Positions 1 through 64,000 of a stretch of DNA of 64,000 bases are shown one piece after another. Where the stretch lies: NCBI GenBank assembly GCA_024239075.1, contig JANBVI010000003.1, forward strand, positions 1-64,000, given 5' to 3'. The number at the start of each line of letters is the position of its first letter. The first letter of the stretch is position 1. The notes beneath the pieces were generated by a model. The model was not told where the DNA came from, did not search any database, and saw only the letters and a program-made list of their open reading frames with translations. Origin of the DNA: Fischerella sp. CENA71 (GTDB lineage Bacteria; Cyanobacteriota; Cyanobacteriia; Cyanobacteriales; Nostocaceae). Position numbers and translations under genes: made by a program.

Positions 1-127
1 GCAAACAGAAGCTTTCTTCACTAGCACCCGACTGGGAAGTTACTGAGGCTCTCTCGGCTTGATGGGAAACTGTCACGAGCCGTTCTTAGGGGAGGGAGGT
101 ACAGTGATGTATCCTCTCTTACCCGAC
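1..127 (+). mobile_element. Group II intron 3' end (domains V-VI), remnant
   Basis: The segment about 48-87 can fold as a domain-V-like hairpin: CGGCT pairs with AGCCG, with a GAAA-type tetraloop and a CG bulge on the 3' side. It is followed by a domain-VI-like hairpin (about 92-120) and the 3' terminus TTACCCGAC typical of bacterial group II introns. The base of domain V does not pair well, so the intron may be degenerate. The rest of the intron would lie outside the window to the left. No reverse transcriptase is visible here. Confidence 0.5.
92..125 (+). repeat. Left copy of 34-bp inverted repeat around the TetR gene
   Basis: These 34 bases recur in reverse complement at 860-893 with a single mismatch. 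The copy coincides with the domain VI hairpin and terminal bases of the intron-like element, so the two copies are probably the 3' ends of two related elements pointing towards each other. Confidence 0.85.
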
Positions 128-251
128 CTCTTCACCCTTTTGTTAAAAAAGATGCGACTAATGCATAGGTATTGGGTTATCATTAAGTATGTTAATAGAC
201 AGTTATTCAACAGGAATTCCCATTATTTAAGTTAACTAACTGAATTTTTTT

Positions 252-845
252 ATGGGTCGTCCGACAAAAAACAATTCCTTAACACGGCAAGATGTAATTG
301 AAGCTGCTATCACTTGTTTAGAAAAAGAAGGCGAGTCTGCTTTGGGCGTGAACCGTGTAGCACGTGAGTTGGGAATAAAACCCCCTGCTATCTATAAACA
401 TTTGAATGGCAATGCTGATTTGCGCCAAGCTGTTGTGCTTACCCTTTGGCAACGATTCTTTGCCTATTACAAAGAACAAACCACCCATCTAAGAGGTATG
501 AGTACACTACTTCGGGCAGGTGCCTACGCTACTCGCAACTTTGCGCGATCTCATCCAACACTGTATCGGGTAATGATGCAAGTGGAACTGCAGCCAAATG
601 AACCAAAGGCAGCATTCATTATTCAGGAAGCTATCAGTTTGTTCAAAACCAGATTTGAGTTTTATCGCTTTACTGAAAACCAAGTGATTGACGTAATACG
701 AATAGTGAATGCTGCGATCTCCGGTTTTATTGCCTTGGAACAAGCTGGATTCATGACATTGGATCGTTCAACAGATGCCAGCTTTGAGGTTATACTTGAT
801 GCGCTAGTTGTTGCAATTGAATATATTCAACAAGTTGATTCGTAA
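252..845 (+). CDS. TetR/AcrR-family transcriptional regulator
   Basis: This is a 197-residue one-component regulator. The N-terminal helix-turn-helix is clear: residues 9-55 run from LTRQDVIEAA through VARELGIKPPAIYKHL, the canonical TetR DNA-binding core. The C-terminal part (about 85-190) is the helical ligand-binding domain, resembling the TetR_C_33/WHG type. The ATG at 252 opens with MGRP, as usual for the family. The gene is convergent with the biosynthetic cluster (the halogenase gene ends at 1512) and is enclosed by a 34-bp inverted repeat. It could control the neighbouring cluster, or it could be independent cargo that arrived with the flanking elements; the sequence does not decide. 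The ligand is unknown. Confidence 0.85.
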   Translation: MGRPTKNNSLTRQDVIEAAITCLEKEGESALGVNRVARELGIKPPAIYKHLNGNADLRQAVVLTLWQRFFAYYKEQTTHLRGMSTLLRAGAYATRNFARSHPTLYRVMMQVELQPNEPKAAFIIQEAISLFKTRFEFYRFTENQVIDVIRIVNAAISGFIALEQAGFMTLDRSTDASFEVILDALVVAIEYIQQVDS

Positions 846-859
846 TAGTTCAAAAAAGC

Positions 860-893
860 CGGGTAAGAGAGGATATATCACTGTACCTCCCTC
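860..893 (-). repeat. Right copy of 34-bp inverted repeat, intron-like 3' end
   Basis: This is the reverse complement of 92-125 with one mismatch, read on the minus strand. Upstream on that strand (about 894-925) a weak GCGGA/TCCGC stem could be a decayed domain V. It begins 15 bases after the TetR stop codon. Confidence 0.7.
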
Positions 894-1511
894 TGCGCGC
901 GGACTGTTACCAATCATTCCGCTCAACCACAAAACTGACTTACAAAGGTAATTAGAGTTTGCTGAAAAAGTCATGAAAAGGTAAGAGAAAAATAGAGTGG
1001 AGGGTTACTTATTTAGTGCGCCTTCACATTCAATTGGTAGCAACAGTTTATTTTGCTTTTTAAGACTCATGCTGTCAATTTACTTTTTCAATCCATTTTT
1101 CTGATTACAGCCAACATTAGACCCGTCCGAAAATTAAATTTGGTAAAAATAGAATATAAAATTTTATCTTTATTAATCCTAATCTTTACCATATATAGTT
1201 TCTGCGGATTGTACAAGTCATAAATTATGTAGACGCTCAAAAATAGAAAATTCTATTTTTTCTCTCTAAACTATCAGAGACTATACCAAGCCCTTATTGC
1301 TACGTTGAGTGAAGACATATAGCCAAATTTTAAAACCCTTGTACAGTCTAGGTTATAATTTTCCGGACAAGTCTATTAAATCATGACTAACGGTCAATAC
1401 TACCAAGGTTTTTACTCACTATTTTATACATCTCTGAATTTTTATTTACCTGTTTGACTATACTTTTGGCATACTAGCTACTGGAGAACCAAAATTTTTG
1501 CAAGAGAACTT
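894..1511. other. Intergenic region, no gene recognised
   Basis: AT-rich DNA between the end of the TetR unit and the end of the first halogenase gene. Both neighbouring genes point into it, so it should hold terminators, but no strong GC hairpin with a T-run is evident. It may include decayed intron sequence belonging to the right repeat copy. Confidence 0.5.
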
Positions 1512-2918
1512 TTATTGATGAGTGACGAATTTGGCAAATAGCTTAAAAGTCTGGATGTTACTTTGAATAACTTTATTAGTATTATTTACTGAATTCATTA
1601 AACGCATTTCATAGTTTATGGGCCATAAATACTCAATACAGCCAAACAATTGGCGAAGATTTGTCAGTAAATGTTGGTGAGAATTCAATGTTATATTGAA
1701 ACCCTCATGCTCTTGACAGAAACATTTCTCTAACCAATATAAAGCTTCTGTAGCAGACATATCAAATAAAGAAGTCTGTAGTAGTTGATAGAATAAAAAC
1801 ATTAAGGAAAAGTCATCTTTAATAAATCGATAAGGAATCACACTCGAAACAGACTTTAAATTTAACTGCATTAAATAGATCGACATATTTGCTACGAAAC
1901 GTTCATATGCCGTTGGCTTTGGGAAAAATTTATATAGTTCTTGAGCGATAGTTTTAGAAATAGTTGTATGGAATGATTCATCCAAAAAATGGAAATAAGA
2001 GACAGCCGTCGGAGCAGGTAAAAACTCCGTATTATTTTTTTTTAATTTTCTAAAATACAGAACATAATTATATTCCCAGTTCTTGAGCATCATATTAGCT
2101 ATCAAACGTAGAGCATAGTAATGACATGCTAAGAAAGGTGAAGTTCCACAATTCAGTGTTAATAGCTGCATAGTTAGACGTCGAAATGGCAATTGGCTAA
2201 CTACACCATCTGTTGGTACATTAAGAAACTCATTTTTTTTCTCTAATTCTTGCAAATACTTGGAAGGTTGATTACCTTTACTTTCCAGCATTATTTTATT
2301 AGTATAACGTAGGAACAAATAAGGCAAACTGGAAAACAAATTTGCAGTTCTAGGATTAATAGTAGATAAATTTATTTGTTGCCAAACTTTTAGTATATTT
2401 TTGCTCCAATCATTATTTGTTTTTTTGGACAACTGAGTTAATCTTTTACCAATTAGAGCCTTCTTTGTTAAGCGACTAATCCTTTGAAAAGCATGAATAT
2501 GATAGCTTTCTTGAGTAGTTTCAAGGTCAAGTTCTTGACAAAGCGTTTCAAAACCTCCAAGTGTAGAAAACACGCTAGCTGTAACCTGATTAAACATCAT
2601 AGTACCCGCTTCATCCAGAGGAACTTTGCTGTATTGCATTGCCCAATAAAGGTGATTTAAAGCCAGCTTTTGTGAGCTTGAAGCAGCTTGGTATAATGGA
2701 GTGCCATATAATAATGATTGCTCTGGCTCACTCCAGTAAAAATTACTATTACTAGCATAATCAAAATTTTTGTCTAACTCTTGGATTATCTCTGTATAGT
2801 TAGAATTTATATTATCTCTAAAGATATTTTTTATCACCTTGGAAGATTTATTGACTAATCTTTCATTTGCAGATACAGATTCAGTGCTTGTCTGTGATAT
2901 TTGAGTGTAATGTACCAT
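1512..2918 (-). CDS. CylC-like dimetal-carboxylate halogenase (copy 1)
   Basis: This 468-residue protein resembles the CylC/AurF ferritin-like group. CylC chlorinates unactivated carbon on fatty acyl-ACP in the cylindrocyclophane pathway, and homologues serve the bartoloside and aranazole pathways. Two ExxH metal-binding motifs are visible, ESYH (137-140) and ESFH (314-317), as expected for a di-metal centre. The shared segment WSEPEQSLLYGTPLY (62-76) is nearly repeated in the second copy at 27105-28478. The gene follows a small carrier protein gene by 37 bases, so its substrate is likely an acyl group on that carrier. It is the last gene of the minus-strand cluster. Chlorination rather than hydroxylation is inferred from family and context; an N-oxygenase-like role cannot be excluded. 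Confidence 0.72.
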   Translation of the reverse strand: MVHYTQISQTSTESVSANERLVNKSSKVIKNIFRDNINSNYTEIIQELDKNFDYASNSNFYWSEPEQSLLYGTPLYQAASSSQKLALNHLYWAMQYSKVPLDEAGTMMFNQVTASVFSTLGGFETLCQELDLETTQESYHIHAFQRISRLTKKALIGKRLTQLSKKTNNDWSKNILKVWQQINLSTINPRTANLFSSLPYLFLRYTNKIMLESKGNQPSKYLQELEKKNEFLNVPTDGVVSQLPFRRLTMQLLTLNCGTSPFLACHYYALRLIANMMLKNWEYNYVLYFRKLKKNNTEFLPAPTAVSYFHFLDESFHTTISKTIAQELYKFFPKPTAYERFVANMSIYLMQLNLKSVSSVIPYRFIKDDFSLMFLFYQLLQTSLFDMSATEALYWLEKCFCQEHEGFNITLNSHQHLLTNLRQLFGCIEYLWPINYEMRLMNSVNNTNKVIQSNIQTFKLFAKFVTHQ

Positions 2919-2955
2919 AATTGTCCTTTATTTTTTAAAATCACTAGTGTCTTAA

Positions 2956-3267
2956 TTAGTTTCCTTCAAATAAATACTGAGCTAAAGTCTTAACAGTAGG
3001 ATAATCGTACAGTAAAGTCGGAGAGACGTTTATTCCTAACCAATCCTCTAGTTCACCACTTAGCTCAACTGCCGCCGAGGAATCCAAATCGTAGCTGTCA
3101 AAGGGAACTGTGATATCAATTTCATCTGGATTTACTTCCACTAAGTTAGCTAGATAGGAGACTAACCAGTTTTCAATTTCGGCTGCCGTTGGTAGATTTT
3201 TGCGTGCATTATTATTAGCATCTGAAGCTATATTTATCTTAGTCGTTTGAGAAATTTCAGTATCCAT
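2956..3267 (-). CDS. Acyl carrier protein, CylB-type (copy 1)
   Basis: A 103-residue stand-alone carrier protein. The phosphopantetheine attachment motif is YDLDSSAAVEL with Ser63, and the fold region covers about residues 28-100. The N-terminal extension of about 25 residues is polar and probably disordered. It sits between the P450 and the halogenase genes, 37 bases from the halogenase, and so probably presents the chain to one or both enzymes. A closely similar carrier lies at 25169-25498 near the second halogenase. The AGGAGATTTTC-like purine stretch just before the start is a good ribosome binding site. Confidence 0.88.
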   Translation of the reverse strand: MDTEISQTTKINIASDANNNARKNLPTAAEIENWLVSYLANLVEVNPDEIDITVPFDSYDLDSSAAVELSGELEDWLGINVSPTLLYDYPTVKTLAQYLFEGN

Positions 3268-3481
3268 TTTGAAAATCTCCTTTATCTCTCTGAAAAAATA
3301 CTCGTTGGAACCCCTATAAAACTAAGCTTTTTAGTTTCGAGTGTTTCTTTGGTGCATAGGTAGCGAGGGAGTTTAATATTTTGAATGCGTGACTTTTGAT
3401 TTCCCCCATTGTGAGATACTCTTGAGAAACACTTTGTATATCTTTCTTTTGTCTCTCTAAGAAGAGTAAAAATTAAAATCT

Positions 3482-4879
3482 TTAGTTGGTGATCACCAAA
3501 TTGTCGATGTTTAACTTCTCAGAAATCTGTTTACACTCCGATCTAGGAACTAACCAAACATTGGAAGGCCCGGTGAGTAATGTACGACGTATAGGTCGTA
3601 CTGGATGATGATTATCTAATGCCAGTTGAAAACGCGATAAAATTTTAGCTAGTATGACTTTCATTTCAAATAAAGCAAAGGCCATACCAATACAACGCCG
3701 ACTGCCACCTCCAAAAGGAAGGTACTCATAGGGAGAAAATTTTCTTTCTAAAAAGCGTTCTGGCTTAAACTGCTTAGGCTCTGGATACAAATCTTCTCGC
3801 TGATGAGTTAGATAAGGACAGGGGTATATATCTGTTCCTGCTGGAAAGTAGTAATTCATTAGTTGTAGTGGTGAATTAACTACACGTGGAAAAGTAACCA
3901 CACCAACGGGATACATTCGCAAAGTTTCAGAGCAGACAGCATTCAGATACGGAAGTTGGAGGATAGCGCTTTTGTCTGATTGATTTTCAAGACTATTAAT
4001 TTCTTGCACTAGCTTTTTGCGTACTGTTGGCAGTTTGTGTATCCAATATAATGCCCACGTAAGAGTTGTTGCTGTAGTTTCGTGCCCAGCAATTAAAAGG
4101 TTTACTAGTTCATCGCGTAACTCTACATCTGTCATTTGCTCACCAGTCTCATAACGAGCAGCTATCAGCGAAGTCAGGACATCTGTCCGAGAAAGATCAA
4201 AGTCATTTCGACGTTCTTGAATTTCAGCGTAGAGAAGTCGATCAATCTCCTTTTGACAACGACGAAAGCGTCCCCAAGGACTAACAGCACCAAGATCCTG
4301 TTGGAGAATCGGGAAGAAGAGCATACTAGCTTGCCAAGAAGAACTCATCATTTCCAGCATTGAGATGAGAAGCTTTTCCATCTGCTGATAGCGTGGTTTA
4401 TCAATTTCTAAACCAAATACGGTAGAGAGGATGATTCGTAAAGAAATGGTCTTCATCGCATCTTGAACTAGAAAGCGTTTACCAATTTTCCACTGGCAAA
4501 TTGCTTGCTCAGTAATATTCTCTATTAGCTGACCATAGTTGCGTATCCTTTCTCCATGAAACGAGGGCATAATCAGTTGGCGCTGACATTGATGACGTAC
4601 ACCACTAGCTAAAACTAACGCATTCTCGCCTCCTTGAGCAATTCCCAGAAGTTTGTTTTTTTCTCCAGGAGCATCAATCTGTTCAGGATTAGCAGTATAA
4701 ATCTGCTGAAGTGTTATGGGATTGCTAACAACTACAATCGGGGCAAAATTAATACCTATCCGCACACAGAAGCAGTCACCATAAGCTTGAGCACAACTAT
4801 CTAGGAATGTAAAAGGGTTGGCAATCCAGTGTAGCATTTGTAGCCATGCTGGAGTTTTTAGACTTGGGGGTAGTTTCAT
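3482..4879 (-). CDS. Cytochrome P450, CYP110-like
   Basis: A 465-residue haem monooxygenase. Landmarks are the I-helix AGHETT (264-269), the K-helix ETLR (318-321) and the haem loop FGGGSRRCIG (389-398) with the axial Cys396. Overall it resembles the cyanobacterial CYP110 family, which often acts on fatty acyl chains or terpenes. There is no N-terminal membrane anchor, so it should be soluble and use host ferredoxin electrons. It lies inside the cluster between the cupin-like and carrier protein genes, so a tailoring hydroxylation, epoxidation or desaturation of the product is likely; the position is unknown. Confidence 0.9.
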   Translation of the reverse strand: MKLPPSLKTPAWLQMLHWIANPFTFLDSCAQAYGDCFCVRIGINFAPIVVVSNPITLQQIYTANPEQIDAPGEKNKLLGIAQGGENALVLASGVRHQCQRQLIMPSFHGERIRNYGQLIENITEQAICQWKIGKRFLVQDAMKTISLRIILSTVFGLEIDKPRYQQMEKLLISMLEMMSSSWQASMLFFPILQQDLGAVSPWGRFRRCQKEIDRLLYAEIQERRNDFDLSRTDVLTSLIAARYETGEQMTDVELRDELVNLLIAGHETTATTLTWALYWIHKLPTVRKKLVQEINSLENQSDKSAILQLPYLNAVCSETLRMYPVGVVTFPRVVNSPLQLMNYYFPAGTDIYPCPYLTHQREDLYPEPKQFKPERFLERKFSPYEYLPFGGGSRRCIGMAFALFEMKVILAKILSRFQLALDNHHPVRPIRRTLLTGPSNVWLVPRSECKQISEKLNIDNLVITN

Positions 4880-4959
4880 AAATACATTTCCTTTACTGGC
4901 TTTCCCTTAAAGTGAATAGCAACATAAATCATTTCAGCAATGTGCGATTAGCACAGGCT

Positions 4960-6282
4960 TTAAAATTGGTATTCTTTGGGCCATTTATCAAGCTCCCAGG
5001 CTATGATTCTATCTTCTTTCCCTAATCCAACAAAATCATCAGAACTCTTGACCAAATCATCCGTATTTTCGTCGAATAAACCTACTGCATTGGGAGCTTT
5101 CTTTAACGCACCAAATTTCATCCTCCACATATGTAGTGAAAACAACTGCATGAATTCAAAAAATGTATTGGCACGTTTTTGCCCTATTGTGTCAGCCCAG
5201 CGAGTGGCAATAGCAATAGTTTCCTCAGTAAGGTTTTCAATAGCGTGCCATTGCCAAGGTGGATTGAGGAGAATATCTCCTGGTTCTAAGATTGCTTCAT
5301 ATTTAGGACAATACTTCTGTAATGGTGCATACTGCTCAAGATAAGTTTGGTCATAATCTTGTTTAATAAAGGAAGCACAAAATAAAAAGAAGCGATCAAG
5401 CATTGGATACATCAGCCACAAATAGTCTGGATGCACAAATGTCCACTTTTTTTTACCGCAGATTTGGAAAAACAAATTATTAGAATTAGCACAATGAGCA
5501 TGGGTACCAGTTGATGCTTTGGTTCCTAAAAATAATTGTGCTCCACCAAATAAAGTATAGTTACCACCCATATGTTTTCTAAACTCTAAACAGCCTAATT
5601 CATTTACTAACTCTGGATAAGCAGTGAAGATTTCTGCACAGAATGCAATATAGAGATTTTCTTTACTTTCTCTATTATCAATTACATCTTGAAGCGTAAC
5701 AATTTCAGGTTGGAACGTACTAACATTATGTTCGTCTATGGTCTGTTTAGCAATATTAACTTTAAAGTCGCCAAAACGCTTTTGAAACGTTTCCATAGTC
5801 CAGTTGCGGTAGGCAAAGCTATGTTTAGCACCACCTTTAATAATCACTGGAGTGTTAGTTTTCACATATGTGTTACAAAACTCTTGAGCTGAAATTTCCT
5901 TTGGTTTTAAAGTAGGAATTGGCATATTGAGTTTTGACATCTCAATGTTTTGCTTATTGAGGTTATTTAAAATTTGGTCATGGATGCGCTTCAACCATTG
6001 CTGTCCCCAAAATTGGTCTTTCAACAAGTAACGCATTAATAGAATGGTTTTAAATTGCAATTTATTCCAATAGCCAATATTTAATTTAACTGGCGGTGGT
6101 ACATCAGAAATTGATGAGCGGAAAAAAGTATGTACAAAGAATTTATGTACAAAAATTACCTCATAGATAACATAGATAGTTAGTATGATGAGGGCTTTGA
6201 GAGCGCGAAATTTTGTTTGTATCGTTTTTTGCATCGTACTATTGCCTTGGGGTGTTTCATTTTTTACGGTGGTTATAGCCAT
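4960..6282 (-). CDS. Cupin/JmjC-like Fe(II) oxygenase homologue with HxH variant
   Basis: A 440-residue protein with a hydrophobic segment at about 28-54 (probable membrane anchor) and a cupin_8/JmjC-type core at about 125-375. In this family the iron is usually held by HxD...H. Here the first motif reads THAHCANSNN, with His261 and His263, and the distal histidine is His346 in PPWQWHAIEN. The usual aspartate therefore appears replaced by histidine. It could be a 2-oxoglutarate-dependent hydroxylase with altered iron coordination, or a non-hydroxylating relative. The gene sits between the terminal NRPS and the P450 on the same strand. Reassigning the start to Met17 is possible without affecting the core. 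Confidence 0.7.
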   Translation of the reverse strand: MAITTVKNETPQGNSTMQKTIQTKFRALKALIILTIYVIYEVIFVHKFFVHTFFRSSISDVPPPVKLNIGYWNKLQFKTILLMRYLLKDQFWGQQWLKRIHDQILNNLNKQNIEMSKLNMPIPTLKPKEISAQEFCNTYVKTNTPVIIKGGAKHSFAYRNWTMETFQKRFGDFKVNIAKQTIDEHNVSTFQPEIVTLQDVIDNRESKENLYIAFCAEIFTAYPELVNELGCLEFRKHMGGNYTLFGGAQLFLGTKASTGTHAHCANSNNLFFQICGKKKWTFVHPDYLWLMYPMLDRFFLFCASFIKQDYDQTYLEQYAPLQKYCPKYEAILEPGDILLNPPWQWHAIENLTEETIAIATRWADTIGQKRANTFFEFMQLFSLHMWRMKFGALKKAPNAVGLFDENTDDLVKSSDDFVGLGKEDRIIAWELDKWPKEYQF

Positions 6283-6455
6283 TTTTGTTACTCAATGTAA
6301 AGTTGACGTTGCATTTTTTATAGGAACAGCAGAGCTTACTTGCTCTGTAAAGATGCAGGATTATTGCTCTGATAAGTTATGACTAAACTGTGACAGGTAT
6401 TACAAAACTTGGTACAACTTCAGTTTGATAATTGTTTCATGATTAGCACATGTTT

Positions 6456-9400
6456 TTAAATCGATTCTTTATTCAGGAATTCTCTCAATAGTTGAGCTAT
6501 GATTTGAACACATGGTTTCTTTAGTAAAGTAAAGTGGTTACCAGAAACTTCATAAATATCCATACCTTTCACTGCTAATTTTCTCCAACTTAAGTTTAAA
6601 TCTTTTTCTATACGTAAATCTCGTTCTTTAGCTTGAAAAAAAGTAATTTTACCTGGATATATTTGAGGTATATAGGACTGTTCAGCAAGCGAATTAGATT
6701 TAAAAATATTGAAGATTTTATGAAAATCTCTCTCTGTGGTTATTGAAGAATAAATCTCAATTTTTTTTACTTTCTTCCACAGATAATTTAACTTCTCATT
6801 TAGTTCAAGTTTTTGAAAAATATTATGTTGAATTAGCAATTTTTTTCCATAAATTCCTTCTATGTGCATGATGAATTGATTAAGATAATTAGCTTCATCA
6901 TTGTCTTGTTTATCAGATTTGAGAACTGGATATTTAGTATCCATTAAGACTAATAGAGATATTTGCTGACCTTGCTTTTGAAGACGTTGAGCCATTTCAA
7001 AAGCTACGAGACCCCCAAAAGACCAACCTCCAAGTTGATATGGGCCTTGAGACTGAATTTTCTGTATTTCTTGAATGTAGTGGTCAGCCATATTCTCAAT
7101 TTCTGTTAAGGGTTCCTGATCTTCATTCAAACCTATGGATTGTAAACCATAAAAAGGTTGTTCGTTACCTAAGTGTTGAGCTAACTCTCCATAACAAAGA
7201 ACATTGCCAGCAATTGGATGAACACAGAAGAAAGGAATTCTATTTCCACTACTTTGAATAGCAACTAAGTTTGAAGAGGTAAAAGAATTTATTTGTTGTC
7301 GAATAATATTCGCTAAGTTCTCAACAGTTGGACCTTGAAAGAAGGTCGCAAGTGGTAAATTTTTACCAAACTGCTTTTGGATTAGGGCGATTAAACGTAC
7401 AGCTAAAAGAGAATGCCCTCCCAAGGAGAAAAAATTATCGCGAATTCCTATAGAATTAATATTTAATACCTCTTCCCAAATTTTTACTAGTTGTAACTCT
7501 AGAGTATTACGCGGTGGTATATATTCGTTGATTAGATCGCTTCTCTTAATATCCAGTTTAGCAAGGGTATCGCGGTCTATTTTTCCACTAGGAGTTAATG
7601 GCATTTCTTCCAGCGCCATCAGAACTGTTGGCACCATATACTCAGGTAGATGAGAGTTTAAATAATCTCGTAGGTCTGGAATTAAATGACTTATTTCTTG
7701 CTTTCGCAAAGGATTATTGGTGTAAGCTTTCCACGGTTTTAATTCTTTTTTTTCCTGTAACAAAGAACAATAGTTATCTCTCTTGTCTTCACATTGAATA
7801 TGCTTGAATACTACATCGTAACTTCCATCTTGATAATTATTTAACCAACTAATATCAATAGAATAAGAAAATCTATTTCCTAAATTTGAAAGTTCTTCTG
7901 GTAAAACTCCAAACTCTTGAATCTTCTCAACCACATCTTTTAACATAGATCGAAAATCACCTACCATTTTAGGTACTTGATCATTAGACAATAACTCTAA
8001 AGCCTTAACTTCAGCTTGCAAGCGTGAGTTAGTTACCCGGCGCAGTCCAAAGATCTTTGGTTGAGTTGATTTGATAATTTCACTTACAGAATCGAGAGTT
8101 AAGTTTTGATTTTGCCAGTCCAACCAAATAAAATCTGAACTGGAATTAATATTTTCGGTTCCCACATGAAGAATAACATCATAACGAAATTTACTCATTT
8201 CATTATTATACTTTCCTCTTTTAGGCTCAATTTGGATATGGGTAATATTACGATTTTTTTGCTTGAAGGCAAAGAAAAATTCTGGGTCTATCACTAGTTC
8301 TTGCTCTTGAAGCATATTTTTTTTGACTTGTGATAGTAACTCACTTGTCAATGAAGAGTCAGAAGCTTTGTAAAGTTCAACAGATAGATGAAAAGCTTGT
8401 AATAGTGTTAAACTACGAACATCTCCTACAAAAATAAATCCACCAGGTTTAATTACTTTAATAGCGCTTTCTAAGACTTCTATTAGATAATCAATGCTAG
8501 GGAAATACTGAACAACAGAATTAATAATTATTGTATCAAATTGCTCTGTTTCTAGTTGATCAAAATTGTCTGCTCTTCTCTGAAATAGTTTAACCTGGGA
8601 CAAAGAGGAAAATTGAATGGATAGTTGTTGCTGAATATAGTTAATAGCTGCTTCTGAGAAATCTGTTCCCCAATACTGAGTGCAATAAGGAGCTATTTGT
8701 AATAATAGTAAACCATAACCACAACCAATTTCTAAAACACGATTCGGCTTTAGAGATAAAATACGTCTGGCTGTAACATCTACCCACTCATGCATTTCCT
8801 GTATTGGTATAGGCTGACCTGTATAACTATTATTCCAGCCAGCAAATTTCAAATTTGTATCTTGATTTGTAGCTGCACTTTCATAGGTTTGATTCCAAAG
8901 TGAGTACCACTGCGATATTTGTCGCTTGAGTAATTCTTTTCCATTTGAATCACTTAAGCTATCAGAAATTGGTTTAGGAACAAAGTAAGCTACTAATTGC
9001 TTGTCTTCAGATGAGTCTTCTTTAGCTAATACTACCGCATCTTGCACAGATGGATGTTGTTCTAAAATTGTTTCAATTTCTCCCAGTTCAATCCGAAAAC
9101 CGCGAATTTTAACTTGCTGGTCAATACGACCTACAAATTCGATGTTACCGTCTGGTAGATAACGAACTAAATCCCCTGTTTTATACATTCGTGCTTTCGG
9201 GTCTTTACTAAATTGATCGGGGATGAACTTTTGAGCAGTTAACTCAGGTTTATTTAGATACCCTCGGGCAACACCTAGCCCGCCAATAAATAACTCACCA
9301 AATACTCCAATGGGTACAGGTTGGTAGTATTTATCTAGAACATATGTACTAACATTGGCGATAGATTTACCTATGGGAACACTTTTTTCGGATAGACCAA

Positions 9401-12400
9401 CAGTATAAGTTGTAGACCAGACAGTAGCTTCAGTTGGTCCATACATATTGAGAACTTGTCCTGAAATAACTTGATTGAGATGATTAGCAAGTTCAACCGA
9501 AAGAGCTTCACCTCCTAACATGAGTTTCTTAAGTGACTGTAGGGGTTTGAGTGTACCTGAATTCAGGATTAACATCCTGATCAAAGATGGTGTACACTGC
9601 AAGTGGGTAACATTGTGTCTAAAAATTAGTTCAGGTAAAGAGTAATTTTGTTTATCTATTTCTTGTTTTCTATTACTGAGTTCCTTGAGTTTATCTATAT
9701 AGTGAAGACCAGATATAACGGAATCAAAATCTAGACCAAAATCAATCAAACATCCTACTTCATTAACTCCTATACGCTTTAACTGCTGGATCAGATCCAA
9801 GCATGTCTCTGGTGTTCCAAAAAGTCCACTACTTTCAAAGTAACGCTCAAAGCCATGTGTCAAAAGAGTTTCCATGTCTTCTTCAGTAAACTCTTCTGAA
9901 TCAATATCTAAATTTAAGCTTTTGGCAAGATTTTTTACCAGCTCGATAGAGCTTCTTAAGTAATTACGGAATGGTTGGCGTACTTTTTCACGGACAAACT
10001 CTTTATCTTCACCTATAAAAGTATGTATCATCAGGGTAACGTGGCCACCTTTGGGATCGTGACCATGTTTTTGCCAAGCATCTCTGTAAATGGCGATTTT
10101 TTCTGCCAGCTGTTCAATACTTTGACCTAGTAGATGCGTAAGTACATTAACACCAATTTCTCCTGCTAATCGAAATGTATCTGAATTAAATGCAGCTGTA
10201 ATCCAAATTGGAAGTTCCCGTTGGATTGGACGTGGAAATGTTGTAATTTTTATATTTTTTGCATTACCATCTTGAAGTTCAACCAACTCGCCCCGCCAAA
10301 GTTGACGAACTGTTTCGAGTCCATGTAGTAGAATTTGCTTTCTGTGTGTATAATTTTCTGGCGCAAGTACAAAATCATTAGCATGCCAGCCTGTAGCAAA
10401 TGATATACCTACTCTACCATTTGATAAGTTGTCAACTACGGCCCATTCTTCAGCAATCCGAATTGGATTATGCAGTGGTAAAACAACACTGCCTGCTCGA
10501 ATTTGAATGTGCTCTGTGACTGCTGCAATGGCTGCACTTGTTACTGCAGAATTAGGAAACAAACCTCCAAAAGCATGAAAGTGACGTTCAGGAGTCCAAA
10601 TTGCTGAAAAGCTATGCTTATCTGCAAACTTTGCACCTTCAATGAGTAATTTATATTTATCTTGAGGCAATTCGTTCTCACCATCACTGGCAAAATAAAA
10701 CAAGCTAAATTCCATTGTTTTATTTGCTGTTTCTGGGTATTGTTCTATAGATGAGAAAGAAAAATCATACTCTGCCTGCACAACAACTCGAAAACCTCGG
10801 GTTAGTGTCCACAGTAACTCTAAGACAGAGATATCAAAAGAAATAGTTGTAACTGCCAACCATGTACCGGGAGAATCATTACCAATGCGAAAATCCATTC
10901 CAGTAAAGAAATTTACAACTTGACCATGCTCAACCATTACACCTTTAGGCTGACCAGTAGATCCTGAAGTGTAAATCACATATGCCAGGTTTTCAGGCAT
11001 CAAGTTACTACAAGGATTTTCCTCTGTTTCGAGAGAGATTGTCTCCCAGTCTGTATCTAGGCAAACCACATATGCTTTATTTTCTGGCAGTTCTGCCACT
11101 AATTTTTGTTGAGTTAAGAGTACTGACAATTGAGAATTCGAGATCATGAAGGCCAAGCGATTCTTAGGATAGGCTGGATCTAAAGGTACATAAGCTCCAC
11201 CTGCTTTGAGAATTGCTAAAAGACCTATCACCATCTCAACAGAACGTTCTATACAGATGCCAACAAGCACATCTGCTCCGACACCTAGTTTCTGCAAGTA
11301 ATGTGCTAATTGATTGGCTCGCTTGTTTAACTCTTGATATGTCAGCTGCTGCTCTTGAAAAATCACTGCTATATTTTCAGGCGATCGCTTCACAGTCTCT
11401 TCAAATTTTTGGTGAATATACTTTTCCTGTAGTAAACTTACGTGAGTGCGATTTTGCTCTACCAATAGCCACTGCTGTTCCGTTTCACTTAACAAAGGCA
11501 GATGTGTAACCAGTTGATGAGAATCAGTAACAATACTTTCAAGTAAAGTTTCAAAGTTATTTGCCATCCGCTCTATGGTGGTTACATTAAATAAATCTGC
11601 ATTGTATTCCCACCATCCTGTCAGACCTTGAGCAGTATTGTTCAATAATATACTGATGTCAAACTTTGAAATACCACTTTCTACTGCTAATGGTCTAAAA
11701 GTTAAATCTTTTAAATTAATCTCTGTTATTGGAGTATCCTGGAAAATGAATAGTATCTGAAATAAAGGAGTGTAACTCAAGCTTCTTTGTGGCTGTAGAG
11801 CTTCTATGATGTGCTCTAGAGGAGCATCCCTATGAGCCTGAGCTTCTAAAAGTGTCTCGTGGACTTGTTCCAATAACCGTTCAAAGCTAATGTTGTTTGT
11901 TATTTTAGTGCGTACAACTATAGTATTAGCAAAAAAGCCTATCAATCCTTCAATGTCAGTAATATCTGAGTTGGCAATAGGCGTACCAACTAAAATATCT
12001 TCCTGCCCACTATATCGGTAAAGCAATATTTGAAATGCTGTTATTAATGTTGTAAAAAGAGTAACTTCTTTACGCTTGCTCAAAGCAACTAATGCTTCAC
12101 TTAGTTTTTTAGGTAGAGCAAAATTGTGATGCGCTCCTCGAAAAGTTTGAACAGCAGGTCGTGGTTGATCAGTAGGGAGTTTTAACAAAGCAGGAGCGTT
12201 GGCAAGCTTTTGTTTCCAATAGTTAAGCTGTTTTTCTAAAAATTTACCAGTTAGCCATTGGTGCTGCCATGCGGCAAAGTCAGCATATTGAACTGGCAAA
12301 TCTGGTAGGGGAGAGGTTTGATTGTTTCTAAAAGCCTCATACAATACTGCTAGTTCGTTGAAAAATACATTGATTGACCTACCATCAAAAACGATGTGAT

Positions 12401-13022
12401 GCATAACTAAAATTAGCACATGCGATCGTTCTCCTAGTTGCAGTAGCCTAAATCTCAACAAGGGATCATTGGCTAGATCAAAGGGATGTTGGACTAGTTC
12501 AGCAGCTAATTGTTGAACTTTGGTAAACTGCTCGATTTTTGAAAAAGTCTGCAAATCTACTATAGGCAGATCTATATTTAGAAATGGGAAAATTTTACAG
12601 ACGGGAGACCCATTAACACTAGGAAAAATTGTTCGTAAGACTTCATGACGCCGAACTATTTCATTGAGAGTTGCTTCTAAAGCCACTATATTAAGTCTGC
12701 CATCAATGCTCAACGCTCCCAACTCATTATAAGGAACACCATCTCCCTCTAATTGTTCTAGAAACCACAATCGCTGTTGGGCAGAAGATAGTGGAATTTT
12801 TCCATCTCTTGCAATCGGTTGCAGTGGTAAAAGAGTAGAAGTATATGCTGATTTGAAACCATTAAGAAAGGTAATAATTTCGTTTTTGCGTTCAGCTAGC
12901 TGTGCACTTAAAATGGGTGTCATTACTTCCTTGGGTGCGCTGTATCGCAAAGAGTTACCATCTACCCAAATATCTATACCTAATTGACGAATATATGACA
13001 ATAGCTCGGGAACGGTTTTCAT
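6456..13022 (-). CDS. NRPS: docking-C-A(monooxygenase, N-MT)-PCP-TE, glycine module
   Basis: A 2188-residue termination module. Order: TubC-type N-terminal docking domain (1-53); condensation domain with HHIVFDG (208-214); adenylation domain (about 535-1815) carrying a bacterial-luciferase-like monooxygenase insert (about 769-1112) and an N-methyltransferase insert (about 1365-1740, EIGCGYG at 1431-1437); PCP with GGHSL (Ser1871); thioesterase with GWSFGG (Ser2001) and terminal GNHF. Reading the specificity positions by alignment to GrsA gives DILQMGMVWK, very close to known glycine codes. A monooxygenase inside a glycine A domain is the layout of MtaG/MelG, which make the terminal amide of myxothiazol-type compounds. 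The start overlaps the preceding NRPS stop by four bases, so the two are translationally coupled. The methyl group should go on the glycine nitrogen. Confidence 0.88.
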   Translation of the reverse strand: MKTVPELLSYIRQLGIDIWVDGNSLRYSAPKEVMTPILSAQLAERKNEIITFLNGFKSAYTSTLLPLQPIARDGKIPLSSAQQRLWFLEQLEGDGVPYNELGALSIDGRLNIVALEATLNEIVRRHEVLRTIFPSVNGSPVCKIFPFLNIDLPIVDLQTFSKIEQFTKVQQLAAELVQHPFDLANDPLLRFRLLQLGERSHVLILVMHHIVFDGRSINVFFNELAVLYEAFRNNQTSPLPDLPVQYADFAAWQHQWLTGKFLEKQLNYWKQKLANAPALLKLPTDQPRPAVQTFRGAHHNFALPKKLSEALVALSKRKEVTLFTTLITAFQILLYRYSGQEDILVGTPIANSDITDIEGLIGFFANTIVVRTKITNNISFERLLEQVHETLLEAQAHRDAPLEHIIEALQPQRSLSYTPLFQILFIFQDTPITEINLKDLTFRPLAVESGISKFDISILLNNTAQGLTGWWEYNADLFNVTTIERMANNFETLLESIVTDSHQLVTHLPLLSETEQQWLLVEQNRTHVSLLQEKYIHQKFEETVKRSPENIAVIFQEQQLTYQELNKRANQLAHYLQKLGVGADVLVGICIERSVEMVIGLLAILKAGGAYVPLDPAYPKNRLAFMISNSQLSVLLTQQKLVAELPENKAYVVCLDTDWETISLETEENPCSNLMPENLAYVIYTSGSTGQPKGVMVEHGQVVNFFTGMDFRIGNDSPGTWLAVTTISFDISVLELLWTLTRGFRVVVQAEYDFSFSSIEQYPETANKTMEFSLFYFASDGENELPQDKYKLLIEGAKFADKHSFSAIWTPERHFHAFGGLFPNSAVTSAAIAAVTEHIQIRAGSVVLPLHNPIRIAEEWAVVDNLSNGRVGISFATGWHANDFVLAPENYTHRKQILLHGLETVRQLWRGELVELQDGNAKNIKITTFPRPIQRELPIWITAAFNSDTFRLAGEIGVNVLTHLLGQSIEQLAEKIAIYRDAWQKHGHDPKGGHVTLMIHTFIGEDKEFVREKVRQPFRNYLRSSIELVKNLAKSLNLDIDSEEFTEEDMETLLTHGFERYFESSGLFGTPETCLDLIQQLKRIGVNEVGCLIDFGLDFDSVISGLHYIDKLKELSNRKQEIDKQNYSLPELIFRHNVTHLQCTPSLIRMLILNSGTLKPLQSLKKLMLGGEALSVELANHLNQVISGQVLNMYGPTEATVWSTTYTVGLSEKSVPIGKSIANVSTYVLDKYYQPVPIGVFGELFIGGLGVARGYLNKPELTAQKFIPDQFSKDPKARMYKTGDLVRYLPDGNIEFVGRIDQQVKIRGFRIELGEIETILEQHPSVQDAVVLAKEDSSEDKQLVAYFVPKPISDSLSDSNGKELLKRQISQWYSLWNQTYESAATNQDTNLKFAGWNNSYTGQPIPIQEMHEWVDVTARRILSLKPNRVLEIGCGYGLLLLQIAPYCTQYWGTDFSEAAINYIQQQLSIQFSSLSQVKLFQRRADNFDQLETEQFDTIIINSVVQYFPSIDYLIEVLESAIKVIKPGGFIFVGDVRSLTLLQAFHLSVELYKASDSSLTSELLSQVKKNMLQEQELVIDPEFFFAFKQKNRNITHIQIEPKRGKYNNEMSKFRYDVILHVGTENINSSSDFIWLDWQNQNLTLDSVSEIIKSTQPKIFGLRRVTNSRLQAEVKALELLSNDQVPKMVGDFRSMLKDVVEKIQEFGVLPEELSNLGNRFSYSIDISWLNNYQDGSYDVVFKHIQCEDKRDNYCSLLQEKKELKPWKAYTNNPLRKQEISHLIPDLRDYLNSHLPEYMVPTVLMALEEMPLTPSGKIDRDTLAKLDIKRSDLINEYIPPRNTLELQLVKIWEEVLNINSIGIRDNFFSLGGHSLLAVRLIALIQKQFGKNLPLATFFQGPTVENLANIIRQQINSFTSSNLVAIQSSGNRIPFFCVHPIAGNVLCYGELAQHLGNEQPFYGLQSIGLNEDQEPLTEIENMADHYIQEIQKIQSQGPYQLGGWSFGGLVAFEMAQRLQKQGQQISLLVLMDTKYPVLKSDKQDNDEANYLNQFIMHIEGIYGKKLLIQHNIFQKLELNEKLNYLWKKVKKIEIYSSITTERDFHKIFNIFKSNSLAEQSYIPQIYPGKITFFQAKERDLRIEKDLNLSWRKLAVKGMDIYEVSGNHFTLLKKPCVQIIAQLLREFLNKESI

Positions 13023-16000
13023 ATTTCTCCTTCCTCTCTTTCAGAATTATTGAAATCACTACGATTTTGCTGATCCGAAGTAGCCCAAAGAGCTATGTCT
13101 ATGTATTCTGCTAAGTCTGCTATAGTAGGACTCTCCCACAATTGACGCAGAGGTAGTTCCACTGGAAATATTTTCCGCAAACGAGCAACAATTTGAGTGG
13201 CTTGTAGAGAGTCTACTCCCAGCATAATTAAGTTATCGTGTATGCCAATTTTTTCTAGAGCTAGTACATCAGCACAGATAACGACTATAGTTTTTTGAGT
13301 AGCAGTGTAGGGAGCCACAAAAGCTGCTGGCAACTCTAAACTAGCTGCATCTGGAATTGGTAAAGACTTGCGGTCTATCTTGCCATTAGGTGTTAATGGT
13401 AGCTTATCTAGAAAAACATAGATACAAGGCACCATATAGCTAGGTAGTTTTTGCTGCAAATAAATACTCAGTTGCTCCGAAGTTAATGCTGATTCATCAG
13501 TTGGAGAAGCTGTAGATCTCAACCACTGTTTTGTTTGCTCTAAGATAATTCTTCCGCCAATAAAACTATGCAGAACAATATGCTTTGATGATGATAAACC
13601 AGATAAATTTCTTAGCTTTTCAAAATTTAAATGTCCAATTGGACATAAACCAACCTCATAATCTGGTGCAGTATCCATCAATAATTGACTCATGTAACCA
13701 GCTTCTAACAGACAAAAGTCTCTAGCCCATCCTCCATACATAGGATTAATTGCATCCATTTGCCCAATAAGAAATAAAGCAAAAGCTGCTTGCTCAAATA
13801 TTGATTTATTTGAGCCACTATAAAGGCTATCTTCAATCTCACTAATGTTAGTAACAGCTTTTACCAATACTAAACGATGTTCTGCTGGGTGATAGTAATA
13901 AATGCCACCTTCCAGTTTTTCTACGCGATTTGGTTTAATTAGTAGGTAAGTTTGGACAGGGTAAAGACTGCCAGCAGAGGGATAGCGATATTTTGGTAAA
14001 GGAATGTGATTGACTTTCATCTGCATTAGACAGCTCAAAAAGAGGCCGAATTGCTCAAATGGGACTGGCTCCTCCAACATTTGGCGATAACTTTGGCGTT
14101 TTAGATAAGTTTGAGTTAAAGTCTGATTAAATTCTGGTCTAATTAGTTCTACAGTTAGGTGATTTTGATCTAATGATTGTAGTCCTGGTTGTCTTAGCTT
14201 AAATTCAATACGCTCTACAGGATCAGTTATCACTCCTTCTAATTTTTGGAATTCAATTGCTTCTACAGGTAGAACTGCTGATTCTTTCTGTAAATGGGCA
14301 GACTTTCTCTCTAAGTTAGAAATAACATAAGCAACTAGTTGTTTTTGCTCTTTTCCTTGCTCAATAGCAGTAACGATTGCATCAGTTATCAATGGATGTT
14401 GTTTCAGTGCAACTTCTATCTCGCCTAATTCAATTCGGTAGCCGTTAACTTTAACTTGAAAATCTTCTCTGCCCAGGAATTCAATATTACCATCCGGTAA
14501 GTAACGCCCTAGATCACCTGTTTTATACAAACGCTCTTTTGTGCGTGGATGTGTAATGAAACTATTTTGAGTTTTTTCTTGATCGCGCCAGTAACCTTTG
14601 GCTAAGCCAACTCCTCCAATGTAAAGTTGTCCACTCACCCATATAGGGCAAGGTTCAAGTAACTCATTGAAAACATAAAAACTTTGGTTTGTTAAAGACC
14701 GACCGTAAGGAATACTTTTCCATTCAGGAGAAATATTCTCGATTGGATAAAAAATAGACCAAATTGATGCCTCAGTTGCCCCTCCTAAACTCACCACCTG
14801 AGCTTTCGGCCATAAAGTTTTGATTTGAGTAGGTAAGTTTAGTGGCAACCAATCTCCGCTTAAAAGAGTCAAACGTAAAGACGAAGGAACTTTGTCTGGG
14901 TGGAGTTTTATATATTCAACAAGCATCTGCATCAAGGCCGGAACCGAGTTCCATAAGGTCACTTGATAGTGCGTCATCAGATCTATCCAGTGGGCTGGGT
15001 CTCTAGTTGCTGTTGCTTTAGGAATAACAATAGTTCCTCCCGCAGCTAAAATACCAAAGATATCGTAAACTGATAAATCGAAGTTCAAAGCTGAAAGTGC
15101 TAGTACACAATCTTGCTCTCCAATTTGGAAGTATTGATTGATATCAAGAATCGTATTCACAGCAGCTTGGTGATCAATCATTACTCCCTTGGGTACACCT
15201 GTTGAGCCAGAAGTATAGATTACATAAGCTAAATCTTTTGGATTTTGAACTGATTCCAAAGTTGATGGACTGTGGTCTGTTAACTTCTCAGTATCAATAT
15301 TTATTCTATGAATATCCGACGACCACTCGAGTTTTACATTGACACACGATTGAGTCAAAACTATTTGAATTTCCCCTTGTTTGAGCAAATACTTTTGGCG
15401 CTCAATTGGTAAATCTGGATCAATTGGTAAATAAGCTGCACCAGAGATTAATATTCCTAGTACAGCAACTACTTGCTCCCAACCTTTTTCCATAACTACA
15501 GCTATCAGACGATTGGGAGAAGCTCCTAGCTGACGCAACTGATGAGCAACTTGATGAGCTAATTTGTTTAACTCAGAGTAAGTCAGGGTGTGCTGGGGTG
15601 AGATTATGGCACAGCGGTCACCACAACGCTCTACCTGTCTTGTAAATAGAGTGTGTAGCATTTCACCAGACAGAGGTGCCTTTGTAGCATTGATCGCGAC
15701 TCGTTGAGACAATTGCTCTGGAGGAACGAGTTGTCTTGTCATTGAGTGCCATACTGGCTCCTGAGTTGCTAGTTGCACCAAAAAATTGCAGTAGGCATTG
15801 AACATATCGTCCAACATTCCAGGGGGGAAAAGGTCTTCTACTGCATCCCAGTTGAAAACTAATCCCCCATCTTGTTCAATGACTTGATGGTCTAGCCAGA
15901 CCTGAGGTGTTTGGCTAATGCCGTAGACAATTTCTCCAAATTTACTTAACCCAGGGCTATTGCTATTTAACGAACCAACACCCAAGGCACTAGTAAAGAC

Positions 16001-17269
16001 TACAGGCATCATTGCCTTTGGAGAGTTACCTTTTTTACGTGCCAATTCTCTTAGAATATGCACTCCATTGACGTAGCGATGATCTAAATCCTGCCAAAGT
16101 TGTTTTTGGAGACGGACAGCACGAGAGACAAAGGATTCATTAACCGTTGAGTTGTCTATCTGCAGCAGTATTACAGAAGTAAAATCCCCAACAATTTGAT
16201 TGACTTGAGGATGAAGTGGTAAACGGTTAAATAGAGTTAGATCAATAGTAAATTGAGGAGATTTGCTCCAAGTTGTCAAAATTTCAGCATAAGCTGCAAG
16301 CAAGACTCCAGAGGGAGTTAAATTAGCATCTGTTGCATATTTTTTTAGCTTTTGCCAATATTCTGTATTCAGCCAAAAAGTGCGACGATGGAACCGGGGC
16401 TGTTTTAAAGAATTGGGATTTTTGGCTAGCGGCAGGTCTGGTGCTGGCGGCAGAGAATCTAGACGGTTAAACCAATAGGCTTGTGAACGCTGATATAGTT
16501 GCGTTCCTACTAGGCGCTCTTCGGCTAAAACGTAATCACGGAATGAAAGTTCCAATTGAGGCAAAACCAATTCTGGGTTCTGGTAGAGCTGACTCCACTC
16601 TTGAAAAAGAAGATGCAAGCTCCCCAAATCAGTTACTAACGCATCAAAGCTAAGATAAAGCCGAAAGAAAGTTTCGCTTAGACGAGCAACTCGAATATCA
16701 AATAAAGGCCATTTGTCAGTTGGCAGCATCTGGTGAGACATTTGTTGACGAATTTCCTCAGTTTTGAACCTGATAGTTTCAGGATCTTCTCCAAGCAAAT
16801 CCAAAACCGAGATTTGGTATAAAGGCACATCTGTGAGAATTTTTTGTGTACCATCTGGCAGTACTACAGTCCGCAACATCTCATGTCGCTCAATCAATTG
16901 CTGCCAAGCACAATTTAGCCGCTCTAGGTCTAAGCCATTACATTCAAGTTCTAAATAGGCATGGGTAGCTACGTTACTTAATTCAAACTCTCCACTACGT
17001 CCCACCCAATAAGCATACTGAATATCGGTAAGAGGAAAGGGTTGATAGCGTTCGTCTAGTACTGGGAGAACCACAGGCAGAGCATCATCATGCATACTAA
17101 CATTACTTTCCCAGAGTAACCTCAGAAGGTCTACCTTATGCTCTGCTATAGAATTACGTAAGTCTAGTGTGAGAGCTTCCTTAGGCGCACGAACACGCAA
17201 ATTATCTGCTTCCGCCCATACCTTAACATTTCGTTTAGAAAGTTCAGTTAAAAGTTCATTCAGGTTCAT
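13019..17269 (-). CDS. NRPS: docking-Cy-A(Ox)-PCP, cysteine to thiazole module
   Basis: A 1416-residue module. It starts with a TubC-type docking domain (1-52). The next domain is a heterocyclisation (Cy) domain: the condensation HHxxxD motif is replaced by DALVTD (209-214). The adenylation domain reads DLYNLSLIWK at the specificity positions, the classic cysteine code. An FMN-dependent oxidase (Ox, nitroreductase/SagB-like, about 1035-1260, with PKYRYPSAGSLYPVQTYLL) is inserted before A10, as in EpoB. A PCP with LGVDSL ends the protein. The expected reaction is condensation of cysteine with the upstream chain, cyclodehydration to thiazoline and oxidation to thiazole. The gene overlaps both neighbours by four bases, and its acidic tail (SEREEGEI) may dock to the next protein. 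Confidence 0.9.
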   Translation of the reverse strand: MNLNELLTELSKRNVKVWAEADNLRVRAPKEALTLDLRNSIAEHKVDLLRLLWESNVSMHDDALPVVLPVLDERYQPFPLTDIQYAYWVGRSGEFELSNVATHAYLELECNGLDLERLNCAWQQLIERHEMLRTVVLPDGTQKILTDVPLYQISVLDLLGEDPETIRFKTEEIRQQMSHQMLPTDKWPLFDIRVARLSETFFRLYLSFDALVTDLGSLHLLFQEWSQLYQNPELVLPQLELSFRDYVLAEERLVGTQLYQRSQAYWFNRLDSLPPAPDLPLAKNPNSLKQPRFHRRTFWLNTEYWQKLKKYATDANLTPSGVLLAAYAEILTTWSKSPQFTIDLTLFNRLPLHPQVNQIVGDFTSVILLQIDNSTVNESFVSRAVRLQKQLWQDLDHRYVNGVHILRELARKKGNSPKAMMPVVFTSALGVGSLNSNSPGLSKFGEIVYGISQTPQVWLDHQVIEQDGGLVFNWDAVEDLFPPGMLDDMFNAYCNFLVQLATQEPVWHSMTRQLVPPEQLSQRVAINATKAPLSGEMLHTLFTRQVERCGDRCAIISPQHTLTYSELNKLAHQVAHQLRQLGASPNRLIAVVMEKGWEQVVAVLGILISGAAYLPIDPDLPIERQKYLLKQGEIQIVLTQSCVNVKLEWSSDIHRINIDTEKLTDHSPSTLESVQNPKDLAYVIYTSGSTGVPKGVMIDHQAAVNTILDINQYFQIGEQDCVLALSALNFDLSVYDIFGILAAGGTIVIPKATATRDPAHWIDLMTHYQVTLWNSVPALMQMLVEYIKLHPDKVPSSLRLTLLSGDWLPLNLPTQIKTLWPKAQVVSLGGATEASIWSIFYPIENISPEWKSIPYGRSLTNQSFYVFNELLEPCPIWVSGQLYIGGVGLAKGYWRDQEKTQNSFITHPRTKERLYKTGDLGRYLPDGNIEFLGREDFQVKVNGYRIELGEIEVALKQHPLITDAIVTAIEQGKEQKQLVAYVISNLERKSAHLQKESAVLPVEAIEFQKLEGVITDPVERIEFKLRQPGLQSLDQNHLTVELIRPEFNQTLTQTYLKRQSYRQMLEEPVPFEQFGLFLSCLMQMKVNHIPLPKYRYPSAGSLYPVQTYLLIKPNRVEKLEGGIYYYHPAEHRLVLVKAVTNISEIEDSLYSGSNKSIFEQAAFALFLIGQMDAINPMYGGWARDFCLLEAGYMSQLLMDTAPDYEVGLCPIGHLNFEKLRNLSGLSSSKHIVLHSFIGGRIILEQTKQWLRSTASPTDESALTSEQLSIYLQQKLPSYMVPCIYVFLDKLPLTPNGKIDRKSLPIPDAASLELPAAFVAPYTATQKTIVVICADVLALEKIGIHDNLIMLGVDSLQATQIVARLRKIFPVELPLRQLWESPTIADLAEYIDIALWATSDQQNRSDFNNSEREEGEI

Positions 17270-20200
17270 ATTGTTATTTCCTCTAAATCCTCACTGAGTT
17301 CGTGGGACTGAGACTTCCATTGGACTAGACTTGCCAATGCAAATTGTTGCAGTAGATCGGAAGCTAGTTGTTTAATGCTAATTCCTTCACTATATCTTTG
17401 TAAGGGTATATCTAAACCTAAATCAGTCTTAATCCGATTTTTAATCTCCATGCCCATCAAAGAGTCAAGCCCTAACTCATGTAGGGATTGATATGGGTCA
17501 GGTTGACTAGATGAAGGGAGTTCTAAAACTTTAGCGATTTGAACTTGAAGATAAGCAATCAAAAATTCTAAGCGTCTGTCGAGACTTGCACTATTTAATT
17601 GCTTCACTATATCTGACACCACACCATTGTTTGATGAGGGATCATAATGTTGAGTTAGTACACCTTTGTTTTGAAGATACTTTTGGTGTTGTTTGACTAA
17701 AACTTTCAAAAGTTTTGGCAGTAGTTGTTTTTGAGTTTCCGAAAAATTACTTGCTTTTTCCAACTGTTCAGCTAGTTTTTCAATATCTCCTGCATTGAGA
17801 AGATCAATAATTGGAGTTTGACTTTTTGTCTCAGAGATAGCTTCTACTTTTGAATATCCTTTCTCAACTCTCTCAAGCCAGTAACGTTCTCTCTGAAAAG
17901 GATATGTCGGTAAGCTGATTCGTTGGTGATGATATTCCTGGCTAAAGTTTGACCAATTGATCGGTATCCCTTGTACATACAAATGCCCCAAACTCTCTAG
18001 CATCTGCTGCCAATCTTCCCGTCCTTGACGCAGACTTGCTAACCAAATTCCTGCTCTCTTCGGTAAGCATTGCCGTCCTATCCCCAGCAAAATTGGTTTA
18101 GGTCCTACTTCTACAAAGACTTCATATCCTTCTTTATAAAGTGTCTGCATCCCATCTGCAAATCGCACCGTCTGGCTGAGATGACGACACCAATACTCAG
18201 ATGTAATTACTTCGGTTGTTAATGGTTTACCAGTGACATTAGAAATCAGCTTTATCTTAGGTGTTGCATAAGTAGTACTGGCAGCTATCTCACTAAACTC
18301 TGTCAAAATTGGCTCTACTAGCGGGGAGTGAAAAGCATGGAATGTTTTTAGTTTTTTCGTTTTGATTCCGGCTGCCTTTAAAGTAGCACAAACTTTCTCA
18401 ATTATCTTTTGTTCACCGGTAATCACAGTGTTTTGTGGGCTATTGAGGGCTGCAATAGCTATCTTCTGCTCTTGCGTCAGCACAGCTTGAATCGATGCTT
18501 CATCAGCAAACACGGCTACCATCTGACCGTTAGCTGGTAGAGTTTGCATTAAGGAAGCATACTTGCTAATTAGTTTCAGCGCTTCTTTTAGACTAAAAAC
18601 TCCAGCCACACAAGCAGCAACATATTCTCCTACACCATGTCCCATCACGGCTGTTGGCTCTACTCCCCAAGATAGCCATAGCTGGGTCAAGGCATATTCG
18701 AGGGCAAACAGAGCTGATAGTTGGGTATAAGCAGTTTGCTCAAGAGAAACCGTCTGACCTGGTTCTCTATAGATAAATTTTAGGAACGATTTCCCTGTAT
18801 AAGAACACAAAATTTCATCGCAGTAGTTAAGTGCTTGCCGAAAAACTGGCTGGGTAGAGTAAAGTTGACGTCCCATACCAATGTATTGAAAGCCTTGACC
18901 AGTATAGAGAAATGCTACTTTAGGTAGCTTTCTTTTGGTTACCTTGCCACTTATCAATCCACTGGACTTCTTCCCAGCAATAAAATCTTTCAGACACTTG
19001 TTTAACTCTGCATTAGTTTTAGATACTACAGCAAGTCGATACTCAAAATGTACACGTCCTGTGTTGCTCGTAAAACAAATATCTCCTAGTGATGCTTGTG
19101 AGTTAGCTTGAAGATACACTTCATAAAGTTGTGCTAATTGCTTAAGTGCCTTTTCACTTTTTGCTGACAGAGTAGTAATATTGAAAGACCGTTTATACTC
19201 ATTAAGTACTTTTACTTCATCAATAGTAGGAGCTTTTTCTAGAATCAAATGGCAATTAGTTCCGCCAAATCCAAAAGTATTTATACTAGCAAAACAGCTA
19301 TTTTTTTCTGATTGCCATGGTGTCAGATATTTAGGAATTAAGAGCGGCTCATTTTGTTGTATGGAAATATATGAATTGAGGTTACTGAAATTCAAATGAG
19401 GTGGAATTTCCCCATGTTGCATTGCCAGTATTACCTTAATTAAGCTGGCAATTCCAGAAGCAGCTTCCAAATGACCAATATTTGTCTTAACTGATCCAAT
19501 CCAACAGGGTTGAGATGGAGACCGATCCAGCATCAAAACTGCTTTTATAGAATTGACTTCAATTGAATCCCCTAAGGAGGTACCTGTACCCTGAGTTTCG
19601 ACGTAACTTATTTGGGTTGGTGAGACTTGGGCATTTTTTAGTGCTTGGCGTATGACTTCTTGTTGTGCTGGTCCATTAGGTGCCGTAAGTCCATTACTAA
19701 GACCATCCTGATTAACTGCTGATCCTCTAATTAGTGCCAGAATATTATCATTGTCACGAAGTGCATCCGAGTAACGCTTGAGAAGGACTAGACCACAGCC
19801 TTCTCCTCGCACATATCCGTCAGCATTAGCATCGAAAGTTTTACAACGACCTTCAGCTGAAAGTATACCTGATTGAGACAGAAGAATAGACCATTCTGGA
19901 GATAACATCATACTCACGCCGCCAGCTAGAGCCGCATTGCACTCTCCAAGGCGCAAACTTTGGCAAGCTAAATGCACCGCCACTAGGGATGATGAACAAG
20001 CCGCATCTAAGGCTACACTAGGACCACGAAAATTATATGTATAAGACAAGCGGTTGGCAGCTATACAATGAGAGTTGCCAGTACTGGAGTAAACATTTGA
20101 ACTGCTGAGATTTTGTAATTGAATCCAGGAGTAATCATAACTGTTGATACCAATGAACACTCCAGTATTGCTACCAGACAAGGTATTTGGTGCGATTCCA

Positions 20201-20511
20201 GCATTTTCCATCGTTTCCCAGCTAACCTCTAAAAGAAACCGTTGCTGGGGATCCATAGTCTTAGCTTCACGTGGGGAAATTCTGAAGAAATCGGGGTCAA
20301 AGTTGTCTACTTGTTGTATGAAAGCGCCTTTGTAAATCCCCTTTTCTCTTAACTTATCCAGGTCTAAATTGTTATCAACATTAATATTCCAACGCCCCGG
20401 TGGCACTTCAGAGATTGAATGTGAACCTTCCCTTAACAAACGCCACAAAGCTTCAGGATTTTCAGCACCGGGAAAACGGCATCCTATACCAATAATTGCT
20501 ATTGCTTCCAT
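17266..20511 (-). CDS. PKS: KS(His to Gln)-AT(Ser to Gly)-ACP
   Basis: A 1081-residue type I PKS protein. The KS keeps Cys172 (DAACSSSL) and His347 (TNIGHLEA), but the HGTGT histidine is glutamine (Gln307, VETQGTGT). The AT motif GHSxGE reads GHGVGEY, so catalytic Ser is Gly626, and the conserved arginine motif RGRLM reads KYASLM. The AT therefore should not load malonyl. After a linker there is an ACP with LGLDSLMGME near the C terminus. No KR, DH, ER or MT domain is present. The C-terminal tail LEEITI is acidic and probably docks to the TubC-type domain of the next protein. The stop overlaps the next start. The KS may act only as a transacylating, non-elongating domain. Confidence 0.87.
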   Translation of the reverse strand: MEAIAIIGIGCRFPGAENPEALWRLLREGSHSISEVPPGRWNINVDNNLDLDKLREKGIYKGAFIQQVDNFDPDFFRISPREAKTMDPQQRFLLEVSWETMENAGIAPNTLSGSNTGVFIGINSYDYSWIQLQNLSSSNVYSSTGNSHCIAANRLSYTYNFRGPSVALDAACSSSLVAVHLACQSLRLGECNAALAGGVSMMLSPEWSILLSQSGILSAEGRCKTFDANADGYVRGEGCGLVLLKRYSDALRDNDNILALIRGSAVNQDGLSNGLTAPNGPAQQEVIRQALKNAQVSPTQISYVETQGTGTSLGDSIEVNSIKAVLMLDRSPSQPCWIGSVKTNIGHLEAASGIASLIKVILAMQHGEIPPHLNFSNLNSYISIQQNEPLLIPKYLTPWQSEKNSCFASINTFGFGGTNCHLILEKAPTIDEVKVLNEYKRSFNITTLSAKSEKALKQLAQLYEVYLQANSQASLGDICFTSNTGRVHFEYRLAVVSKTNAELNKCLKDFIAGKKSSGLISGKVTKRKLPKVAFLYTGQGFQYIGMGRQLYSTQPVFRQALNYCDEILCSYTGKSFLKFIYREPGQTVSLEQTAYTQLSALFALEYALTQLWLSWGVEPTAVMGHGVGEYVAACVAGVFSLKEALKLISKYASLMQTLPANGQMVAVFADEASIQAVLTQEQKIAIAALNSPQNTVITGEQKIIEKVCATLKAAGIKTKKLKTFHAFHSPLVEPILTEFSEIAASTTYATPKIKLISNVTGKPLTTEVITSEYWCRHLSQTVRFADGMQTLYKEGYEVFVEVGPKPILLGIGRQCLPKRAGIWLASLRQGREDWQQMLESLGHLYVQGIPINWSNFSQEYHHQRISLPTYPFQRERYWLERVEKGYSKVEAISETKSQTPIIDLLNAGDIEKLAEQLEKASNFSETQKQLLPKLLKVLVKQHQKYLQNKGVLTQHYDPSSNNGVVSDIVKQLNSASLDRRLEFLIAYLQVQIAKVLELPSSSQPDPYQSLHELGLDSLMGMEIKNRIKTDLGLDIPLQRYSEGISIKQLASDLLQQFALASLVQWKSQSHELSEDLEEITI

Positions 20512-20552
20512 AATACAAATATTTAAACTATTAAACTTCTGACTTTGATTTT

Positions 20553-23258
20553 TTAGATATCAGGATAAATTTTTGTAGACTGGCTTTGTGAAGTATGCAA
20601 TCTTTTATTCTTAGTTGCGTTTCTCTGCAACCAACAATGTTGCCTTTGAAAAGGATAAGTGGGCAGTTGTAGACGGCGACGAGGGTAATCTTGATCAAAA
20701 CCAGACCAATCTACTGACACACTACGCACATATAATTGTGCTAAACTCTCCAGCATAGTTTGCCAATCCTCCAGTTCTGGATAGAGACTAGGCAACCAAG
20801 CACCTACTGATTCTGGTAAGCATTGCCGACCCATCGCCAACATAGTCGGTTTCGGACTAATTTCTAAAAATAACTCATGCCCTTGCTGATATAAAGTCTG
20901 TACACCAGCTGCAAATTGCATATGCTGACGCATATATCGATACCAGTATTCTGGGGTTGCTATTTCATCTGTAGCCAACTGTCCAGTGATATTAGCAATC
21001 AATTTTATTTGTGGAGGTGAGTAAGTGACACTACTGATTACTTGTGCAAATGCTGCCAGCCTTGGCTCTATTAACGGGGAGTGGAAAGTTTGAGGAATAG
21101 ATAATTCTATAGTATTGGCTCCTTCTAACTCTAGGACTACTGCAATATTGTTTAGAAGATGACGCTCGCCAGAAATTCCAATACCTTGGAGACTATTAAT
21201 GTTGCTGATCGTTGCTTGTTGAGTGTAGGGCTGAATGACTGCTCTTCCCTTGGCTTCATTTGACATTATCGTTATCATTTCACATTCTAGGTTTAGAGCC
21301 TGCATTAAACGTCCTCGTTCTACAATCAGCTTTAACCCATCTTCTAAACTAAATACTCCTGCTACACAAGCAGCAACATACTCTCCCACATCATAACCCA
21401 TCACTGCACTTGGTTCTATTCCCCAGGATTTCCATAACTGGAAAAGAGCATATTCTAAAGCAAATAAAGCTGGTTGAGCATATGCTGTTTCATCCAAGGT
21501 AGAATTTAACCCTGGCTGAGGGTATAAAACTTCAATTAGAGGCTTATCTAAATAAGGAAGTAAAATTTCACTACAGTATTCAAGACTTTGGCGAAAAGTG
21601 GGTTGGGTATCATACAGTTGACGTCCCATATCAACATACTGGGAACCCTGACCAGTAAAGAGATAGGCTATCTTAGGGCGCTTTCGACTAGACAGCTGTC
21701 TTTTGACTATTCTGGAAGTCTCTTTAGCAGAGATAAAAGCCTGTAACTGCTTGCATAGTTCTGAGGTAGATTCAGCAACAATTGCTAGGCGATGGTCAAA
21801 ATGCGATCGCCCAGTATTCGCAGTGAAGCAAACAGATGCTAATGATATACTTGGATGCAACGCTAAGAAACTAGCATAACTTTGTGCCAGTTCGAGCAAG
21901 GCTTTCTCACTTCTTGCCGAAATAGTGAGTATGTGCAGGGGACGTTCAATCTCACTATCTGTCGTAATAGTTACTGCGGCTGCTTCTTCCAAAATTACAT
22001 GACAATTGGAGCCACCAAAACTAAATGAACTTACTCCGGCAAAACAACGTTTTGTAGCAGTAGACCAAGGTTGGGATTCAGTAGGAATGAAAAACGGAGT
22101 TCCTTCCAGAGAAATATACGGATTCAGTTGCTTCAAGTGCAGGTGAGGCGGAATTTCTCTATGTTGTAGTGAGAGTATCACCTTAATCATACTAGCAATA
22201 CCAGCAGCTGCTTCCAGATGACCAATATTAGTTTTAACCGACCCAATCCAACAAGGTTGCTTTTGTGAGCGGCCTTGCATTAATACTGTTTTCAAAGATT
22301 TAATTTCAATAAGGTCTCCTAAAGAAGTACCAGTACCATGAGCCTCCACATAACTAATTTCATCTGGTCGCAAGCAAGCATTTTTTAGGGCTTGACAGAT
22401 GACCGCTTGTTGTGCGGAGCCATTGGGTGCCGTAAGACCGTTACTCAAACCATTTTGATTAACTGCTGAACTTCTAATGATTGCCAGAATATTGTCTCCA
22501 TCCTTATAAGCATCAGAAAGGCGCTTTAGAATGACTACACCACAGCCTTCTCCCCGAACATACCCATCAGCACTAGCATCAAACGTCTTACACCGACCAT
22601 CAGCAGCCATCATGCGAGCTTGAGAGAAAGTGATAGTCGGCTCTGGAGTCAGCATTAAGTTAACCCCTGCAACTATGCATAAATTAGATTCCCCATTCTG
22701 CAAGCTTTGACGAGCGAAATGGACTGCAACTAAGGAAGAAGAACAAGCAGTGTCTACTACTATACTAGGTCCTTGTAAAGCCAATATATAGGACAAGCGG
22801 TTAGCAGCCATGGAAGCAGCAGTACCCGTACCGCTATATGCATCTATTCCGTAGTAATCTCTATATAGAAGCCTATGGTAGTCACCATTGCTAATACCAA
22901 CAAACACTCCGGTTTGAGTATGAGCTAACTTTTCCGGCACTATTGCGGCATTTTCTAGAGCTTCCCAAGCTACCTCTAACAACAGTCTTTGCTGTGGGTC
23001 TATTTGTTCAGCCTCACGAGGAGAAATTCCAAAGAAGCTAGGATCGAACCTATCCACTTGTTGTAGAAAACCTCCCCAGCGGGTATTCATTTTCCCTGGT
23101 GTAACTGGCTTTGCATCATAAAAGGCGTCAATATCCCATCGGTCTTTTGGAACCTCAGTGATAGCATCCACTCCATTGTGCAAGAGCTGCCAGAATAATT
23201 CTGGGTTGTTAGCACCAGGAAAACGACAGCCAAGACCGATAACTGCTACATGTTCCAC
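20553..23258 (-). CDS. PKS: KS-AT(Ser to Asp) without carrier domain
   Basis: A 901-residue type I PKS protein. The KS triad looks intact: Cys172 (DTACSSSL), His307 (EAHGTGT) and His347 (TNIGHLEA). The AT motif reads GYDVGEY, so the nucleophilic serine is Asp623 and the preceding histidine is tyrosine; the arginine motif ERGRLM is retained. The usual post-AT linker ends in TYPFQRQHCW, and the protein stops about 25 residues later with no ACP or reductive domains. It must therefore use a carrier from another protein: the ACP of the following PKS or one of the two stand-alone carriers. It lies 41 bases before the next PKS gene and 46 bases after the methyltransferase gene. Confidence 0.87.
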   Translation of the reverse strand: MEHVAVIGLGCRFPGANNPELFWQLLHNGVDAITEVPKDRWDIDAFYDAKPVTPGKMNTRWGGFLQQVDRFDPSFFGISPREAEQIDPQQRLLLEVAWEALENAAIVPEKLAHTQTGVFVGISNGDYHRLLYRDYYGIDAYSGTGTAASMAANRLSYILALQGPSIVVDTACSSSLVAVHFARQSLQNGESNLCIVAGVNLMLTPEPTITFSQARMMAADGRCKTFDASADGYVRGEGCGVVILKRLSDAYKDGDNILAIIRSSAVNQNGLSNGLTAPNGSAQQAVICQALKNACLRPDEISYVEAHGTGTSLGDLIEIKSLKTVLMQGRSQKQPCWIGSVKTNIGHLEAAAGIASMIKVILSLQHREIPPHLHLKQLNPYISLEGTPFFIPTESQPWSTATKRCFAGVSSFSFGGSNCHVILEEAAAVTITTDSEIERPLHILTISARSEKALLELAQSYASFLALHPSISLASVCFTANTGRSHFDHRLAIVAESTSELCKQLQAFISAKETSRIVKRQLSSRKRPKIAYLFTGQGSQYVDMGRQLYDTQPTFRQSLEYCSEILLPYLDKPLIEVLYPQPGLNSTLDETAYAQPALFALEYALFQLWKSWGIEPSAVMGYDVGEYVAACVAGVFSLEDGLKLIVERGRLMQALNLECEMITIMSNEAKGRAVIQPYTQQATISNINSLQGIGISGERHLLNNIAVVLELEGANTIELSIPQTFHSPLIEPRLAAFAQVISSVTYSPPQIKLIANITGQLATDEIATPEYWYRYMRQHMQFAAGVQTLYQQGHELFLEISPKPTMLAMGRQCLPESVGAWLPSLYPELEDWQTMLESLAQLYVRSVSVDWSGFDQDYPRRRLQLPTYPFQRQHCWLQRNATKNKRLHTSQSQSTKIYPDI

Positions 23259-23304
23259 TTCTATGCTCCTACCTTGAGATATGCTTGCCTATGTTGCTAG
23301 TTCA

Positions 23305-24192
23305 TTACTTACGGGGATTATTTAGCCTCTGCATTGTAATACATGAAACATTCATTGTTCCTGAATGGAAACCAATAATAGAAAGGCTCAAATATTTTTC
23401 ATATCTGGCAACTATTTCCTCTCCGACTAGATAGACTGCTTTAGAACGGTTTGCCTTTAGCCTTTTGAGCCAAGTTTTCAGCGTGCGTACGTAGTGTTTA
23501 CGGTAATTGCGAAACGCTACAACTTCAAAAAGTTTATCAGTTGCCTGAAAGATTTCTGACTGGCGAGCTAGATCTGATTCTGGAAAAACTTGTTCAGCAA
23601 AAAACTGACTAAAGTCCTCTTTTTGGGAATTCTCATAGACATTAGTTTGGAGTGATATCCAACCTCCAGGCTTCAACCAGTCATGGCAGCGCAAAAAAAA
23701 CTCACGATAGCCTGCTACTTTTTCTTCTGGAGAAAGTTCCAACTTAGCAAAGTGTTCAAAAACCTCCAATGAAATAATCCCGTCATAATGTGCCTTTGGA
23801 GAGTGTTCTGTCCAACTTTCTAAATGTACTTCTATTTTTGGATGTTCCCAAGCTAAAATGCATTCTGCATGAGCCTTATTTAAAGTAATCCCCACAGCAG
23901 TTTCAACACCATGAACGTCTACAAGACGTCTCAACAGTGAACCCCAACCACACCCTATATCCAACACTCGCTTAGCGCCTTTGACTCTTGCCTGTTCAAT
24001 ATGAAAATCAAGTTTTCGCATCTGTGCAGTTTCGAGGGCATCAAATCCTTCATTTTCCTCCCAAAATGCACTTGAATAAGTACGTGTTGGATCGAGCCAG
24101 AGAGAGAAAAATTCGTTACTAACGTCGTAATGATGGCGAAGTGCCTCTGATGAAGCACCGGGATTAAGAATTTTGACAGTGTTCGTAGCCAT
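23305..24192 (-). CDS. SAM methyltransferase, cyclopropane-fatty-acid-synthase-like
   Basis: A 295-residue class I methyltransferase. The N-terminal HHYDVSNEFFSLWLDPTRTYSSAFW (positions 20-44) and the SAM-binding loop VLDIGCGWGSL (about 85-95) are those of the CFA synthase/CMAS family, although the protein is shorter than full CFA synthases. That family methylates or cyclopropanates double bonds in acyl chains; relatives also serve as C- or O-methyltransferases in natural-product clusters. It sits directly before the PKS genes, in a cluster that also encodes a desaturase. Action on the desaturated chain or on a beta-keto intermediate is plausible but not shown. Confidence 0.82.
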   Translation of the reverse strand: MATNTVKILNPGASSEALRHHYDVSNEFFSLWLDPTRTYSSAFWEENEGFDALETAQMRKLDFHIEQARVKGAKRVLDIGCGWGSLLRRLVDVHGVETAVGITLNKAHAECILAWEHPKIEVHLESWTEHSPKAHYDGIISLEVFEHFAKLELSPEEKVAGYREFFLRCHDWLKPGGWISLQTNVYENSQKEDFSQFFAEQVFPESDLARQSEIFQATDKLFEVVAFRNYRKHYVRTLKTWLKRLKANRSKAVYLVGEEIVARYEKYLSLSIIGFHSGTMNVSCITMQRLNNPRK

Positions 24193-24736
24193 ATCTTTGT
24201 TTTGACAATCTAATCTGTTTCAACAAACCTATAACTTTGAAAAATCTTAAACAAATCTGCCATTAAAAATAACAGAGTTGTCACATTATTTACAGCAGTT
24301 TTATGTTAAAATGAGCGAAAATATCCCTAGTAAAATTTTCTTTGAGTCATTTATCCTTGGAACTCCAAACCCTTGTTCTAATAAAACTCTAGACAAATTA
24401 CTAGCTATATTTTTGAGACAGTAATCGCTCAATCATTTTTGGAGACTGTAATTGTCGCGACGCTCATTTTAATTGTCTGTCATTTGACACCTCACCTACT
24501 AATAAGCCGCTTTTGATAGCGACTTGATATCGTATCAAGTCTTTCTAATTACCTATAACTTCTTTGCATCATGATGTTAGTCCTAATTACGGGTATTCAA
24601 GCAAACACATTATTTATTGTTTGATTACTCTTTCAAAATAGGGCTTACACACTTACTGTAAGTTTCTGATCCCTCTTTCAAGAAACAGAAATGCTTCTTT
24701 ACATCCATTGGGAATGCGATCGCTTTCCTCGGACAC
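24193..24736. other. Intergenic region upstream of the methyltransferase-PKS-NRPS genes
   Basis: This 540-base AT-rich gap inside the cluster probably contains the promoter for the methyltransferase, PKS and NRPS genes. Bases 24684-24726 match 38698-38740 in reverse complement almost perfectly, marking a dispersed repeat. No gene was recognised. Confidence 0.55.
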
Positions 24737-25083
24737 TTTTATTACTACAAGGAGAGAAAAATATTATTTCTAGCCTGAGCCTCAGATATCATCACAAATG
24801 TAGGCGATCGCATTCCGACTTTATCATTTACATCCCTTTGTTGAAAAGAGACATAAAAATAGAGGTTTCAGATTATTCTCTGCCAAAGGTAACAAAAGAG
24901 GGCTGATCCCTCTTTTGTTACTACGAGGAGAGAAAAATAATGCTTCTACTCTGAACCTTAGATACAAGAATGAATTGTGCGATCGCATTCCCTGATTGTC
25001 ATTTAAATCCTTTTATTGAAAAAAGGACTAAAAATAGGGGTTTCAGATTATTCTCTGCCGAAGGTAACAAAAGAGGGCTGATA
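24737..25083. repeat. Imperfect tandem duplication, two units of about 170 bp
   Basis: Unit 1 (24737-24907) and unit 2 (24911-25083) share the order: TTACTAC-AGGAGAGAAAAAT, a HIP1 site GCGATCGCATTCC, a CATTTA-ATCC stretch, then TTTCAGATTATTCTCTGCC-AAGGTAACAAAAGAGGGCTGAT. They differ by scattered substitutions and short gaps. The array lies between the methyltransferase and carrier protein genes and has no convincing coding capacity. Confidence 0.85.
24891..24919. terminator. Perfect 12-bp hairpin at the repeat junction
   Basis: AACAAAAGAGGG and CCCTCTTTTGTT form a perfect 12-bp stem with a 5-base loop. The T-rich 3' arm could terminate transcription from either side. Its place between cluster genes of the same strand suggests partial termination or attenuation, or simply a repeat-borne palindrome. 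Confidence 0.4.
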
Positions 25084-25185
25084 CCAATTTCATATGAAGA
25101 TGCATAGAATCGCTGGACTCAAAACTCCTAGTATACAAAGATTTTAGACTTCAATATTCTGTGCAAGCTCACAAAGAATTGGTAT
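25081..25185. mobile_element. MITE-like element with ATACCAATT ends
   Basis: A 105-bp AT-rich segment starts with ATACCAATTT and ends with AATTGGTAT, giving perfect 9-bp terminal inverted repeats. Its right end reaches into the carrier protein gene and supplies that gene's last codons and stop. No clear target-site duplication is visible. Confidence 0.5.
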
Positions 25186-25498
25186 GAGCTAAATGCTGTG
25201 ATAGAGCCTCAATATTGGGGTAATCATAGATGAGAGTTGGATCAAGCTCATATCCCAGCCAATCCTCTAGGTCACCAATCAAGCCTACTGCTGCCGAAGA
25301 ATCTAAACCGTAACGTTCAAAGGCAGTTTTGACATCTACCTGATCCGGTTCTATTCCCATCTGTTGTGCTAGATGGATGATTAACCAAGCTTGAATCTCT
25401 GCTAATGTGGGCAGAGCTTTATGAACCTCTTTACAATCGATATTGTTATTTACTACTTCTGTAGCAATCTGAGTAAATTGAGCATTTTGAATTTCCAT
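25169..25498 (-). CDS. Acyl carrier protein, CylB-type (copy 2)
   Basis: A 109-residue stand-alone carrier protein with the phosphopantetheine site YGLDSSAAVGL (Ser67). It shares with the 2956-3267 carrier the LDSSAAV motif, the following EDWLG and the YDYP segment. It lies between the desaturase gene and the PKS block, in the same strand run as FAAL and the second halogenase. The FAAL probably loads this carrier, so that desaturation and chlorination take place on it. The last few codons and the stop come from a MITE-like insertion, so the original C terminus may have been slightly different; the core helices are intact. Confidence 0.88.
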   Translation of the reverse strand: MEIQNAQFTQIATEVVNNNIDCKEVHKALPTLAEIQAWLIIHLAQQMGIEPDQVDVKTAFERYGLDSSAAVGLIGDLEDWLGYELDPTLIYDYPNIEALSQHLAHTNSL

Positions 25499-25557
25499 TG
25501 TTTAGCTCTCTATAGTTCTAATAAGTATGTACGCTTCGTTTGATATTTGCTGATAGT

Positions 25558-26526
25558 CTACTTAAAAACCCTTTTGGACTCTATCATTCCTGCCGTAGGA
25601 GCTTTAACTAAGTAGACCAAGCCAAGCTTTTCAAGAGCGTTAACGACCCAGTAACCTGGATCTAATTGCCACCAGCTTAGTCCAAATTTTGCAGAATTAG
25701 GGAAGGCATGATGGTTATTATGCCAAGCTTCTCCTAGAGTGGGTATTGCTAGCCAAGAATTATTTGTACTTTGCTCACGAGTATCAAAGGAACGATTACC
25801 ATAGAGGTGAGTAATTGAGTTAATGCTAAGCCCAAAAATATATGAGAGGAAAAGACGAACACAGCCTCCCCAAATAAATCCAGAAATGAAACCTATACTT
25901 GTCCCTTTTATCATTCCTCCTAGAATGGTAGGAATAGCATAACTCAAGAAGAACCAAAAGTAGTAAAGCCGATTGATCTTTAGAATCACAGGATCGTGAA
26001 GCAGGTCTTTGGCAAAAAAGAAAGTATTGGTGAGTTCATGAGTAAACGTCCAGCCAACATAAGAATGCCACAGCCCTGAAATTTTACCTAGCGTTTTATC
26101 TCCATTGAAATAGGGTGAATGAGGATCACCTGGTTGATCACTGTACTGGTGATGTCGTCGATGATTACTTACCCAATAAATCAGAGGACCTTGACAAGCC
26201 ATAGATCCAAGTATGGCAAGGATGACTCTGACGGTAGTATTAGTCTGAAAAGCAGAGTGGGCAAAATACCTATGAAAACCTACAGTAATTCCAATAACGG
26301 TCAAGACATACATACTTGACAACAACCCTATCTCTACTAAACCAACACTTAGGTAGGGAACCATTGCAACTGCAACTATTGAACCTAATAAAGGGATTAG
26401 GATTATAGCCAAAGCATGGAGCTTTTGTGGAATTTTCAGGCGATCACTCTTAATTGTTATTTTCTGCCTCTTAGGTGAGTCCACAAGGAACTCCTCTGTT
26501 GGTATATCATTCGGCTGCATCGACAT
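25558..26526 (-). CDS. Membrane fatty-acyl desaturase (acyl-CoA/lipid Delta9-type)
   Basis: A 322-residue integral membrane di-iron desaturase. The three histidine boxes are HRYFAH (85-90), HRRHH (122-126) and HNNHH (near 270), the canonical Delta9 desaturase set. Hydrophobic pairs at about 38-80 and 190-230 form the membrane segments. It lies 59 bases upstream of the carrier protein gene and beside the halogenase and FAAL genes, so the acyl starter on the carrier is its likely substrate, although membrane-lipid chains cannot be excluded. The resulting double bond could be the target of the CMAS-like methyltransferase. Confidence 0.9.
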   Translation of the reverse strand: MSMQPNDIPTEEFLVDSPKRQKITIKSDRLKIPQKLHALAIILIPLLGSIVAVAMVPYLSVGLVEIGLLSSMYVLTVIGITVGFHRYFAHSAFQTNTTVRVILAILGSMACQGPLIYWVSNHRRHHQYSDQPGDPHSPYFNGDKTLGKISGLWHSYVGWTFTHELTNTFFFAKDLLHDPVILKINRLYYFWFFLSYAIPTILGGMIKGTSIGFISGFIWGGCVRLFLSYIFGLSINSITHLYGNRSFDTREQSTNNSWLAIPTLGEAWHNNHHAFPNSAKFGLSWWQLDPGYWVVNALEKLGLVYLVKAPTAGMIESKRVFK

Positions 26527-27104
26527 GAATTTTTTCTAATTACTTTTGACTTTTCATAAATAAAGGTTAGACACTGCCTTAATTTTTCTCTCCAGATGCA
26601 AGTGGGGTAAATTCCCTTTTTCAGCAGAGGTGTGTTGCCTTAAGTAGCTAGGTATTCTGGCGCTAGCTTAACTTTTAAAGGTAATTTTTAAGAATAAACT
26701 GCCTCTCTAAAGGAAAAAGAAATTTTGTATTTACATTTACAAATTCTGTCTGCCCAAAGTAACTTCAGCTTGCTTTGCTAGAGTCTATTAAATTACAAAA
26801 GTCAGATCCAATTCAATAAGTTGCTAAGCTGATGCAAGTTTTTAATTTTCATTGCATACAGACAAGCTCTTCTTTACAGTCCCCACTTCCATCTTTTACC
26901 TTTAGTGATTTTGGACTTGCAAGCACACTTGTTTATTTGATAATCTTTTCTACTAACTTGCCCGTAAGAATTGTTTTGTTCTTAGACAAGCATCCTTAGC
27001 AAGTTCAATTGTAAGAGTTTCTGTTTTAAAAACCATGTATAGACTCAGATTCGCAGAGAGGATAATCTTTTTTAGAGCAAAGCTTTTTCTGCTTAAGTTA
27101 AGGT
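26527..27104. other. Intergenic region, no gene recognised
   Basis: A 578-base gap between the second halogenase and the desaturase, both on the minus strand. It is long enough for a separate promoter for the desaturase-carrier pair. No hairpin, repeat or small gene could be supported. Confidence 0.5.
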
Positions 27105-28478
27105 CTACTGGTTTAAACTAGTGCTTAATTTTGAGAATTGTTTAAAGGTCTTGATGTTGTTGCGAACAGCTTTATCAATTGATCCGCCCTCAGCCATTAT
27201 ATGCATTTCACGATTCGCAGGCCATAGGTAGTCGAGATGCTCACAAAGTTGGCGCGCCTCTGATAACAAACGCTTATGAGATTGAGCTGATTGATGAAAA
27301 CCTTCATGTTCATAGCAGAAACACCTCTCCACCCAATGAACTGCTTCTTTGTGAGACATAGCAAATATAGAACTCTTCAACAGTCTATAGATGTCAATCA
27401 TTCCCGAAATATCGTCTCCAAAAAAGCGATTTCGGACAACCCCAGAAAGTTGACTCAAATTAATACGTTGAATCAGATAGACTGCTAAATTAATGAGAAA
27501 TTTTTCGTATGCAGTTGGTTTTGGAAAAGTTTTCTGTATCTCTCGGGCAAGAAATAGAGAAGTTGAAGTATGGAAAGCTTCATCCAAAAAGTGATAGTAG
27601 GATAGAGCTGTTGGAATTGGCACAAAATTGTCTTGGTTGTTAATTTTTTTGAAATATGCGAACATGCTGTGCTCTTGATTTTTGAGCAACATATTACCTA
27701 TAAAGCGTACTGTGTAGTATTGCGAAGCTAAAAAGGGTGAACTTCCCCAATTTAACGCAAAGAATCTGACTAGATGAGAAGGTATTACTCCACGTCCATG
27801 AAAAAAGCCTCTAGTAGTTGCTGAAGTGAATTTTCTGGTTTCTTCTAACTTTCTTAAATAGGGTGAATCATATCTTTGTTTGCTAGTCAGCATCATTTTA
27901 GTTATGAAGCGTAGAGCATAGTATTGGTAATTAGAAAGCTGCAAATCTATCTGATGATACTCTGAGAGCTTCGTTCCTATGGGAGTGCTAAATGCTTGAT
28001 TATCTAGCAAAGCTTTTATTGTCTGGTAATTAACTTTGAAAAAAGCGTGAATATGGACACGTTCTTGAGCAGACTCATGCTCTAACTGGCGTGAAATAAT
28101 TTCATAATCGCTACCTATATTAGAGAAACAATCGGCTGTGATTTGGTTATAATCAATTGTCTCTATTTCACTGTAGGCAGCATAGTTGTACTGTGAGACC
28201 CAAAATAGGTGATTAAGAGCTATCTTTTGCGTAGATGAAGCTACATCGTATAAGGGCGTTCCATAAAGAATTGACTGTTCCGGCTCCGTCCAATAATGAT
28301 TGCTGTTATTACTATAATGGAAATTCCGGTCTAGCTCTTTAATTTTCTCTGTATAGTCAGACTCAAGGTTATTCCGGTAGTTATTCTCAACAATTTTGAA
28401 AATTTTCTTTCCATCCTTATGAGATTGTTTGGAATGTTGTGTCGCTGTATCTAGATTGTTAATATTAGTTTGTTTCAT
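27105..28478 (-). CDS. CylC-like dimetal-carboxylate halogenase (copy 2)
   Basis: A 457-residue paralogue of the 1512-2918 protein. It has the same opening YW(S/T)EPEQS(L/I)LYGTPLY (62-77) and two ExxH motifs, ERVH (139-142) and EAFH (300-303). The family is ferritin-like, holds a di-metal site and includes CylC, which chlorinates an unactivated methylene of an acyl-ACP. The two copies are clearly diverged, so they may chlorinate different positions or chains of different length. The gene stands with FAAL, desaturase and carrier protein genes, matching the CylA-CylB-CylC grouping. Chloride use is inferred, not visible in the sequence. Confidence 0.73.
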   Translation of the reverse strand: MKQTNINNLDTATQHSKQSHKDGKKIFKIVENNYRNNLESDYTEKIKELDRNFHYSNNSNHYWTEPEQSILYGTPLYDVASSTQKIALNHLFWVSQYNYAAYSEIETIDYNQITADCFSNIGSDYEIISRQLEHESAQERVHIHAFFKVNYQTIKALLDNQAFSTPIGTKLSEYHQIDLQLSNYQYYALRFITKMMLTSKQRYDSPYLRKLEETRKFTSATTRGFFHGRGVIPSHLVRFFALNWGSSPFLASQYYTVRFIGNMLLKNQEHSMFAYFKKINNQDNFVPIPTALSYYHFLDEAFHTSTSLFLAREIQKTFPKPTAYEKFLINLAVYLIQRINLSQLSGVVRNRFFGDDISGMIDIYRLLKSSIFAMSHKEAVHWVERCFCYEHEGFHQSAQSHKRLLSEARQLCEHLDYLWPANREMHIMAEGGSIDKAVRNNIKTFKQFSKLSTSLNQ

Positions 28479-28888
28479 GGTATCTTCCTCAAATGCTTAA
28501 AGATGTATTTTTCTTTGCTATCATCAAGAATATTGTTCAAATTCTTAGAGATAACTCTTCAGTAATATACATACAAGTCAAGTATATATATTGTGAATAA
28601 TCAAAGTTAAAAGGATAGACTGACTGAGCAAAAAACACCAGAATTGTACTACAATCCATATATTTGAGAATGATTAGGTAATTGAAAAATTAGATGGTTC
28701 TCAACGTCTCAATTGGATTTCTCAGTCAATGGTAAAAAGTCTCTGAGTACAAGTTATTCCAAACTAAAAAGATCATCCAGCATCTATTTTATTTTATTGG
28801 ATTTTTATAACTTTCCTCTTTCTATCCTATTTTAGATTAACTAATAATATAAATCAAGGTAAAGCTTAAATTTTAGATATTTAAGTAT
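28479..28888. other. Intergenic region, no gene recognised
   Basis: A 410-base AT-rich gap between the SRPBCC gene and the second halogenase gene. It may hold the halogenase promoter. Nothing else could be supported. Confidence 0.5.
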
Positions 28889-29401
28889 CTAATCGATAAT
28901 ATCGATAGCAGGAGAAAAAATAGGATGAGAACCAAATTGGTTTCTTTTGACTGCTTGTCCCGTAGTAATATAATACTCATAACCCTTCAAAACAGAATCT
29001 AAGTAATTCTCAAGTGAACGACGAATAAAATGTAAATAACCTGAGCGAGAAGTTTCTAAAGTTGTTGGAAGAATATTTATTATGATTGAAATATTTAGTA
29101 AACTTTCATAATTTTCTTCTATACTGCTAATACGAAATATCACATTTACTTGAACATTTATGCTTTGAATGGTAAGGTTCAAGTCATAACCAACACCCTC
29201 AATCCATTTTGTGAAATATCGAGTAGCAACTTTCCCACTATAAAAATATACAGTATCTTCAGAGCCAATACCTGGCCATTTTTCCACAGAATTTTTTTCA
29301 CAGAAAGGGTGACAATAGCTCAAATTACCAGGTTTCGAAATTGCCTCCCAGACTTTTTCTCTGGGTGCACTAATCTGTCTGCTTAATGAAATGTTTATCA
29401 T
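28889..29401 (-). CDS. SRPBCC (START-like) family protein
   Basis: A 170-residue protein. The opening ISLSRQISAPREKVWEAISKPGNLSYCHPFC is the first strand and helix signature of the SRPBCC/polyketide cyclase-like fold, a deep hydrophobic cavity used for binding or cyclising lipids and polyketides. No catalytic residue can be pointed out. It sits between the FAAL and halogenase genes on the same strand, so binding or modification of the lipid starter or the final product is possible. It could also be an unrelated lipid-binding protein. Confidence 0.65.
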   Translation of the reverse strand: MINISLSRQISAPREKVWEAISKPGNLSYCHPFCEKNSVEKWPGIGSEDTVYFYSGKVATRYFTKWIEGVGYDLNLTIQSINVQVNVIFRISSIEENYESLLNISIIINILPTTLETSRSGYLHFIRRSLENYLDSVLKGYEYYITTGQAVKRNQFGSHPIFSPAIDIID

Positions 29402-29518
29402 TGTCTGTGGCGCCTATATACTTTCAATATTAATAATTTCGGTCATTTGACTCACCTTGGCTGAAATTAACTGATATAAGTGAAAACTTAACTTGCACTT
29501 CTTAGATTACACATAAAA

Positions 29519-31351
29519 TTAACTAGTGACATTCGTCTTATCAGTAGATAGTTGTCGTAACATAAATTCGACATTAGACTTGAGACGCAAAAACTCAGTT
29601 TTGCCCTGAGGATTCTCACTCCAATCCTTTACAACATTTAAACTTCCAGTCAGAAATCTTGTTCGACAAGCATGGCGCTGAATCTTACCGCTGGAAGTTT
29701 TGGGAATACTTCCAGGCTTAACTAATACCATGGCATAAACCTGTAGATCATGTTGTTCTACGACAGCCTGACAGATATTACCAACTACCTCATTTACATT
29801 TAACTTATTTAAGTAACTTCGCTCTATTTCATGAACAATTACTAGTCGCTCTGAACCCTTTATATCTACAGAAAATGCTGCTCCATTATTAGGTCGTAAT
29901 GCTAAATGACTCTTTTCTACAGTCAGTTCAATATCCTGGGGATAATAGTTGCGTCCTCGAATAATAATCACATCTTTGATCCGTCCTGTAACAAATAACT
30001 CACCATTATCTAAAAATCCTAAATCTCCAGTACGTAAAAACGGTCCCCTATCTCCTAAGTAAGCATGAAAATTTTGTTCTGTCTCTAAAGTTTTATTCCA
30101 ATAGCCCTGAGCCACACCCAGACCAGATACCCAAATCTCTCCCACTTGGTTAGGTTTACATTGAGTTAATAATTCAGGGTCAACGATCACAACTTGATTA
30201 GACCATGTTAGACCGCAACCTACTATTTTCTGGACACCTTCTTGTCCTTGGACACCTGGTACTACTTGATTCTGCTCTAGAGCTGATTCGTTAATATGGT
30301 AAACAACAGGTGATCCTGCTTTCAATCCTCCAGATATCAATAAAGTCGCTTCCGCCATCCCATAACAGGGGTAAAATGTTTCTTTACGAAAACCATAAGG
30401 TTCAAAAGTTGTGACAAACTGCTCCAACGTTTCACTACGGATAGTTTCGGCTCCGTTAAAAGCCACCTCCCAACTACTTAAGTCAAGATTCTCTCGCTGT
30501 TCTAGAGTAATTTTTCGTATACATAGTTCATAAGCAAAATTGGGTCCGCCACTGGTAGTAGCCTTGTAATCAGAAATTGCCTGTAACCAGTTAAGAGGTT
30601 TCCGAAGAAATTCTAATGGTGACATCAGTGTCACCGGAAATCCGCAATACAAAGGTTGCAAAACTCCACCTATCAATCCCATATCGTGATAAGGTGGTAG
30701 CCAGATTACTCCTTGACTAGTAGAGCTGTGATCGAAACACTTACGAATTAAAGCCGAGTTGTACAAAAGATTGCCGTGACTCACCATGACACCCTTGGGT
30801 GTGGCTGTAGATCCCGATGTGTATTGAAGAAAAGCCAGACTATTGCTGCATAATTCTGGTCGTTCCCATGTTTGCGCCAAATCATTGTCTAAATTATCTG
30901 TGGCTAGCCAATACAACTCGGTTAATTCTGGATTTTGAGTAAAGTGAACCTCTATAGTGCGTAACAGTGATCCAACTGTGAGCACTACTGTAGGCTGGGC
31001 ATCTGCCATGATTGCCTGTAGCCTAGACATATTTTGATTACGCCGAGGTGGATAAGCAGGAACAGCCACTACCTTTGCATACAGACATCCAAAGAAGGCA
31101 GCAATAAACTCTAAACCTGATGGGTATATCAGCAAGGCACGTGAGCCAATCGCAACAATACTTTGAAGTTTAGCTGCAATTGCTCGCGCCTGTTGGTCTA
31201 ATTCTTTGTAAGTCAAATTTTTTGCTTCTATTTTTCCAGGCTGTATGAAAGTATAAGCTATTTGATTAGGCTGGTATGAGGCTCTTTGAAGCAGGATATC
31301 AACCACAGTAGGAAGGTTTGAAATAGTTTTTTGGTTTTCCATTAGACTCAT
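29519..31351 (-). CDS. Fatty acyl-AMP ligase (FAAL)
   Basis: A 610-residue adenylate-forming enzyme. The P-loop YTSGSTATPKGV (177-188), the AYPPRR segment (99-104), WLPPYHDMGLIGG and GPNFAYELC are FAAL hallmarks. FAALs activate free fatty acids as acyl-AMP and pass them to a carrier protein instead of CoA. The C-terminal subdomain is complete (GRIKDVIIIRGRNYYPQDIE, then SGKIQRHACR). It is the first gene of the cluster and has no fused carrier, so the nearby 109-residue carrier is the likely partner, as CylB is for CylA. Chain length cannot be read from the sequence. Confidence 0.93.
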   Translation of the reverse strand: MSLMENQKTISNLPTVVDILLQRASYQPNQIAYTFIQPGKIEAKNLTYKELDQQARAIAAKLQSIVAIGSRALLIYPSGLEFIAAFFGCLYAKVVAVPAYPPRRNQNMSRLQAIMADAQPTVVLTVGSLLRTIEVHFTQNPELTELYWLATDNLDNDLAQTWERPELCSNSLAFLQYTSGSTATPKGVMVSHGNLLYNSALIRKCFDHSSTSQGVIWLPPYHDMGLIGGVLQPLYCGFPVTLMSPLEFLRKPLNWLQAISDYKATTSGGPNFAYELCIRKITLEQRENLDLSSWEVAFNGAETIRSETLEQFVTTFEPYGFRKETFYPCYGMAEATLLISGGLKAGSPVVYHINESALEQNQVVPGVQGQEGVQKIVGCGLTWSNQVVIVDPELLTQCKPNQVGEIWVSGLGVAQGYWNKTLETEQNFHAYLGDRGPFLRTGDLGFLDNGELFVTGRIKDVIIIRGRNYYPQDIELTVEKSHLALRPNNGAAFSVDIKGSERLVIVHEIERSYLNKLNVNEVVGNICQAVVEQHDLQVYAMVLVKPGSIPKTSSGKIQRHACRTRFLTGSLNVVKDWSENPQGKTEFLRLKSNVEFMLRQLSTDKTNVTS

Positions 31352-33207
31352 TCACAAATGAAAAATACTTAGCGAGTTCAGGTTTTGGTGGCTATAGTCA
31401 CTTCTTCCACCAACATAAAGTTTATATATACTTTAATCACTGAGTTTAAAACTAAGACTACTGATTTAGCTTTAAAAACTAATAAACTTCAAGTAATTTT
31501 TATTGCATATGTATATTAGTATCTCTAGGTTTATACGCTGAAGTACAAGATAGGAGCGCCCAACAGCAGCGATCACCACTAGCAAAATATGAAAGAAATA
31601 CAATTTTCTCGAAACAAAAATAAAAGCAGAATCAGTATTTTTCTTTCCTGCTATAACAAAACATGATTTTTAATTAAGATACTGATTGTAGATGTAGCTT
31701 AGATTCAATGTAATGAGAGTTTATCTCTATAACTATATAAAGTCCAATCTTCATACTCAATTTGAAGAGCTTTAAATCCGATATGAAGAAGGGCTTTAGG
31801 GAAAAATAATCTTGTGGATGCTTGGTTTTGTGTCATAATAAAATAACTCTTTGAGTTCACGAATTACTTGGACAATGAGAGCGCTGTCGCTGGCTCTTGG
31901 ACGGGTTTGCGGCAGCTTTAAAAATGTGTTTGAAGAAAGTTAAAGGTTCGAGAATAAAAGAAAAGCTGAGAAACAACTTATAATAGACATCTTTGATAAC
32001 CATCAAAGGTTTAATATGACTAGCTCTTCAGGCGTAAATGGAATCATTTTATATTAGCTAATCTATAAGTTCAAATACAAGTCTAAGCATAAGTCTTGGA
32101 TGTGAAGTAAAATTGATAAAAATCGCTCAAACTATGTATCAATGTTGACATATGAACCTATAATAAAGGCTAAACGTTTCTAAACTCGAATCACCGACAA
32201 TATAACGCAAACACTGTTATGAGATTTGCTTTCATAAATGTTTTCAAAGATTGATACTTAGATCATTTTGCTATATAAAACAAGAGTGAATTACTGAGAG
32301 TATTAGATACAGTATTTTTCAGGTGAATGAAGTACACAGGTAGAGATCTAAGTAAGCCTTTACGCCCTTAAGAGAATCTGTACCTAACCAAGTTGCAACT
32401 ACTGTAAATATATACTCCTATACTTTTAACTGTTTGACAATACTTTGAAGCCGTTATCTAAATTTTTAAGTAATCTATTTAGCTACCAATAAATAACTAT
32501 TCAGGATTTCTCTTACAAATAGAACTGTGAATTTGCTGAAATAATATTTTTTTTTAATACATTGTAAAAAAACATACTTTTAATTTTTGCATTCAAATCT
32601 ATGTATTGCTAAGTTTATAGAATTTAAAAGAACTCAAGAGATCAGGGAATCATTTACAATTTATACTAATACCTCTATGTATTAATTAAAGTTTTATAAA
32701 TTTTTAGAGTAGTAGAATTATCTTCAAACTGCTAACCAAAGACAAAATTATAATTAAAAATCTAAAATTTTCTTTATTCAGCAAAAGATACAAATAATTT
32801 GAAGAAAAGGGTATCAAATAATTTAATCAGCAAATAAATTCTTAATATAATGTAAGTATTCTAATATCTGATATCAACTATAGGGCTTAAGTATTGACAG
32901 AAAAGTAAAAACAGGGGTACATTTTTCAGTAGTTAAAAGTGAATCAGTAAACAATCATACTGTAAAGGTATGTCACTTAATAAAACCTAAAATAAGCTCA
33001 AGATGCTATACTGCATAGTTTTGTTTTAGTCACTAAAGCCGTGACAGACTTTCATCAATTTTTTTAGCTTATTTGGCGACAGATCTATTGTTTTATTGTT
33101 ACCTATTCTTGATTCCCTGTTTTCAAAGATGAACTTAAATTTTGCTCAACTATTTACATGGATCAGCAATTGTATATAACAATTGAAACCATTGTTTTAA
33201 CAAGCTT
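31352..33207. other. Long intergenic region upstream of the cluster
   Basis: About 1.85 kb of AT-rich DNA between the start of FAAL and the end of the NB-ARC/WD40 gene. It must contain the cluster's first promoter and may contain regulatory RNA. No open frame above about 60 codons, no tRNA and no obvious operator palindrome was recognised. Confidence 0.5.
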
Positions 33208-33279
33208 TTGAGCTTATACAAGTATATTTGCAAGACTAACCTATTGAGCTTATACAAATATATTTGCAAGACTAACCTA
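33208..33279. repeat. 36-bp tandem direct repeat at the 3' end of the WD40 gene
   Basis: Two adjacent 36-base units (33208-33243 and 33244-33279) differ by one base. The second unit contains the last codons and TAG stop of the NB-ARC/WD40 gene, so the first unit is a copy of the gene terminus that creates a duplicate 3' flank. Confidence 0.9.
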
Positions 33280-36200
33280 TGTGTAAATGTGGTTCCTCAA
33301 CTGCTCCCAATGATATGAGTGTCACTTTCTGTGCTTCTGTCAAACCTTTAACTCCCTGGATATTCATTCCCTCATAGAGTTGATCTGCTTTGAGGGTTTT
33401 AAGGTACTCCTTTTTTTCCAGATTCCATAACTTAATAGTTTCATCTGCTGCTCCTGCACTGGCTAGTGTTTGACCGTCTGGGCTAAAGGCGATCGCCATC
33501 ACCCACTTTTCATGTCCTTGAAGGGTTAGTAATCTTGTACCTGTCGTAACATCCCAAAGTTTAACCGTACAATCAGTACAAGTAGTTGCCAAGGTCTTAC
33601 CATCTGGACTAAAGGTGATTGCCAAAATCCAATTTTGGTGTTCTTGGAGGATATGAAGACACTTACCTGTGGTTGTATTCCACAGTCTGACAGTACCATC
33701 TACACTACCAGTGGCGATAGTTTGTCCATCTGGACTAAAGTCAACACACCAAGCCCAACCACTGTGTCCTTGTAGAGTTTGACAGTACTGTCCGATAGTT
33801 GTGTCCCACAACTTCACGGTTTTATGAAAGGAACCAACCGCTAATTTTTTCCCATCTTGGCTCAAAGCAATAGACTGAACCACATGCTCTGAGAGTGTTT
33901 TCAATATCTGACCTGTTGTTATATTCCAAAATCGAATAGTTCCATCATGGCTACCACTGATTAATGTATAGCCATCTGGACTAAAAGAAGTTTTCGATAC
34001 TGTTGCTGCGTGTCCCCATAGGACTTGGGAGCAGTAACCATGTGAAACATCCCACAGTCTGATAGTTTTATCGGCACTACTGCTTGCCAGAATGCGACCG
34101 TTGGGACTAAAAGCAACAGAAGTGACTAAATCCGTATGTCCTCGAAAGGTTTGACACTTCCCTTGATGCAAGTCCCAAAGTCTTACCATCCTGTCTTCAC
34201 TGCCAGTAGCAAGCATTTTCCCATCTGGACTGAATGTAATAGACGAAAACCAGTTCAACCGCCCTTTAAAGGTGCGGATACAGCTACCACTGGTAACATC
34301 CCATAGCTTTAAAGTCTGGTCATCGCTACCACTTGCCAGTATGTTTCCTAAAGGGTTAATAGCAATCGTATACACCGAATTTTTATGTCCAAACAGCGTC
34401 CGGACACACTGCCTTAAACTGAGATCCCAAAGTCGGATGGTACGGTCTAGGCTGCTGCTGGCAAGCATGTTTCCTTCACCAACAAAAACAACAGAAAAAA
34501 CAGCATTTGTATGTCCTGTCAATATGCCAATGCATTCCCCACTGTTCACATCCCATAGTCTCACCGTTTTATCTAGACCGCAGCTAGCCAGTCTAGCACC
34601 ATCAGGACTAAATGCTACAGATCTAATACAATCTGTATGTCCTAACAGCGTTGCAATGCAGTGACCTGTAGTTATATCCCACAGTTTCACTGTAAAGTCA
34701 TCACCGCCGCTAGCAAAAATTCTGCTATTGGGACTGAGAGCAATCGCCCAAATGGCATCGTTATGTCCGTGTAAAATGCGACAGCACTTATCAACGTTGA
34801 GATCCCACAGGCGGATTGTATGGTCAGCACTACCGCTAATTAGCAGATCACTATTGACGAAGCAAACAGCATGAACACCTCCCATATGACCAGACAAAGT
34901 TTTAATACACTCTCCAGTAGCAACACTCCACAATAGAATTATCTGGTCTTCACCGCTACTAGCAAGGATGTCTCCCCCCAGATTAAACGCTAAAGACCAA
35001 AGAAATCGCATTTGCCCCTGACAAGTCAAAAGTTGTTGACCTGTGTTTGCATTCCATAAGTAAATTTCGTAATTAGAATGACCTGAAGCTAAAAGCTTAC
35101 CATTGGGGCTAAAAACAACGGACATTGTTGGGGCAAAGATGTTGGCAAACACTGAGTTCTTCAAGTCTGCACCAGCAAAATTAACTTGCTGTAAAGGAGT
35201 ATCTTGTAGATAAGCCTGTCTAATTGTTAGATTGGAGAGGTTGTAACCTGTTAAGTCAGTTTGGAGACAAATAAGGAGGTTGAGGATGTTGCCACCAATA
35301 TACCCCGGTTGATTTGGAGCTTGAACTTGCAAGGTAGACAGCATTTGCCTGAGACAGTCTTTAATTGCTTTTTGGGTTCCAAAGGTTCTTAACAATTCAT
35401 TAATTATAGGCTGGAGAATCAGTTGAGCTTGAGCAGTCCTGACATAATCCTTTGCATCTGCCTTAATCAAGGCGTGTGTGTTGAAGAGGTATTTTGATTT
35501 TTGGGCTGGGGAAGGTGGAGCTTCTTCTGGGGATAAGAAGTAATCAATATAGGGTTTTGTTCCCATTTCCCTGACAATTTCCGCACAAATTTGCTCAATC
35601 AGACAATAAATCACATACTCCATAACTACAGGTTGGAGAGTGAATCGAGTAGGTGTCTCACCTGAGCTAGTTTCAATCAGACAACGTCTTACCAAAGACT
35701 CTAACGCCTCCAATAATTTCGCTGTAGATAAAGACAAAACCAGATCCAACTGTAAATCTGCTATGGATACTGGCTCCCGATTAATTGCTAACCAGTACAT
35801 CAAATCTCTCTCTAATGCAGACAAACGTTTAAACTGCTGCTCTAAGAGGTTGCGAATGTCACCAAAAACTTTAGTATCTTGGGCGAGAAATTCAGCAATA
35901 TCGCAGTTAAACAAGTCTTGAATAGTGCTTGCAATCATCTTCAAAGCCAAAGGATTGCCGTCGTAGCGTTGTATCAGTGTTTGCCAATCCGCTTCTGAAC
36001 CACGAAAACAATTTTGAGTTCTAAAGATTTCTAAGGCATCACTGATATTCAAGCCCTTCAAATGCAATGACTGAACATAGAGTGAGGTAGTTTCAAGAAA
36101 GGCAATTTCTTGAGGCTTTTCTCTAGAAGTCAATACGAGCGTACTTTGATGAACTGTTTCTCCCACTTGCTTAAGTAGTTGGCCGTAAGCTTGATAATCC

Positions 36201-36928
36201 TCTTGGTAGTGTCCAGTTCGCTCACCGCTTATAAAAATTGACTCAGCATTGTCTAATAACAAAAGACAACGGTGTTTCCGTAAATACGTCATTAACTGCG
36301 AAATGCTATCGCTGACTCTTTCTGGCAGATTGATTGCCTGACCTTGAGAAAAGAACTGGAGCAGGTTAGCCAGCAGTTCTTTGACGGGTGGATTGTTACG
36401 GAGTGATCGCCATATCACATACTCAAAGTGATCTTGAACAAGGTTGACTAGTTTTACAGCTAAAGAGGTCTTGCCAATTCCTCCCATACCCAGTATTGTA
36501 AGCAGACGACAGCGGTCTTGTAGCGTCCAATACTGTAATTTGGCAAGCTCTTCGCTACGTCCTTTGAAGAAAGAAACATCGATAACTTCGCCCCAGTCTA
36601 TTTGATTGTAGATTGTGGATTGTGGATTTTGAATTTCTCCCTCATTTCCCCTGATTAAATATTTTGTGTAGTCACTCAAAGTCAGTTGTAAACCAAAGGT
36701 TCTAAAGCAGCGTTGTAATGTGCGTTTATCTAAGCCAATATTACCTTTTAACACTTTGGAGATAGTTTTGGGGTCGAGCCCGATGCGATCACTCAAATCT
36801 TCTAAGGTATAGCGGACTCCATTGTTCTGTAACATTTCTGTTTCACGAATCTTGGTTAACAGACGCTCTAATCCCACAGAAGTGAGAACAATACCACGTT
36901 GGCGTTTTTGCTTTTCTTGGATCATCAT
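33272..36928 (-). CDS. HTH / NB-ARC / 14x WD40 STAND-type protein
   Basis: A 1218-residue signalling NTPase. Residues about 40-82 form a helix-turn-helix-like region (LEDLSDRIGLDPKTISKVL). The NB-ARC domain has Walker A GMGGIGKT (147-154) and Walker B CLLLLDNAE (about 215-223). After a helical region come 14 WD-type repeats, counted by their terminal (I/V)(R/K)LW(D/N) signatures, filling about 595-1180 and enough for two seven-bladed propellers. STAND proteins act as ligand-triggered switches, and some cyanobacterial ones are linked to defence or cell death. The target here is unknown. A palindrome 16 bases upstream of the start suggests autoregulation. Confidence 0.88.
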   Translation of the reverse strand: MMIQEKQKRQRGIVLTSVGLERLLTKIRETEMLQNNGVRYTLEDLSDRIGLDPKTISKVLKGNIGLDKRTLQRCFRTFGLQLTLSDYTKYLIRGNEGEIQNPQSTIYNQIDWGEVIDVSFFKGRSEELAKLQYWTLQDRCRLLTILGMGGIGKTSLAVKLVNLVQDHFEYVIWRSLRNNPPVKELLANLLQFFSQGQAINLPERVSDSISQLMTYLRKHRCLLLLDNAESIFISGERTGHYQEDYQAYGQLLKQVGETVHQSTLVLTSREKPQEIAFLETTSLYVQSLHLKGLNISDALEIFRTQNCFRGSEADWQTLIQRYDGNPLALKMIASTIQDLFNCDIAEFLAQDTKVFGDIRNLLEQQFKRLSALERDLMYWLAINREPVSIADLQLDLVLSLSTAKLLEALESLVRRCLIETSSGETPTRFTLQPVVMEYVIYCLIEQICAEIVREMGTKPYIDYFLSPEEAPPSPAQKSKYLFNTHALIKADAKDYVRTAQAQLILQPIINELLRTFGTQKAIKDCLRQMLSTLQVQAPNQPGYIGGNILNLLICLQTDLTGYNLSNLTIRQAYLQDTPLQQVNFAGADLKNSVFANIFAPTMSVVFSPNGKLLASGHSNYEIYLWNANTGQQLLTCQGQMRFLWSLAFNLGGDILASSGEDQIILLWSVATGECIKTLSGHMGGVHAVCFVNSDLLISGSADHTIRLWDLNVDKCCRILHGHNDAIWAIALSPNSRIFASGGDDFTVKLWDITTGHCIATLLGHTDCIRSVAFSPDGARLASCGLDKTVRLWDVNSGECIGILTGHTNAVFSVVFVGEGNMLASSSLDRTIRLWDLSLRQCVRTLFGHKNSVYTIAINPLGNILASGSDDQTLKLWDVTSGSCIRTFKGRLNWFSSITFSPDGKMLATGSEDRMVRLWDLHQGKCQTFRGHTDLVTSVAFSPNGRILASSSADKTIRLWDVSHGYCSQVLWGHAATVSKTSFSPDGYTLISGSHDGTIRFWNITTGQILKTLSEHVVQSIALSQDGKKLAVGSFHKTVKLWDTTIGQYCQTLQGHSGWAWCVDFSPDGQTIATGSVDGTVRLWNTTTGKCLHILQEHQNWILAITFSPDGKTLATTCTDCTVKLWDVTTGTRLLTLQGHEKWVMAIAFSPDGQTLASAGAADETIKLWNLEKKEYLKTLKADQLYEGMNIQGVKGLTEAQKVTLISLGAVEEPHLHIG

Positions 36929-36943
36929 AGTTTAATTGACAAA

Positions 36944-36966
36944 AACGACATTTGCTTAGTGTCGTT
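36944..36966. promoter_or_regulatory. Operator-like palindrome upstream of the STAND gene
   Basis: AACGACA, nine spacer bases, then TGTCGTT: a perfect 7-bp inverted repeat starting 16 bases upstream of the minus-strand start codon. It is placed to regulate the NB-ARC/WD40 gene, whose own N terminus looks DNA-binding. Confidence 0.45.
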
Positions 36967-37107
36967 ATGAAAGCTGTTTTATCGCTTAATCTAGCGTACG
37001 TGCTTAATTTCCTGTTTAACTTCCTGCTTAAGTTACCTATTTTCCCTGGTTTAAGATTATCACAAAGGTGATAGTGCCATTAGGAAAGCTTAGGGAAATT
37101 CTTAGCT

Positions 37108-38292
37108 ATGGCAAAAATTGAAACTAAAACTGAACCGATGGTGATCAACTTTGGTCCCCATCATCCTGCTATGCATGGGTGCTTCCGACTGATTGTCACT
37201 TTAGACGGAGAAGATGTGATCGACTGTGAACCCGTCCTTGGCTATCTACATCGGGGCATGGAAAAAATTGCCGAGAACCGCACCAATATTCAGTATGTCC
37301 CTTACGTGAGTCGTTGGGACTACTATGGCGGAATGTTTAATGAAGCAGTCACTGTCAATGCTGTAGAGAAACTGGCAAATATTGAAATTCCTGAACGTGC
37401 CAGCTATATTCGGGTCATCATGCTAGAGCTAACCCGGATTAATAATCATTTGCTATGGTTGGGACCCTTCATATCTGATATTGGTGCACACGCCCTCTTC
37501 TTTTACACCTTGCGTGAACGCGAAATGATTTTAGACCTGTTTGAAGCTGCTACTGGCTACCGCATGGTCAACAACAATTATTTTCGTATTGGGGGTGTTG
37601 CTGCTGACCTTCCCTATGGATGGGTGGATAAGTGCGAAGATTTTTGTAATTACTTTCTACCTAAAGTTGACGAGTACGAAAAATTAATTACTGATAACCC
37701 CATTTTCCGCCGTCGAGTCGAGGGAATAGGCACACTCAGCCGCGAAGAAGCAATTAACTGGGGGATATCTGGTCCTATGCTTCGTGCTTCTGGAGTGAAG
37801 TGGGATTTGCGAAAAGTTGATCGCTACGAATGCTACGACAATTTTGATTGGGAGGTGCAGTGGGATACAGCAGGAGATTGCCTTGCTCGTTATTTAGTGC
37901 GGATGCGAGAAATGCGGGAATCAGCCAAGATTATCAAACAGGCACTTAAAGGATTACCTGGTGGTTCTTACGAGAATCTAGAAGCTAAACGTATGACATC
38001 AGATCGCAAATCAGAATGGAACGAGTTTAATTACCAATTTATTGCTAAGAAGGTTGCACCAACTTTCAAGATTCCTAAAGGCGAAGTTTATGCACGGGTC
38101 GAGTCAGGCAGAGGAGAACTCGGAGTTTATCTAGTTGGCGATGACAACGTTTTTCCTTGGCGATGGAAGATTCGCCCAGCAGATTTCAACAATCTCCAAG
38201 TTCTACCCCAATTAATACGTGGACGAAAAGTAGCTGATATTTTTGTCATCCTGGGAAGTATTGACTTGGTCATGGGTTCTGTAGACCGTTGA
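37108..38292 (+). CDS. ndhH: NAD(P)H-quinone oxidoreductase subunit H (NDH-1)
   Basis: A 394-residue protein, the normal length for cyanobacterial NdhH, the 49-kDa/NuoD homologue. It belongs to the peripheral arm of thylakoid NDH-1 and takes part in respiration, cyclic electron flow and CO2 uptake. Typical sequence is present throughout: [16 protein letters not shown] near the start, [16 protein letters not shown], and the C-terminal [13 protein letters not shown]. The ATG at 37108 follows an AGGAAAGCTTAGGG purine stretch. It is a single housekeeping gene between unrelated accessory regions, with no other ndh gene nearby, as is usual in cyanobacteria. Confidence 0.97.
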
Positions 38293-38988
38293 ACTAGCTA
38301 TAATTTTTGTACTTAGAACCTGATTTTGTTTACCTAAAGCAGAAGTGATGATAGACTATATTACATAACCTTTAACAAGGGGTTAGTAGGGTTAATTGTG
38401 TAAAATGATTGAGGAATTTCCCCAGAAAGGTAGTTTTTGTCCCTATTGTGGATGAAAAAACAAAAAGGGGACATTGAACATAGATATTCTGAATAAGCCT
38501 CAAGTATCTTGAGACTGTAACACTCTTCTGAGAAACAGAAATATTTCTTGAATTACATGTTGCACTAACTTCTTTATTGCAATCAAAGTCAGGCGGCAAT
38601 GCAGAAATTCGCTCTAATCGTTATGTTTACGTTGTGGATATTGTACACCCTACGATTGTTGAGAATGGTGCAAGATATCAACTTACATCCATTGGGGAAG
38701 CGATCATTTTCCAAATGGATGTAAAGAAACATTTCTGTTTTTTAGAAGCAAGCGCAATGGCGGCACACCATCTGCTATGAGCGAAAGAAACAGTAAATAG
38801 GCTACCTATTAGGTGTCCTGACATCTAAAACCAAGGTTTCACTCTTTGCAGCCTTGCCTGTTTGGGAGCATGGGGACAGAGACTTTATGACTACAATATA
38901 AGTGAAGGAATAAATTAACAATTCTTTTTGAAAGTTTTACTAAATGTGGGCGACTGCTGGGCAATATACTGACCCTAGTATGGACTAG
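38293..38988. other. Intergenic region with dispersed repeat
   Basis: About 700 bases with no supported gene. The segment 38683-38724 can form a hairpin (TTACATCCATT pairing with AATGGATGTAA), and 38698-38740 matches 24684-24726 in reverse complement. A looser inverted copy of the AGAAACAGAAA part is at about 38530. Short open frames here look accidental. Confidence 0.5.
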
Positions 38989-39117
38989 CACGAGCAGAAA
39001 TACCAACAACAAGTTCTCAGAAATCTCAGGAATAAAGCTTATACTCTTGGTTTTGAACTTGTTCCAGTTTCTCAAGAAGATCAAAATACTCTATTTTCTC
39101 CAACCCTTAATACATAA
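38989..39117 (+). pseudogene. Possible transposase C-terminal remnant
   Basis: After an in-frame stop, 42 codons read HEQKYQQQVLRNLRNKAY, then TLGFELVPVSQEDQNTLF, and end at TAA 39115-39117. This resembles the basic C-terminal tail of cyanobacterial DDE transposases. There is no start codon and no upstream transposase body. The family cannot be fixed by eye. Confidence 0.3.
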
Positions 39118-39249
39118 GCCTCATGCAAAGTGTTTTTTCAGAGAGGGCTAAAATATTGCAATACTCTCAGAAGCCGACGTACGCAATTAAGTAACTCTCC
39201 AATACTCATAGCATGTTAGTACTGCTGTCAACAATGAAAAACAGAGGAT

Positions 39250-40404
39250 ATGAAGATAAGCAAGAAACTTCAGTCCTGGTCTGGCTGGATTCTAAGCATT
39301 ATTGGAAGCGCATTCACCCTTGCTTTAATAGGGCTGAATATCTCTAACTTAACTACTCCCAACCATAAACTATCAGAACAGACAACTCTTCCCCAGAGGT
39401 TGGAAGTTGTGGCTTTGGGACGGCTAGAGCCAAAGGGAGAAGTGATTCATATTAATGGGCCGAGAGGAGAGCGGATCGCTCGGTTAGAGGTTTCGCGAGG
39501 GGACATTATTCAGTCAGGAGAAATCATCGCATACTTGGAGAGTTACGAGGAGCAAGTAGCAGAGCGTGATTACGCACTCACTCAGGTAGCAGAGGCAAAG
39601 GAGAAGCTAAAGGCATCAACTGAGTATGTCCAGACACAAATTCAAGAAGCTAAAACCCGCATTATACAAGTTGAAAGACCGGGAAACTTTGAAGTTGAAG
39701 CACAGCAAGCTACCGTACGACAACTAGAGGCTGAACTAAGACTAGCAGAGGAAGATTTGCAGCGTTCTCACAGCTTGCATACTGATGGGGCTATCTCCCA
39801 GCAATCACTGGAGCAGCAAATCAGCAAGACACAACAACTACAAGAGCAGCTGAACAATGCGAAAGCATCTCTCATCCAACTAGAAAGTGCATTGAAAGCA
39901 AACCTGAGTAATGCTCAAGCTCAACTGCGCTCACAGCAGGCAAATTTACTCTTAGCCCAGAGGCAGATAGCGTTAGGCTCTGCACAAAAGAATCTGAATT
40001 TGGCAGAAGCTCGCTTGAGACGCACTATCATTCGCGCTCCCAGAGCAGGACAAATTCTCAAAACTCTAACTTATCCAGGAGAAGCAATTGGTGACGACGG
40101 AATTTTAGAAATGGGAGATACAAGTCAGATGTATGTAGTCGCCGAAGTTTACGAATCTGATGTGGGCTTGGTGAAACTAGGTCAACCGGCGACGATTACC
40201 AGCCGCAATGGAGCATTTAGTAAAGCAATAACTGGAAAAGTGGTGGAAATTGGTTGGCAGATTTTTAAGAACAACATCCTGAGCGATGATCCAGCAGCTA
40301 ATGCAGATGCACGAGTCGTGGAGGTGAGAATCCGTCTAGATGATAGTAAGCCGATCAAAGCTTTTACTAATTTGCAAGTAGATGTGAAAATCAACGTCAG
40401 ATGA
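39250..40404 (+). CDS. DevB-like membrane fusion protein of an ABC exporter
   Basis: A 384-residue periplasmic adaptor. One N-terminal membrane helix (about 12-33) is followed by a lipoyl-like half domain (VVALGRLEPKGEVIHINGP), a long coiled coil (about 100-255, rich in Q, A, E and L) and the second half motif LRRTIIRAPRAGQIL. This is the DevB family layout; DevBCA with a TolC-like channel exports heterocyst glycolipids in Anabaena, and paralogues export other lipids or peptides. The gene overlaps the following permease by four bases (ATGA). Its cargo here is unknown. Confidence 0.88.
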   Translation: MKISKKLQSWSGWILSIIGSAFTLALIGLNISNLTTPNHKLSEQTTLPQRLEVVALGRLEPKGEVIHINGPRGERIARLEVSRGDIIQSGEIIAYLESYEEQVAERDYALTQVAEAKEKLKASTEYVQTQIQEAKTRIIQVERPGNFEVEAQQATVRQLEAELRLAEEDLQRSHSLHTDGAISQQSLEQQISKTQQLQEQLNNAKASLIQLESALKANLSNAQAQLRSQQANLLLAQRQIALGSAQKNLNLAEARLRRTIIRAPRAGQILKTLTYPGEAIGDDGILEMGDTSQMYVVAEVYESDVGLVKLGQPATITSRNGAFSKAITGKVVEIGWQIFKNNILSDDPAANADARVVEVRIRLDDSKPIKAFTNLQVDVKINVR

Positions 40405-41561
40405 AAACGCCTCTTGCCTGGCTAAATTTGGTGCATAACAGAACTCGACTATTGGTGGCGATCACTGGAGTCGCCTTTGCTGTCATTCTTGTGTTTATGA
40501 ATTTAGGTTTTTTAGGAGCGCTAGCAAAAACAGCCAGCATATTTTACAACCAAATCGATGCCAACATTTATCTGATGTCTTCCCAAGCTCTAGAAATTAG
40601 CACCTCCAAGCCATTTCCCATCGAGCGCATCTATCAAGCTGCAGGTATCGATGGAGTGGAGCGCACTATGCCCCTGTACGTGGGATATCTTCAGTGGCGC
40701 AACCCTCAAACCCACCTGAGTCGGGCAATGTTTGTCTTCGCCATCCATCCTAGAGACCTAGTGTTTCTCTTACCTGATTTACAGTTGCCCGAAACCCAGA
40801 CTGCCCTGTTGCGTCCGAATACAGTGTTGATTGATCGGCTCTCCCGCCCAGAGTTTGGTTCCCAAACTATCGGTTTAACTACCGAAGCAAGGTCTACTAG
40901 GGGTCTTGGTAGACAGGTTCAAATTGGCGGTCAATATACTCTAGGAGGAGGATTTGTCTCCGATGGTACGCTGATTATGAGTGATCAGAATTTTCGTCGC
41001 TTCTTTGATCCCTTTCCCCTACATCAGATCAACCTGGGGTTAGTCAAACTGAAAGAGGGCGTAGATGCCCTTCAGGTAGTCCAAAAGCTTCGCCAAATCC
41101 TTCCTAAAGATGTTTTAGTAATGACACAGGATGAGATTATTGCCCGCGAGCGCAACTACTGGATCAGCGCCACCTCAACAGGCTTCATTTTCGCGATGGG
41201 GGTTGCAGTTTCCTGCATTGTTGGCGTGGTTATTATCTATCAGATTCTTTACACTGATATTTCTAACCAGCTGATTCAATACGCTACGCTCAAAGCAATG
41301 GGCTATCGCAGCCGCTACCTCTTTAGCATTGTTATCCAAGAGGCATTCATCCTGGCGGTGCTGGGCTACATCCCCGGCTTTGCTATTTCCCTCGGTCTTT
41401 ATGAATTGACCCTGAGAGCTACCCATGGCAGTCTTCCTATTAGCATGGAGTTTGGACGCACAGTCTACGTTCTGCTGTTGACCGTGCTTATGTGTATTAT
41501 CTCTGGTTTAATTTGCGTCCAAAAAATAATTACCGCCGATCCGGCAGAGGTGTTTAAGTGA
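40401..41561 (+). CDS. DevC-like ABC exporter permease (first)
   Basis: A 386-residue MacB/FtsX-type permease. There is an N-terminal helix (about 19-40), a large periplasmic domain (about 45-250) and three C-terminal helices (about 260-285, 310-335 and 350-375), ending ITADPAEVFK as usual for DevC. The pattern FTEAR-like loop and LTTEARSTRGLG region differ from the second permease. It overlaps both the adaptor gene and the next permease by four bases. Confidence 0.88.
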   Translation: MKTPLAWLNLVHNRTRLLVAITGVAFAVILVFMNLGFLGALAKTASIFYNQIDANIYLMSSQALEISTSKPFPIERIYQAAGIDGVERTMPLYVGYLQWRNPQTHLSRAMFVFAIHPRDLVFLLPDLQLPETQTALLRPNTVLIDRLSRPEFGSQTIGLTTEARSTRGLGRQVQIGGQYTLGGGFVSDGTLIMSDQNFRRFFDPFPLHQINLGLVKLKEGVDALQVVQKLRQILPKDVLVMTQDEIIARERNYWISATSTGFIFAMGVAVSCIVGVVIIYQILYTDISNQLIQYATLKAMGYRSRYLFSIVIQEAFILAVLGYIPGFAISLGLYELTLRATHGSLPISMEFGRTVYVLLLTVLMCIISGLICVQKIITADPAEVFK

Positions 41562-42733
41562 TGCTACCGCCCCGCTACACTCCCCTTGCCTGGTTCAATC
41601 TTACCCATGAAAGACACCGCCTAATCACATCAATAGCAGGGGTCTCTTTTGCCGTACTGCTAATGTTTATGTTTAAGGGGTTTGAGAATGCTCTGTACGA
41701 CAGCCAGGTGCAACTACTCAAGCTGCTGAATGGGGATATAATAATCGTTAATCGGCTCAAGTACAATATGTTCGTGCCAGAGCAATTTGCCCGACGGCGA
41801 CTCTACCAGGCGCAAGCTTTTGACGGCGTGGTTGCTGCCTATCCGCTCTATATCACTAACGCCGACTGGAAAAATCCGGTGACTAAAACCTTGCGCCAAC
41901 TGCGGGTTATCGCCTTCAACCCGCAAGAGCCGGTATTGCCCTTACCCGGAATCGAGCAAAACCTGGAAGCCCTTAAAATGCCCTGGACGGCTCTGATTGA
42001 TGATAAATCCCGATCAGAAGTGGGATCAACACAGGTAGGCATTTTCACTGAACTATCGGAGCAGCAGATTCGCCTAGTTGGTACCTTCAGTATGGGAACC
42101 GATTTTGCCTCTGCCAATGGCAACATAGTCATGAGTGATCAAAATTTTCTCCGCTATTTTGCTAATTTGGCACCAGAAAAAGATAGTCGTACTCTCAACA
42201 CCGTTGATATTGGACTGCTCAAGATTGCCCCAAATGCTGATGTCAATGCTCTGGTGAAGGTGCTACGCAGGCAGTTGCCGCAAGATGTATCAGTTTGGAC
42301 AAAAGCCGAGTTTGTCCAGAAAGAGCGAGATTACTGGCAAAAAAATACCAGTATTGGTTTTGTGTTTGCACTACTCACGAGCATGAGCTTTTTGGTAGGC
42401 GTGATCCTGGTGTATCAGATCCTCTATACAGATGTGGCGGAACACGGGTCGGAATATGCCACAATGAAAGCTATAGGTTACAATAACTTCTACCTACTCA
42501 GTATTCTGTTGCAGGAGTCAGTGATATTAGTATTTTTTGGGTTTATGCCAGGGTTCGCTATCAGTCTGGGGCTGTATAGCCTGACTGCCAATAGTACCGG
42601 TTTGTTGATGCAGATGACAATAGGACGAGCAATGAACATCTTGGTAGCAACATTTGTCATGTGCTTAATCTCTGGGGTGATAGCAATACGGAAAGTACAA
42701 AGCACTGACCCAGCAGAGGTGTTTGGCTCGTGA
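41558..42733 (+). CDS. DevC-like ABC exporter permease (second)
   Basis: A 391-residue permease with the same topology as its upstream neighbour: one N-terminal helix, a periplasmic domain and three C-terminal helices, ending [10 protein letters not shown]. The two are related but clearly not identical, so this exporter probably uses a permease heterodimer where the classic DevBCA has two copies of one DevC. It overlaps the preceding gene by four bases and the ATPase gene by four. Confidence 0.88.
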   Translation: MMLPPRYTPLAWFNLTHERHRLITSIAGVSFAVLLMFMFKGFENALYDSQVQLLKLLNGDIIIVNRLKYNMFVPEQFARRRLYQAQAFDGVVAAYPLYITNADWKNPVTKTLRQLRVIAFNPQEPVLPLPGIEQNLEALKMPWTALIDDKSRSEVGSTQVGIFTELSEQQIRLVGTFSMGTDFASANGNIVMSDQNFLRYFANLAPEKDSRTLNTVDIGLLKIAPNADVNALVKVLRRQLPQDVSVWTKAEFVQKERDYWQKNTSIGFVFALLTSMSFLVGVILVYQILYTDVAEHGSEYATMKAIGYNNFYLLSILLQESVILVFFGFMPGFAISLGLYSLTANSTGLLMQMTIGRAMNILVATFVMCLISGVIAIRKVQSTDPAEVFGS

Positions 42734-43497
42734 ACTTCTCTTTTAATAGTTTCGATGGCGCACAATTACAATACACGGCTCTCCAGTTTGTTGTGCAGAT
42801 TCGCAACCTGAATTACTACTATGGTCAGGGTGAATTACGCACGCAGGTATTGTACAACATCAATTTTGAATTAACTCCGGGACAGATTGTGATTATGACT
42901 GGACCTTCGGGTTCTGGTAAAACCACCCTTCTCAGTTTGATTGGAGCTTTACGGTCAGCCGATGAAGGCAGCTTGAAAATTCTGGGACAAGAGCTTGTTG
43001 GACTTAGTAAATCAAAAATGGTGCAGGTGCGGCGCAACATTGGCTTTATCTTCCAGGCTCATAATTTGTTTGAGTCGCTCACAGCTTCTCAAAATGTAGA
43101 AATGGCAGTTGAACTTTTGAGTAACTGGCGTAAAAAACGGAAACTGGCATTAGAGATTTTAAGCCAGCTGGGTTTGGAACACCGAGCTAACTACAAACCG
43201 AAAGCACTATCTGGTGGACAAAAACAACGGGTAGCAATTGCTCGTGCCTTAGTCAATGAACCATTACTGATTCTGGCAGATGAACCCACAGCTGCATTAG
43301 ATAAAAAATCTAGTCACGAGGTAATTATGCTCATGCAAAAACTTGCCAAAGAACATGGTCGGACTATTTTGATCGTGACTCACGACAGCGGCATTATAGA
43401 TGTTGCAGACCGAATTATTAACTTGGTTGATGGTCGCTTAGAGTCAGAGCCGAATGGCACGAAGATAAGCCGAAACATATATGGCACAAGAGCTTGA
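42730..43497 (+). CDS. DevA-like ABC exporter ATP-binding protein
   Basis: A 255-residue ABC ATPase of the MacB/LolD/DevA type. Walker [10 protein letters not shown] (about 57-65), signature LSGGQKQR (about 156-163), Walker [14 protein letters not shown], and the switch histidine in VTHD are all present. The GTG at 42730 overlaps the permease stop and gives a slightly long N terminus; the conserved domain starts at [11 protein letters not shown]. It completes a four-gene, translationally coupled exporter operon and would power export by the two upstream permeases. Confidence 0.9.
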
Positions 43498-43894
43498 AAT
43501 CTTTATATGGGGAAGAGCTGGCGAAGCTGTCACCAAGTGCAAACTAAACAGTTTAGTTTAAAAGCCAAGCGTAACCATAGAGGTTTATCTTTCTTCAACG
43601 CGATTTGTTGGGATATGATCAATCAACGCAAGCTTTGGGGTGATCGCCAAAACAGTGTTTGATGCGCTCACCTGATTAAAAAGGTAAAAGTGAAACAAGA
43701 GTTGTATGGTTGCACAAAAGTGTTTACGCAACAGACTTGGCGGGGCAAACGTTCATTCATATCCAAGTTGAAAGTACCGTAAGGATTGATATGCAGCCAA
43801 ATCAAAGGAGACGAGGCGAAGAAAAGAAAAAGAGGGGAGGCTTTTATTGGGTATCCGCCGAGATATGGATACCGTTGGCGAATTCCCAAAACAG
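43498..43894. other. Intergenic region with palindrome; possible decayed frame
   Basis: About 400 bases. AAACTAAA and TTTAGTTT at 43541-43559 form a perfect 8-bp inverted repeat with a 3-base loop, soon after the DevA-like gene, and could act as its terminator. From 43681 onward, coding-looking peptide (KVKVKQELYGCTKVF, then later GYPPRYGYRWRIPKTAKLN) appears in different frames, as if a small gene had been broken by frameshifts. No product is assigned. Confidence 0.35.
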
Positions 43895-44335
43895 CTAAAC
43901 TGAACCGATTAGTTCAGCAGTGAAACGATTGAGAACCTTCTGAGCAGTTTTATACCCAGTAGCTTGCTTACCTAACTTCAGTTCAGACAAAACACGGTCA
44001 CGTAAAATTTCAAGTTCTCTTATCGTTGGCAATGCAACAGACTGTCTTTCGCTCTCCGTATCAGATGTTAGAGGAAACTCCGTCTCCCGTGTAATACTCG
44101 GCTGTGGTTCGTTTGACTCTGGATGAGGAGCTAAAATTTCTGAGTCTTCCCGTGTAATACAAGGGTGGTCGTTATGCCTAACAATGTGTTCTAAATAGTC
44201 AGCCCTGGTTAAACCCAAACATTCAGAGGCTATCCCTAAGCTCTTCCAGGTATCATCAGTCAGTCGCAAAGAACGTACTTCACGATAATCATCATAATGA
44301 AGCGCAAACTTTCCCTGAATATCTCGTTTCCACAT
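43895..44335 (-). CDS. Hypothetical protein with ribbon-helix-helix-like N terminus
   Basis: A 146-residue protein of unknown function. Residues about 20-52 (VRSLRLTDDTWKSLG, then LGLTRADYLEHIVR) fit a ribbon-helix-helix/CopG-type pattern, suggesting DNA binding. The middle (55-100) is acidic and low in complexity, with two similar short elements (CITRED and SITRET) encoded by a repeated DNA motif. The C-terminal part (100-146) is helical. The same DNA motif, a GTGTAATACAC-like palindrome, occurs twice just upstream of the start, which fits autoregulation. It may be plasmid- or transposon-derived, given the remnants around it. Confidence 0.55.
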   Translation of the reverse strand: MWKRDIQGKFALHYDDYREVRSLRLTDDTWKSLGIASECLGLTRADYLEHIVRHNDHPCITREDSEILAPHPESNEPQPSITRETEFPLTSDTESERQSVALPTIRELEILRDRVLSELKLGKQATGYKTAQKVLNRFTAELIGSV

Positions 44336-44343
44336 AACCTCAT

Positions 44344-44402
44344 CCGTGTATTACATCGTAAGTTTAACGGGAAATGACGATGCTTTTCCATGTAATACAC
44401 GG
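44344..44402. promoter_or_regulatory. Paired 13-bp inverted repeat upstream of the RHH-like gene
   Basis: CCGTGTATTACAT (44344-44356) and ATGTAATACACGG (44390-44402) are perfect inverted copies. The near copy is 9 bases upstream of the start codon at 44335. Related CCGTGTAATAC copies lie inside the gene at 44087-44097 and 44150-44160. The layout suggests operator sites bound by the encoded protein. Confidence 0.55.
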
Positions 44403-44453
44403 AAGCAGACTTAAATTTTATTGATTTTTGAGCAACATTCTACTGAGTAGTAT

Positions 44454-44615
44454 CTAGCACACATTAGTGTCAGCTAGTCTTGCAAAGTGTGAGGAGCGAG
44501 TTCTAGCCCTTGGTATCTCCTCTAACCACGCGAAAACTCGACTTAGATTAATAGCAGCCGCCGTCAGAATATGCTGTAGATGAGTTTTAGCTAACGGCGT
44601 TTTGGTAGCATCCAT
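44454..44615 (-). pseudogene. Transposase C-terminal fragment (IS1182/IS5-like DDE type)
   Basis: The frame reads KTPLAKTHLQHILTAAA, then INLSRVFAWLEEIPRA and RTRSSHFARLAD, closely resembling the C terminus of cyanobacterial DDE transposases (consensus like AKTHLQHxLTAxAINLxRVxAW). The rest of the gene is missing: the frame is interrupted exactly where a short inverted-repeat element begins at 44616. Confidence 0.65.
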
Positions 44616-44807
44616 ACAGAAACTTACGCACTTGGCTATAAAGAAGACAGAGCAAGCATTCTAGCAATCGTTAAACATTGCCTAGTTTATATCCTTTTAG
44701 GTAAAGTTAAAAAACCTTTTAACGAAAGAATAAGGGTTGTAGCTTCTTCGGGAGGTGCTGTCCAGCTTCTGTTTTAGGCAAAGTTTGTCAAGCGCGTAAG
44801 TTTCTGT
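44616..44807. mobile_element. 192-bp MITE-like element, ACAGAAACTTACGC ends
   Basis: Perfect 14-bp terminal inverted repeats bound this non-coding segment: ACAGAAACTTACGC at 44616 and GCGTAAGTTTCTGT ending at 44807. It abuts a transposase fragment. It lacks coding capacity and would depend on a transposase supplied in trans. Confidence 0.65.
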
Positions 44808-45755
44808 ACGATTGCTACCAGAACCCCGGGGATAAGTAGGCAATTGCAATCTATCACTGTCTATTCTTCTGTCAAAGCAATGGATAGGTTGTTTATTTTG
44901 TGGAAAATAAAAATAGTAATGGTGTTTATTAAAACCGTACCCAAGCTTCATATGCTAGGCGATGTTCCCAATCATACAATCAGGGGTCAGATTGCTCTTG
45001 TATGCTTTACTCATGCCACTCTCTCGGTGCTGTTTACTATTCATTCACAGCTTATACTGAGAGAGCTTTTTTACACCCTGCCTGACTTTTCAAACAACCT
45101 CTTACTATTTTGATGAGTGTTTGATGCGACGAGCCACTTAGAATTGTTATAACCAAAATTATTTAGTGCTACTAAAACTCCAAAATCAAGTTCCTGGAGA
45201 GCGATTTTTTAGGGAGATGGGGTACACAACGCGGTAAAATTACCAAATTCCAGATTCATAATCTGAATTTTGTATCAGTAACTACGCGGTTAATTAACAT
45301 TTCATCATCCAGTAAATAGATACTTTTATCTGTAAATAGGATAATAGTTGATGGAATAGATGCTGAACACTTTATCGTTGCCGTCGTTTGTGTGATCACG
45401 CAAACCCAAAAACAAAAACCCCAGGATTGAAATCTGGGGACAATTCCTCACACATGTGATTATTATTACTAGTTTAGTTGTCAGGGATTAATCATTGGTG
45501 GCAATATGCCAATTTATTTTAACTAACATCAATTTAAGCAGTTTAGCTAACAAAAACTCGCCACATTTCCGCCACAGCATCACCACAGGTGTGGCGATCT
45601 AATTTTAGCGTGATGCGCCTGTAGCGCTTACTGCGTAGGCATCTCACACTTTTCTACCACAGCACCACGCCACACTAGGCCTTTCCAAAAAATAAAATTA
45701 CGCCTTTTTTGCTTTGGTGTGGTGTTGTGGCGATGAGTCACCAATTTTTTTTAGA
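44808..45755. other. Non-coding region with hairpins
   Basis: About 950 bases without a supported gene. CCCCAG (45419-45424) pairs with CTGGGG (45434-45439) in a short terminator-like hairpin. CAGATTCATAATCTG near 45252 is another small palindrome. A GCGCCTGTAGCGCTTACTGCG stretch near 45615 is of the short palindromic repeat type common in cyanobacteria. Confidence 0.5.
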
Positions 45756-45983
45756 TCATCTATCTTTTGCATCAAAATATAGTTCTCCCGCCTCTACCAA
45801 TTCCTACAAGGCAATAATTAATTTGATATCACCTGCTTCTGTTAGCCCGTCCTTCTTCTTGATATCAGCTAATAGTTTGCCTTCCTTGGTTTTGGCGTTG
45901 TCGAAGAAGCACAGAAGCCTTTGGGCAAGCTTCGACAAAGGTTTAGTAGGCTCAATGGTAGCGAAGACAATGTTGGCAAAACA
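45756..45983 (-). pseudogene. Possible small pseudogene with internal stop
   Basis: On the minus strand one frame reads a protein-like sequence (PLSKLAQRLLCFFDNAKT, then KEGKLLADIKKKDGLTEAG and DIKLIIAL), a TAG at 45804-45806, and then ELVEAGELYFDAKDR before a stop. The composition looks coding, but there is no start codon and the internal stop breaks it. No family was recognised. It could be chance. Confidence 0.25.
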
Positions 45984-46134
45984 TTACTTAATATTTTAAA
46001 CGTAGAGAAATCACTGTTTTAGAAACTTTGGCTTTCACTGCGTTCTATCCAACCTACGGAATAATAAGGCTTTTGAGTATTAAGATATATTTCGCCGACG
46101 GTATCCTCGCTAGCTCCACGCTAGTAAGTTGTGT

Positions 46135-47901
46135 TCAGGTGACAAAGTTAATCACTCGACCGGGAACGTAAACAACACGCCCAACCTCCTGATTTTTGAG
46201 ATACCATTGAACTGCTTTGGTTTGTCTGGCGATCGCCATCGCTTCCTCCTTTGAAGCTTCCGGTGAAATGGTAATTGTCGTTCGAGTACGTCCATTGATC
46301 TGTACTGCGACTGTCACCTGCTCGGTAATCAAGAATTCTGGATCGAACTGGGGAAAAATTTGCTGATGAATCGAGCCTGATTCACCCAATTGCTGCCAGA
46401 GTTCTTCTGTAACATGGGGTGCAAAGGGAGCCAACATCAACAGATAGGACTTCAATTCCTCCTCTGCAATACTCGACTTTGATTGCAACATATTGAAGTA
46501 ACTCATCAAGGCGGCGATCGCTGTATTGTATTTCAGCGATTGAATATCTTTGGAAATCTTGTGGATTGTTTGATGTAAACGCCGCTGTGATCCCAAATCA
46601 GGCGGATTTGGTTGCAAACTATTTTTGTGTTTGTTTGCCCATTGATACACTCGATCCAAGAATCGCCGGATACCAGCAATCCCGCGATCGGAAAAATCGC
46701 CACCTTGGTCGTATGGGCCCAAAAACATCAGGTAAGTCCGCAATGTATCTGCACCATATTCCTCGATATAGCGATCGGGATTCACCACATTACCCTTCGA
46801 CTTACTCATTTTGGCACCCTGTTTAGTCAGCAATCCGTGGGCGCGGAACCGTTGAAAGGGTTCCTCAAAGGGGATATGCCCCAAATCGTGCAACACCATT
46901 GTGATGAATCGACTGTACAACAGATGAAGCACAGAATGTTCTGCGCCACCAATATACATATCCACAGGCAACCATTTAGCTGTAATTGCTGGATCGAATG
47001 GAACATCAGCGCGATCGCTTGAGGGATAGCGCAAAAAATACCAAGCAGAATCCAAAAAGTTATCAGACACATCCGTTTCTCGCCGTGCTGCACCACCACA
47101 GCAGGGACAGGTTGTATTGACGAATTCTGGAATGTCCGCCAAAGGCGAATTTCCAGTTCCTTGAGGCAACCAATTCTCAGTTTCCGGCAACTGCACTGGC
47201 AATTGCTCCTCTGGCACGGGCACTATACCGCAGCGATCGCAGTAAATAATCGGAATCGGCGGACCCCAATAGCGTTGCCGTGAGATTAACCAATCTCGCA
47301 AGTGATACTGCACTGTGCCATCTATTTCGTCACGCCCAATCCAGTTGCGTTGAGCCGTTTTGACTTTTTCTGACCAGTCCAATCGATCCAAATTGTCCAA
47401 CAACCGTTGAGCATACTCGGTGATTTTGAAAAACCACTGTTCCAATTCCCGTTGAATGGCGATCGCGCTGCACCGTTCGCATTCGCCGCCAATCACCTGC
47501 TCATCAGCAAGTACTGTCTTGCAACAAGGGCACCAGTTCACCGCCGCTTTTTTACGAACGGCTAATCCAGCTTTGAACAACTGCAAGAAAATCCACTGCG
47601 TCCATTTATAATACGCGGGATCGGTGGTTTGAATTTCATGATTCCAGCAGAAACGATTGCCAATTCTTTGCAACTGCGTTTCTCGAAATCGCTTCACATT
47701 ACGTGCTGTCAATTCACGGGGATGAACACCTTGCTTAATCGCAAAATTCTCGCTGTGAATGCCAAAGGCATCAAAGCCCATTGGCTCAAATACCGCTTTG
47801 CCCTGCATCGCCATGAAGCGGCCGTAGATGTCTGCTCCGGTAAAAGCATAGACATTCCCAACGTGCAAACCCTCAGCAGAGGGATAGGGGAACATCATCA
47901 A
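46135..47901 (-). CDS. Leucyl-tRNA synthetase paralogue without the CP1 editing domain
   Basis: From the internal ATG this is 588 residues; ordinary LeuRS has about 850. The class I catalytic core is present: PYPSAEGLHVGN, a HIGH variant (13-16 HVGN), zinc-type CPCC...CERC (124-144), RDWLISRQRYWG (202-213), KMSKS (364-368) and the C-terminal tRNA-binding region. The editing domain normally inserted between WIGR and the RDWLISRQ segment is missing: WIGRDEIDGTVQYHLRDW runs straight through. Homologous N-terminal sequence (TYDHRAIEARWQSIWQQ) continues in frame upstream to 48078, but no ATG, GTG or TTG precedes it after the stop at 48079-48081. The gene may use a rare start, start internally, or be damaged. 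The cell's main LeuRS must be elsewhere. Confidence 0.8.
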   Translation of the reverse strand: MMMFPYPSAEGLHVGNVYAFTGADIYGRFMAMQGKAVFEPMGFDAFGIHSENFAIKQGVHPRELTARNVKRFRETQLQRIGNRFCWNHEIQTTDPAYYKWTQWIFLQLFKAGLAVRKKAAVNWCPCCKTVLADEQVIGGECERCSAIAIQRELEQWFFKITEYAQRLLDNLDRLDWSEKVKTAQRNWIGRDEIDGTVQYHLRDWLISRQRYWGPPIPIIYCDRCGIVPVPEEQLPVQLPETENWLPQGTGNSPLADIPEFVNTTCPCCGGAARRETDVSDNFLDSAWYFLRYPSSDRADVPFDPAITAKWLPVDMYIGGAEHSVLHLLYSRFITMVLHDLGHIPFEEPFQRFRAHGLLTKQGAKMSKSKGNVVNPDRYIEEYGADTLRTYLMFLGPYDQGGDFSDRGIAGIRRFLDRVYQWANKHKNSLQPNPPDLGSQRRLHQTIHKISKDIQSLKYNTAIAALMSYFNMLQSKSSIAEEELKSYLLMLAPFAPHVTEELWQQLGESGSIHQQIFPQFDPEFLITEQVTVAVQINGRTRTTITISPEASKEEAMAIARQTKAVQWYLKNQEVGRVVYVPGRVINFVT

Positions 47902-48424
47902 ATTGTAAAAAGGCTGAGCATTTGTTGCTAAATCGACCTTATGCAGTTGGATCTGCTGCCAGATGGATTGCCATCGGGCTTCGATTGCGCGGTGGTCGTA
48001 AGTAAAAGAAGGAGGAATAGAATTGACCGGATCTCTTTGATCCGGCTTTATAGGTCCCAGTCGTGCATCATAAAATTCTCAATGCCTACTTGTAATATAA
48101 CTGTAACACAAAGTATAGAGTTTGTTGCCAAATTCTACCTGCGGAAGTACCCGCATCTTAGTTTTCTGAGATTGGCTACAATGAGAATTTAGATATTACG
48201 GAAAATCAGCGGTAAAAACCGTTCCATCTAGATTCCTTAACTGCTGACAGGCAATGTTGGGTGTCAATTTAACTCAAAAACGAAGGTTTAGCAGATTTAA
48301 TTTGTCAGTATATTGGAACCGAAAATATCGAAATAAACAGGAACCAGAACCTTGGTAACCATTAAATTGGTGCATCTCACTCTTATTCAAGCTGTTTAAT
48401 ATTTAGATACGTTCACCCTGGCTC
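47902..48424. other. 5' region of the LeuRS-like gene, with hairpin
   Basis: Bases 47902-48078 continue the LeuRS reading frame without a normal start codon. CCGGATC-TCTTT-GATCCGG at 48027-48045 is a perfect 7-bp hairpin. A tiny frame, MMHDWDL, starts in another frame at about 48070 on the minus strand. The remaining 340 bases up to 48424 show nothing recognisable. Confidence 0.5.
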
Positions 48425-48775
48425 TTATCCTGGAACAGCAGGAACTTCTCGGAGCAAGTCGGGTTCGTTGTGTACAAATGTAATTTGCAATGTTCCTACT
48501 AGCTCTTTCTCCTTCAGCGCCGAGTCATTAGCAGACATGAGTTGGGACAAGCTCTCTTGGCTCAAATGCAACCCTGTCTGTTGGAGAAATATAGCCAATT
48601 TTTCCAAGTTGGCGCTTGGTACTTCAAAGTTGATGCAGATTAAGATATTCGAGTATAAGTGAAAATCAGTAATCCAAGCTCCTGCTTTGTTAATCGCTTC
48701 ACTTACACGAGCAGTCATTCCAATCCGTTCTGCTTTTGTAAACCCATCTAGGCGTAGAAACTTTTGCTCAAACAT
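48425..48775 (-). CDS. Hypothetical protein, 116 residues
   Basis: Not recognised. The protein is compact and has no signal peptide or membrane segment. The alternating strand and helix pattern (ITDFHLYSNILICINFEVP, then ANLEKLAIFLQQTGLHL, then GTLQITFVHNEPDLLR) suggests a small alpha/beta fold. It lies 35 bases downstream of the MacAB-like operon on the same strand and could be its last gene. The start codon follows the purine stretch GGGAGGTAAC, a good ribosome binding site. Confidence 0.65.
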   Translation of the reverse strand: MFEQKFLRLDGFTKAERIGMTARVSEAINKAGAWITDFHLYSNILICINFEVPSANLEKLAIFLQQTGLHLSQESLSQLMSANDSALKEKELVGTLQITFVHNEPDLLREVPAVPG

Positions 48776-48810
48776 AAGTTACCTCCCAAGTGAATTAGGT
48801 TTAATTCTGT

Positions 48811-49590
48811 TCAAGAAATTACCATCTGGCTCAAGTCAGCAGGGGTAAGGTGAGAGTGCAACACTTCCCCATCACGAAACCAGATGATACGTTGGGTTTG
48901 GCGGGCAACTTCAGGCTCATGAGTTACCATTACTACTGTGATACCAGTAGCATTGAGATCGCCGAAGATATTTAATACTTCTTGAGTTGTGTGCGAATCA
49001 AGGGCACCCGTTGGTTCATCCGCTAACAGTAATACAGGACGGTTAACAATAGCGCGAGCGATCGCTACTCGTTGCTGTTGTCCGCCAGATAATTGAGTGG
49101 GTTTGTTATTCAAACGTTTTTCCAAACCCACCCGCTTCAAGGCTTCGGTGGCTCTTTGGTGTCTTTCATTAGCTTTGACACCAGCATATACCATCGGCAA
49201 CATGACATTTTCTAGTGCCGTTAATTGGCGTAAAAGGTGGAATTGTTGGAAGACAAAGCCAATTTTTTTGTTCCGAATATGTGCTAATTGAGCATTATCT
49301 ATCTGTGCCACATCGATGTTATCTAAGTAATAACTTCCTGATGTGGGACGATCTAGACAGCCAATAATATTCATAGCTGTAGATTTACCAGAACCAGATG
49401 GCCCCATAATCGAGCAATATTCACCTTGATAAATAGTTAAATTGACATTATTTTGGGCTTTTACTTCTGTTTCGCCACTGCCATAAACTTTAAAGATATT
49501 TTCTAAGCGAATTATCCCTGGCGGTTCAATATTGAATTGAGTATTTTGGATTTGAAATTGAGTATCCATTCTACTTTCTGCCTTCTGCAT
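48811..49590 (-). CDS. MacB-like ABC transporter ATP-binding protein
   Basis: A 259-residue ATPase with Walker [10 protein letters not shown], signature LSGGQQQR, Walker [12 protein letters not shown] and the switch histidine in VTHEPE. This is the MacB/LolD type that works with FtsX-like permeases and a periplasmic adaptor to move substrates across the envelope without pumping them through the inner membrane. The N-terminal 20 residues precede the conserved start [13 protein letters not shown] and may not all be translated. It follows the permease gene by two bases. Confidence 0.92.
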
Positions 49591-49592
49591 AC

Positions 49593-50810
49593 TTAAGCAC
49601 TTCTTAAAGCCACAATCGGATCAAGTTTGGCAGCACGACGAGCTGGCACAACGCCAAAGAATAAACCTATACCGCCAGAAATGCCCACTGTCATAGCAAT
49701 TGCCACATGAGAAATTCCCGCTTCTAATGGTGTTAAAGCACCTAAGAGCAAAATTCCACCACCACTAATAGCTGTACCAATTAACCCACCTGCGGCGGAG
49801 AGAATGATTGCCTCAATCATGAACTGGAGGAGAATATCTTGCTCGGTTGCGCCGATCGCTTTTCGTAATCCAATTTCTTGGGTGCGTTCAGTTACGGAGA
49901 CAAGCATGATATTCATGATACCAATGCCGCCCACAATCAAAGAAATAGCCGCGATCGCTGCCAACATAATTGTTAATCCACCAGTGATTTGACCAACTGT
50001 TTGTAAAATCTCTTTTTGGGAGTTGATAGTAAAATCATCTTCACCAGTGATTTTGTGCCGTAAGCGTAGTAAATTAGTAATTTGAAACTGGGCAGCATCT
50101 ACACTCTGGGCGTTACGAGCTGAAGCAGCCATGTAATCGAGCGATATACCATAGGGAGAATTTCTACCGATAATGCGGTTGGCTGCGGTAGTAACTGGTA
50201 TCAAAGCCGCCTCATCATAGTTGGTTCCGATACTAGAGCCTTTGCCTTTGAATACGCCAATGACTTGAAAACTACTATTTTTAATTCGCAATTGTTCGCC
50301 GATTGGGTTGAGATTACCAAATAATCGTTGTGCTAAATCTTCACCCAGAACAGTGACTTGGTTTTGACGCTTGATATCTATGTCTGTAAAAAATCGCCCT
50401 TGGGCAATTTTAAAGTCTCGCACTTGGGGAAAGCTAGGAGTTGTACCAATGATGCTGGCATTAGTGTTGCGATTTAAGTAATTAACTGACTGTCTGCCAT
50501 TGAGTTCCGGTGCAACTCCTGCTATTGATGGCACTTGAGCAGCGATCGCAACAGCATCTGCTAAGACTAAATTCTTGGAGATATCGGTACTAATGCGTCG
50601 AGTTTCTTGATTACCTGGAATAATAAAGAGAACGTTGGGGCCTAAAGACTCTAATTGCTGATTGACAAACTTTTGCCCTGCTTCACCAACACCAATCATG
50701 GCAATCACTGAAGCATTACCAATAATAATACCTAACATTGTCAAGGCACTACGTAATCTATTAGCTAACAGGGTTTGTCCTGCCATTTGCATACTTTCTA
50801 AGAAATTCAT
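49593..50810 (-). CDS. MacB-like ABC permease (FtsX family)
   Basis: A 405-residue permease. It has an N-terminal helix (about 20-42, TMLGIIIGNASVIAMIGVG), a periplasmic MacB_PCD domain (about 45-260) and three C-terminal helices, including GGIGIMNIMLVSVTERTQEIGLRKAIGA, the FtsX/MacB signature. The end reads PARRAAKLDPIVALRSA, as is typical. It overlaps the adaptor gene by four bases and would form the membrane part of a tripartite efflux pump. Substrate unknown; antibiotic or peptide efflux is typical for the family. Confidence 0.93.
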   Translation of the reverse strand: MNFLESMQMAGQTLLANRLRSALTMLGIIIGNASVIAMIGVGEAGQKFVNQQLESLGPNVLFIIPGNQETRRISTDISKNLVLADAVAIAAQVPSIAGVAPELNGRQSVNYLNRNTNASIIGTTPSFPQVRDFKIAQGRFFTDIDIKRQNQVTVLGEDLAQRLFGNLNPIGEQLRIKNSSFQVIGVFKGKGSSIGTNYDEAALIPVTTAANRIIGRNSPYGISLDYMAASARNAQSVDAAQFQITNLLRLRHKITGEDDFTINSQKEILQTVGQITGGLTIMLAAIAAISLIVGGIGIMNIMLVSVTERTQEIGLRKAIGATEQDILLQFMIEAIILSAAGGLIGTAISGGGILLLGALTPLEAGISHVAIAMTVGISGGIGLFFGVVPARRAAKLDPIVALRSA

Positions 50811-52309
50811 TGTTGTTTTTTCGCCTGTTGACGTTGATAGTCTTGGGGTGGATTTAAAAATATGCGATCGCCTACGTTGACTCCTGATAAAATCTGCGTT
50901 TGGTCTTTGACTTGCGCTCCAATTGTGACAGGACGAAACAAAGGTTGATTTTTGGCATCTGGCACTAAGACCCCTGTTTCTCCTTTTTCTGTAACAATCG
51001 CTACTGTTTGTACTAGTAGCACACCATTAACTTTGTCCCCCAAAAAGGTCAAATCCACATTGAAACCAGAGCGCAATACTTCTATACTAGTATCTATAGC
51101 TACACGAACTTGAAATAATGTCACGCCTTCTTCCTTAACAGCTTCAGGAGCAATGAGGCGAACACGGCCTTTAAATACTCGATCGGGATAGGCATCGGTA
51201 GTAATTTCTACTGGCTGTCCTACTTTGATTCTGCCAATATCGGCTTCTGGAACTTGCGCCAGCACTTCTAAACCTTTGGCTAAGGCAACTATCGAACTAG
51301 AAGTAGCCGAAGCACTAGAAGAAGCAGAAGTAGATGGTGCTACATAAGCGCCGTTATTAGCATATTTCTGCGTCACAATTCCGGCAAAGGGAGCGCGGAT
51401 GATCGTATCTTGCAATTGAACTTGTGCTGCTTTTAGTTGTGCTTCTTGAGCAGCTACAGACGCTTGGCGTTGAGCAATGATTTCGGGACGAGTGCCATTT
51501 TCTAAAAGCCGCAGTGTAGCCTGTGCTTCTGAAACGGCGGCTTTTCGTTGGGCGATTTCTTCGGGACGAGAACCATTACGCAACCTTGCCAGTTCTTGTC
51601 TTGCACCTTGTAGGCTTGCTTGGACTTGTTCGAGATTATCTTTGGCATTACGTTCTTCAGTCAACGCTTCATCTAAATAATCACGAGACACCGCGCCTTG
51701 GGATGCAGGGTATTGTCTGCGCTTCACCCGTTGAGCCGCCAGTTCCAACCGCGATTTGGCTTGTTGCAATTGTGCCTGAAATTGATTTACCTGAGCCTCA
51801 GCTTTAGCAATGTCTTCTTGACGACTTCCCGCCCGTGCTTGCCCTAATTGGGCTTGGGCTTGTGCCAATCGCGCACGAGCTTGGGCGATTTCTTGAGGAA
51901 GACTACCAGCTTGGACTTCAGCAAGTTGTGCCTTAGCTTGTGCTAAGTTGCTTTGGTTTTGGAGAACTTGCTCCCGCACATTGGCACTATCCATAACCGC
52001 AATAATTTGTCCAGCACGCACGCGATCGCCTTGTTCTACTTTTAACTGAGTGACAATTCCAGGCTGTTTGGGGCTAATATTGACACTTTGAACTGGTACG
52101 ACCTTGCCACTGGCAGCAATCCGTAAAGTCACATTTTTGGCTTCTACTGGGACAGTAAGTGCTACAATGTCTTCTTGGCTTATTCCCTGATTTACAAGGG
52201 TATATGTCGTACCTGTACCAACAACTAAAACACCTGCGGCTAGTCCCCATAGCCAGCGATAGGAATACTTAATTTTACCAATTACAGGAATTGTTGAATA
52301 TGTGGTCAT
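50807..52309 (-). CDS. MacA/HlyD-like periplasmic adaptor of the efflux pump
   Basis: A 500-residue membrane fusion protein. It has an N-terminal helix (about 17-37), a lipoyl-like first half (VVPVQSVNISPKQPGIVTQL), an unusually long coiled coil (about 110-300) with repeated GSRPEEIAQ/GTRPEIIAQ elements, the second half IIRAPFAGIVTQKYAN, a Ser/Ala-rich linker (SASSSASATSSS) and beta-barrel/MP domains. The coiled-coil repeat elements suggest internal duplication. It is the first gene of a three-gene efflux operon and should link the permease to a TolC-type outer channel. The kinase gene at 52767 diverges from it. Confidence 0.92.
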   Translation of the reverse strand: MTTYSTIPVIGKIKYSYRWLWGLAAGVLVVGTGTTYTLVNQGISQEDIVALTVPVEAKNVTLRIAASGKVVPVQSVNISPKQPGIVTQLKVEQGDRVRAGQIIAVMDSANVREQVLQNQSNLAQAKAQLAEVQAGSLPQEIAQARARLAQAQAQLGQARAGSRQEDIAKAEAQVNQFQAQLQQAKSRLELAAQRVKRRQYPASQGAVSRDYLDEALTEERNAKDNLEQVQASLQGARQELARLRNGSRPEEIAQRKAAVSEAQATLRLLENGTRPEIIAQRQASVAAQEAQLKAAQVQLQDTIIRAPFAGIVTQKYANNGAYVAPSTSASSSASATSSSIVALAKGLEVLAQVPEADIGRIKVGQPVEITTDAYPDRVFKGRVRLIAPEAVKEEGVTLFQVRVAIDTSIEVLRSGFNVDLTFLGDKVNGVLLVQTVAIVTEKGETGVLVPDAKNQPLFRPVTIGAQVKDQTQILSGVNVGDRIFLNPPQDYQRQQAKKQQ

Positions 52310-52766
52310 AACAGAAGCCTTTTAAGATGATTAAGATGGCTTTGCTTGTCTGAATGTCATGACCGAATCATAAAGTCAGGCATTTTATTCTTGCTTCCCA
52401 CAATTGATTGACTCGTTTGACTCACCCGATTGGATGAATCGGTTGGGTGAGATAACCTGTTACATCATTTGGGTGGAGCGAGTAAAAAATTGTAATTTAT
52501 ATAATCAAGTTCGTTCTAGCGATTCTATTTAATTTGTCAGAATTCTTGGTGTTCAAATTCCCAATTTTTTTTAAATGTTGGGATTTAGTTGCTCGGAAAT
52601 ATTTTAAGACTGCTATTTACCTATCTTGAAAAATAATATGACACTTATGAGAAATTAAAAAGTTTTATATTTTATAATATTGAGCTAATCTTTGTTAATT
52701 AGATATTTAATCCAGGTGTAAATGAATAATGAAAAGCAAATTCATATCGTTAGCCATTAAAAAATT
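52310..52766. promoter_or_regulatory. Divergent promoter region with palindrome
   Basis: A 457-base spacer between the divergently transcribed efflux operon and histidine kinase. CTCACCC (52421-52427) and GGGTGAG (52444-52450) form an inverted repeat, with inner GATT/AATC bases extending it. This is a candidate operator for one or both units, possibly bound by the cognate response regulator. Confidence 0.4.
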
Positions 52767-54113
52767 ATGATTCGATTAATTAAACGGATTATTAGCAAAA
52801 TTGCACCTAATCCTGTAATTATTACGTCAGAATTTTTGGCGTGGCGGCAGCAATTCCTCTATAGTCGCATTCGTTTACTTGCTTGGGTTGTTCTCATTGT
52901 TTTGGTAATTGTAACGATTTTCCATCTCACCATTGCAATTCCTAGCTTAAATGTGTCAGGCGATCCTAAACTTGAATTTGATGGCAAACGAATGCGTGAA
53001 TATTTAGAAGATGCTGTTACTCAAATTTTAAGTGTTGGCATTGGCTTATTATTAGCTAAATCTAATATATTCCAGAAGTCTCCACAACGAATGTTTCTGC
53101 TGTTGAGTGCATTGGTGCTGATGCCGTCTCAAATTATTGCCACCTTTCGAGGGCAAGCGACTTTTGATGAAGATATGTGGATTTTATTTTATGCAATTCA
53201 AGCTATTTTAATTCCTGTGTATTGGCGATCGCATCTCATATCGCAAGTGACTGTGATTGGTTATTTTGCAATTGCGATGCTGTTGGGTTGGCGTGATCCG
53301 CATGTGATTGTCCCTGCTGCCTATGCTTTGGGCATATTCTATACAATACTAATTTGCTTGGTAGCCGATGTGGGCGTATTTTTATATGAGCGTTCGCTGC
53401 AACGTGAATTTGAATTACGTCAACAACTACGGGTTTTTCTCCACGCCGTATCTCACGATTTACGCAATCCAGTTATCGGGATGGTGATGACCTTAAAGAC
53501 GTTTTGGCATTCTGAGCAAGGCACAGCGCAGATTCCGCAAGAATTACTCAAGCACATGATTGACAGTGGCGATAGACAAGTTGCTTTAATAAACTCACTG
53601 TTAGAGGCACACGAAACCGAAGTACATGGGATTGTGCTACATTACCAAGGCGTGAAGCTGCATGATTTAGTGCAATCTGTGATTAACGATTTACAACCTT
53701 TTATTCAGCAAGCAAATGCCACAGTCACAAATACAATTCCGACTGATTTACCTTTCATAAATGCTGATGCCTTACACTTACGGCAAGTGTATGAAAATTT
53801 ACTTATAAATGCACTGCGTTATAACCGACCGGGAGTTAGCCTGATATTAAATGCTATGGGAGAAAAGTCCAAAAATCAAATCTATTGCACCGTTCAAGAT
53901 GATGGTGTAGGGATGACACAACAGCAGTGCGATCGCTTATTTGAGCTTTACACTCGTGGCCCTAATAATCGCCAATCCCTCGGTTTAGGTTTAGGACTTT
54001 ACATCTGTCGGCAAATTATCACGGCTCATGGCGGCAAGATTGGAGCGATTAGTAGTCCAAGTAATGGTGCAACCTTCTGGTTTACTCTCCCCGTACAGCA
54101 ATTTTCAGTGTAA
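52767..54113 (+). CDS. Membrane sensor histidine kinase
   Basis: A 448-residue kinase. About five or six hydrophobic helices lie between 37 and 205, with little periplasmic sequence. They are followed by the HisKA box HAVSHDLRNP (phosphoacceptor His230), the N-box ENLLINALRYN, the G1 box DDGVGM and G2 LGLGLGLYI of the HATPase domain. The sensor part is of an unassigned membrane type that could sense membrane or cell-wall state. It ends one base before the end of the convergent response regulator gene and is a likely partner for it. Confidence 0.92.
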   Translation: MIRLIKRIISKIAPNPVIITSEFLAWRQQFLYSRIRLLAWVVLIVLVIVTIFHLTIAIPSLNVSGDPKLEFDGKRMREYLEDAVTQILSVGIGLLLAKSNIFQKSPQRMFLLLSALVLMPSQIIATFRGQATFDEDMWILFYAIQAILIPVYWRSHLISQVTVIGYFAIAMLLGWRDPHVIVPAAYALGIFYTILICLVADVGVFLYERSLQREFELRQQLRVFLHAVSHDLRNPVIGMVMTLKTFWHSEQGTAQIPQELLKHMIDSGDRQVALINSLLEAHETEVHGIVLHYQGVKLHDLVQSVINDLQPFIQQANATVTNTIPTDLPFINADALHLRQVYENLLINALRYNRPGVSLILNAMGEKSKNQIYCTVQDDGVGMTQQQCDRLFELYTRGPNNRQSLGLGLGLYICRQIITAHGGKIGAISSPSNGATFWFTLPVQQFSV

Positions 54114-54818
54114 TCACGATATTAAGCCTGACCGCAATGCAACCACAGCTGCTTGTACCCGGTCATTTACCAGCAACTTATTCATAATTCCGCGCACATA
54201 GGTTTTGACTGTATGCTCACTCAGGTATAAGGCTTTGGCAATTTCTGGATTACTGTAGCCTTCAACGATATAATGCAACACTTCTAGTTCTCTGTCTGAT
54301 AATGTTCCAGGGGGAATAGACTGAGTAGTTGTAGACGCAGGTGCAACAGGTTTGAGTTGCTCAACTACAGTTTTTGCTACTTGAGCATCTAAATATGTAG
54401 CTCCTTGATAAACAACATCAATTGCCTTGACTAATTGTTCTGCACTAGTTCCTTTAACACAGTAGCCATCAGCACCGCTAGAAAGTGCAGCCACTACCTC
54501 AGTTTGCGAGGTATGCGAGGTGAGCATGACAATTTTTACATTAGGTAGAACCTTCTTAATTTCTTGTGTAGCTGCAATTCCATCCATGTGTGGCATTCCG
54601 ACATCCATCACCACTACATCAGGCTGGAGTGCGATCGCTGCCTCTACGCCTAAATACCCGTCCTCTACTATACTCACAATCTCAAGCTGAGGATAAGTGG
54701 AGAGTGTATGTTTTAACCCAATCCGCATCATTGGGTCATCTTCAACAATTAAAATTCGCAGCATTAATCGCTCAAGTTCTTCACTTATGGATTGTTTGTT
54801 AATCCTATTAGGAATCAT
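54114..54818 (-). CDS. NarL/LuxR-family response regulator
   Basis: A 234-residue regulator if started at 54818. A start at 54764 (MLRILIVEDDP) fits the receiver domain better and would give about 216 residues. The receiver has the acidic pair EDD and phospho-acceptor Asp72 (VVVMDVGMPHMDG). The C-terminal LuxR-type HTH (about 173-228) reads LSDRELEVLHYIVEGYSN, then EIAKALYLSEHTVKTYV. The gene is tail to tail with the histidine kinase and divergent from the lanthipeptide precursors. It is therefore a candidate activator of the direct-repeat sites upstream of those genes. Confidence 0.93.
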   Translation of the reverse strand: MIPNRINKQSISEELERLMLRILIVEDDPMMRIGLKHTLSTYPQLEIVSIVEDGYLGVEAAIALQPDVVVMDVGMPHMDGIAATQEIKKVLPNVKIVMLTSHTSQTEVVAALSSGADGYCVKGTSAEQLVKAIDVVYQGATYLDAQVAKTVVEQLKPVAPASTTTQSIPPGTLSDRELEVLHYIVEGYSNPEIAKALYLSEHTVKTYVRGIMNKLLVNDRVQAAVVALRSGLIS

Positions 54819-54957
54819 GTCTAGTTGTAAACTACGGTGTATACATAAGTGTGATTTGAATCATAATTGTGCCAAACAGACACTTCGCTACTATTGAGCC
54901 TAATAGGGAATTAAATTTAAATCAATTGCTATCTTGAAACTTTTTAATCTGCGATTG

Positions 54958-54975
54958 TCTCCCCTAGTTCTCCCC
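54958..54975. promoter_or_regulatory. TCTCCCC direct-repeat motif, upstream of precursor 1
   Basis: TCTCCCCTAGTTCTCCCC: two TCTCCCC heptamers with an 11-base period, 115 bases upstream of the first precursor start. The same motif stands before the second precursor and both exporter genes, so it is a candidate operator for a factor binding one face of the helix. Confidence 0.55.
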
Positions 54976-55072
54976 TATTTCTCCTTACTCTAATAATCAT
55001 GAAATCGGATGTAAAAAAACAAGTTACCTTCGATTATAACCAACACACTTCCACTAAAAATAGGTCAATACA

Positions 55073-55270
55073 ATGTCACAAAAAGATATTATCCGTGCTT
55101 GGAAAGATGAAGATTTCCGCAATAGCTTAACTGAAGAACAACTCTCGCAGTTACCTGAAAATCCTGCTGGAATTCTGGAACTAGAAGATGAAGAGATGAA
55201 AAATATCAGCGGCGGTGCAGTCTCTACCAGCGATATTTATTGCTGGTATTGGTCTTACTTCACACGATAG
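55073..55270 (+). CDS. Class II lanthipeptide precursor (copy 1)
   Basis: A 65-residue precursor. The leader (about 1-48) is of the mersacidin/lichenicidin-like type with an acidic amphipathic end, ELEDEEMKNISGG, and a double-glycine cleavage site. The predicted core is AVSTSDIYCWYWSYFTR, 17 residues, with one cysteine and Ser, Thr, Ser upstream for one (methyl)lanthionine ring. The Ser and Thr near the end may remain dehydrated. It lies in tandem with a second precursor and upstream of LanM. AGGT about 10 bases upstream serves as a weak ribosome binding site. Confidence 0.9.
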   Translation: MSQKDIIRAWKDEDFRNSLTEEQLSQLPENPAGILELEDEEMKNISGGAVSTSDIYCWYWSYFTR

Positions 55271-55419
55271 TCTGTACAGGAGATTTAGGATTGGGTGATT
55301 AGGGACTAGTACACAGGGACAATATCTCACATTAGGACAAAAGTGTAACCTCACTATTTCCTAGCGTAATTCACAGTATGGATGAGTCTCACCACAAAAA
55401 CTTTTCTAATCTGCAATTG

Positions 55420-55437
55420 TCTCCCCTAGTTTTCCCC
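55420..55437. promoter_or_regulatory. TCTCCCC direct-repeat motif, upstream of precursor 2
   Basis: TCTCCCCTAGTTTTCCCC, one substitution from the first copy, 118 bases upstream of the second precursor start. It is part of the tandem duplication, so this copy is not independent of the first. Confidence 0.5.
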
Positions 55438-55537
55438 TATTTATCCTTACTCTAATAATTATGAAATCGGATGTAACAAAAAACAAGTTACCTTAGATTT
55501 AAACCAAAAAATCTTTCAGCAAAAAGAGGTCACTACA

Positions 55538-55747
55538 ATGTCGCAACAAGATATTATCCGTGCTTGGAAAGATGAAGATTTCCGCAATAGCTTAACTGAA
55601 GAACAACTCTCACAGTTACCTGAAAATCCTGCTGGAATTCTGGAACTAGAAGATGAGGAGATGAAAGACATCAGCGGTGGTCGCTATGTGGATTCTAATA
55701 TCACCTGCGATATTTATTGCTGGTATTGGTCTTACTTCACGCGATAG
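55538..55747 (+). CDS. Class II lanthipeptide precursor (copy 2)
   Basis: A 69-residue precursor. The leader differs from copy 1 by only two residues and ends ISGG. The predicted core is RYVDSNITCDIYCWYWSYFTR (positions 49-69). It shares the last 12 residues, DIYCWYWSYFTR, with copy 1 but carries a second cysteine (ITC) and a different N-terminal part, so up to two thioether rings are possible. AGAGGT ahead of the ATG is a better ribosome binding site than that of copy 1. Removal after Gly-Gly would be done by the C39 peptidase exporter downstream. Confidence 0.9.
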   Translation: MSQQDIIRAWKDEDFRNSLTEEQLSQLPENPAGILELEDEEMKDISGGRYVDSNITCDIYCWYWSYFTR

Positions 55748-55963
55748 TTTGTCAAGGAAGTTGAGGATTGGGTTACTAGGAACTGAGTACTAGGAACTCG
55801 TGACTAGAAACTGTGAAGGAAGCAGGGGAAAAGGTGCTCTTTGCATAGGGAAATTTATCCCTTTCTGCTCCCCGCTCCTCAGCTCCAATACCCAATACTC
55901 TTTAACCCACGCTAATTAATAGTCTTAACCCGGTTCGCTCGCTATTGCCAGAAAATTAGTCTC

Positions 55964-58900
55964 ATGGATCGAACACATTTTCAAGCCCCTGATTGGTATC
56001 GTGCGACTTCTTTAAAGGAAAGAACCGCTTCATTACCAGTTATAGGAGAGAAGGATGAATTTCTTACGGATCTAGCTCAACGTAAAATTCAAAAATGGCA
56101 GTCCCAATCTCCTTTTAATGAAGGTTCATTTTTTGCTCAACGGCTATCGCTCGATAACTTAACTGAAGCTGAACTTCTTTACATTTTAAGCGAATCGAGC
56201 GAATCAGTAAAAGCTCGTCTCTCTAAAGCACCTACTTGGTTGACAGAGTTGGAACAAGCCTTCTCTAATTATAGTTCTAGCGATGTGTTAACTCGGATAA
56301 ATTTAGATTCAAAACTAATAGAATCAGATTTTTTATACGCGATCGCACCCATAATTCATCAAGCACTAGAGAGATTAGATAAAGAAGTTAAAAATTTGCT
56401 CGAAATCGGGCATGAGTTGCCTTTCGATCCTCAAAAAATCGGACTTATATTAATAGCTGATTTACCAGAAAAGCTAGTTTCGATGTTGAGCCGCACGATG
56501 GTTTTAGAACTTAACGTCGCGCGTCTTCAAGGTGTGTTAAAAAATAAGACATCGAAAGAACGGTTTCAGAGCTTTATAGAACGCCTAAAACAACCAGAAA
56601 TCGCTCTCACTATCTTCCAAGAATATCCAATATTAGCACGTCAATTAATGATTGTCGTTAATCATTGGCTCAAAAATAGCTTAGAGTTTATCCAACATCT
56701 ATGCACCGATTGGGAGGAGATGAGCAATACATTTAATCAAGGAAAATCTCCAGGTTTGCTAGTCGCTGTGGAAGCAGGAGCAGGGGATAGCCATCGCGGT
56801 GGGCGATCGGTCATGATCGCTAGATTTGAATCGGGGTTAAAGTTAGTATACAAACCAAAAAATCTCGGTGTTGACGTACACTTTCAACAACTCCTTGCTT
56901 GGCTGAATGAACGGGGCAACCATCCCCCTTTTCAACTCTTAAAAATTCTTAATCGTAGCGATTATGGCTGGGTTGAATTTATAGAACCAAGCAGCTGTAC
57001 TAGTGTAGAGCAAATAGAAGGTTTCTATAAGCGACAAGGCGGATATTTAGCTTTATTCTATGCTTTAGAAGCGACTGATTTTCATCACGAAAACCTGATC
57101 GCCGCAGGTGAGTACCCGATAATGATCGATTTAGAAGCTCTCTTCCATCCTTATAAGAGTGAACTAGATAGCTCTCAATCGACAACCCTTGCTACTCATC
57201 AAATCGCTTACTCGGTTTTACGGGTGGGTTTGCTCCCTCGGAAAACCTGGGGTAACCAGGAGTCAGAAGGCATTGATATTAGTGGATTAGGTGGATTACC
57301 CGGACAACTTATCCCCAGAGGAGTGTCTTCTTGGGAAGGTAAGGGGACTGATGAAATGCGGCTAACCCGCGAACAAGTAGAACTACCTATCGCTAAAAAT
57401 CTTCCTACCCTTGATGGTAAACTCGTTAATGTTCTCGACTATACTGAATCTATTATTGCCGGGTTTACCTCGATCTATCAACTCTTAGTCGAGCATCGAG
57501 ATGAACTCCTCGGCTCAGATAGCCCTTTAACGCGTTTCGCAGATGATGAAGTGCGTGTCATTTTGCGTAACACAGCTACCTACGCAAAGATGCTCTGGGA
57601 AAGTTATCATCCCGATTTTTTACGGGATGCTTTAGATCGGGAGCGACTTTTTGATCGCCTCTGGATTGACGTTAAACATCGCCCGGAGATAGAGAAAATA
57701 ATCGCCGCCGAACAGCAGGATTTGCGGCAAGGAGATATTCCCATCTTCACGACTCGGCCGATATCTTGCGATCTGTATACCAGCACAAACCAGTCAATTC
57801 CCGACTTTTTTACTAGATCTGGCATGAGCATTGTCCGGGAACGTCTCCAGCAACTCGATCGCCAGGACATGAATCGCCAGATTTGGTTTATCCGTGCCTC
57901 TCTTGCTACCTCGGCACTCACAGCCAAGCAACCTGAACTAGAAAAGGGAGAACCACCCCGCCTGATTTTGACAGGGGAAGATAGGGAGATTGGAGGAAAG
58001 AAAAATAGGGAGCAGCTTTTATCTGGTGCGATCGCGATCGGCGATCGCCTCGAAGAACTGGCACTGCGCGGAGAAGATGACGCGACGTGGCTAGGGTTAA
58101 ACTCGATGGGCGAGAAGCAGTGGTCTATCCTTCCGTTGAAAATCGATCTCTACGACGGCATCTCAGGTATTGTATTGTTTCTCGCTTATTTGGGTGAGCT
58201 TACAGGGGAGAAACGCTACACAAATTTAGCAGAAGCAGCCTTAAGAACGGTACAAGGACAAATCGAGCGAGATAAAGGCTTGATTGAGTCAATTGGTGCT
58301 TTTAACGGTCTTGGTGGGATGATTTACACCCTGACCCATTTAGGAAGTTTATGGAATAAGCCATCCTTACTGTCTGAAGCACAAGCACTTGCCGAACTGC
58401 TTCCCTCCCTGATCGCGAAAGATGAACAGTTAGACATCATAGCGGGAGCGGCAGGATGTATTGCAGGGTTGATCGCTCTTCATCGCTGTCAACCTGACGA
58501 GAGGATTTTAGCACTGGCACGGCAATGTGGGGAACACTTGGTGAGCCAAGCAATCCCTAGAAAGCAGGGAAGAGCTTGGGTGATAAAAAAAGGAAGCTCC
58601 GAACCTTTAAGTGGCTTTTCTCATGGAGCGGCGGGTATTGCTTGGGCATTATTGGAACTTGCCGCTTTGACAGGAGAACGTGATTTTTACCAAGCTGCGT
58701 TGGATGGGATTAGCTATGAGCGAAGTCTGTTTTACCCAGAATTGAGCAATTGGCTCGACTTACGAGAAACGGAAACCAAAGATGAGTCAAAGGCGCACTA
58801 CTGCATGACTGCTTGGTGTCATGGTGCGCCAGGTATCGGCTTGGCAAGGCTACGTTGTCTCCCTTATATAGACGATTTGGCAATTCGAGCCGAGATTAAT

Positions 58901-59218
58901 ACGGCTATCAAAACAACCTTAGAGCAGGGATTTGGCTTCAATCACTCCCTCTGTCACGGCGATTTAGGCAACCTAGAACTAATTCTGCAAGCGAGTTCTA
59001 TCCTGCAAGATGCTCAATATCAAACTCAACTGGATCGCTTGACGACACTCATCCTCGACAGGATAGACCAGCAAGGCTGGGTTTGCGGTGTTCCCTTGGG
59101 GGTAGAAACACCTGGGTTAATGACTGGACTTGCAGGTATAGGTTATGGATTGCTACGGCTGGCGGAACCAGAAAAGATTCCCTCCGTGCTGATACTAGAA
59201 CCTCCTAAACTCAGCTAA
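55964..59218 (+). CDS. lanM: Class II lanthipeptide synthetase LanM
   Basis: A 1084-residue bifunctional enzyme of normal LanM length. The N-terminal two thirds is the kinase-like dehydratase domain (DUF4135), with GDSHRGGRSVMIARFESGLKLVYKPK around 270-295. The C-terminal third is the LanC-like cyclase with its zinc ligands: SHGAAG near 888, CHGAPG (Cys952-His953) and CHGDLG (Cys997-His998). It phosphorylates and eliminates water from Ser and Thr of the core and adds cysteine thiols to form (methyl)lanthionine. It follows the two precursor genes by 216 bases, and no other modification enzyme is seen. Confidence 0.96.
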   Translation: MDRTHFQAPDWYRATSLKERTASLPVIGEKDEFLTDLAQRKIQKWQSQSPFNEGSFFAQRLSLDNLTEAELLYILSESSESVKARLSKAPTWLTELEQAFSNYSSSDVLTRINLDSKLIESDFLYAIAPIIHQALERLDKEVKNLLEIGHELPFDPQKIGLILIADLPEKLVSMLSRTMVLELNVARLQGVLKNKTSKERFQSFIERLKQPEIALTIFQEYPILARQLMIVVNHWLKNSLEFIQHLCTDWEEMSNTFNQGKSPGLLVAVEAGAGDSHRGGRSVMIARFESGLKLVYKPKNLGVDVHFQQLLAWLNERGNHPPFQLLKILNRSDYGWVEFIEPSSCTSVEQIEGFYKRQGGYLALFYALEATDFHHENLIAAGEYPIMIDLEALFHPYKSELDSSQSTTLATHQIAYSVLRVGLLPRKTWGNQESEGIDISGLGGLPGQLIPRGVSSWEGKGTDEMRLTREQVELPIAKNLPTLDGKLVNVLDYTESIIAGFTSIYQLLVEHRDELLGSDSPLTRFADDEVRVILRNTATYAKMLWESYHPDFLRDALDRERLFDRLWIDVKHRPEIEKIIAAEQQDLRQGDIPIFTTRPISCDLYTSTNQSIPDFFTRSGMSIVRERLQQLDRQDMNRQIWFIRASLATSALTAKQPELEKGEPPRLILTGEDREIGGKKNREQLLSGAIAIGDRLEELALRGEDDATWLGLNSMGEKQWSILPLKIDLYDGISGIVLFLAYLGELTGEKRYTNLAEAALRTVQGQIERDKGLIESIGAFNGLGGMIYTLTHLGSLWNKPSLLSEAQALAELLPSLIAKDEQLDIIAGAAGCIAGLIALHRCQPDERILALARQCGEHLVSQAIPRKQGRAWVIKKGSSEPLSGFSHGAAGIAWALLELAALTGERDFYQAALDGISYERSLFYPELSNWLDLRETETKDESKAHYCMTAWCHGAPGIGLARLRCLPYIDDLAIRAEINTAIKTTLEQGFGFNHSLCHGDLGNLELILQASSILQDAQYQTQLDRLTTLILDRIDQQGWVCGVPLGVETPGLMTGLAGIGYGLLRLAEPEKIPSVLILEPPKLS

Positions 59219-59560
59219 AACACGTCTAAGAGCGCACATTTACTTGTTATGGTCGTCAAGAGTCACCCCTCCGCTTAATTCAAAATTATCAATTCAAAAT
59301 TCACGCATTAAGATTCTTTTTTTGAATTTTGAGAGAAGTTGGAGCGGAGGTTTCCTCCGTACTCTACGAGAAGCCGCGCATAGACGCCTTGCGGCTTCCG
59401 GTTAGGGTAGCGCGTCTACGCGCAGCGTCTTTGGTGGAGGAGACTCCAATCTTCGGTGATTTTGAATTGGTATTATCTCCCCTAGTTCTCCCCGATATTT
59501 TCCTACTCTTACTAGTTATCACACTAGTCCTTTAGCGGCTCTAGGCGCTGGAGAAGCACA
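59219..59560. other. Intergenic region with palindromic repeats
   Basis: CGGAGG-TTT-CCTCCG (59345-59359) and GAAGCCGC...GCGGCTTC (59370-59398), followed by a GCGCGTCTACGCGC palindrome, form a cluster of hairpins of the interspersed type common in Nostocales. The region also carries the third TCTCCCC motif. Short open frames across it look accidental. Confidence 0.6.
59476..59493. promoter_or_regulatory. TCTCCCC direct-repeat motif, upstream of the adaptor gene
   Basis: TCTCCCCTAGTTCTCCCC, identical to the first copy but outside the tandem duplication, 85 bases upstream of the HlyD-like start. The following TTTTCCTACTCTTACTA also resembles the sequence after the precursor copies. Confidence 0.55.
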
Positions 59561-61000
59561 ATGCAACTAAAACAAAGTAAAATTTTCCGTCAAGAAGCTC
59601 TTGACCGCCTATCTTCACCAGAAAAACTAGATCAGGCAATACAAGTTGTCAAGCCCCAAGCATGGTTATCTTTATCTGCTCTGGGCTTTTTAGTTGCAGT
59701 TGGAGCGTTGTGGAGTGTGTTTGGCAGAATTCCTTTGACTGTCACAGGGCAAGGAATTTTGATTCGTCCCCGCCATGTAGTACAATTTCAATCTCCTAGT
59801 TCTGGTCAATTGCTTACCTTGAAGGTCAAGCCAGGGGATGTGGTGAAAAAAGGTGACGTACTGGGTATTATTGACCAATCTGCCTTGAAGCAGCAATTGC
59901 AACAAGAGCAAACCAAGTTACAACAATTACAAACTCAAAATGACGAGATTGATCAGCTCAAACAGCAGCTAATTGACCAACAAGTTCGAATCTTACAACA
60001 GCAGCGAATAGATTTAGAAAATACTTTACAACGAGAACAAGTAACACCCAAATTAAGAGACCAAACACTGACTTCAATAGTACAAAAACGTCAAAACTTA
60101 CAGCAAAAAAAACAACAATTAATTTATTTAGTTAAAACTTTACAAAAACAATTTGAAAATAGACGTGATCTTTTCCAAGAACGTGTTATTAGTCAAGACT
60201 TATTAGTACAGTCAGAAGAGCAATATTTTAATACACAAGCACAACTTCTAGATATTGAAAGTCAATTAAAAGAACTTGATATTCAAACAACTAATACCCA
60301 ACGGGATTATCTGCAAAATCTTAATAAAAGTGATGAGATTAAAACTAAAATTAAGGATATAAAAACTCAAGAAGTAAAACTAATCGCACAATATCGCCAA
60401 GAATCCATCGACAAAATAAATCAAATTCGAGAGACTAAGCATCGCATTGACCAATTAGCACTGCAATTAGTGCAAGAAAGTAGAATTATCAGTAAATACG
60501 ATGGTCAAATTCTAGAAGTCAGTACTGTTCCAGGTCAAATTGTTAATTCTGGAACTCGTTTGGGAGTCATTGAAGCAGAAGACCCCAAAACCAAACTCAT
60601 GAGTCTTGTTTACTTTGCCAATAAAGATGGTAAACAAATTAAGCCAGGGATGTCTGTACAGGTGACTCCCAGTTTTGCCAAACGCGAAAAAGAGGGTGGT
60701 ATAGTTGGGATAATTCAGAATATTTCTGCTTTCCCTGTAAGTACACAAGATATCGCAGCAATTGTTGGGAATCAAGAAATTGCAGACAGCCTTGCAGGAA
60801 AAGGTGAAGGTCGAGTTCAAGCTTTTGTGCAATTACAAGAAGATGCAACTACATCAAGTGGTTATAAATGGTCATCTTCACTAGGACCAAATCTGAAAAT
60901 CTCCTCTGGTACAACTACATCCGTACAAGTGAAAGTAGACGAAGTCGCACCTATTTCTTACATTATTCCTTTACTGCGTTCTTGGACGGGTATTTATTAA
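59561..61000 (+). CDS. HlyD-type adaptor, NHLM bacteriocin system secretion protein
   Basis: A 479-residue membrane fusion protein. It has an N-terminal cytoplasmic part, one membrane helix (about 34-54), a first lipoyl half (ILIRPRHVVQFQSPSSGQLL), a long Gln-rich coiled coil (about 100-300), the second half SKYDGQILEVSTVPGQIV and a C-terminal beta domain. This is the layout of the NHLM-type secretion protein that pairs with peptidase-containing ABC exporters. It lies between LanM and the exporter and would carry the processed lanthipeptide across the periplasm. Confidence 0.85.
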   Translation: MQLKQSKIFRQEALDRLSSPEKLDQAIQVVKPQAWLSLSALGFLVAVGALWSVFGRIPLTVTGQGILIRPRHVVQFQSPSSGQLLTLKVKPGDVVKKGDVLGIIDQSALKQQLQQEQTKLQQLQTQNDEIDQLKQQLIDQQVRILQQQRIDLENTLQREQVTPKLRDQTLTSIVQKRQNLQQKKQQLIYLVKTLQKQFENRRDLFQERVISQDLLVQSEEQYFNTQAQLLDIESQLKELDIQTTNTQRDYLQNLNKSDEIKTKIKDIKTQEVKLIAQYRQESIDKINQIRETKHRIDQLALQLVQESRIISKYDGQILEVSTVPGQIVNSGTRLGVIEAEDPKTKLMSLVYFANKDGKQIKPGMSVQVTPSFAKREKEGGIVGIIQNISAFPVSTQDIAAIVGNQEIADSLAGKGEGRVQAFVQLQEDATTSSGYKWSSSLGPNLKISSGTTTSVQVKVDEVAPISYIIPLLRSWTGIY

Positions 61001-61107
61001 GTCGCAGGTAAGAATTCAGGAGTCAGAATTCAGAAGATTTTTTTCTGCAATGTCAACTTATCTTTAATTAAATTAACAACTAAGATTTATAGCATTGAAG
61101 GTTGTTA

Positions 61108-61125
61108 TCTCCCCTACTTCTCCCC
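61108..61125. promoter_or_regulatory. TCTCCCC direct-repeat motif, upstream of the exporter gene
   Basis: TCTCCCCTACTTCTCCCC, one substitution in the spacer relative to the first copy, 86 bases upstream of the exporter start; the adaptor gene's copy is at 85 bases. The matched distance argues for a real regulatory position. Confidence 0.55.
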
Positions 61126-61193
61126 GATTAGGAGTTAAATTACAGCAATAGATTAACTCACTATAAATATTTATTTATAAAATTTCATAAAAT

Positions 61194-63467
61194 ATGCGAT
61201 TTTCTCTGATATCCAATCTATCCCACCACATGAAAATTCGTCGTGTCCGCACTCCTACTGTTTTACAAATGGAAGCGGTGGAATGCGGTGCTGCTTCTCT
61301 AGGAATTATTCTTAGCTATTATGGTTGCATTGTACCTTTGGCTAAACTGCGGGAAGAATGTGGTGTTTCACGAGATGGAAGCAAAGCGTTTAATATTCTC
61401 AAGGCTGCCCAAAATTATGGTTTAAATGCTAAAGGTTTAAAAGTACCTCTGGAAAAGTTAAAAGCTATTCATCTTCCATATATTGTTTTTTGGAATTTTA
61501 GTCATTTTCTTGTCGTTGAAGGATTTGGAAATAAGCGAGTCTATCTTAATGACCCAGCGTCAGGTCGGCGAAGTGTTTCTCTCGATGAGTTTGACCAAGG
61601 ATATACAGGTGTCGTTCTGCGAATGGAACCAGGGTCAAATTTTCAAAAGGGAGGCAAAAAAAGTCATATTATTTCTGCTTTAACTGCACGCTTAAAAAAC
61701 TCGTGGGGTACTATTCTATTTTGCTTGTTTGCTGGGTTACTTTTGACAATTCCCCGGTTAGCAGTACCTGCATTTTCTCAGGTGTTTATTGACGAAATTT
61801 TAGTTCAAAACCGTCAAGAATGGTTGCGTCCGTTGTTGCTAGGAATGATAATCACTGGTATATTGCGGGCGTTACTTGCGAGATTGCGGCTGACTTATCT
61901 GCGGCGATTGATGGTGAAGTTATCGGTGAGTATGTCAGGACAGTTTCTCTGGCATACTCTGCGTTTACCTGTTGGGTTTTATGATCAACGTTATGCAGGG
62001 GAAATCAGCAGTCGCGTTCAGATTAATGATTCAGTTGCAGAGATCCTCTCAGGACGTTTGGCGACAACAGTGATTGATTCGGTAATGATGGTTTTATATC
62101 TGATAATCATGATTCAGTACAACTTGGTACTGAGTGCGATCGCAGTTTGTTTTGCTGCTATTAATATCATTGCCCTACAATTATTATCCCAAGCTCGTGT
62201 TGATACTAACTTACGGCTAGCGCAGGAATATGGCAAGGTATCTGGTGTTACTGTTGCTGGTATCCAAACTATAGAAACCGTTAAAGCTTCTGGTCTAGAA
62301 GCTGATTTGTTTTCTCGGTTTGCAGGTTACTATGCTAAAGTACTCAATACCCAGCAAGAATTAGGTTTACAAACTCAAATTCTCACCACATTACCGACAA
62401 TTTTAACTGCCCTCGCAACAGCTTCTATTTTGGTTGTTGGTGGTTTAGAGGTAATGAACGGCAAACTTAGTATTGGGATGCTAGTTGCCTATCAAACTTT
62501 AACGCAGAGTTTTCTAGAACCAGTTAACAGCCTAGTCAATTTCGGTAGTACTCTACAAGAGTTAGAAGCTGACTTAAACCGTCTCGATGATGTCTTGCAA
62601 AATCCAATTGATTCTGAAGCGCAGAGACAAGAGGACAGAGGGACGCGGCGACGCGGCGACGCGGAGAATCTATCAAAAACATTCTCCGCGTCTCCCAGTC
62701 TCCCCGTCCCCGCGTCTTTACATCTTCCCCTTTCTTCTAAATTGCAAGGTTATGTAGAGTTGCGAAATGTCACCTTTGGTTATAGTCGCTTAGAACCTCC
62801 GTTAATCGAAAATTTGAGCTTGACTATTCAACCAGGACAACGAGTCGCATTTGTGGGTAAGAGTGGTTCTGGCAAGTCTACTATCGCTAAATTAATTTGC
62901 GGTCTTTATGAACCTTGGGACGGGGAAATATATTTTGATGGTATTCCCCGCAAACAAATACCGCGTTCTGTGCTGGCTAACTCTTTGGCGATGGTTGAAC
63001 AGGATATCTTTTTATTTGCTGGGACGGTACGAGATAACATTACGCTTTGGGATCAAACTGTACCAGCAGCAGATTTAGTGCAAGCTTGCCAAGATGCAGC
63101 CATTAATGACCTGATTTTATCAATGCCAAAACAGTATGATGCCGAACTCATTGAAGCAGGGATGAATATTAGTGGTGGTCAACGCCAGCGTTTAGAAATT
63201 GCTCGTGCTTTGGTAAAAAATCCCGCAGTGTTAGTGCTGGATGAAGCAACCAGCGCCCTTGACCCCGAAACTGAGTTAATAATCGATCAAAATCTCCGAC
63301 GACGGGGTTGTTCATGTATCGTTGTCGCCCATCGCCTCAGTACAATTCGTGATAGCCATGAAATTATTGTACTGGAGGGGGGCAAAATCGTCCAACGAGG
63401 TAGCCATGAGGAATTGTGGCGACAAGGCGGCACATATGTTTGTTTGATTAAGACACAAGAGGCTTAG
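61194..63467 (+). CDS. C39-peptidase ABC exporter (LanT / NHLM type)
   Basis: A 757-residue leader-cleaving exporter. The N-terminal C39 peptidase has MEAVECGAASLGIILSYYG with the catalytic Cys and FSHFLVVEGF with the catalytic His. It is followed by the six-helix transmembrane domain (about 165-455) and the ABC ATPase with GKSGSGKST, ISGGQRQRLE and LVLDEATSALD. It cuts class II leaders after Gly-Gly, matching the ISGG sites. Met12 (MKIRRVRTPTVLQ) is an alternative start closer to family relatives. An Arg-rich, low-complexity linker (about 477-515) between membrane and ATPase domains is encoded by a palindromic repeat insertion. Confidence 0.94.
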   Translation: MRFSLISNLSHHMKIRRVRTPTVLQMEAVECGAASLGIILSYYGCIVPLAKLREECGVSRDGSKAFNILKAAQNYGLNAKGLKVPLEKLKAIHLPYIVFWNFSHFLVVEGFGNKRVYLNDPASGRRSVSLDEFDQGYTGVVLRMEPGSNFQKGGKKSHIISALTARLKNSWGTILFCLFAGLLLTIPRLAVPAFSQVFIDEILVQNRQEWLRPLLLGMIITGILRALLARLRLTYLRRLMVKLSVSMSGQFLWHTLRLPVGFYDQRYAGEISSRVQINDSVAEILSGRLATTVIDSVMMVLYLIIMIQYNLVLSAIAVCFAAINIIALQLLSQARVDTNLRLAQEYGKVSGVTVAGIQTIETVKASGLEADLFSRFAGYYAKVLNTQQELGLQTQILTTLPTILTALATASILVVGGLEVMNGKLSIGMLVAYQTLTQSFLEPVNSLVNFGSTLQELEADLNRLDDVLQNPIDSEAQRQEDRGTRRRGDAENLSKTFSASPSLPVPASLHLPLSSKLQGYVELRNVTFGYSRLEPPLIENLSLTIQPGQRVAFVGKSGSGKSTIAKLICGLYEPWDGEIYFDGIPRKQIPRSVLANSLAMVEQDIFLFAGTVRDNITLWDQTVPAADLVQACQDAAINDLILSMPKQYDAELIEAGMNISGGQRQRLEIARALVKNPAVLVLDEATSALDPETELIIDQNLRRRGCSCIVVAHRLSTIRDSHEIIVLEGGKIVQRGSHEELWRQGGTYVCLIKTQEA
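62619..62735. repeat. GACGCGG palindromic repeat inside the exporter gene
   Basis: Within the exporter reading frame, ACGCGGCGACGCGGCGACGCGG is followed by a perfect 10-bp hairpin (CGCGGAGAAT 62660-62669, ATTCTCCGCG 62681-62690) and a pyrimidine-rich inverse of the repeat. This intergenic-type element is carried in frame and only lengthens the linker. Confidence 0.75.
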
Positions 63468-63474
63468 AACATCA

Positions 63475-64000
63475 ATGTTGTACACTCAGGTGAATCATTC
63501 TGTACGACTATACGGCATGAAGGTTAATGAAACATTGTTGCTAGATAATCCAGAAACATTATGGGTAGTCCAGTCTGGAAAACTGGCATTGTTTGCCACT
63601 ACAGTCAAGGATGGTATAGTCAAGGATGGTTCAGTAGCAGGTCATCGTCGTTACCTGTTTAGTGTCAACACTAATGAAGCTTTATTTGGTACAGTGCCAT
63701 TAGGAAATTGGGTATTTCAAGCAATAGCCGTAGAACCTACAAAATTAATTCAGTTACCAATTAGTGAGTTAGAACAGCGCATCGTCGCAGCTGAACCTGA
63801 AGCGATTACACTTGTAGAAAATTGGATATACAATCTGGGTCAAGCTGTTAAGCAGCAACAAACAGTCTTGACTATGCCATTAAACCTTAATCAAACAAAA
63901 TTTGAACGCAGTTTTTCACTATCGCCGAATGAGGAACTGCAAATAAGGCAAAAAGCTGTTTTTTGGGTAAAATTTGAGCAAGGTAACGCTCGCTGGTTGG
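63475..64000 (+). CDS. NHLM-type ABC exporter, N-terminal part (cut by window end)
   Basis: An open frame from ATG 63475 runs off the window after 175 codons. The sequence (LDNPETLWVVQSGKLALFA, then RYLFSVNTNEALFG, then LIQLPISELEQRI) is the cNMP-binding-like N-terminal domain of the second NHLM bacteriocin system ABC transporter, which normally continues into membrane and ATPase domains without a peptidase. The start is seven bases after the preceding exporter stop, so the two are in one operon and may form a heteromeric exporter with the HlyD-like adaptor. Confidence 0.8.
   Translation, partial: MLYTQVNHSVRLYGMKVNETLLLDNPETLWVVQSGKLALFATTVKDGIVKDGSVAGHRRYLFSVNTNEALFGTVPLGNWVFQAIAVEPTKLIQLPISELEQRIVAAEPEAITLVENWIYNLGQAVKQQQTVLTMPLNLNQTKFERSFSLSPNEELQIRQKAVFWVKFEQGNARWL

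Follow-up and report, generated by a model that had tools for sequence, protein, structure and literature searches.

A putative non-elongating relay module beside a ketosynthase with a degenerate acyltransferase in a fatty-acyl PKS-NRPS cluster of Fischerella

Two neighbouring polyketide synthase (PKS) genes of Fischerella sp. CENA71 encode proteins that have each lost catalytic residues, which raises the question of whether they form one working module between them or do separate work. A preliminary description of this DNA had proposed the former, a split module in which the ketosynthase (KS) of one protein (PKS1) acts on the acyl carrier protein (ACP) domain of the other (PKS2) with malonyl supplied in trans, for example by FabD; non-elongating transacylases were offered as the alternative. 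The window, that is, the whole stretch of 64,000 nucleotides analysed (positions 1 to 64,000 of contig JANBVI010000003.1, assembly GCA_024239075.1), comes from a 7.47 Mb genome and carries both genes in a cluster of 14, all on the minus strand. They are listed here with domains assigned by Pfam and with KS0 and AT0 denoting KS and acyltransferase (AT) domains that have lost a catalytic residue:

1512..2918, minus strand: second AurF-like (CylC-like) protein (AurF match E 7e-4, under the cut-off)
2956..3267, minus strand: second stand-alone ACP, ACP b (DLDSSAAV)
3482..4879, minus strand: cytochrome P450
4960..6282, minus strand: cupin_8/JmjC-like protein, an oxygenase candidate
6456..13022, minus strand: NRPS2, with TubC_N, C, an A domain split by a luciferase-like monooxygenase and accompanied by a methyltransferase, PCP and TE
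13019..17269, minus strand: NRPS1, with TubC_N, Cy-type condensation, A, nitroreductase-like Ox and PCP
17266..20511, minus strand: PKS2, KS0-AT0-ACP (open reading frame, Pfam, codons and CurL alignment)
20553..23258, minus strand: PKS1, KS-AT0 without ACP (open reading frame, Pfam, codons and CurL alignment)
23305..24192, minus strand: CMAS-type (cyclopropane synthase-like) methyltransferase
25169..25498, minus strand: stand-alone ACP a (GLDSSAAV), the proposed FAAL partner
25558..26526, minus strand: fatty acid desaturase
27105..28478, minus strand: AurF-like (CylC-like) dimetal oxygenase/halogenase candidate (AurF match E 3e-4, weak and under the cut-off)
28889..29401, minus strand: SRPBCC (Polyketide_cyc2-like) protein (weak match, under the cut-off)
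29519..31351, minus strand: FAAL, with AMP-binding and DIP2-like AMP domains, the proposed starter loader

The cluster has the features of FAAL-CylC type I PKS clusters, namely FAAL, ACP and CylC-like genes with PKS genes downstream; the CylC-like assignment draws on family profile (the weak AurF match) and on gene position. The same CylC-like family adjoins a stand-alone ACP, together with a FAAL where the stretch reaches that far, in loci L065, L099, L159, L164 and L178-L183. In NRPS1, the Cy and Ox roles are what we take the Pfam Condensation and Nitroreductase matches to mean, by analogy with other systems. For NRPS2, considered together with L055/L056 (G388 C141 from 28740), we take the luciferase-like insert in the A domain, the methyltransferase and the TE to be reminiscent of amide-forming myxothiazol-type terminations.

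The frames of PKS1 (901 aa, GTG start) and PKS2 (1081 aa) are both open. Read on the nucleotides of the minus strand, Asp623 of PKS1 (GYDVGE) is encoded by GAT at 21390-21392, Gly626 of PKS2 (GHGVGE) by GGT at 18634-18636 and Gln307 of PKS2 (VETQGTGT) by CAG at 19591-19593, in each case as the preliminary description had reported. The KS-AT of CurL (4MZ0), the nearest solved structure by sequence for both proteins, possesses the AT Ser and the HGTGT His, and alignment by phmmer set Asp623 and Gly626 opposite the Ser of its GHSVGE and Gln307 opposite that His, so both ATs do lack the nucleophilic Ser. The claimed loss of the RGRLM Arg from the second AT was likewise borne out, Ser standing in its place in PKS2; PKS1 retains the Arg, and its AT0 keeps the FHSP His despite Asp623. 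The PKS1 KS is intact (Cys172, His307, Lys342 and His347), while the PKS2 KS0 retains its acyl-accepting Cys (DAACSSS), Lys and NIGH His. Pfam matched KS and AT in both proteins and PP-binding in PKS2 only (residues 988-1050, with an LGLDSL motif); domains and residues thus agree with the described pairing of an intact KS lacking an ACP with an ACP-bearing protein that carries Gln307. PKS1 has no N-terminal extension ahead of its KS, PKS2 ends in an acidic C-terminal tail, SEDLEEITI, that is the same in all three species available, and the KS-AT parts of the two share 54% identity. Judged by these residues, neither AT should work as a transferase, and decarboxylation should be beyond the PKS2 KS.

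For comparison, the collected loci, mostly fetched for their likeness to PKS1 or PKS2, yielded 148 distinct full-length AT domains outside the cluster, 147 with Ser and one with Gly at this position, and 171 distinct full-length KS domains, of which 165 read C-H-H, three C-H-Y, two C-Q-H and one S-H-H (domains of 85% of profile length or less, truncated ATs among them, were dropped). The single full-length Ser-less AT, GHGVGE, belongs to the second module of a Chloroflexi PKS (L105). The residue losses in PKS1 and PKS2 are not due to chance.

The cluster was found in two of the four other same-genus genomes searched, Fischerella sp. PCC 9431 and Pelatocladus maniniholoensis HA4357-MV3, and the PKS1 ortholog was missing from the remaining two (best matches 63% and 41%). 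Both orthologous clusters keep the Asp, Gly and Gln substitutions in open frames. All three species have uninterrupted frames for PKS1, PKS2 and NRPS1 and an identical GLDSL motif in the PKS2 ACP. Orthologs with intact GHSxGE or HGTGT motifs were sought as a refutation and none was found, and because two separate same-genus assemblies keep all three substitutions, we rejected sequencing error as their source. All 14 cluster proteins tested match in PCC 9431 at 97-99%, and in HA4357-MV3 nine of the 14 have matches over all or almost all of their length, at 96-99%. In the latter, NRPS2 is 95% identical over the first 768 residues and 69% over 1098-1907, its frame stopping at residue 1989; the luciferase-like insert is absent and nothing matched the TE part, which means that these close relatives differ at the end of the line. 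The contig of this assembly runs out as the cupin gene begins (at 71%), and the available sequence contains no orthologous copy of the P450, ACP b or the second CylC-like gene. In a scan of 84,980 species, the two same-genus orthologs stood at 96-97% and the next segment at 68% within the best 80 of 411 relatives; among the matches to PKS2 listed for 388 genomes of the order, with the two best candidates per genome scored, none beyond the window exceeded 60%.

To gauge constraint within the genus, amino-acid-variable sites were set against synonymous-only variable sites over the three species, taking 0.75 as the neutral fraction (codon-derived values, 0.70-0.76). The PKS1 KS was far below neutral (11:20, p 4e-6) whereas the PKS1 AT0 was neutral (17:5, p 0.68), the two differing in site counts (p 0.049) and ratio (p 0.005). 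Both the KS0 (5:9, p 0.002) and the AT0 of PKS2 (2:5, p 0.013, or p 0.056 at a neutral fraction of 0.65, on 7 variable sites) were below neutral, and the AT0s of PKS1 and PKS2 differed from each other (site counts p 0.0006; ratio p 0.03). On the few sites at hand, constraint was not visible in the KS-AT linker (7:3) and post-AT part (7:1) of PKS1 or in the post-AT part (10:4) and ACP (4:1) of PKS2. Pairwise dN/dS agreed where computable, one of the three pairs for the PKS1 AT0 having no synonymous change; purifying selection extended to A and Ox, and dN/dS was low in the FAAL, CylC-like and CMAS genes. In PKS1 it is the KS that is maintained, beside an AT0 indistinguishable from neutral drift; in PKS2 it is likewise the KS, and the AT may be maintained as a scaffold.

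The 388 genomes of the order were then scanned for the His-to-Gln KS motif with the AT disregarded, because choosing loci by the AT would introduce bias; the scan covered the Gln form of KS0, whose Asn counterpart is seen in L155 and L156. Eleven genomes matched, two of them (G104, G121) through repeat proteins that were rejected as KS and nine, the window's included, through PKS modules. The AT is degenerate in all nine (GHG, GYD, GHD, GQG, GHN three times, GNN and GQS), with Ser lost in eight and the GQS module keeping it in a truncated AT. Each of the nine has its own ACP and lies near a CylC-like gene and a stand-alone ACP; a FAAL is visible at eight, the stretch of the ninth ending before that place, and a TubC_N protein comes next in eight, the ninth having a fused TE (the annotation profiles come from a small number of proteins in these loci and detect only the domains included). 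Four KS0s (G278, G309, G365 and G330) are the sole KS in the ~20 kb read, four follow a complete KS-AT(Ser)-KR-ACP module, and the one in the window follows PKS1. The G278, G309 and G365 modules lead into an NRPS that carries C, A, KR, ACP and TE, like that of lactylate-type clusters. C-terminal tails read DWIE(L/I)E(L/I) in L164, L181 and L182 and are SEIFEI-like in most others. Since all nine combine a degenerate AT with an ACP and a CylC-like neighbour, eight precede a TubC_N protein and four are the only KS, the KS0-AT0-ACP architecture looks like that of a non-elongating relay, one that hands on an acyl chain to a partner docked to it. In glycolipid-type clusters the relay is followed by a protein of about 620 aa (L099:12947-14821, with similar proteins in L151, L156, L178 and others), for which TubC_N was the only Pfam match in the one copy scanned, that of L099.

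A Ser-less AT motif occurred at 16 places in 12 of the 388 genomes, two of these places being the window's, and the Ser-type motif in 170 (searched as codon pattern WSN, which admits other residues too). Loci with a Ser-less AT were either FAAL-ACP-CylC-like clusters with KS0-AT0-ACP, or with KS-AT0 plus a discrete ACP, followed by a TubC_N protein, or longer PKS clusters in which an intact KS, a dead AT and an ACP form a module (L152, L154, L160, L163 and the C44 locus of the window genome). The reverse relationship fails, a dead AT beside a C-H-H KS being common among loci chosen by the AT, and because such modules exist, absence of elongation cannot be read from a dead AT by itself. At the C44 locus (L165; ORF 7456, 1469 aa, C44:105955-110361), an AT reading GDGIGE is joined to a C-H-H KS with KR and ACP matched and sits between two modules with AT Ser; if it elongates, this module would need malonyl in trans.

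Phylogenetically, the PKS1 KS falls in a starred clade of the KS tree with first modules of several FAAL-CylC clusters, namely L018 (in L183), L019 (L159), L020 (L156), L021 (L178) and L065 (L065). Relays of the ngl type form a starred clade of their own (nine rows, 100/98), and L164 and L180-L182, the other relay group, form another (100/100), inside the PKS1 clade; PKS2 belongs to neither, on a long branch (0.6). Another KS tree placed PKS2 beside L065/L066 (91/55) with low support and a long-branch warning, and PKS1 and PKS2 were not sisters in any KS tree. As the relay groups occupy different clades with PKS2 outside both, the trees argue firmly for at least two origins of the KS0-AT0-ACP relay and make a third, that of PKS2, likely, its long branch keeping this last origin from being firm. 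PKS1 stood apart from the L082 and L099 groups in the free tree and a single clade of KS-AT0 proteins without ACP was not rejected (AU p 0.113), so that these proteins may represent one or several groups. The KSs of PKS1 and PKS2 group with cis-AT cyanobacterial modules in trees that held no named trans-AT reference KS. PKS modules of Thiotrichaceae, the giant sulfur bacteria and their kin (L076, L080, L107), share 57-61% identity with PKS1 in their best segment, which suggests transfer between groups.

Several related systems have been described. The published nostochloroside (ngl) cluster of Nostoc punctiforme comprises a FAAL, a CylC homologue and a type I PKS and is drawn with a KS*, that is, a KS with an inactivating active-site mutation; its authors call for in vitro study of the ngl PKS to follow up their own hypothesis on chain length (PMC10849952). 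The ngl product is a chlorinated glycolipid, whereas in the window PKS1 precedes the relay and an azole-type NRPS follows it; judged by architecture, L065/L066 and others match ngl, with KS0-AT0-ACP last. The chlorosphaerolactylate (cly) and nocuolactylate (noc) clusters combine FAAL, ACP, CylC homologue and type I PKS with a depsipeptide-type NRPS (PMC12184294, PMC11837247, PMC8406957); TubB/TubC-like docking domains are reported for NocP/NocQ, and direct fusion of fatty acids with hydroxy acids is the role proposed for NocQ and ClyF (PMC12184294). L164, L181 and L182, of cly/noc type by architecture, differ from the window in having no PKS1-like protein and an NRPS with A and KR. Loss of the HGTGT His in KS0 modules is described for terminal KSs, with altered HANGT motifs (PMC4661987) comparable to the HAVGT of L099, L101, L151 and L161, and KS0 has been presented as a mediator of ACP-to-ACP transfer (PMC7618002). 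PKS2 shares with such modules a retained Cys, a replaced HGTGT His (in three genomes) and its own ACP, but differs from known non-elongating KS0 modules in its fused AT remnant and in a KS that groups with cis-AT cyanobacterial modules. A description of paired KS His and AT Ser loss in such clusters was not found in a weak search, with most subscription journals outside it.

Taken together, the best explanation as a whole, which we consider probable, is a fatty-acid azole operon with PKS2 as a non-elongating relay and PKS1 as a free-standing KS; it is built on residues, conservation, co-occurrence, phylogeny and selection, from which we infer the catalytic steps, the docking and the product. 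The FAAL would charge ACP a with a fatty acid, and the CylC-like, desaturase and CMAS-type enzymes may, going by their families, modify the chain there. The PKS2 KS Cys would take up the acyl chain and transfer it, with no condensation, to the ACP of the same protein, since the decarboxylation His is lost and no extender is needed, and the acidic C-terminal tail would dock on the TubC_N of NRPS1 (a pairing assigned by family profile and position), which would then take the chain. In G278, G309, G365 and G330 the relay would draw the chain straight from the loaded ACP, because no other KS is there. Joint loss of the His and Ser, with Cys and ACP kept, ahead of a TubC-docked partner is how a transfer module should look, and PKS2 is most likely a non-elongating relay. 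For this protein the transacylase alternative of the preliminary description is the better half. Two observations run counter to it: the PKS2 AT0 is full length and conserved though a relay does not need it (its constraint being weak evidence), and no within-genus constraint is visible in the PKS2 ACP (4:1) or the stretch preceding it (10:4).

The product would be a fatty-acid-derived azole. Fischerazoles A-C, reportedly described in a ChemRxiv preprint of 2022 (cited in PMC11837247), are a likely product family, as far as the name, the C16:0 starter and the presence of the cluster in PCC 9431 indicate. In PMC11837247, C16:0 is the hypothesised FAAL substrate for fischerazoles, and C12:0 is given for nocuolactylates on the basis of in vitro data and for chlorosphaerolactylates as a hypothesis. 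Testing of fischerazole compounds is reported in PMC11880066, and no passage on biosynthesis was found in PMC9557163.

As a free-standing KS, PKS1 would have kept only that domain, its AT being vestigial, and would either add one extender supplied in trans or shuttle the acyl chain between carrier proteins, two options that we hold to be about equally probable. Both PKS proteins have an integrated AT by Pfam, with residues lost, and the 14 cluster proteins scanned held no further AT and no trans-AT gene. Among 14 AT matches in the window genome only one is stand-alone, a 293-aa protein on contig C32 with GHSLGE, which from its length and motif we call FabD and which is the sole stand-alone candidate for the supply. 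Elongation with malonyl supplied in trans is plausible, because the C-H-H set of the PKS1 KS is full and ngl-type clusters have an elongating module in the same place. PKS1 could equally act in transfer only, as the C-H-Y proteins of L082, L087, L103 and L162 suggest for their kind. These last are KS-AT0 proteins without ACP in which the KS reads NIGY for NIGH; beside them, in the two loci annotated (L082, L162), lie a CMAS-type gene, a stand-alone ACP and desaturases. Only tentatively do we extend the relay reading to a general course of events, in which cyanobacteria repeatedly turn a cis-AT module into a KS0-AT0-ACP relay, through loss of the KS His and the AT Ser, at the hand-over from FAAL chain to TubC, and in which the PKS1 KS is shedding its AT by drift while elongating with FabD malonyl, a transition from cis-AT to trans-AT in progress.

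The split module, in which the PKS1 KS would condense the fatty chain and malonyl carried by the PKS2 ACP, FabD working in trans and the KS0 and AT0s serving as scaffold only, is in our judgement doubtful. It accords with the intact, constrained triad of the PKS1 KS, the missing ACP of PKS1, the usual GLDSL type of the PKS2 ACP and the lone stand-alone AT of the genome, and KS-AT0 proteins without ACP do adjoin discrete ACPs in L099, L101, L151 and L161. However, since KS0-AT0-ACP proteins exist without a PKS1-like partner, four clusters having no other KS and four placing the relay behind a KS-AT(Ser)-KR-ACP module, the KS0 defect needs no such partner; moreover, the PKS2 KS0 is constrained as the PKS1 KS is, which is unexpected if it is idle, and the PKS1 tail has no nameable docking feature. 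The presumably dead ATs, the PKS2 KS0, their retention in orthologs and the availability of a FabD-like AT stand from the original proposal, but complementation is not supported as the main reading, given relays that lack a PKS1-like partner and the conserved KS0 and AT0 of PKS2. A KS/KS0 heterodimer, with PKS1 catalysing and PKS2 giving the ACP in the manner of a ketosynthase and its chain length factor, appears improbable. The similarity of the two KS-AT parts, the neighbouring genes and the absence of an N-terminal docking segment from either protein would suit it; chain length factors and KSQ loading KSs, however, have the active-site Cys replaced by Gln, and the Cys is present in both PKS1 and PKS2, and relays exist with no second KS in the stretch read. 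That the cluster is simply decaying, its losses reflecting pseudogenisation with no function left, is very improbable: the neutral PKS1 AT0 would fit, but the frames open in three species, the purifying selection and low dN/dS described above and the matching pattern in other lineages all oppose it.

With PKS2 read as a relay and PKS1 as a free-standing KS, the relay trick seems to have evolved more than once. If this is true, counting each KS as one extension gives wrong structures for FAAL-CylC clusters, and joint loss of the HGTGT His and the AT Ser, with an ACP and then a TubC_N partner, would serve as a sequence rule for transfer modules. PKS1 would provide a case of AT decay beside a conserved KS, and the relays would constitute a natural set of adaptors linking fatty-acyl carriers to NRPSs, useful in engineering.
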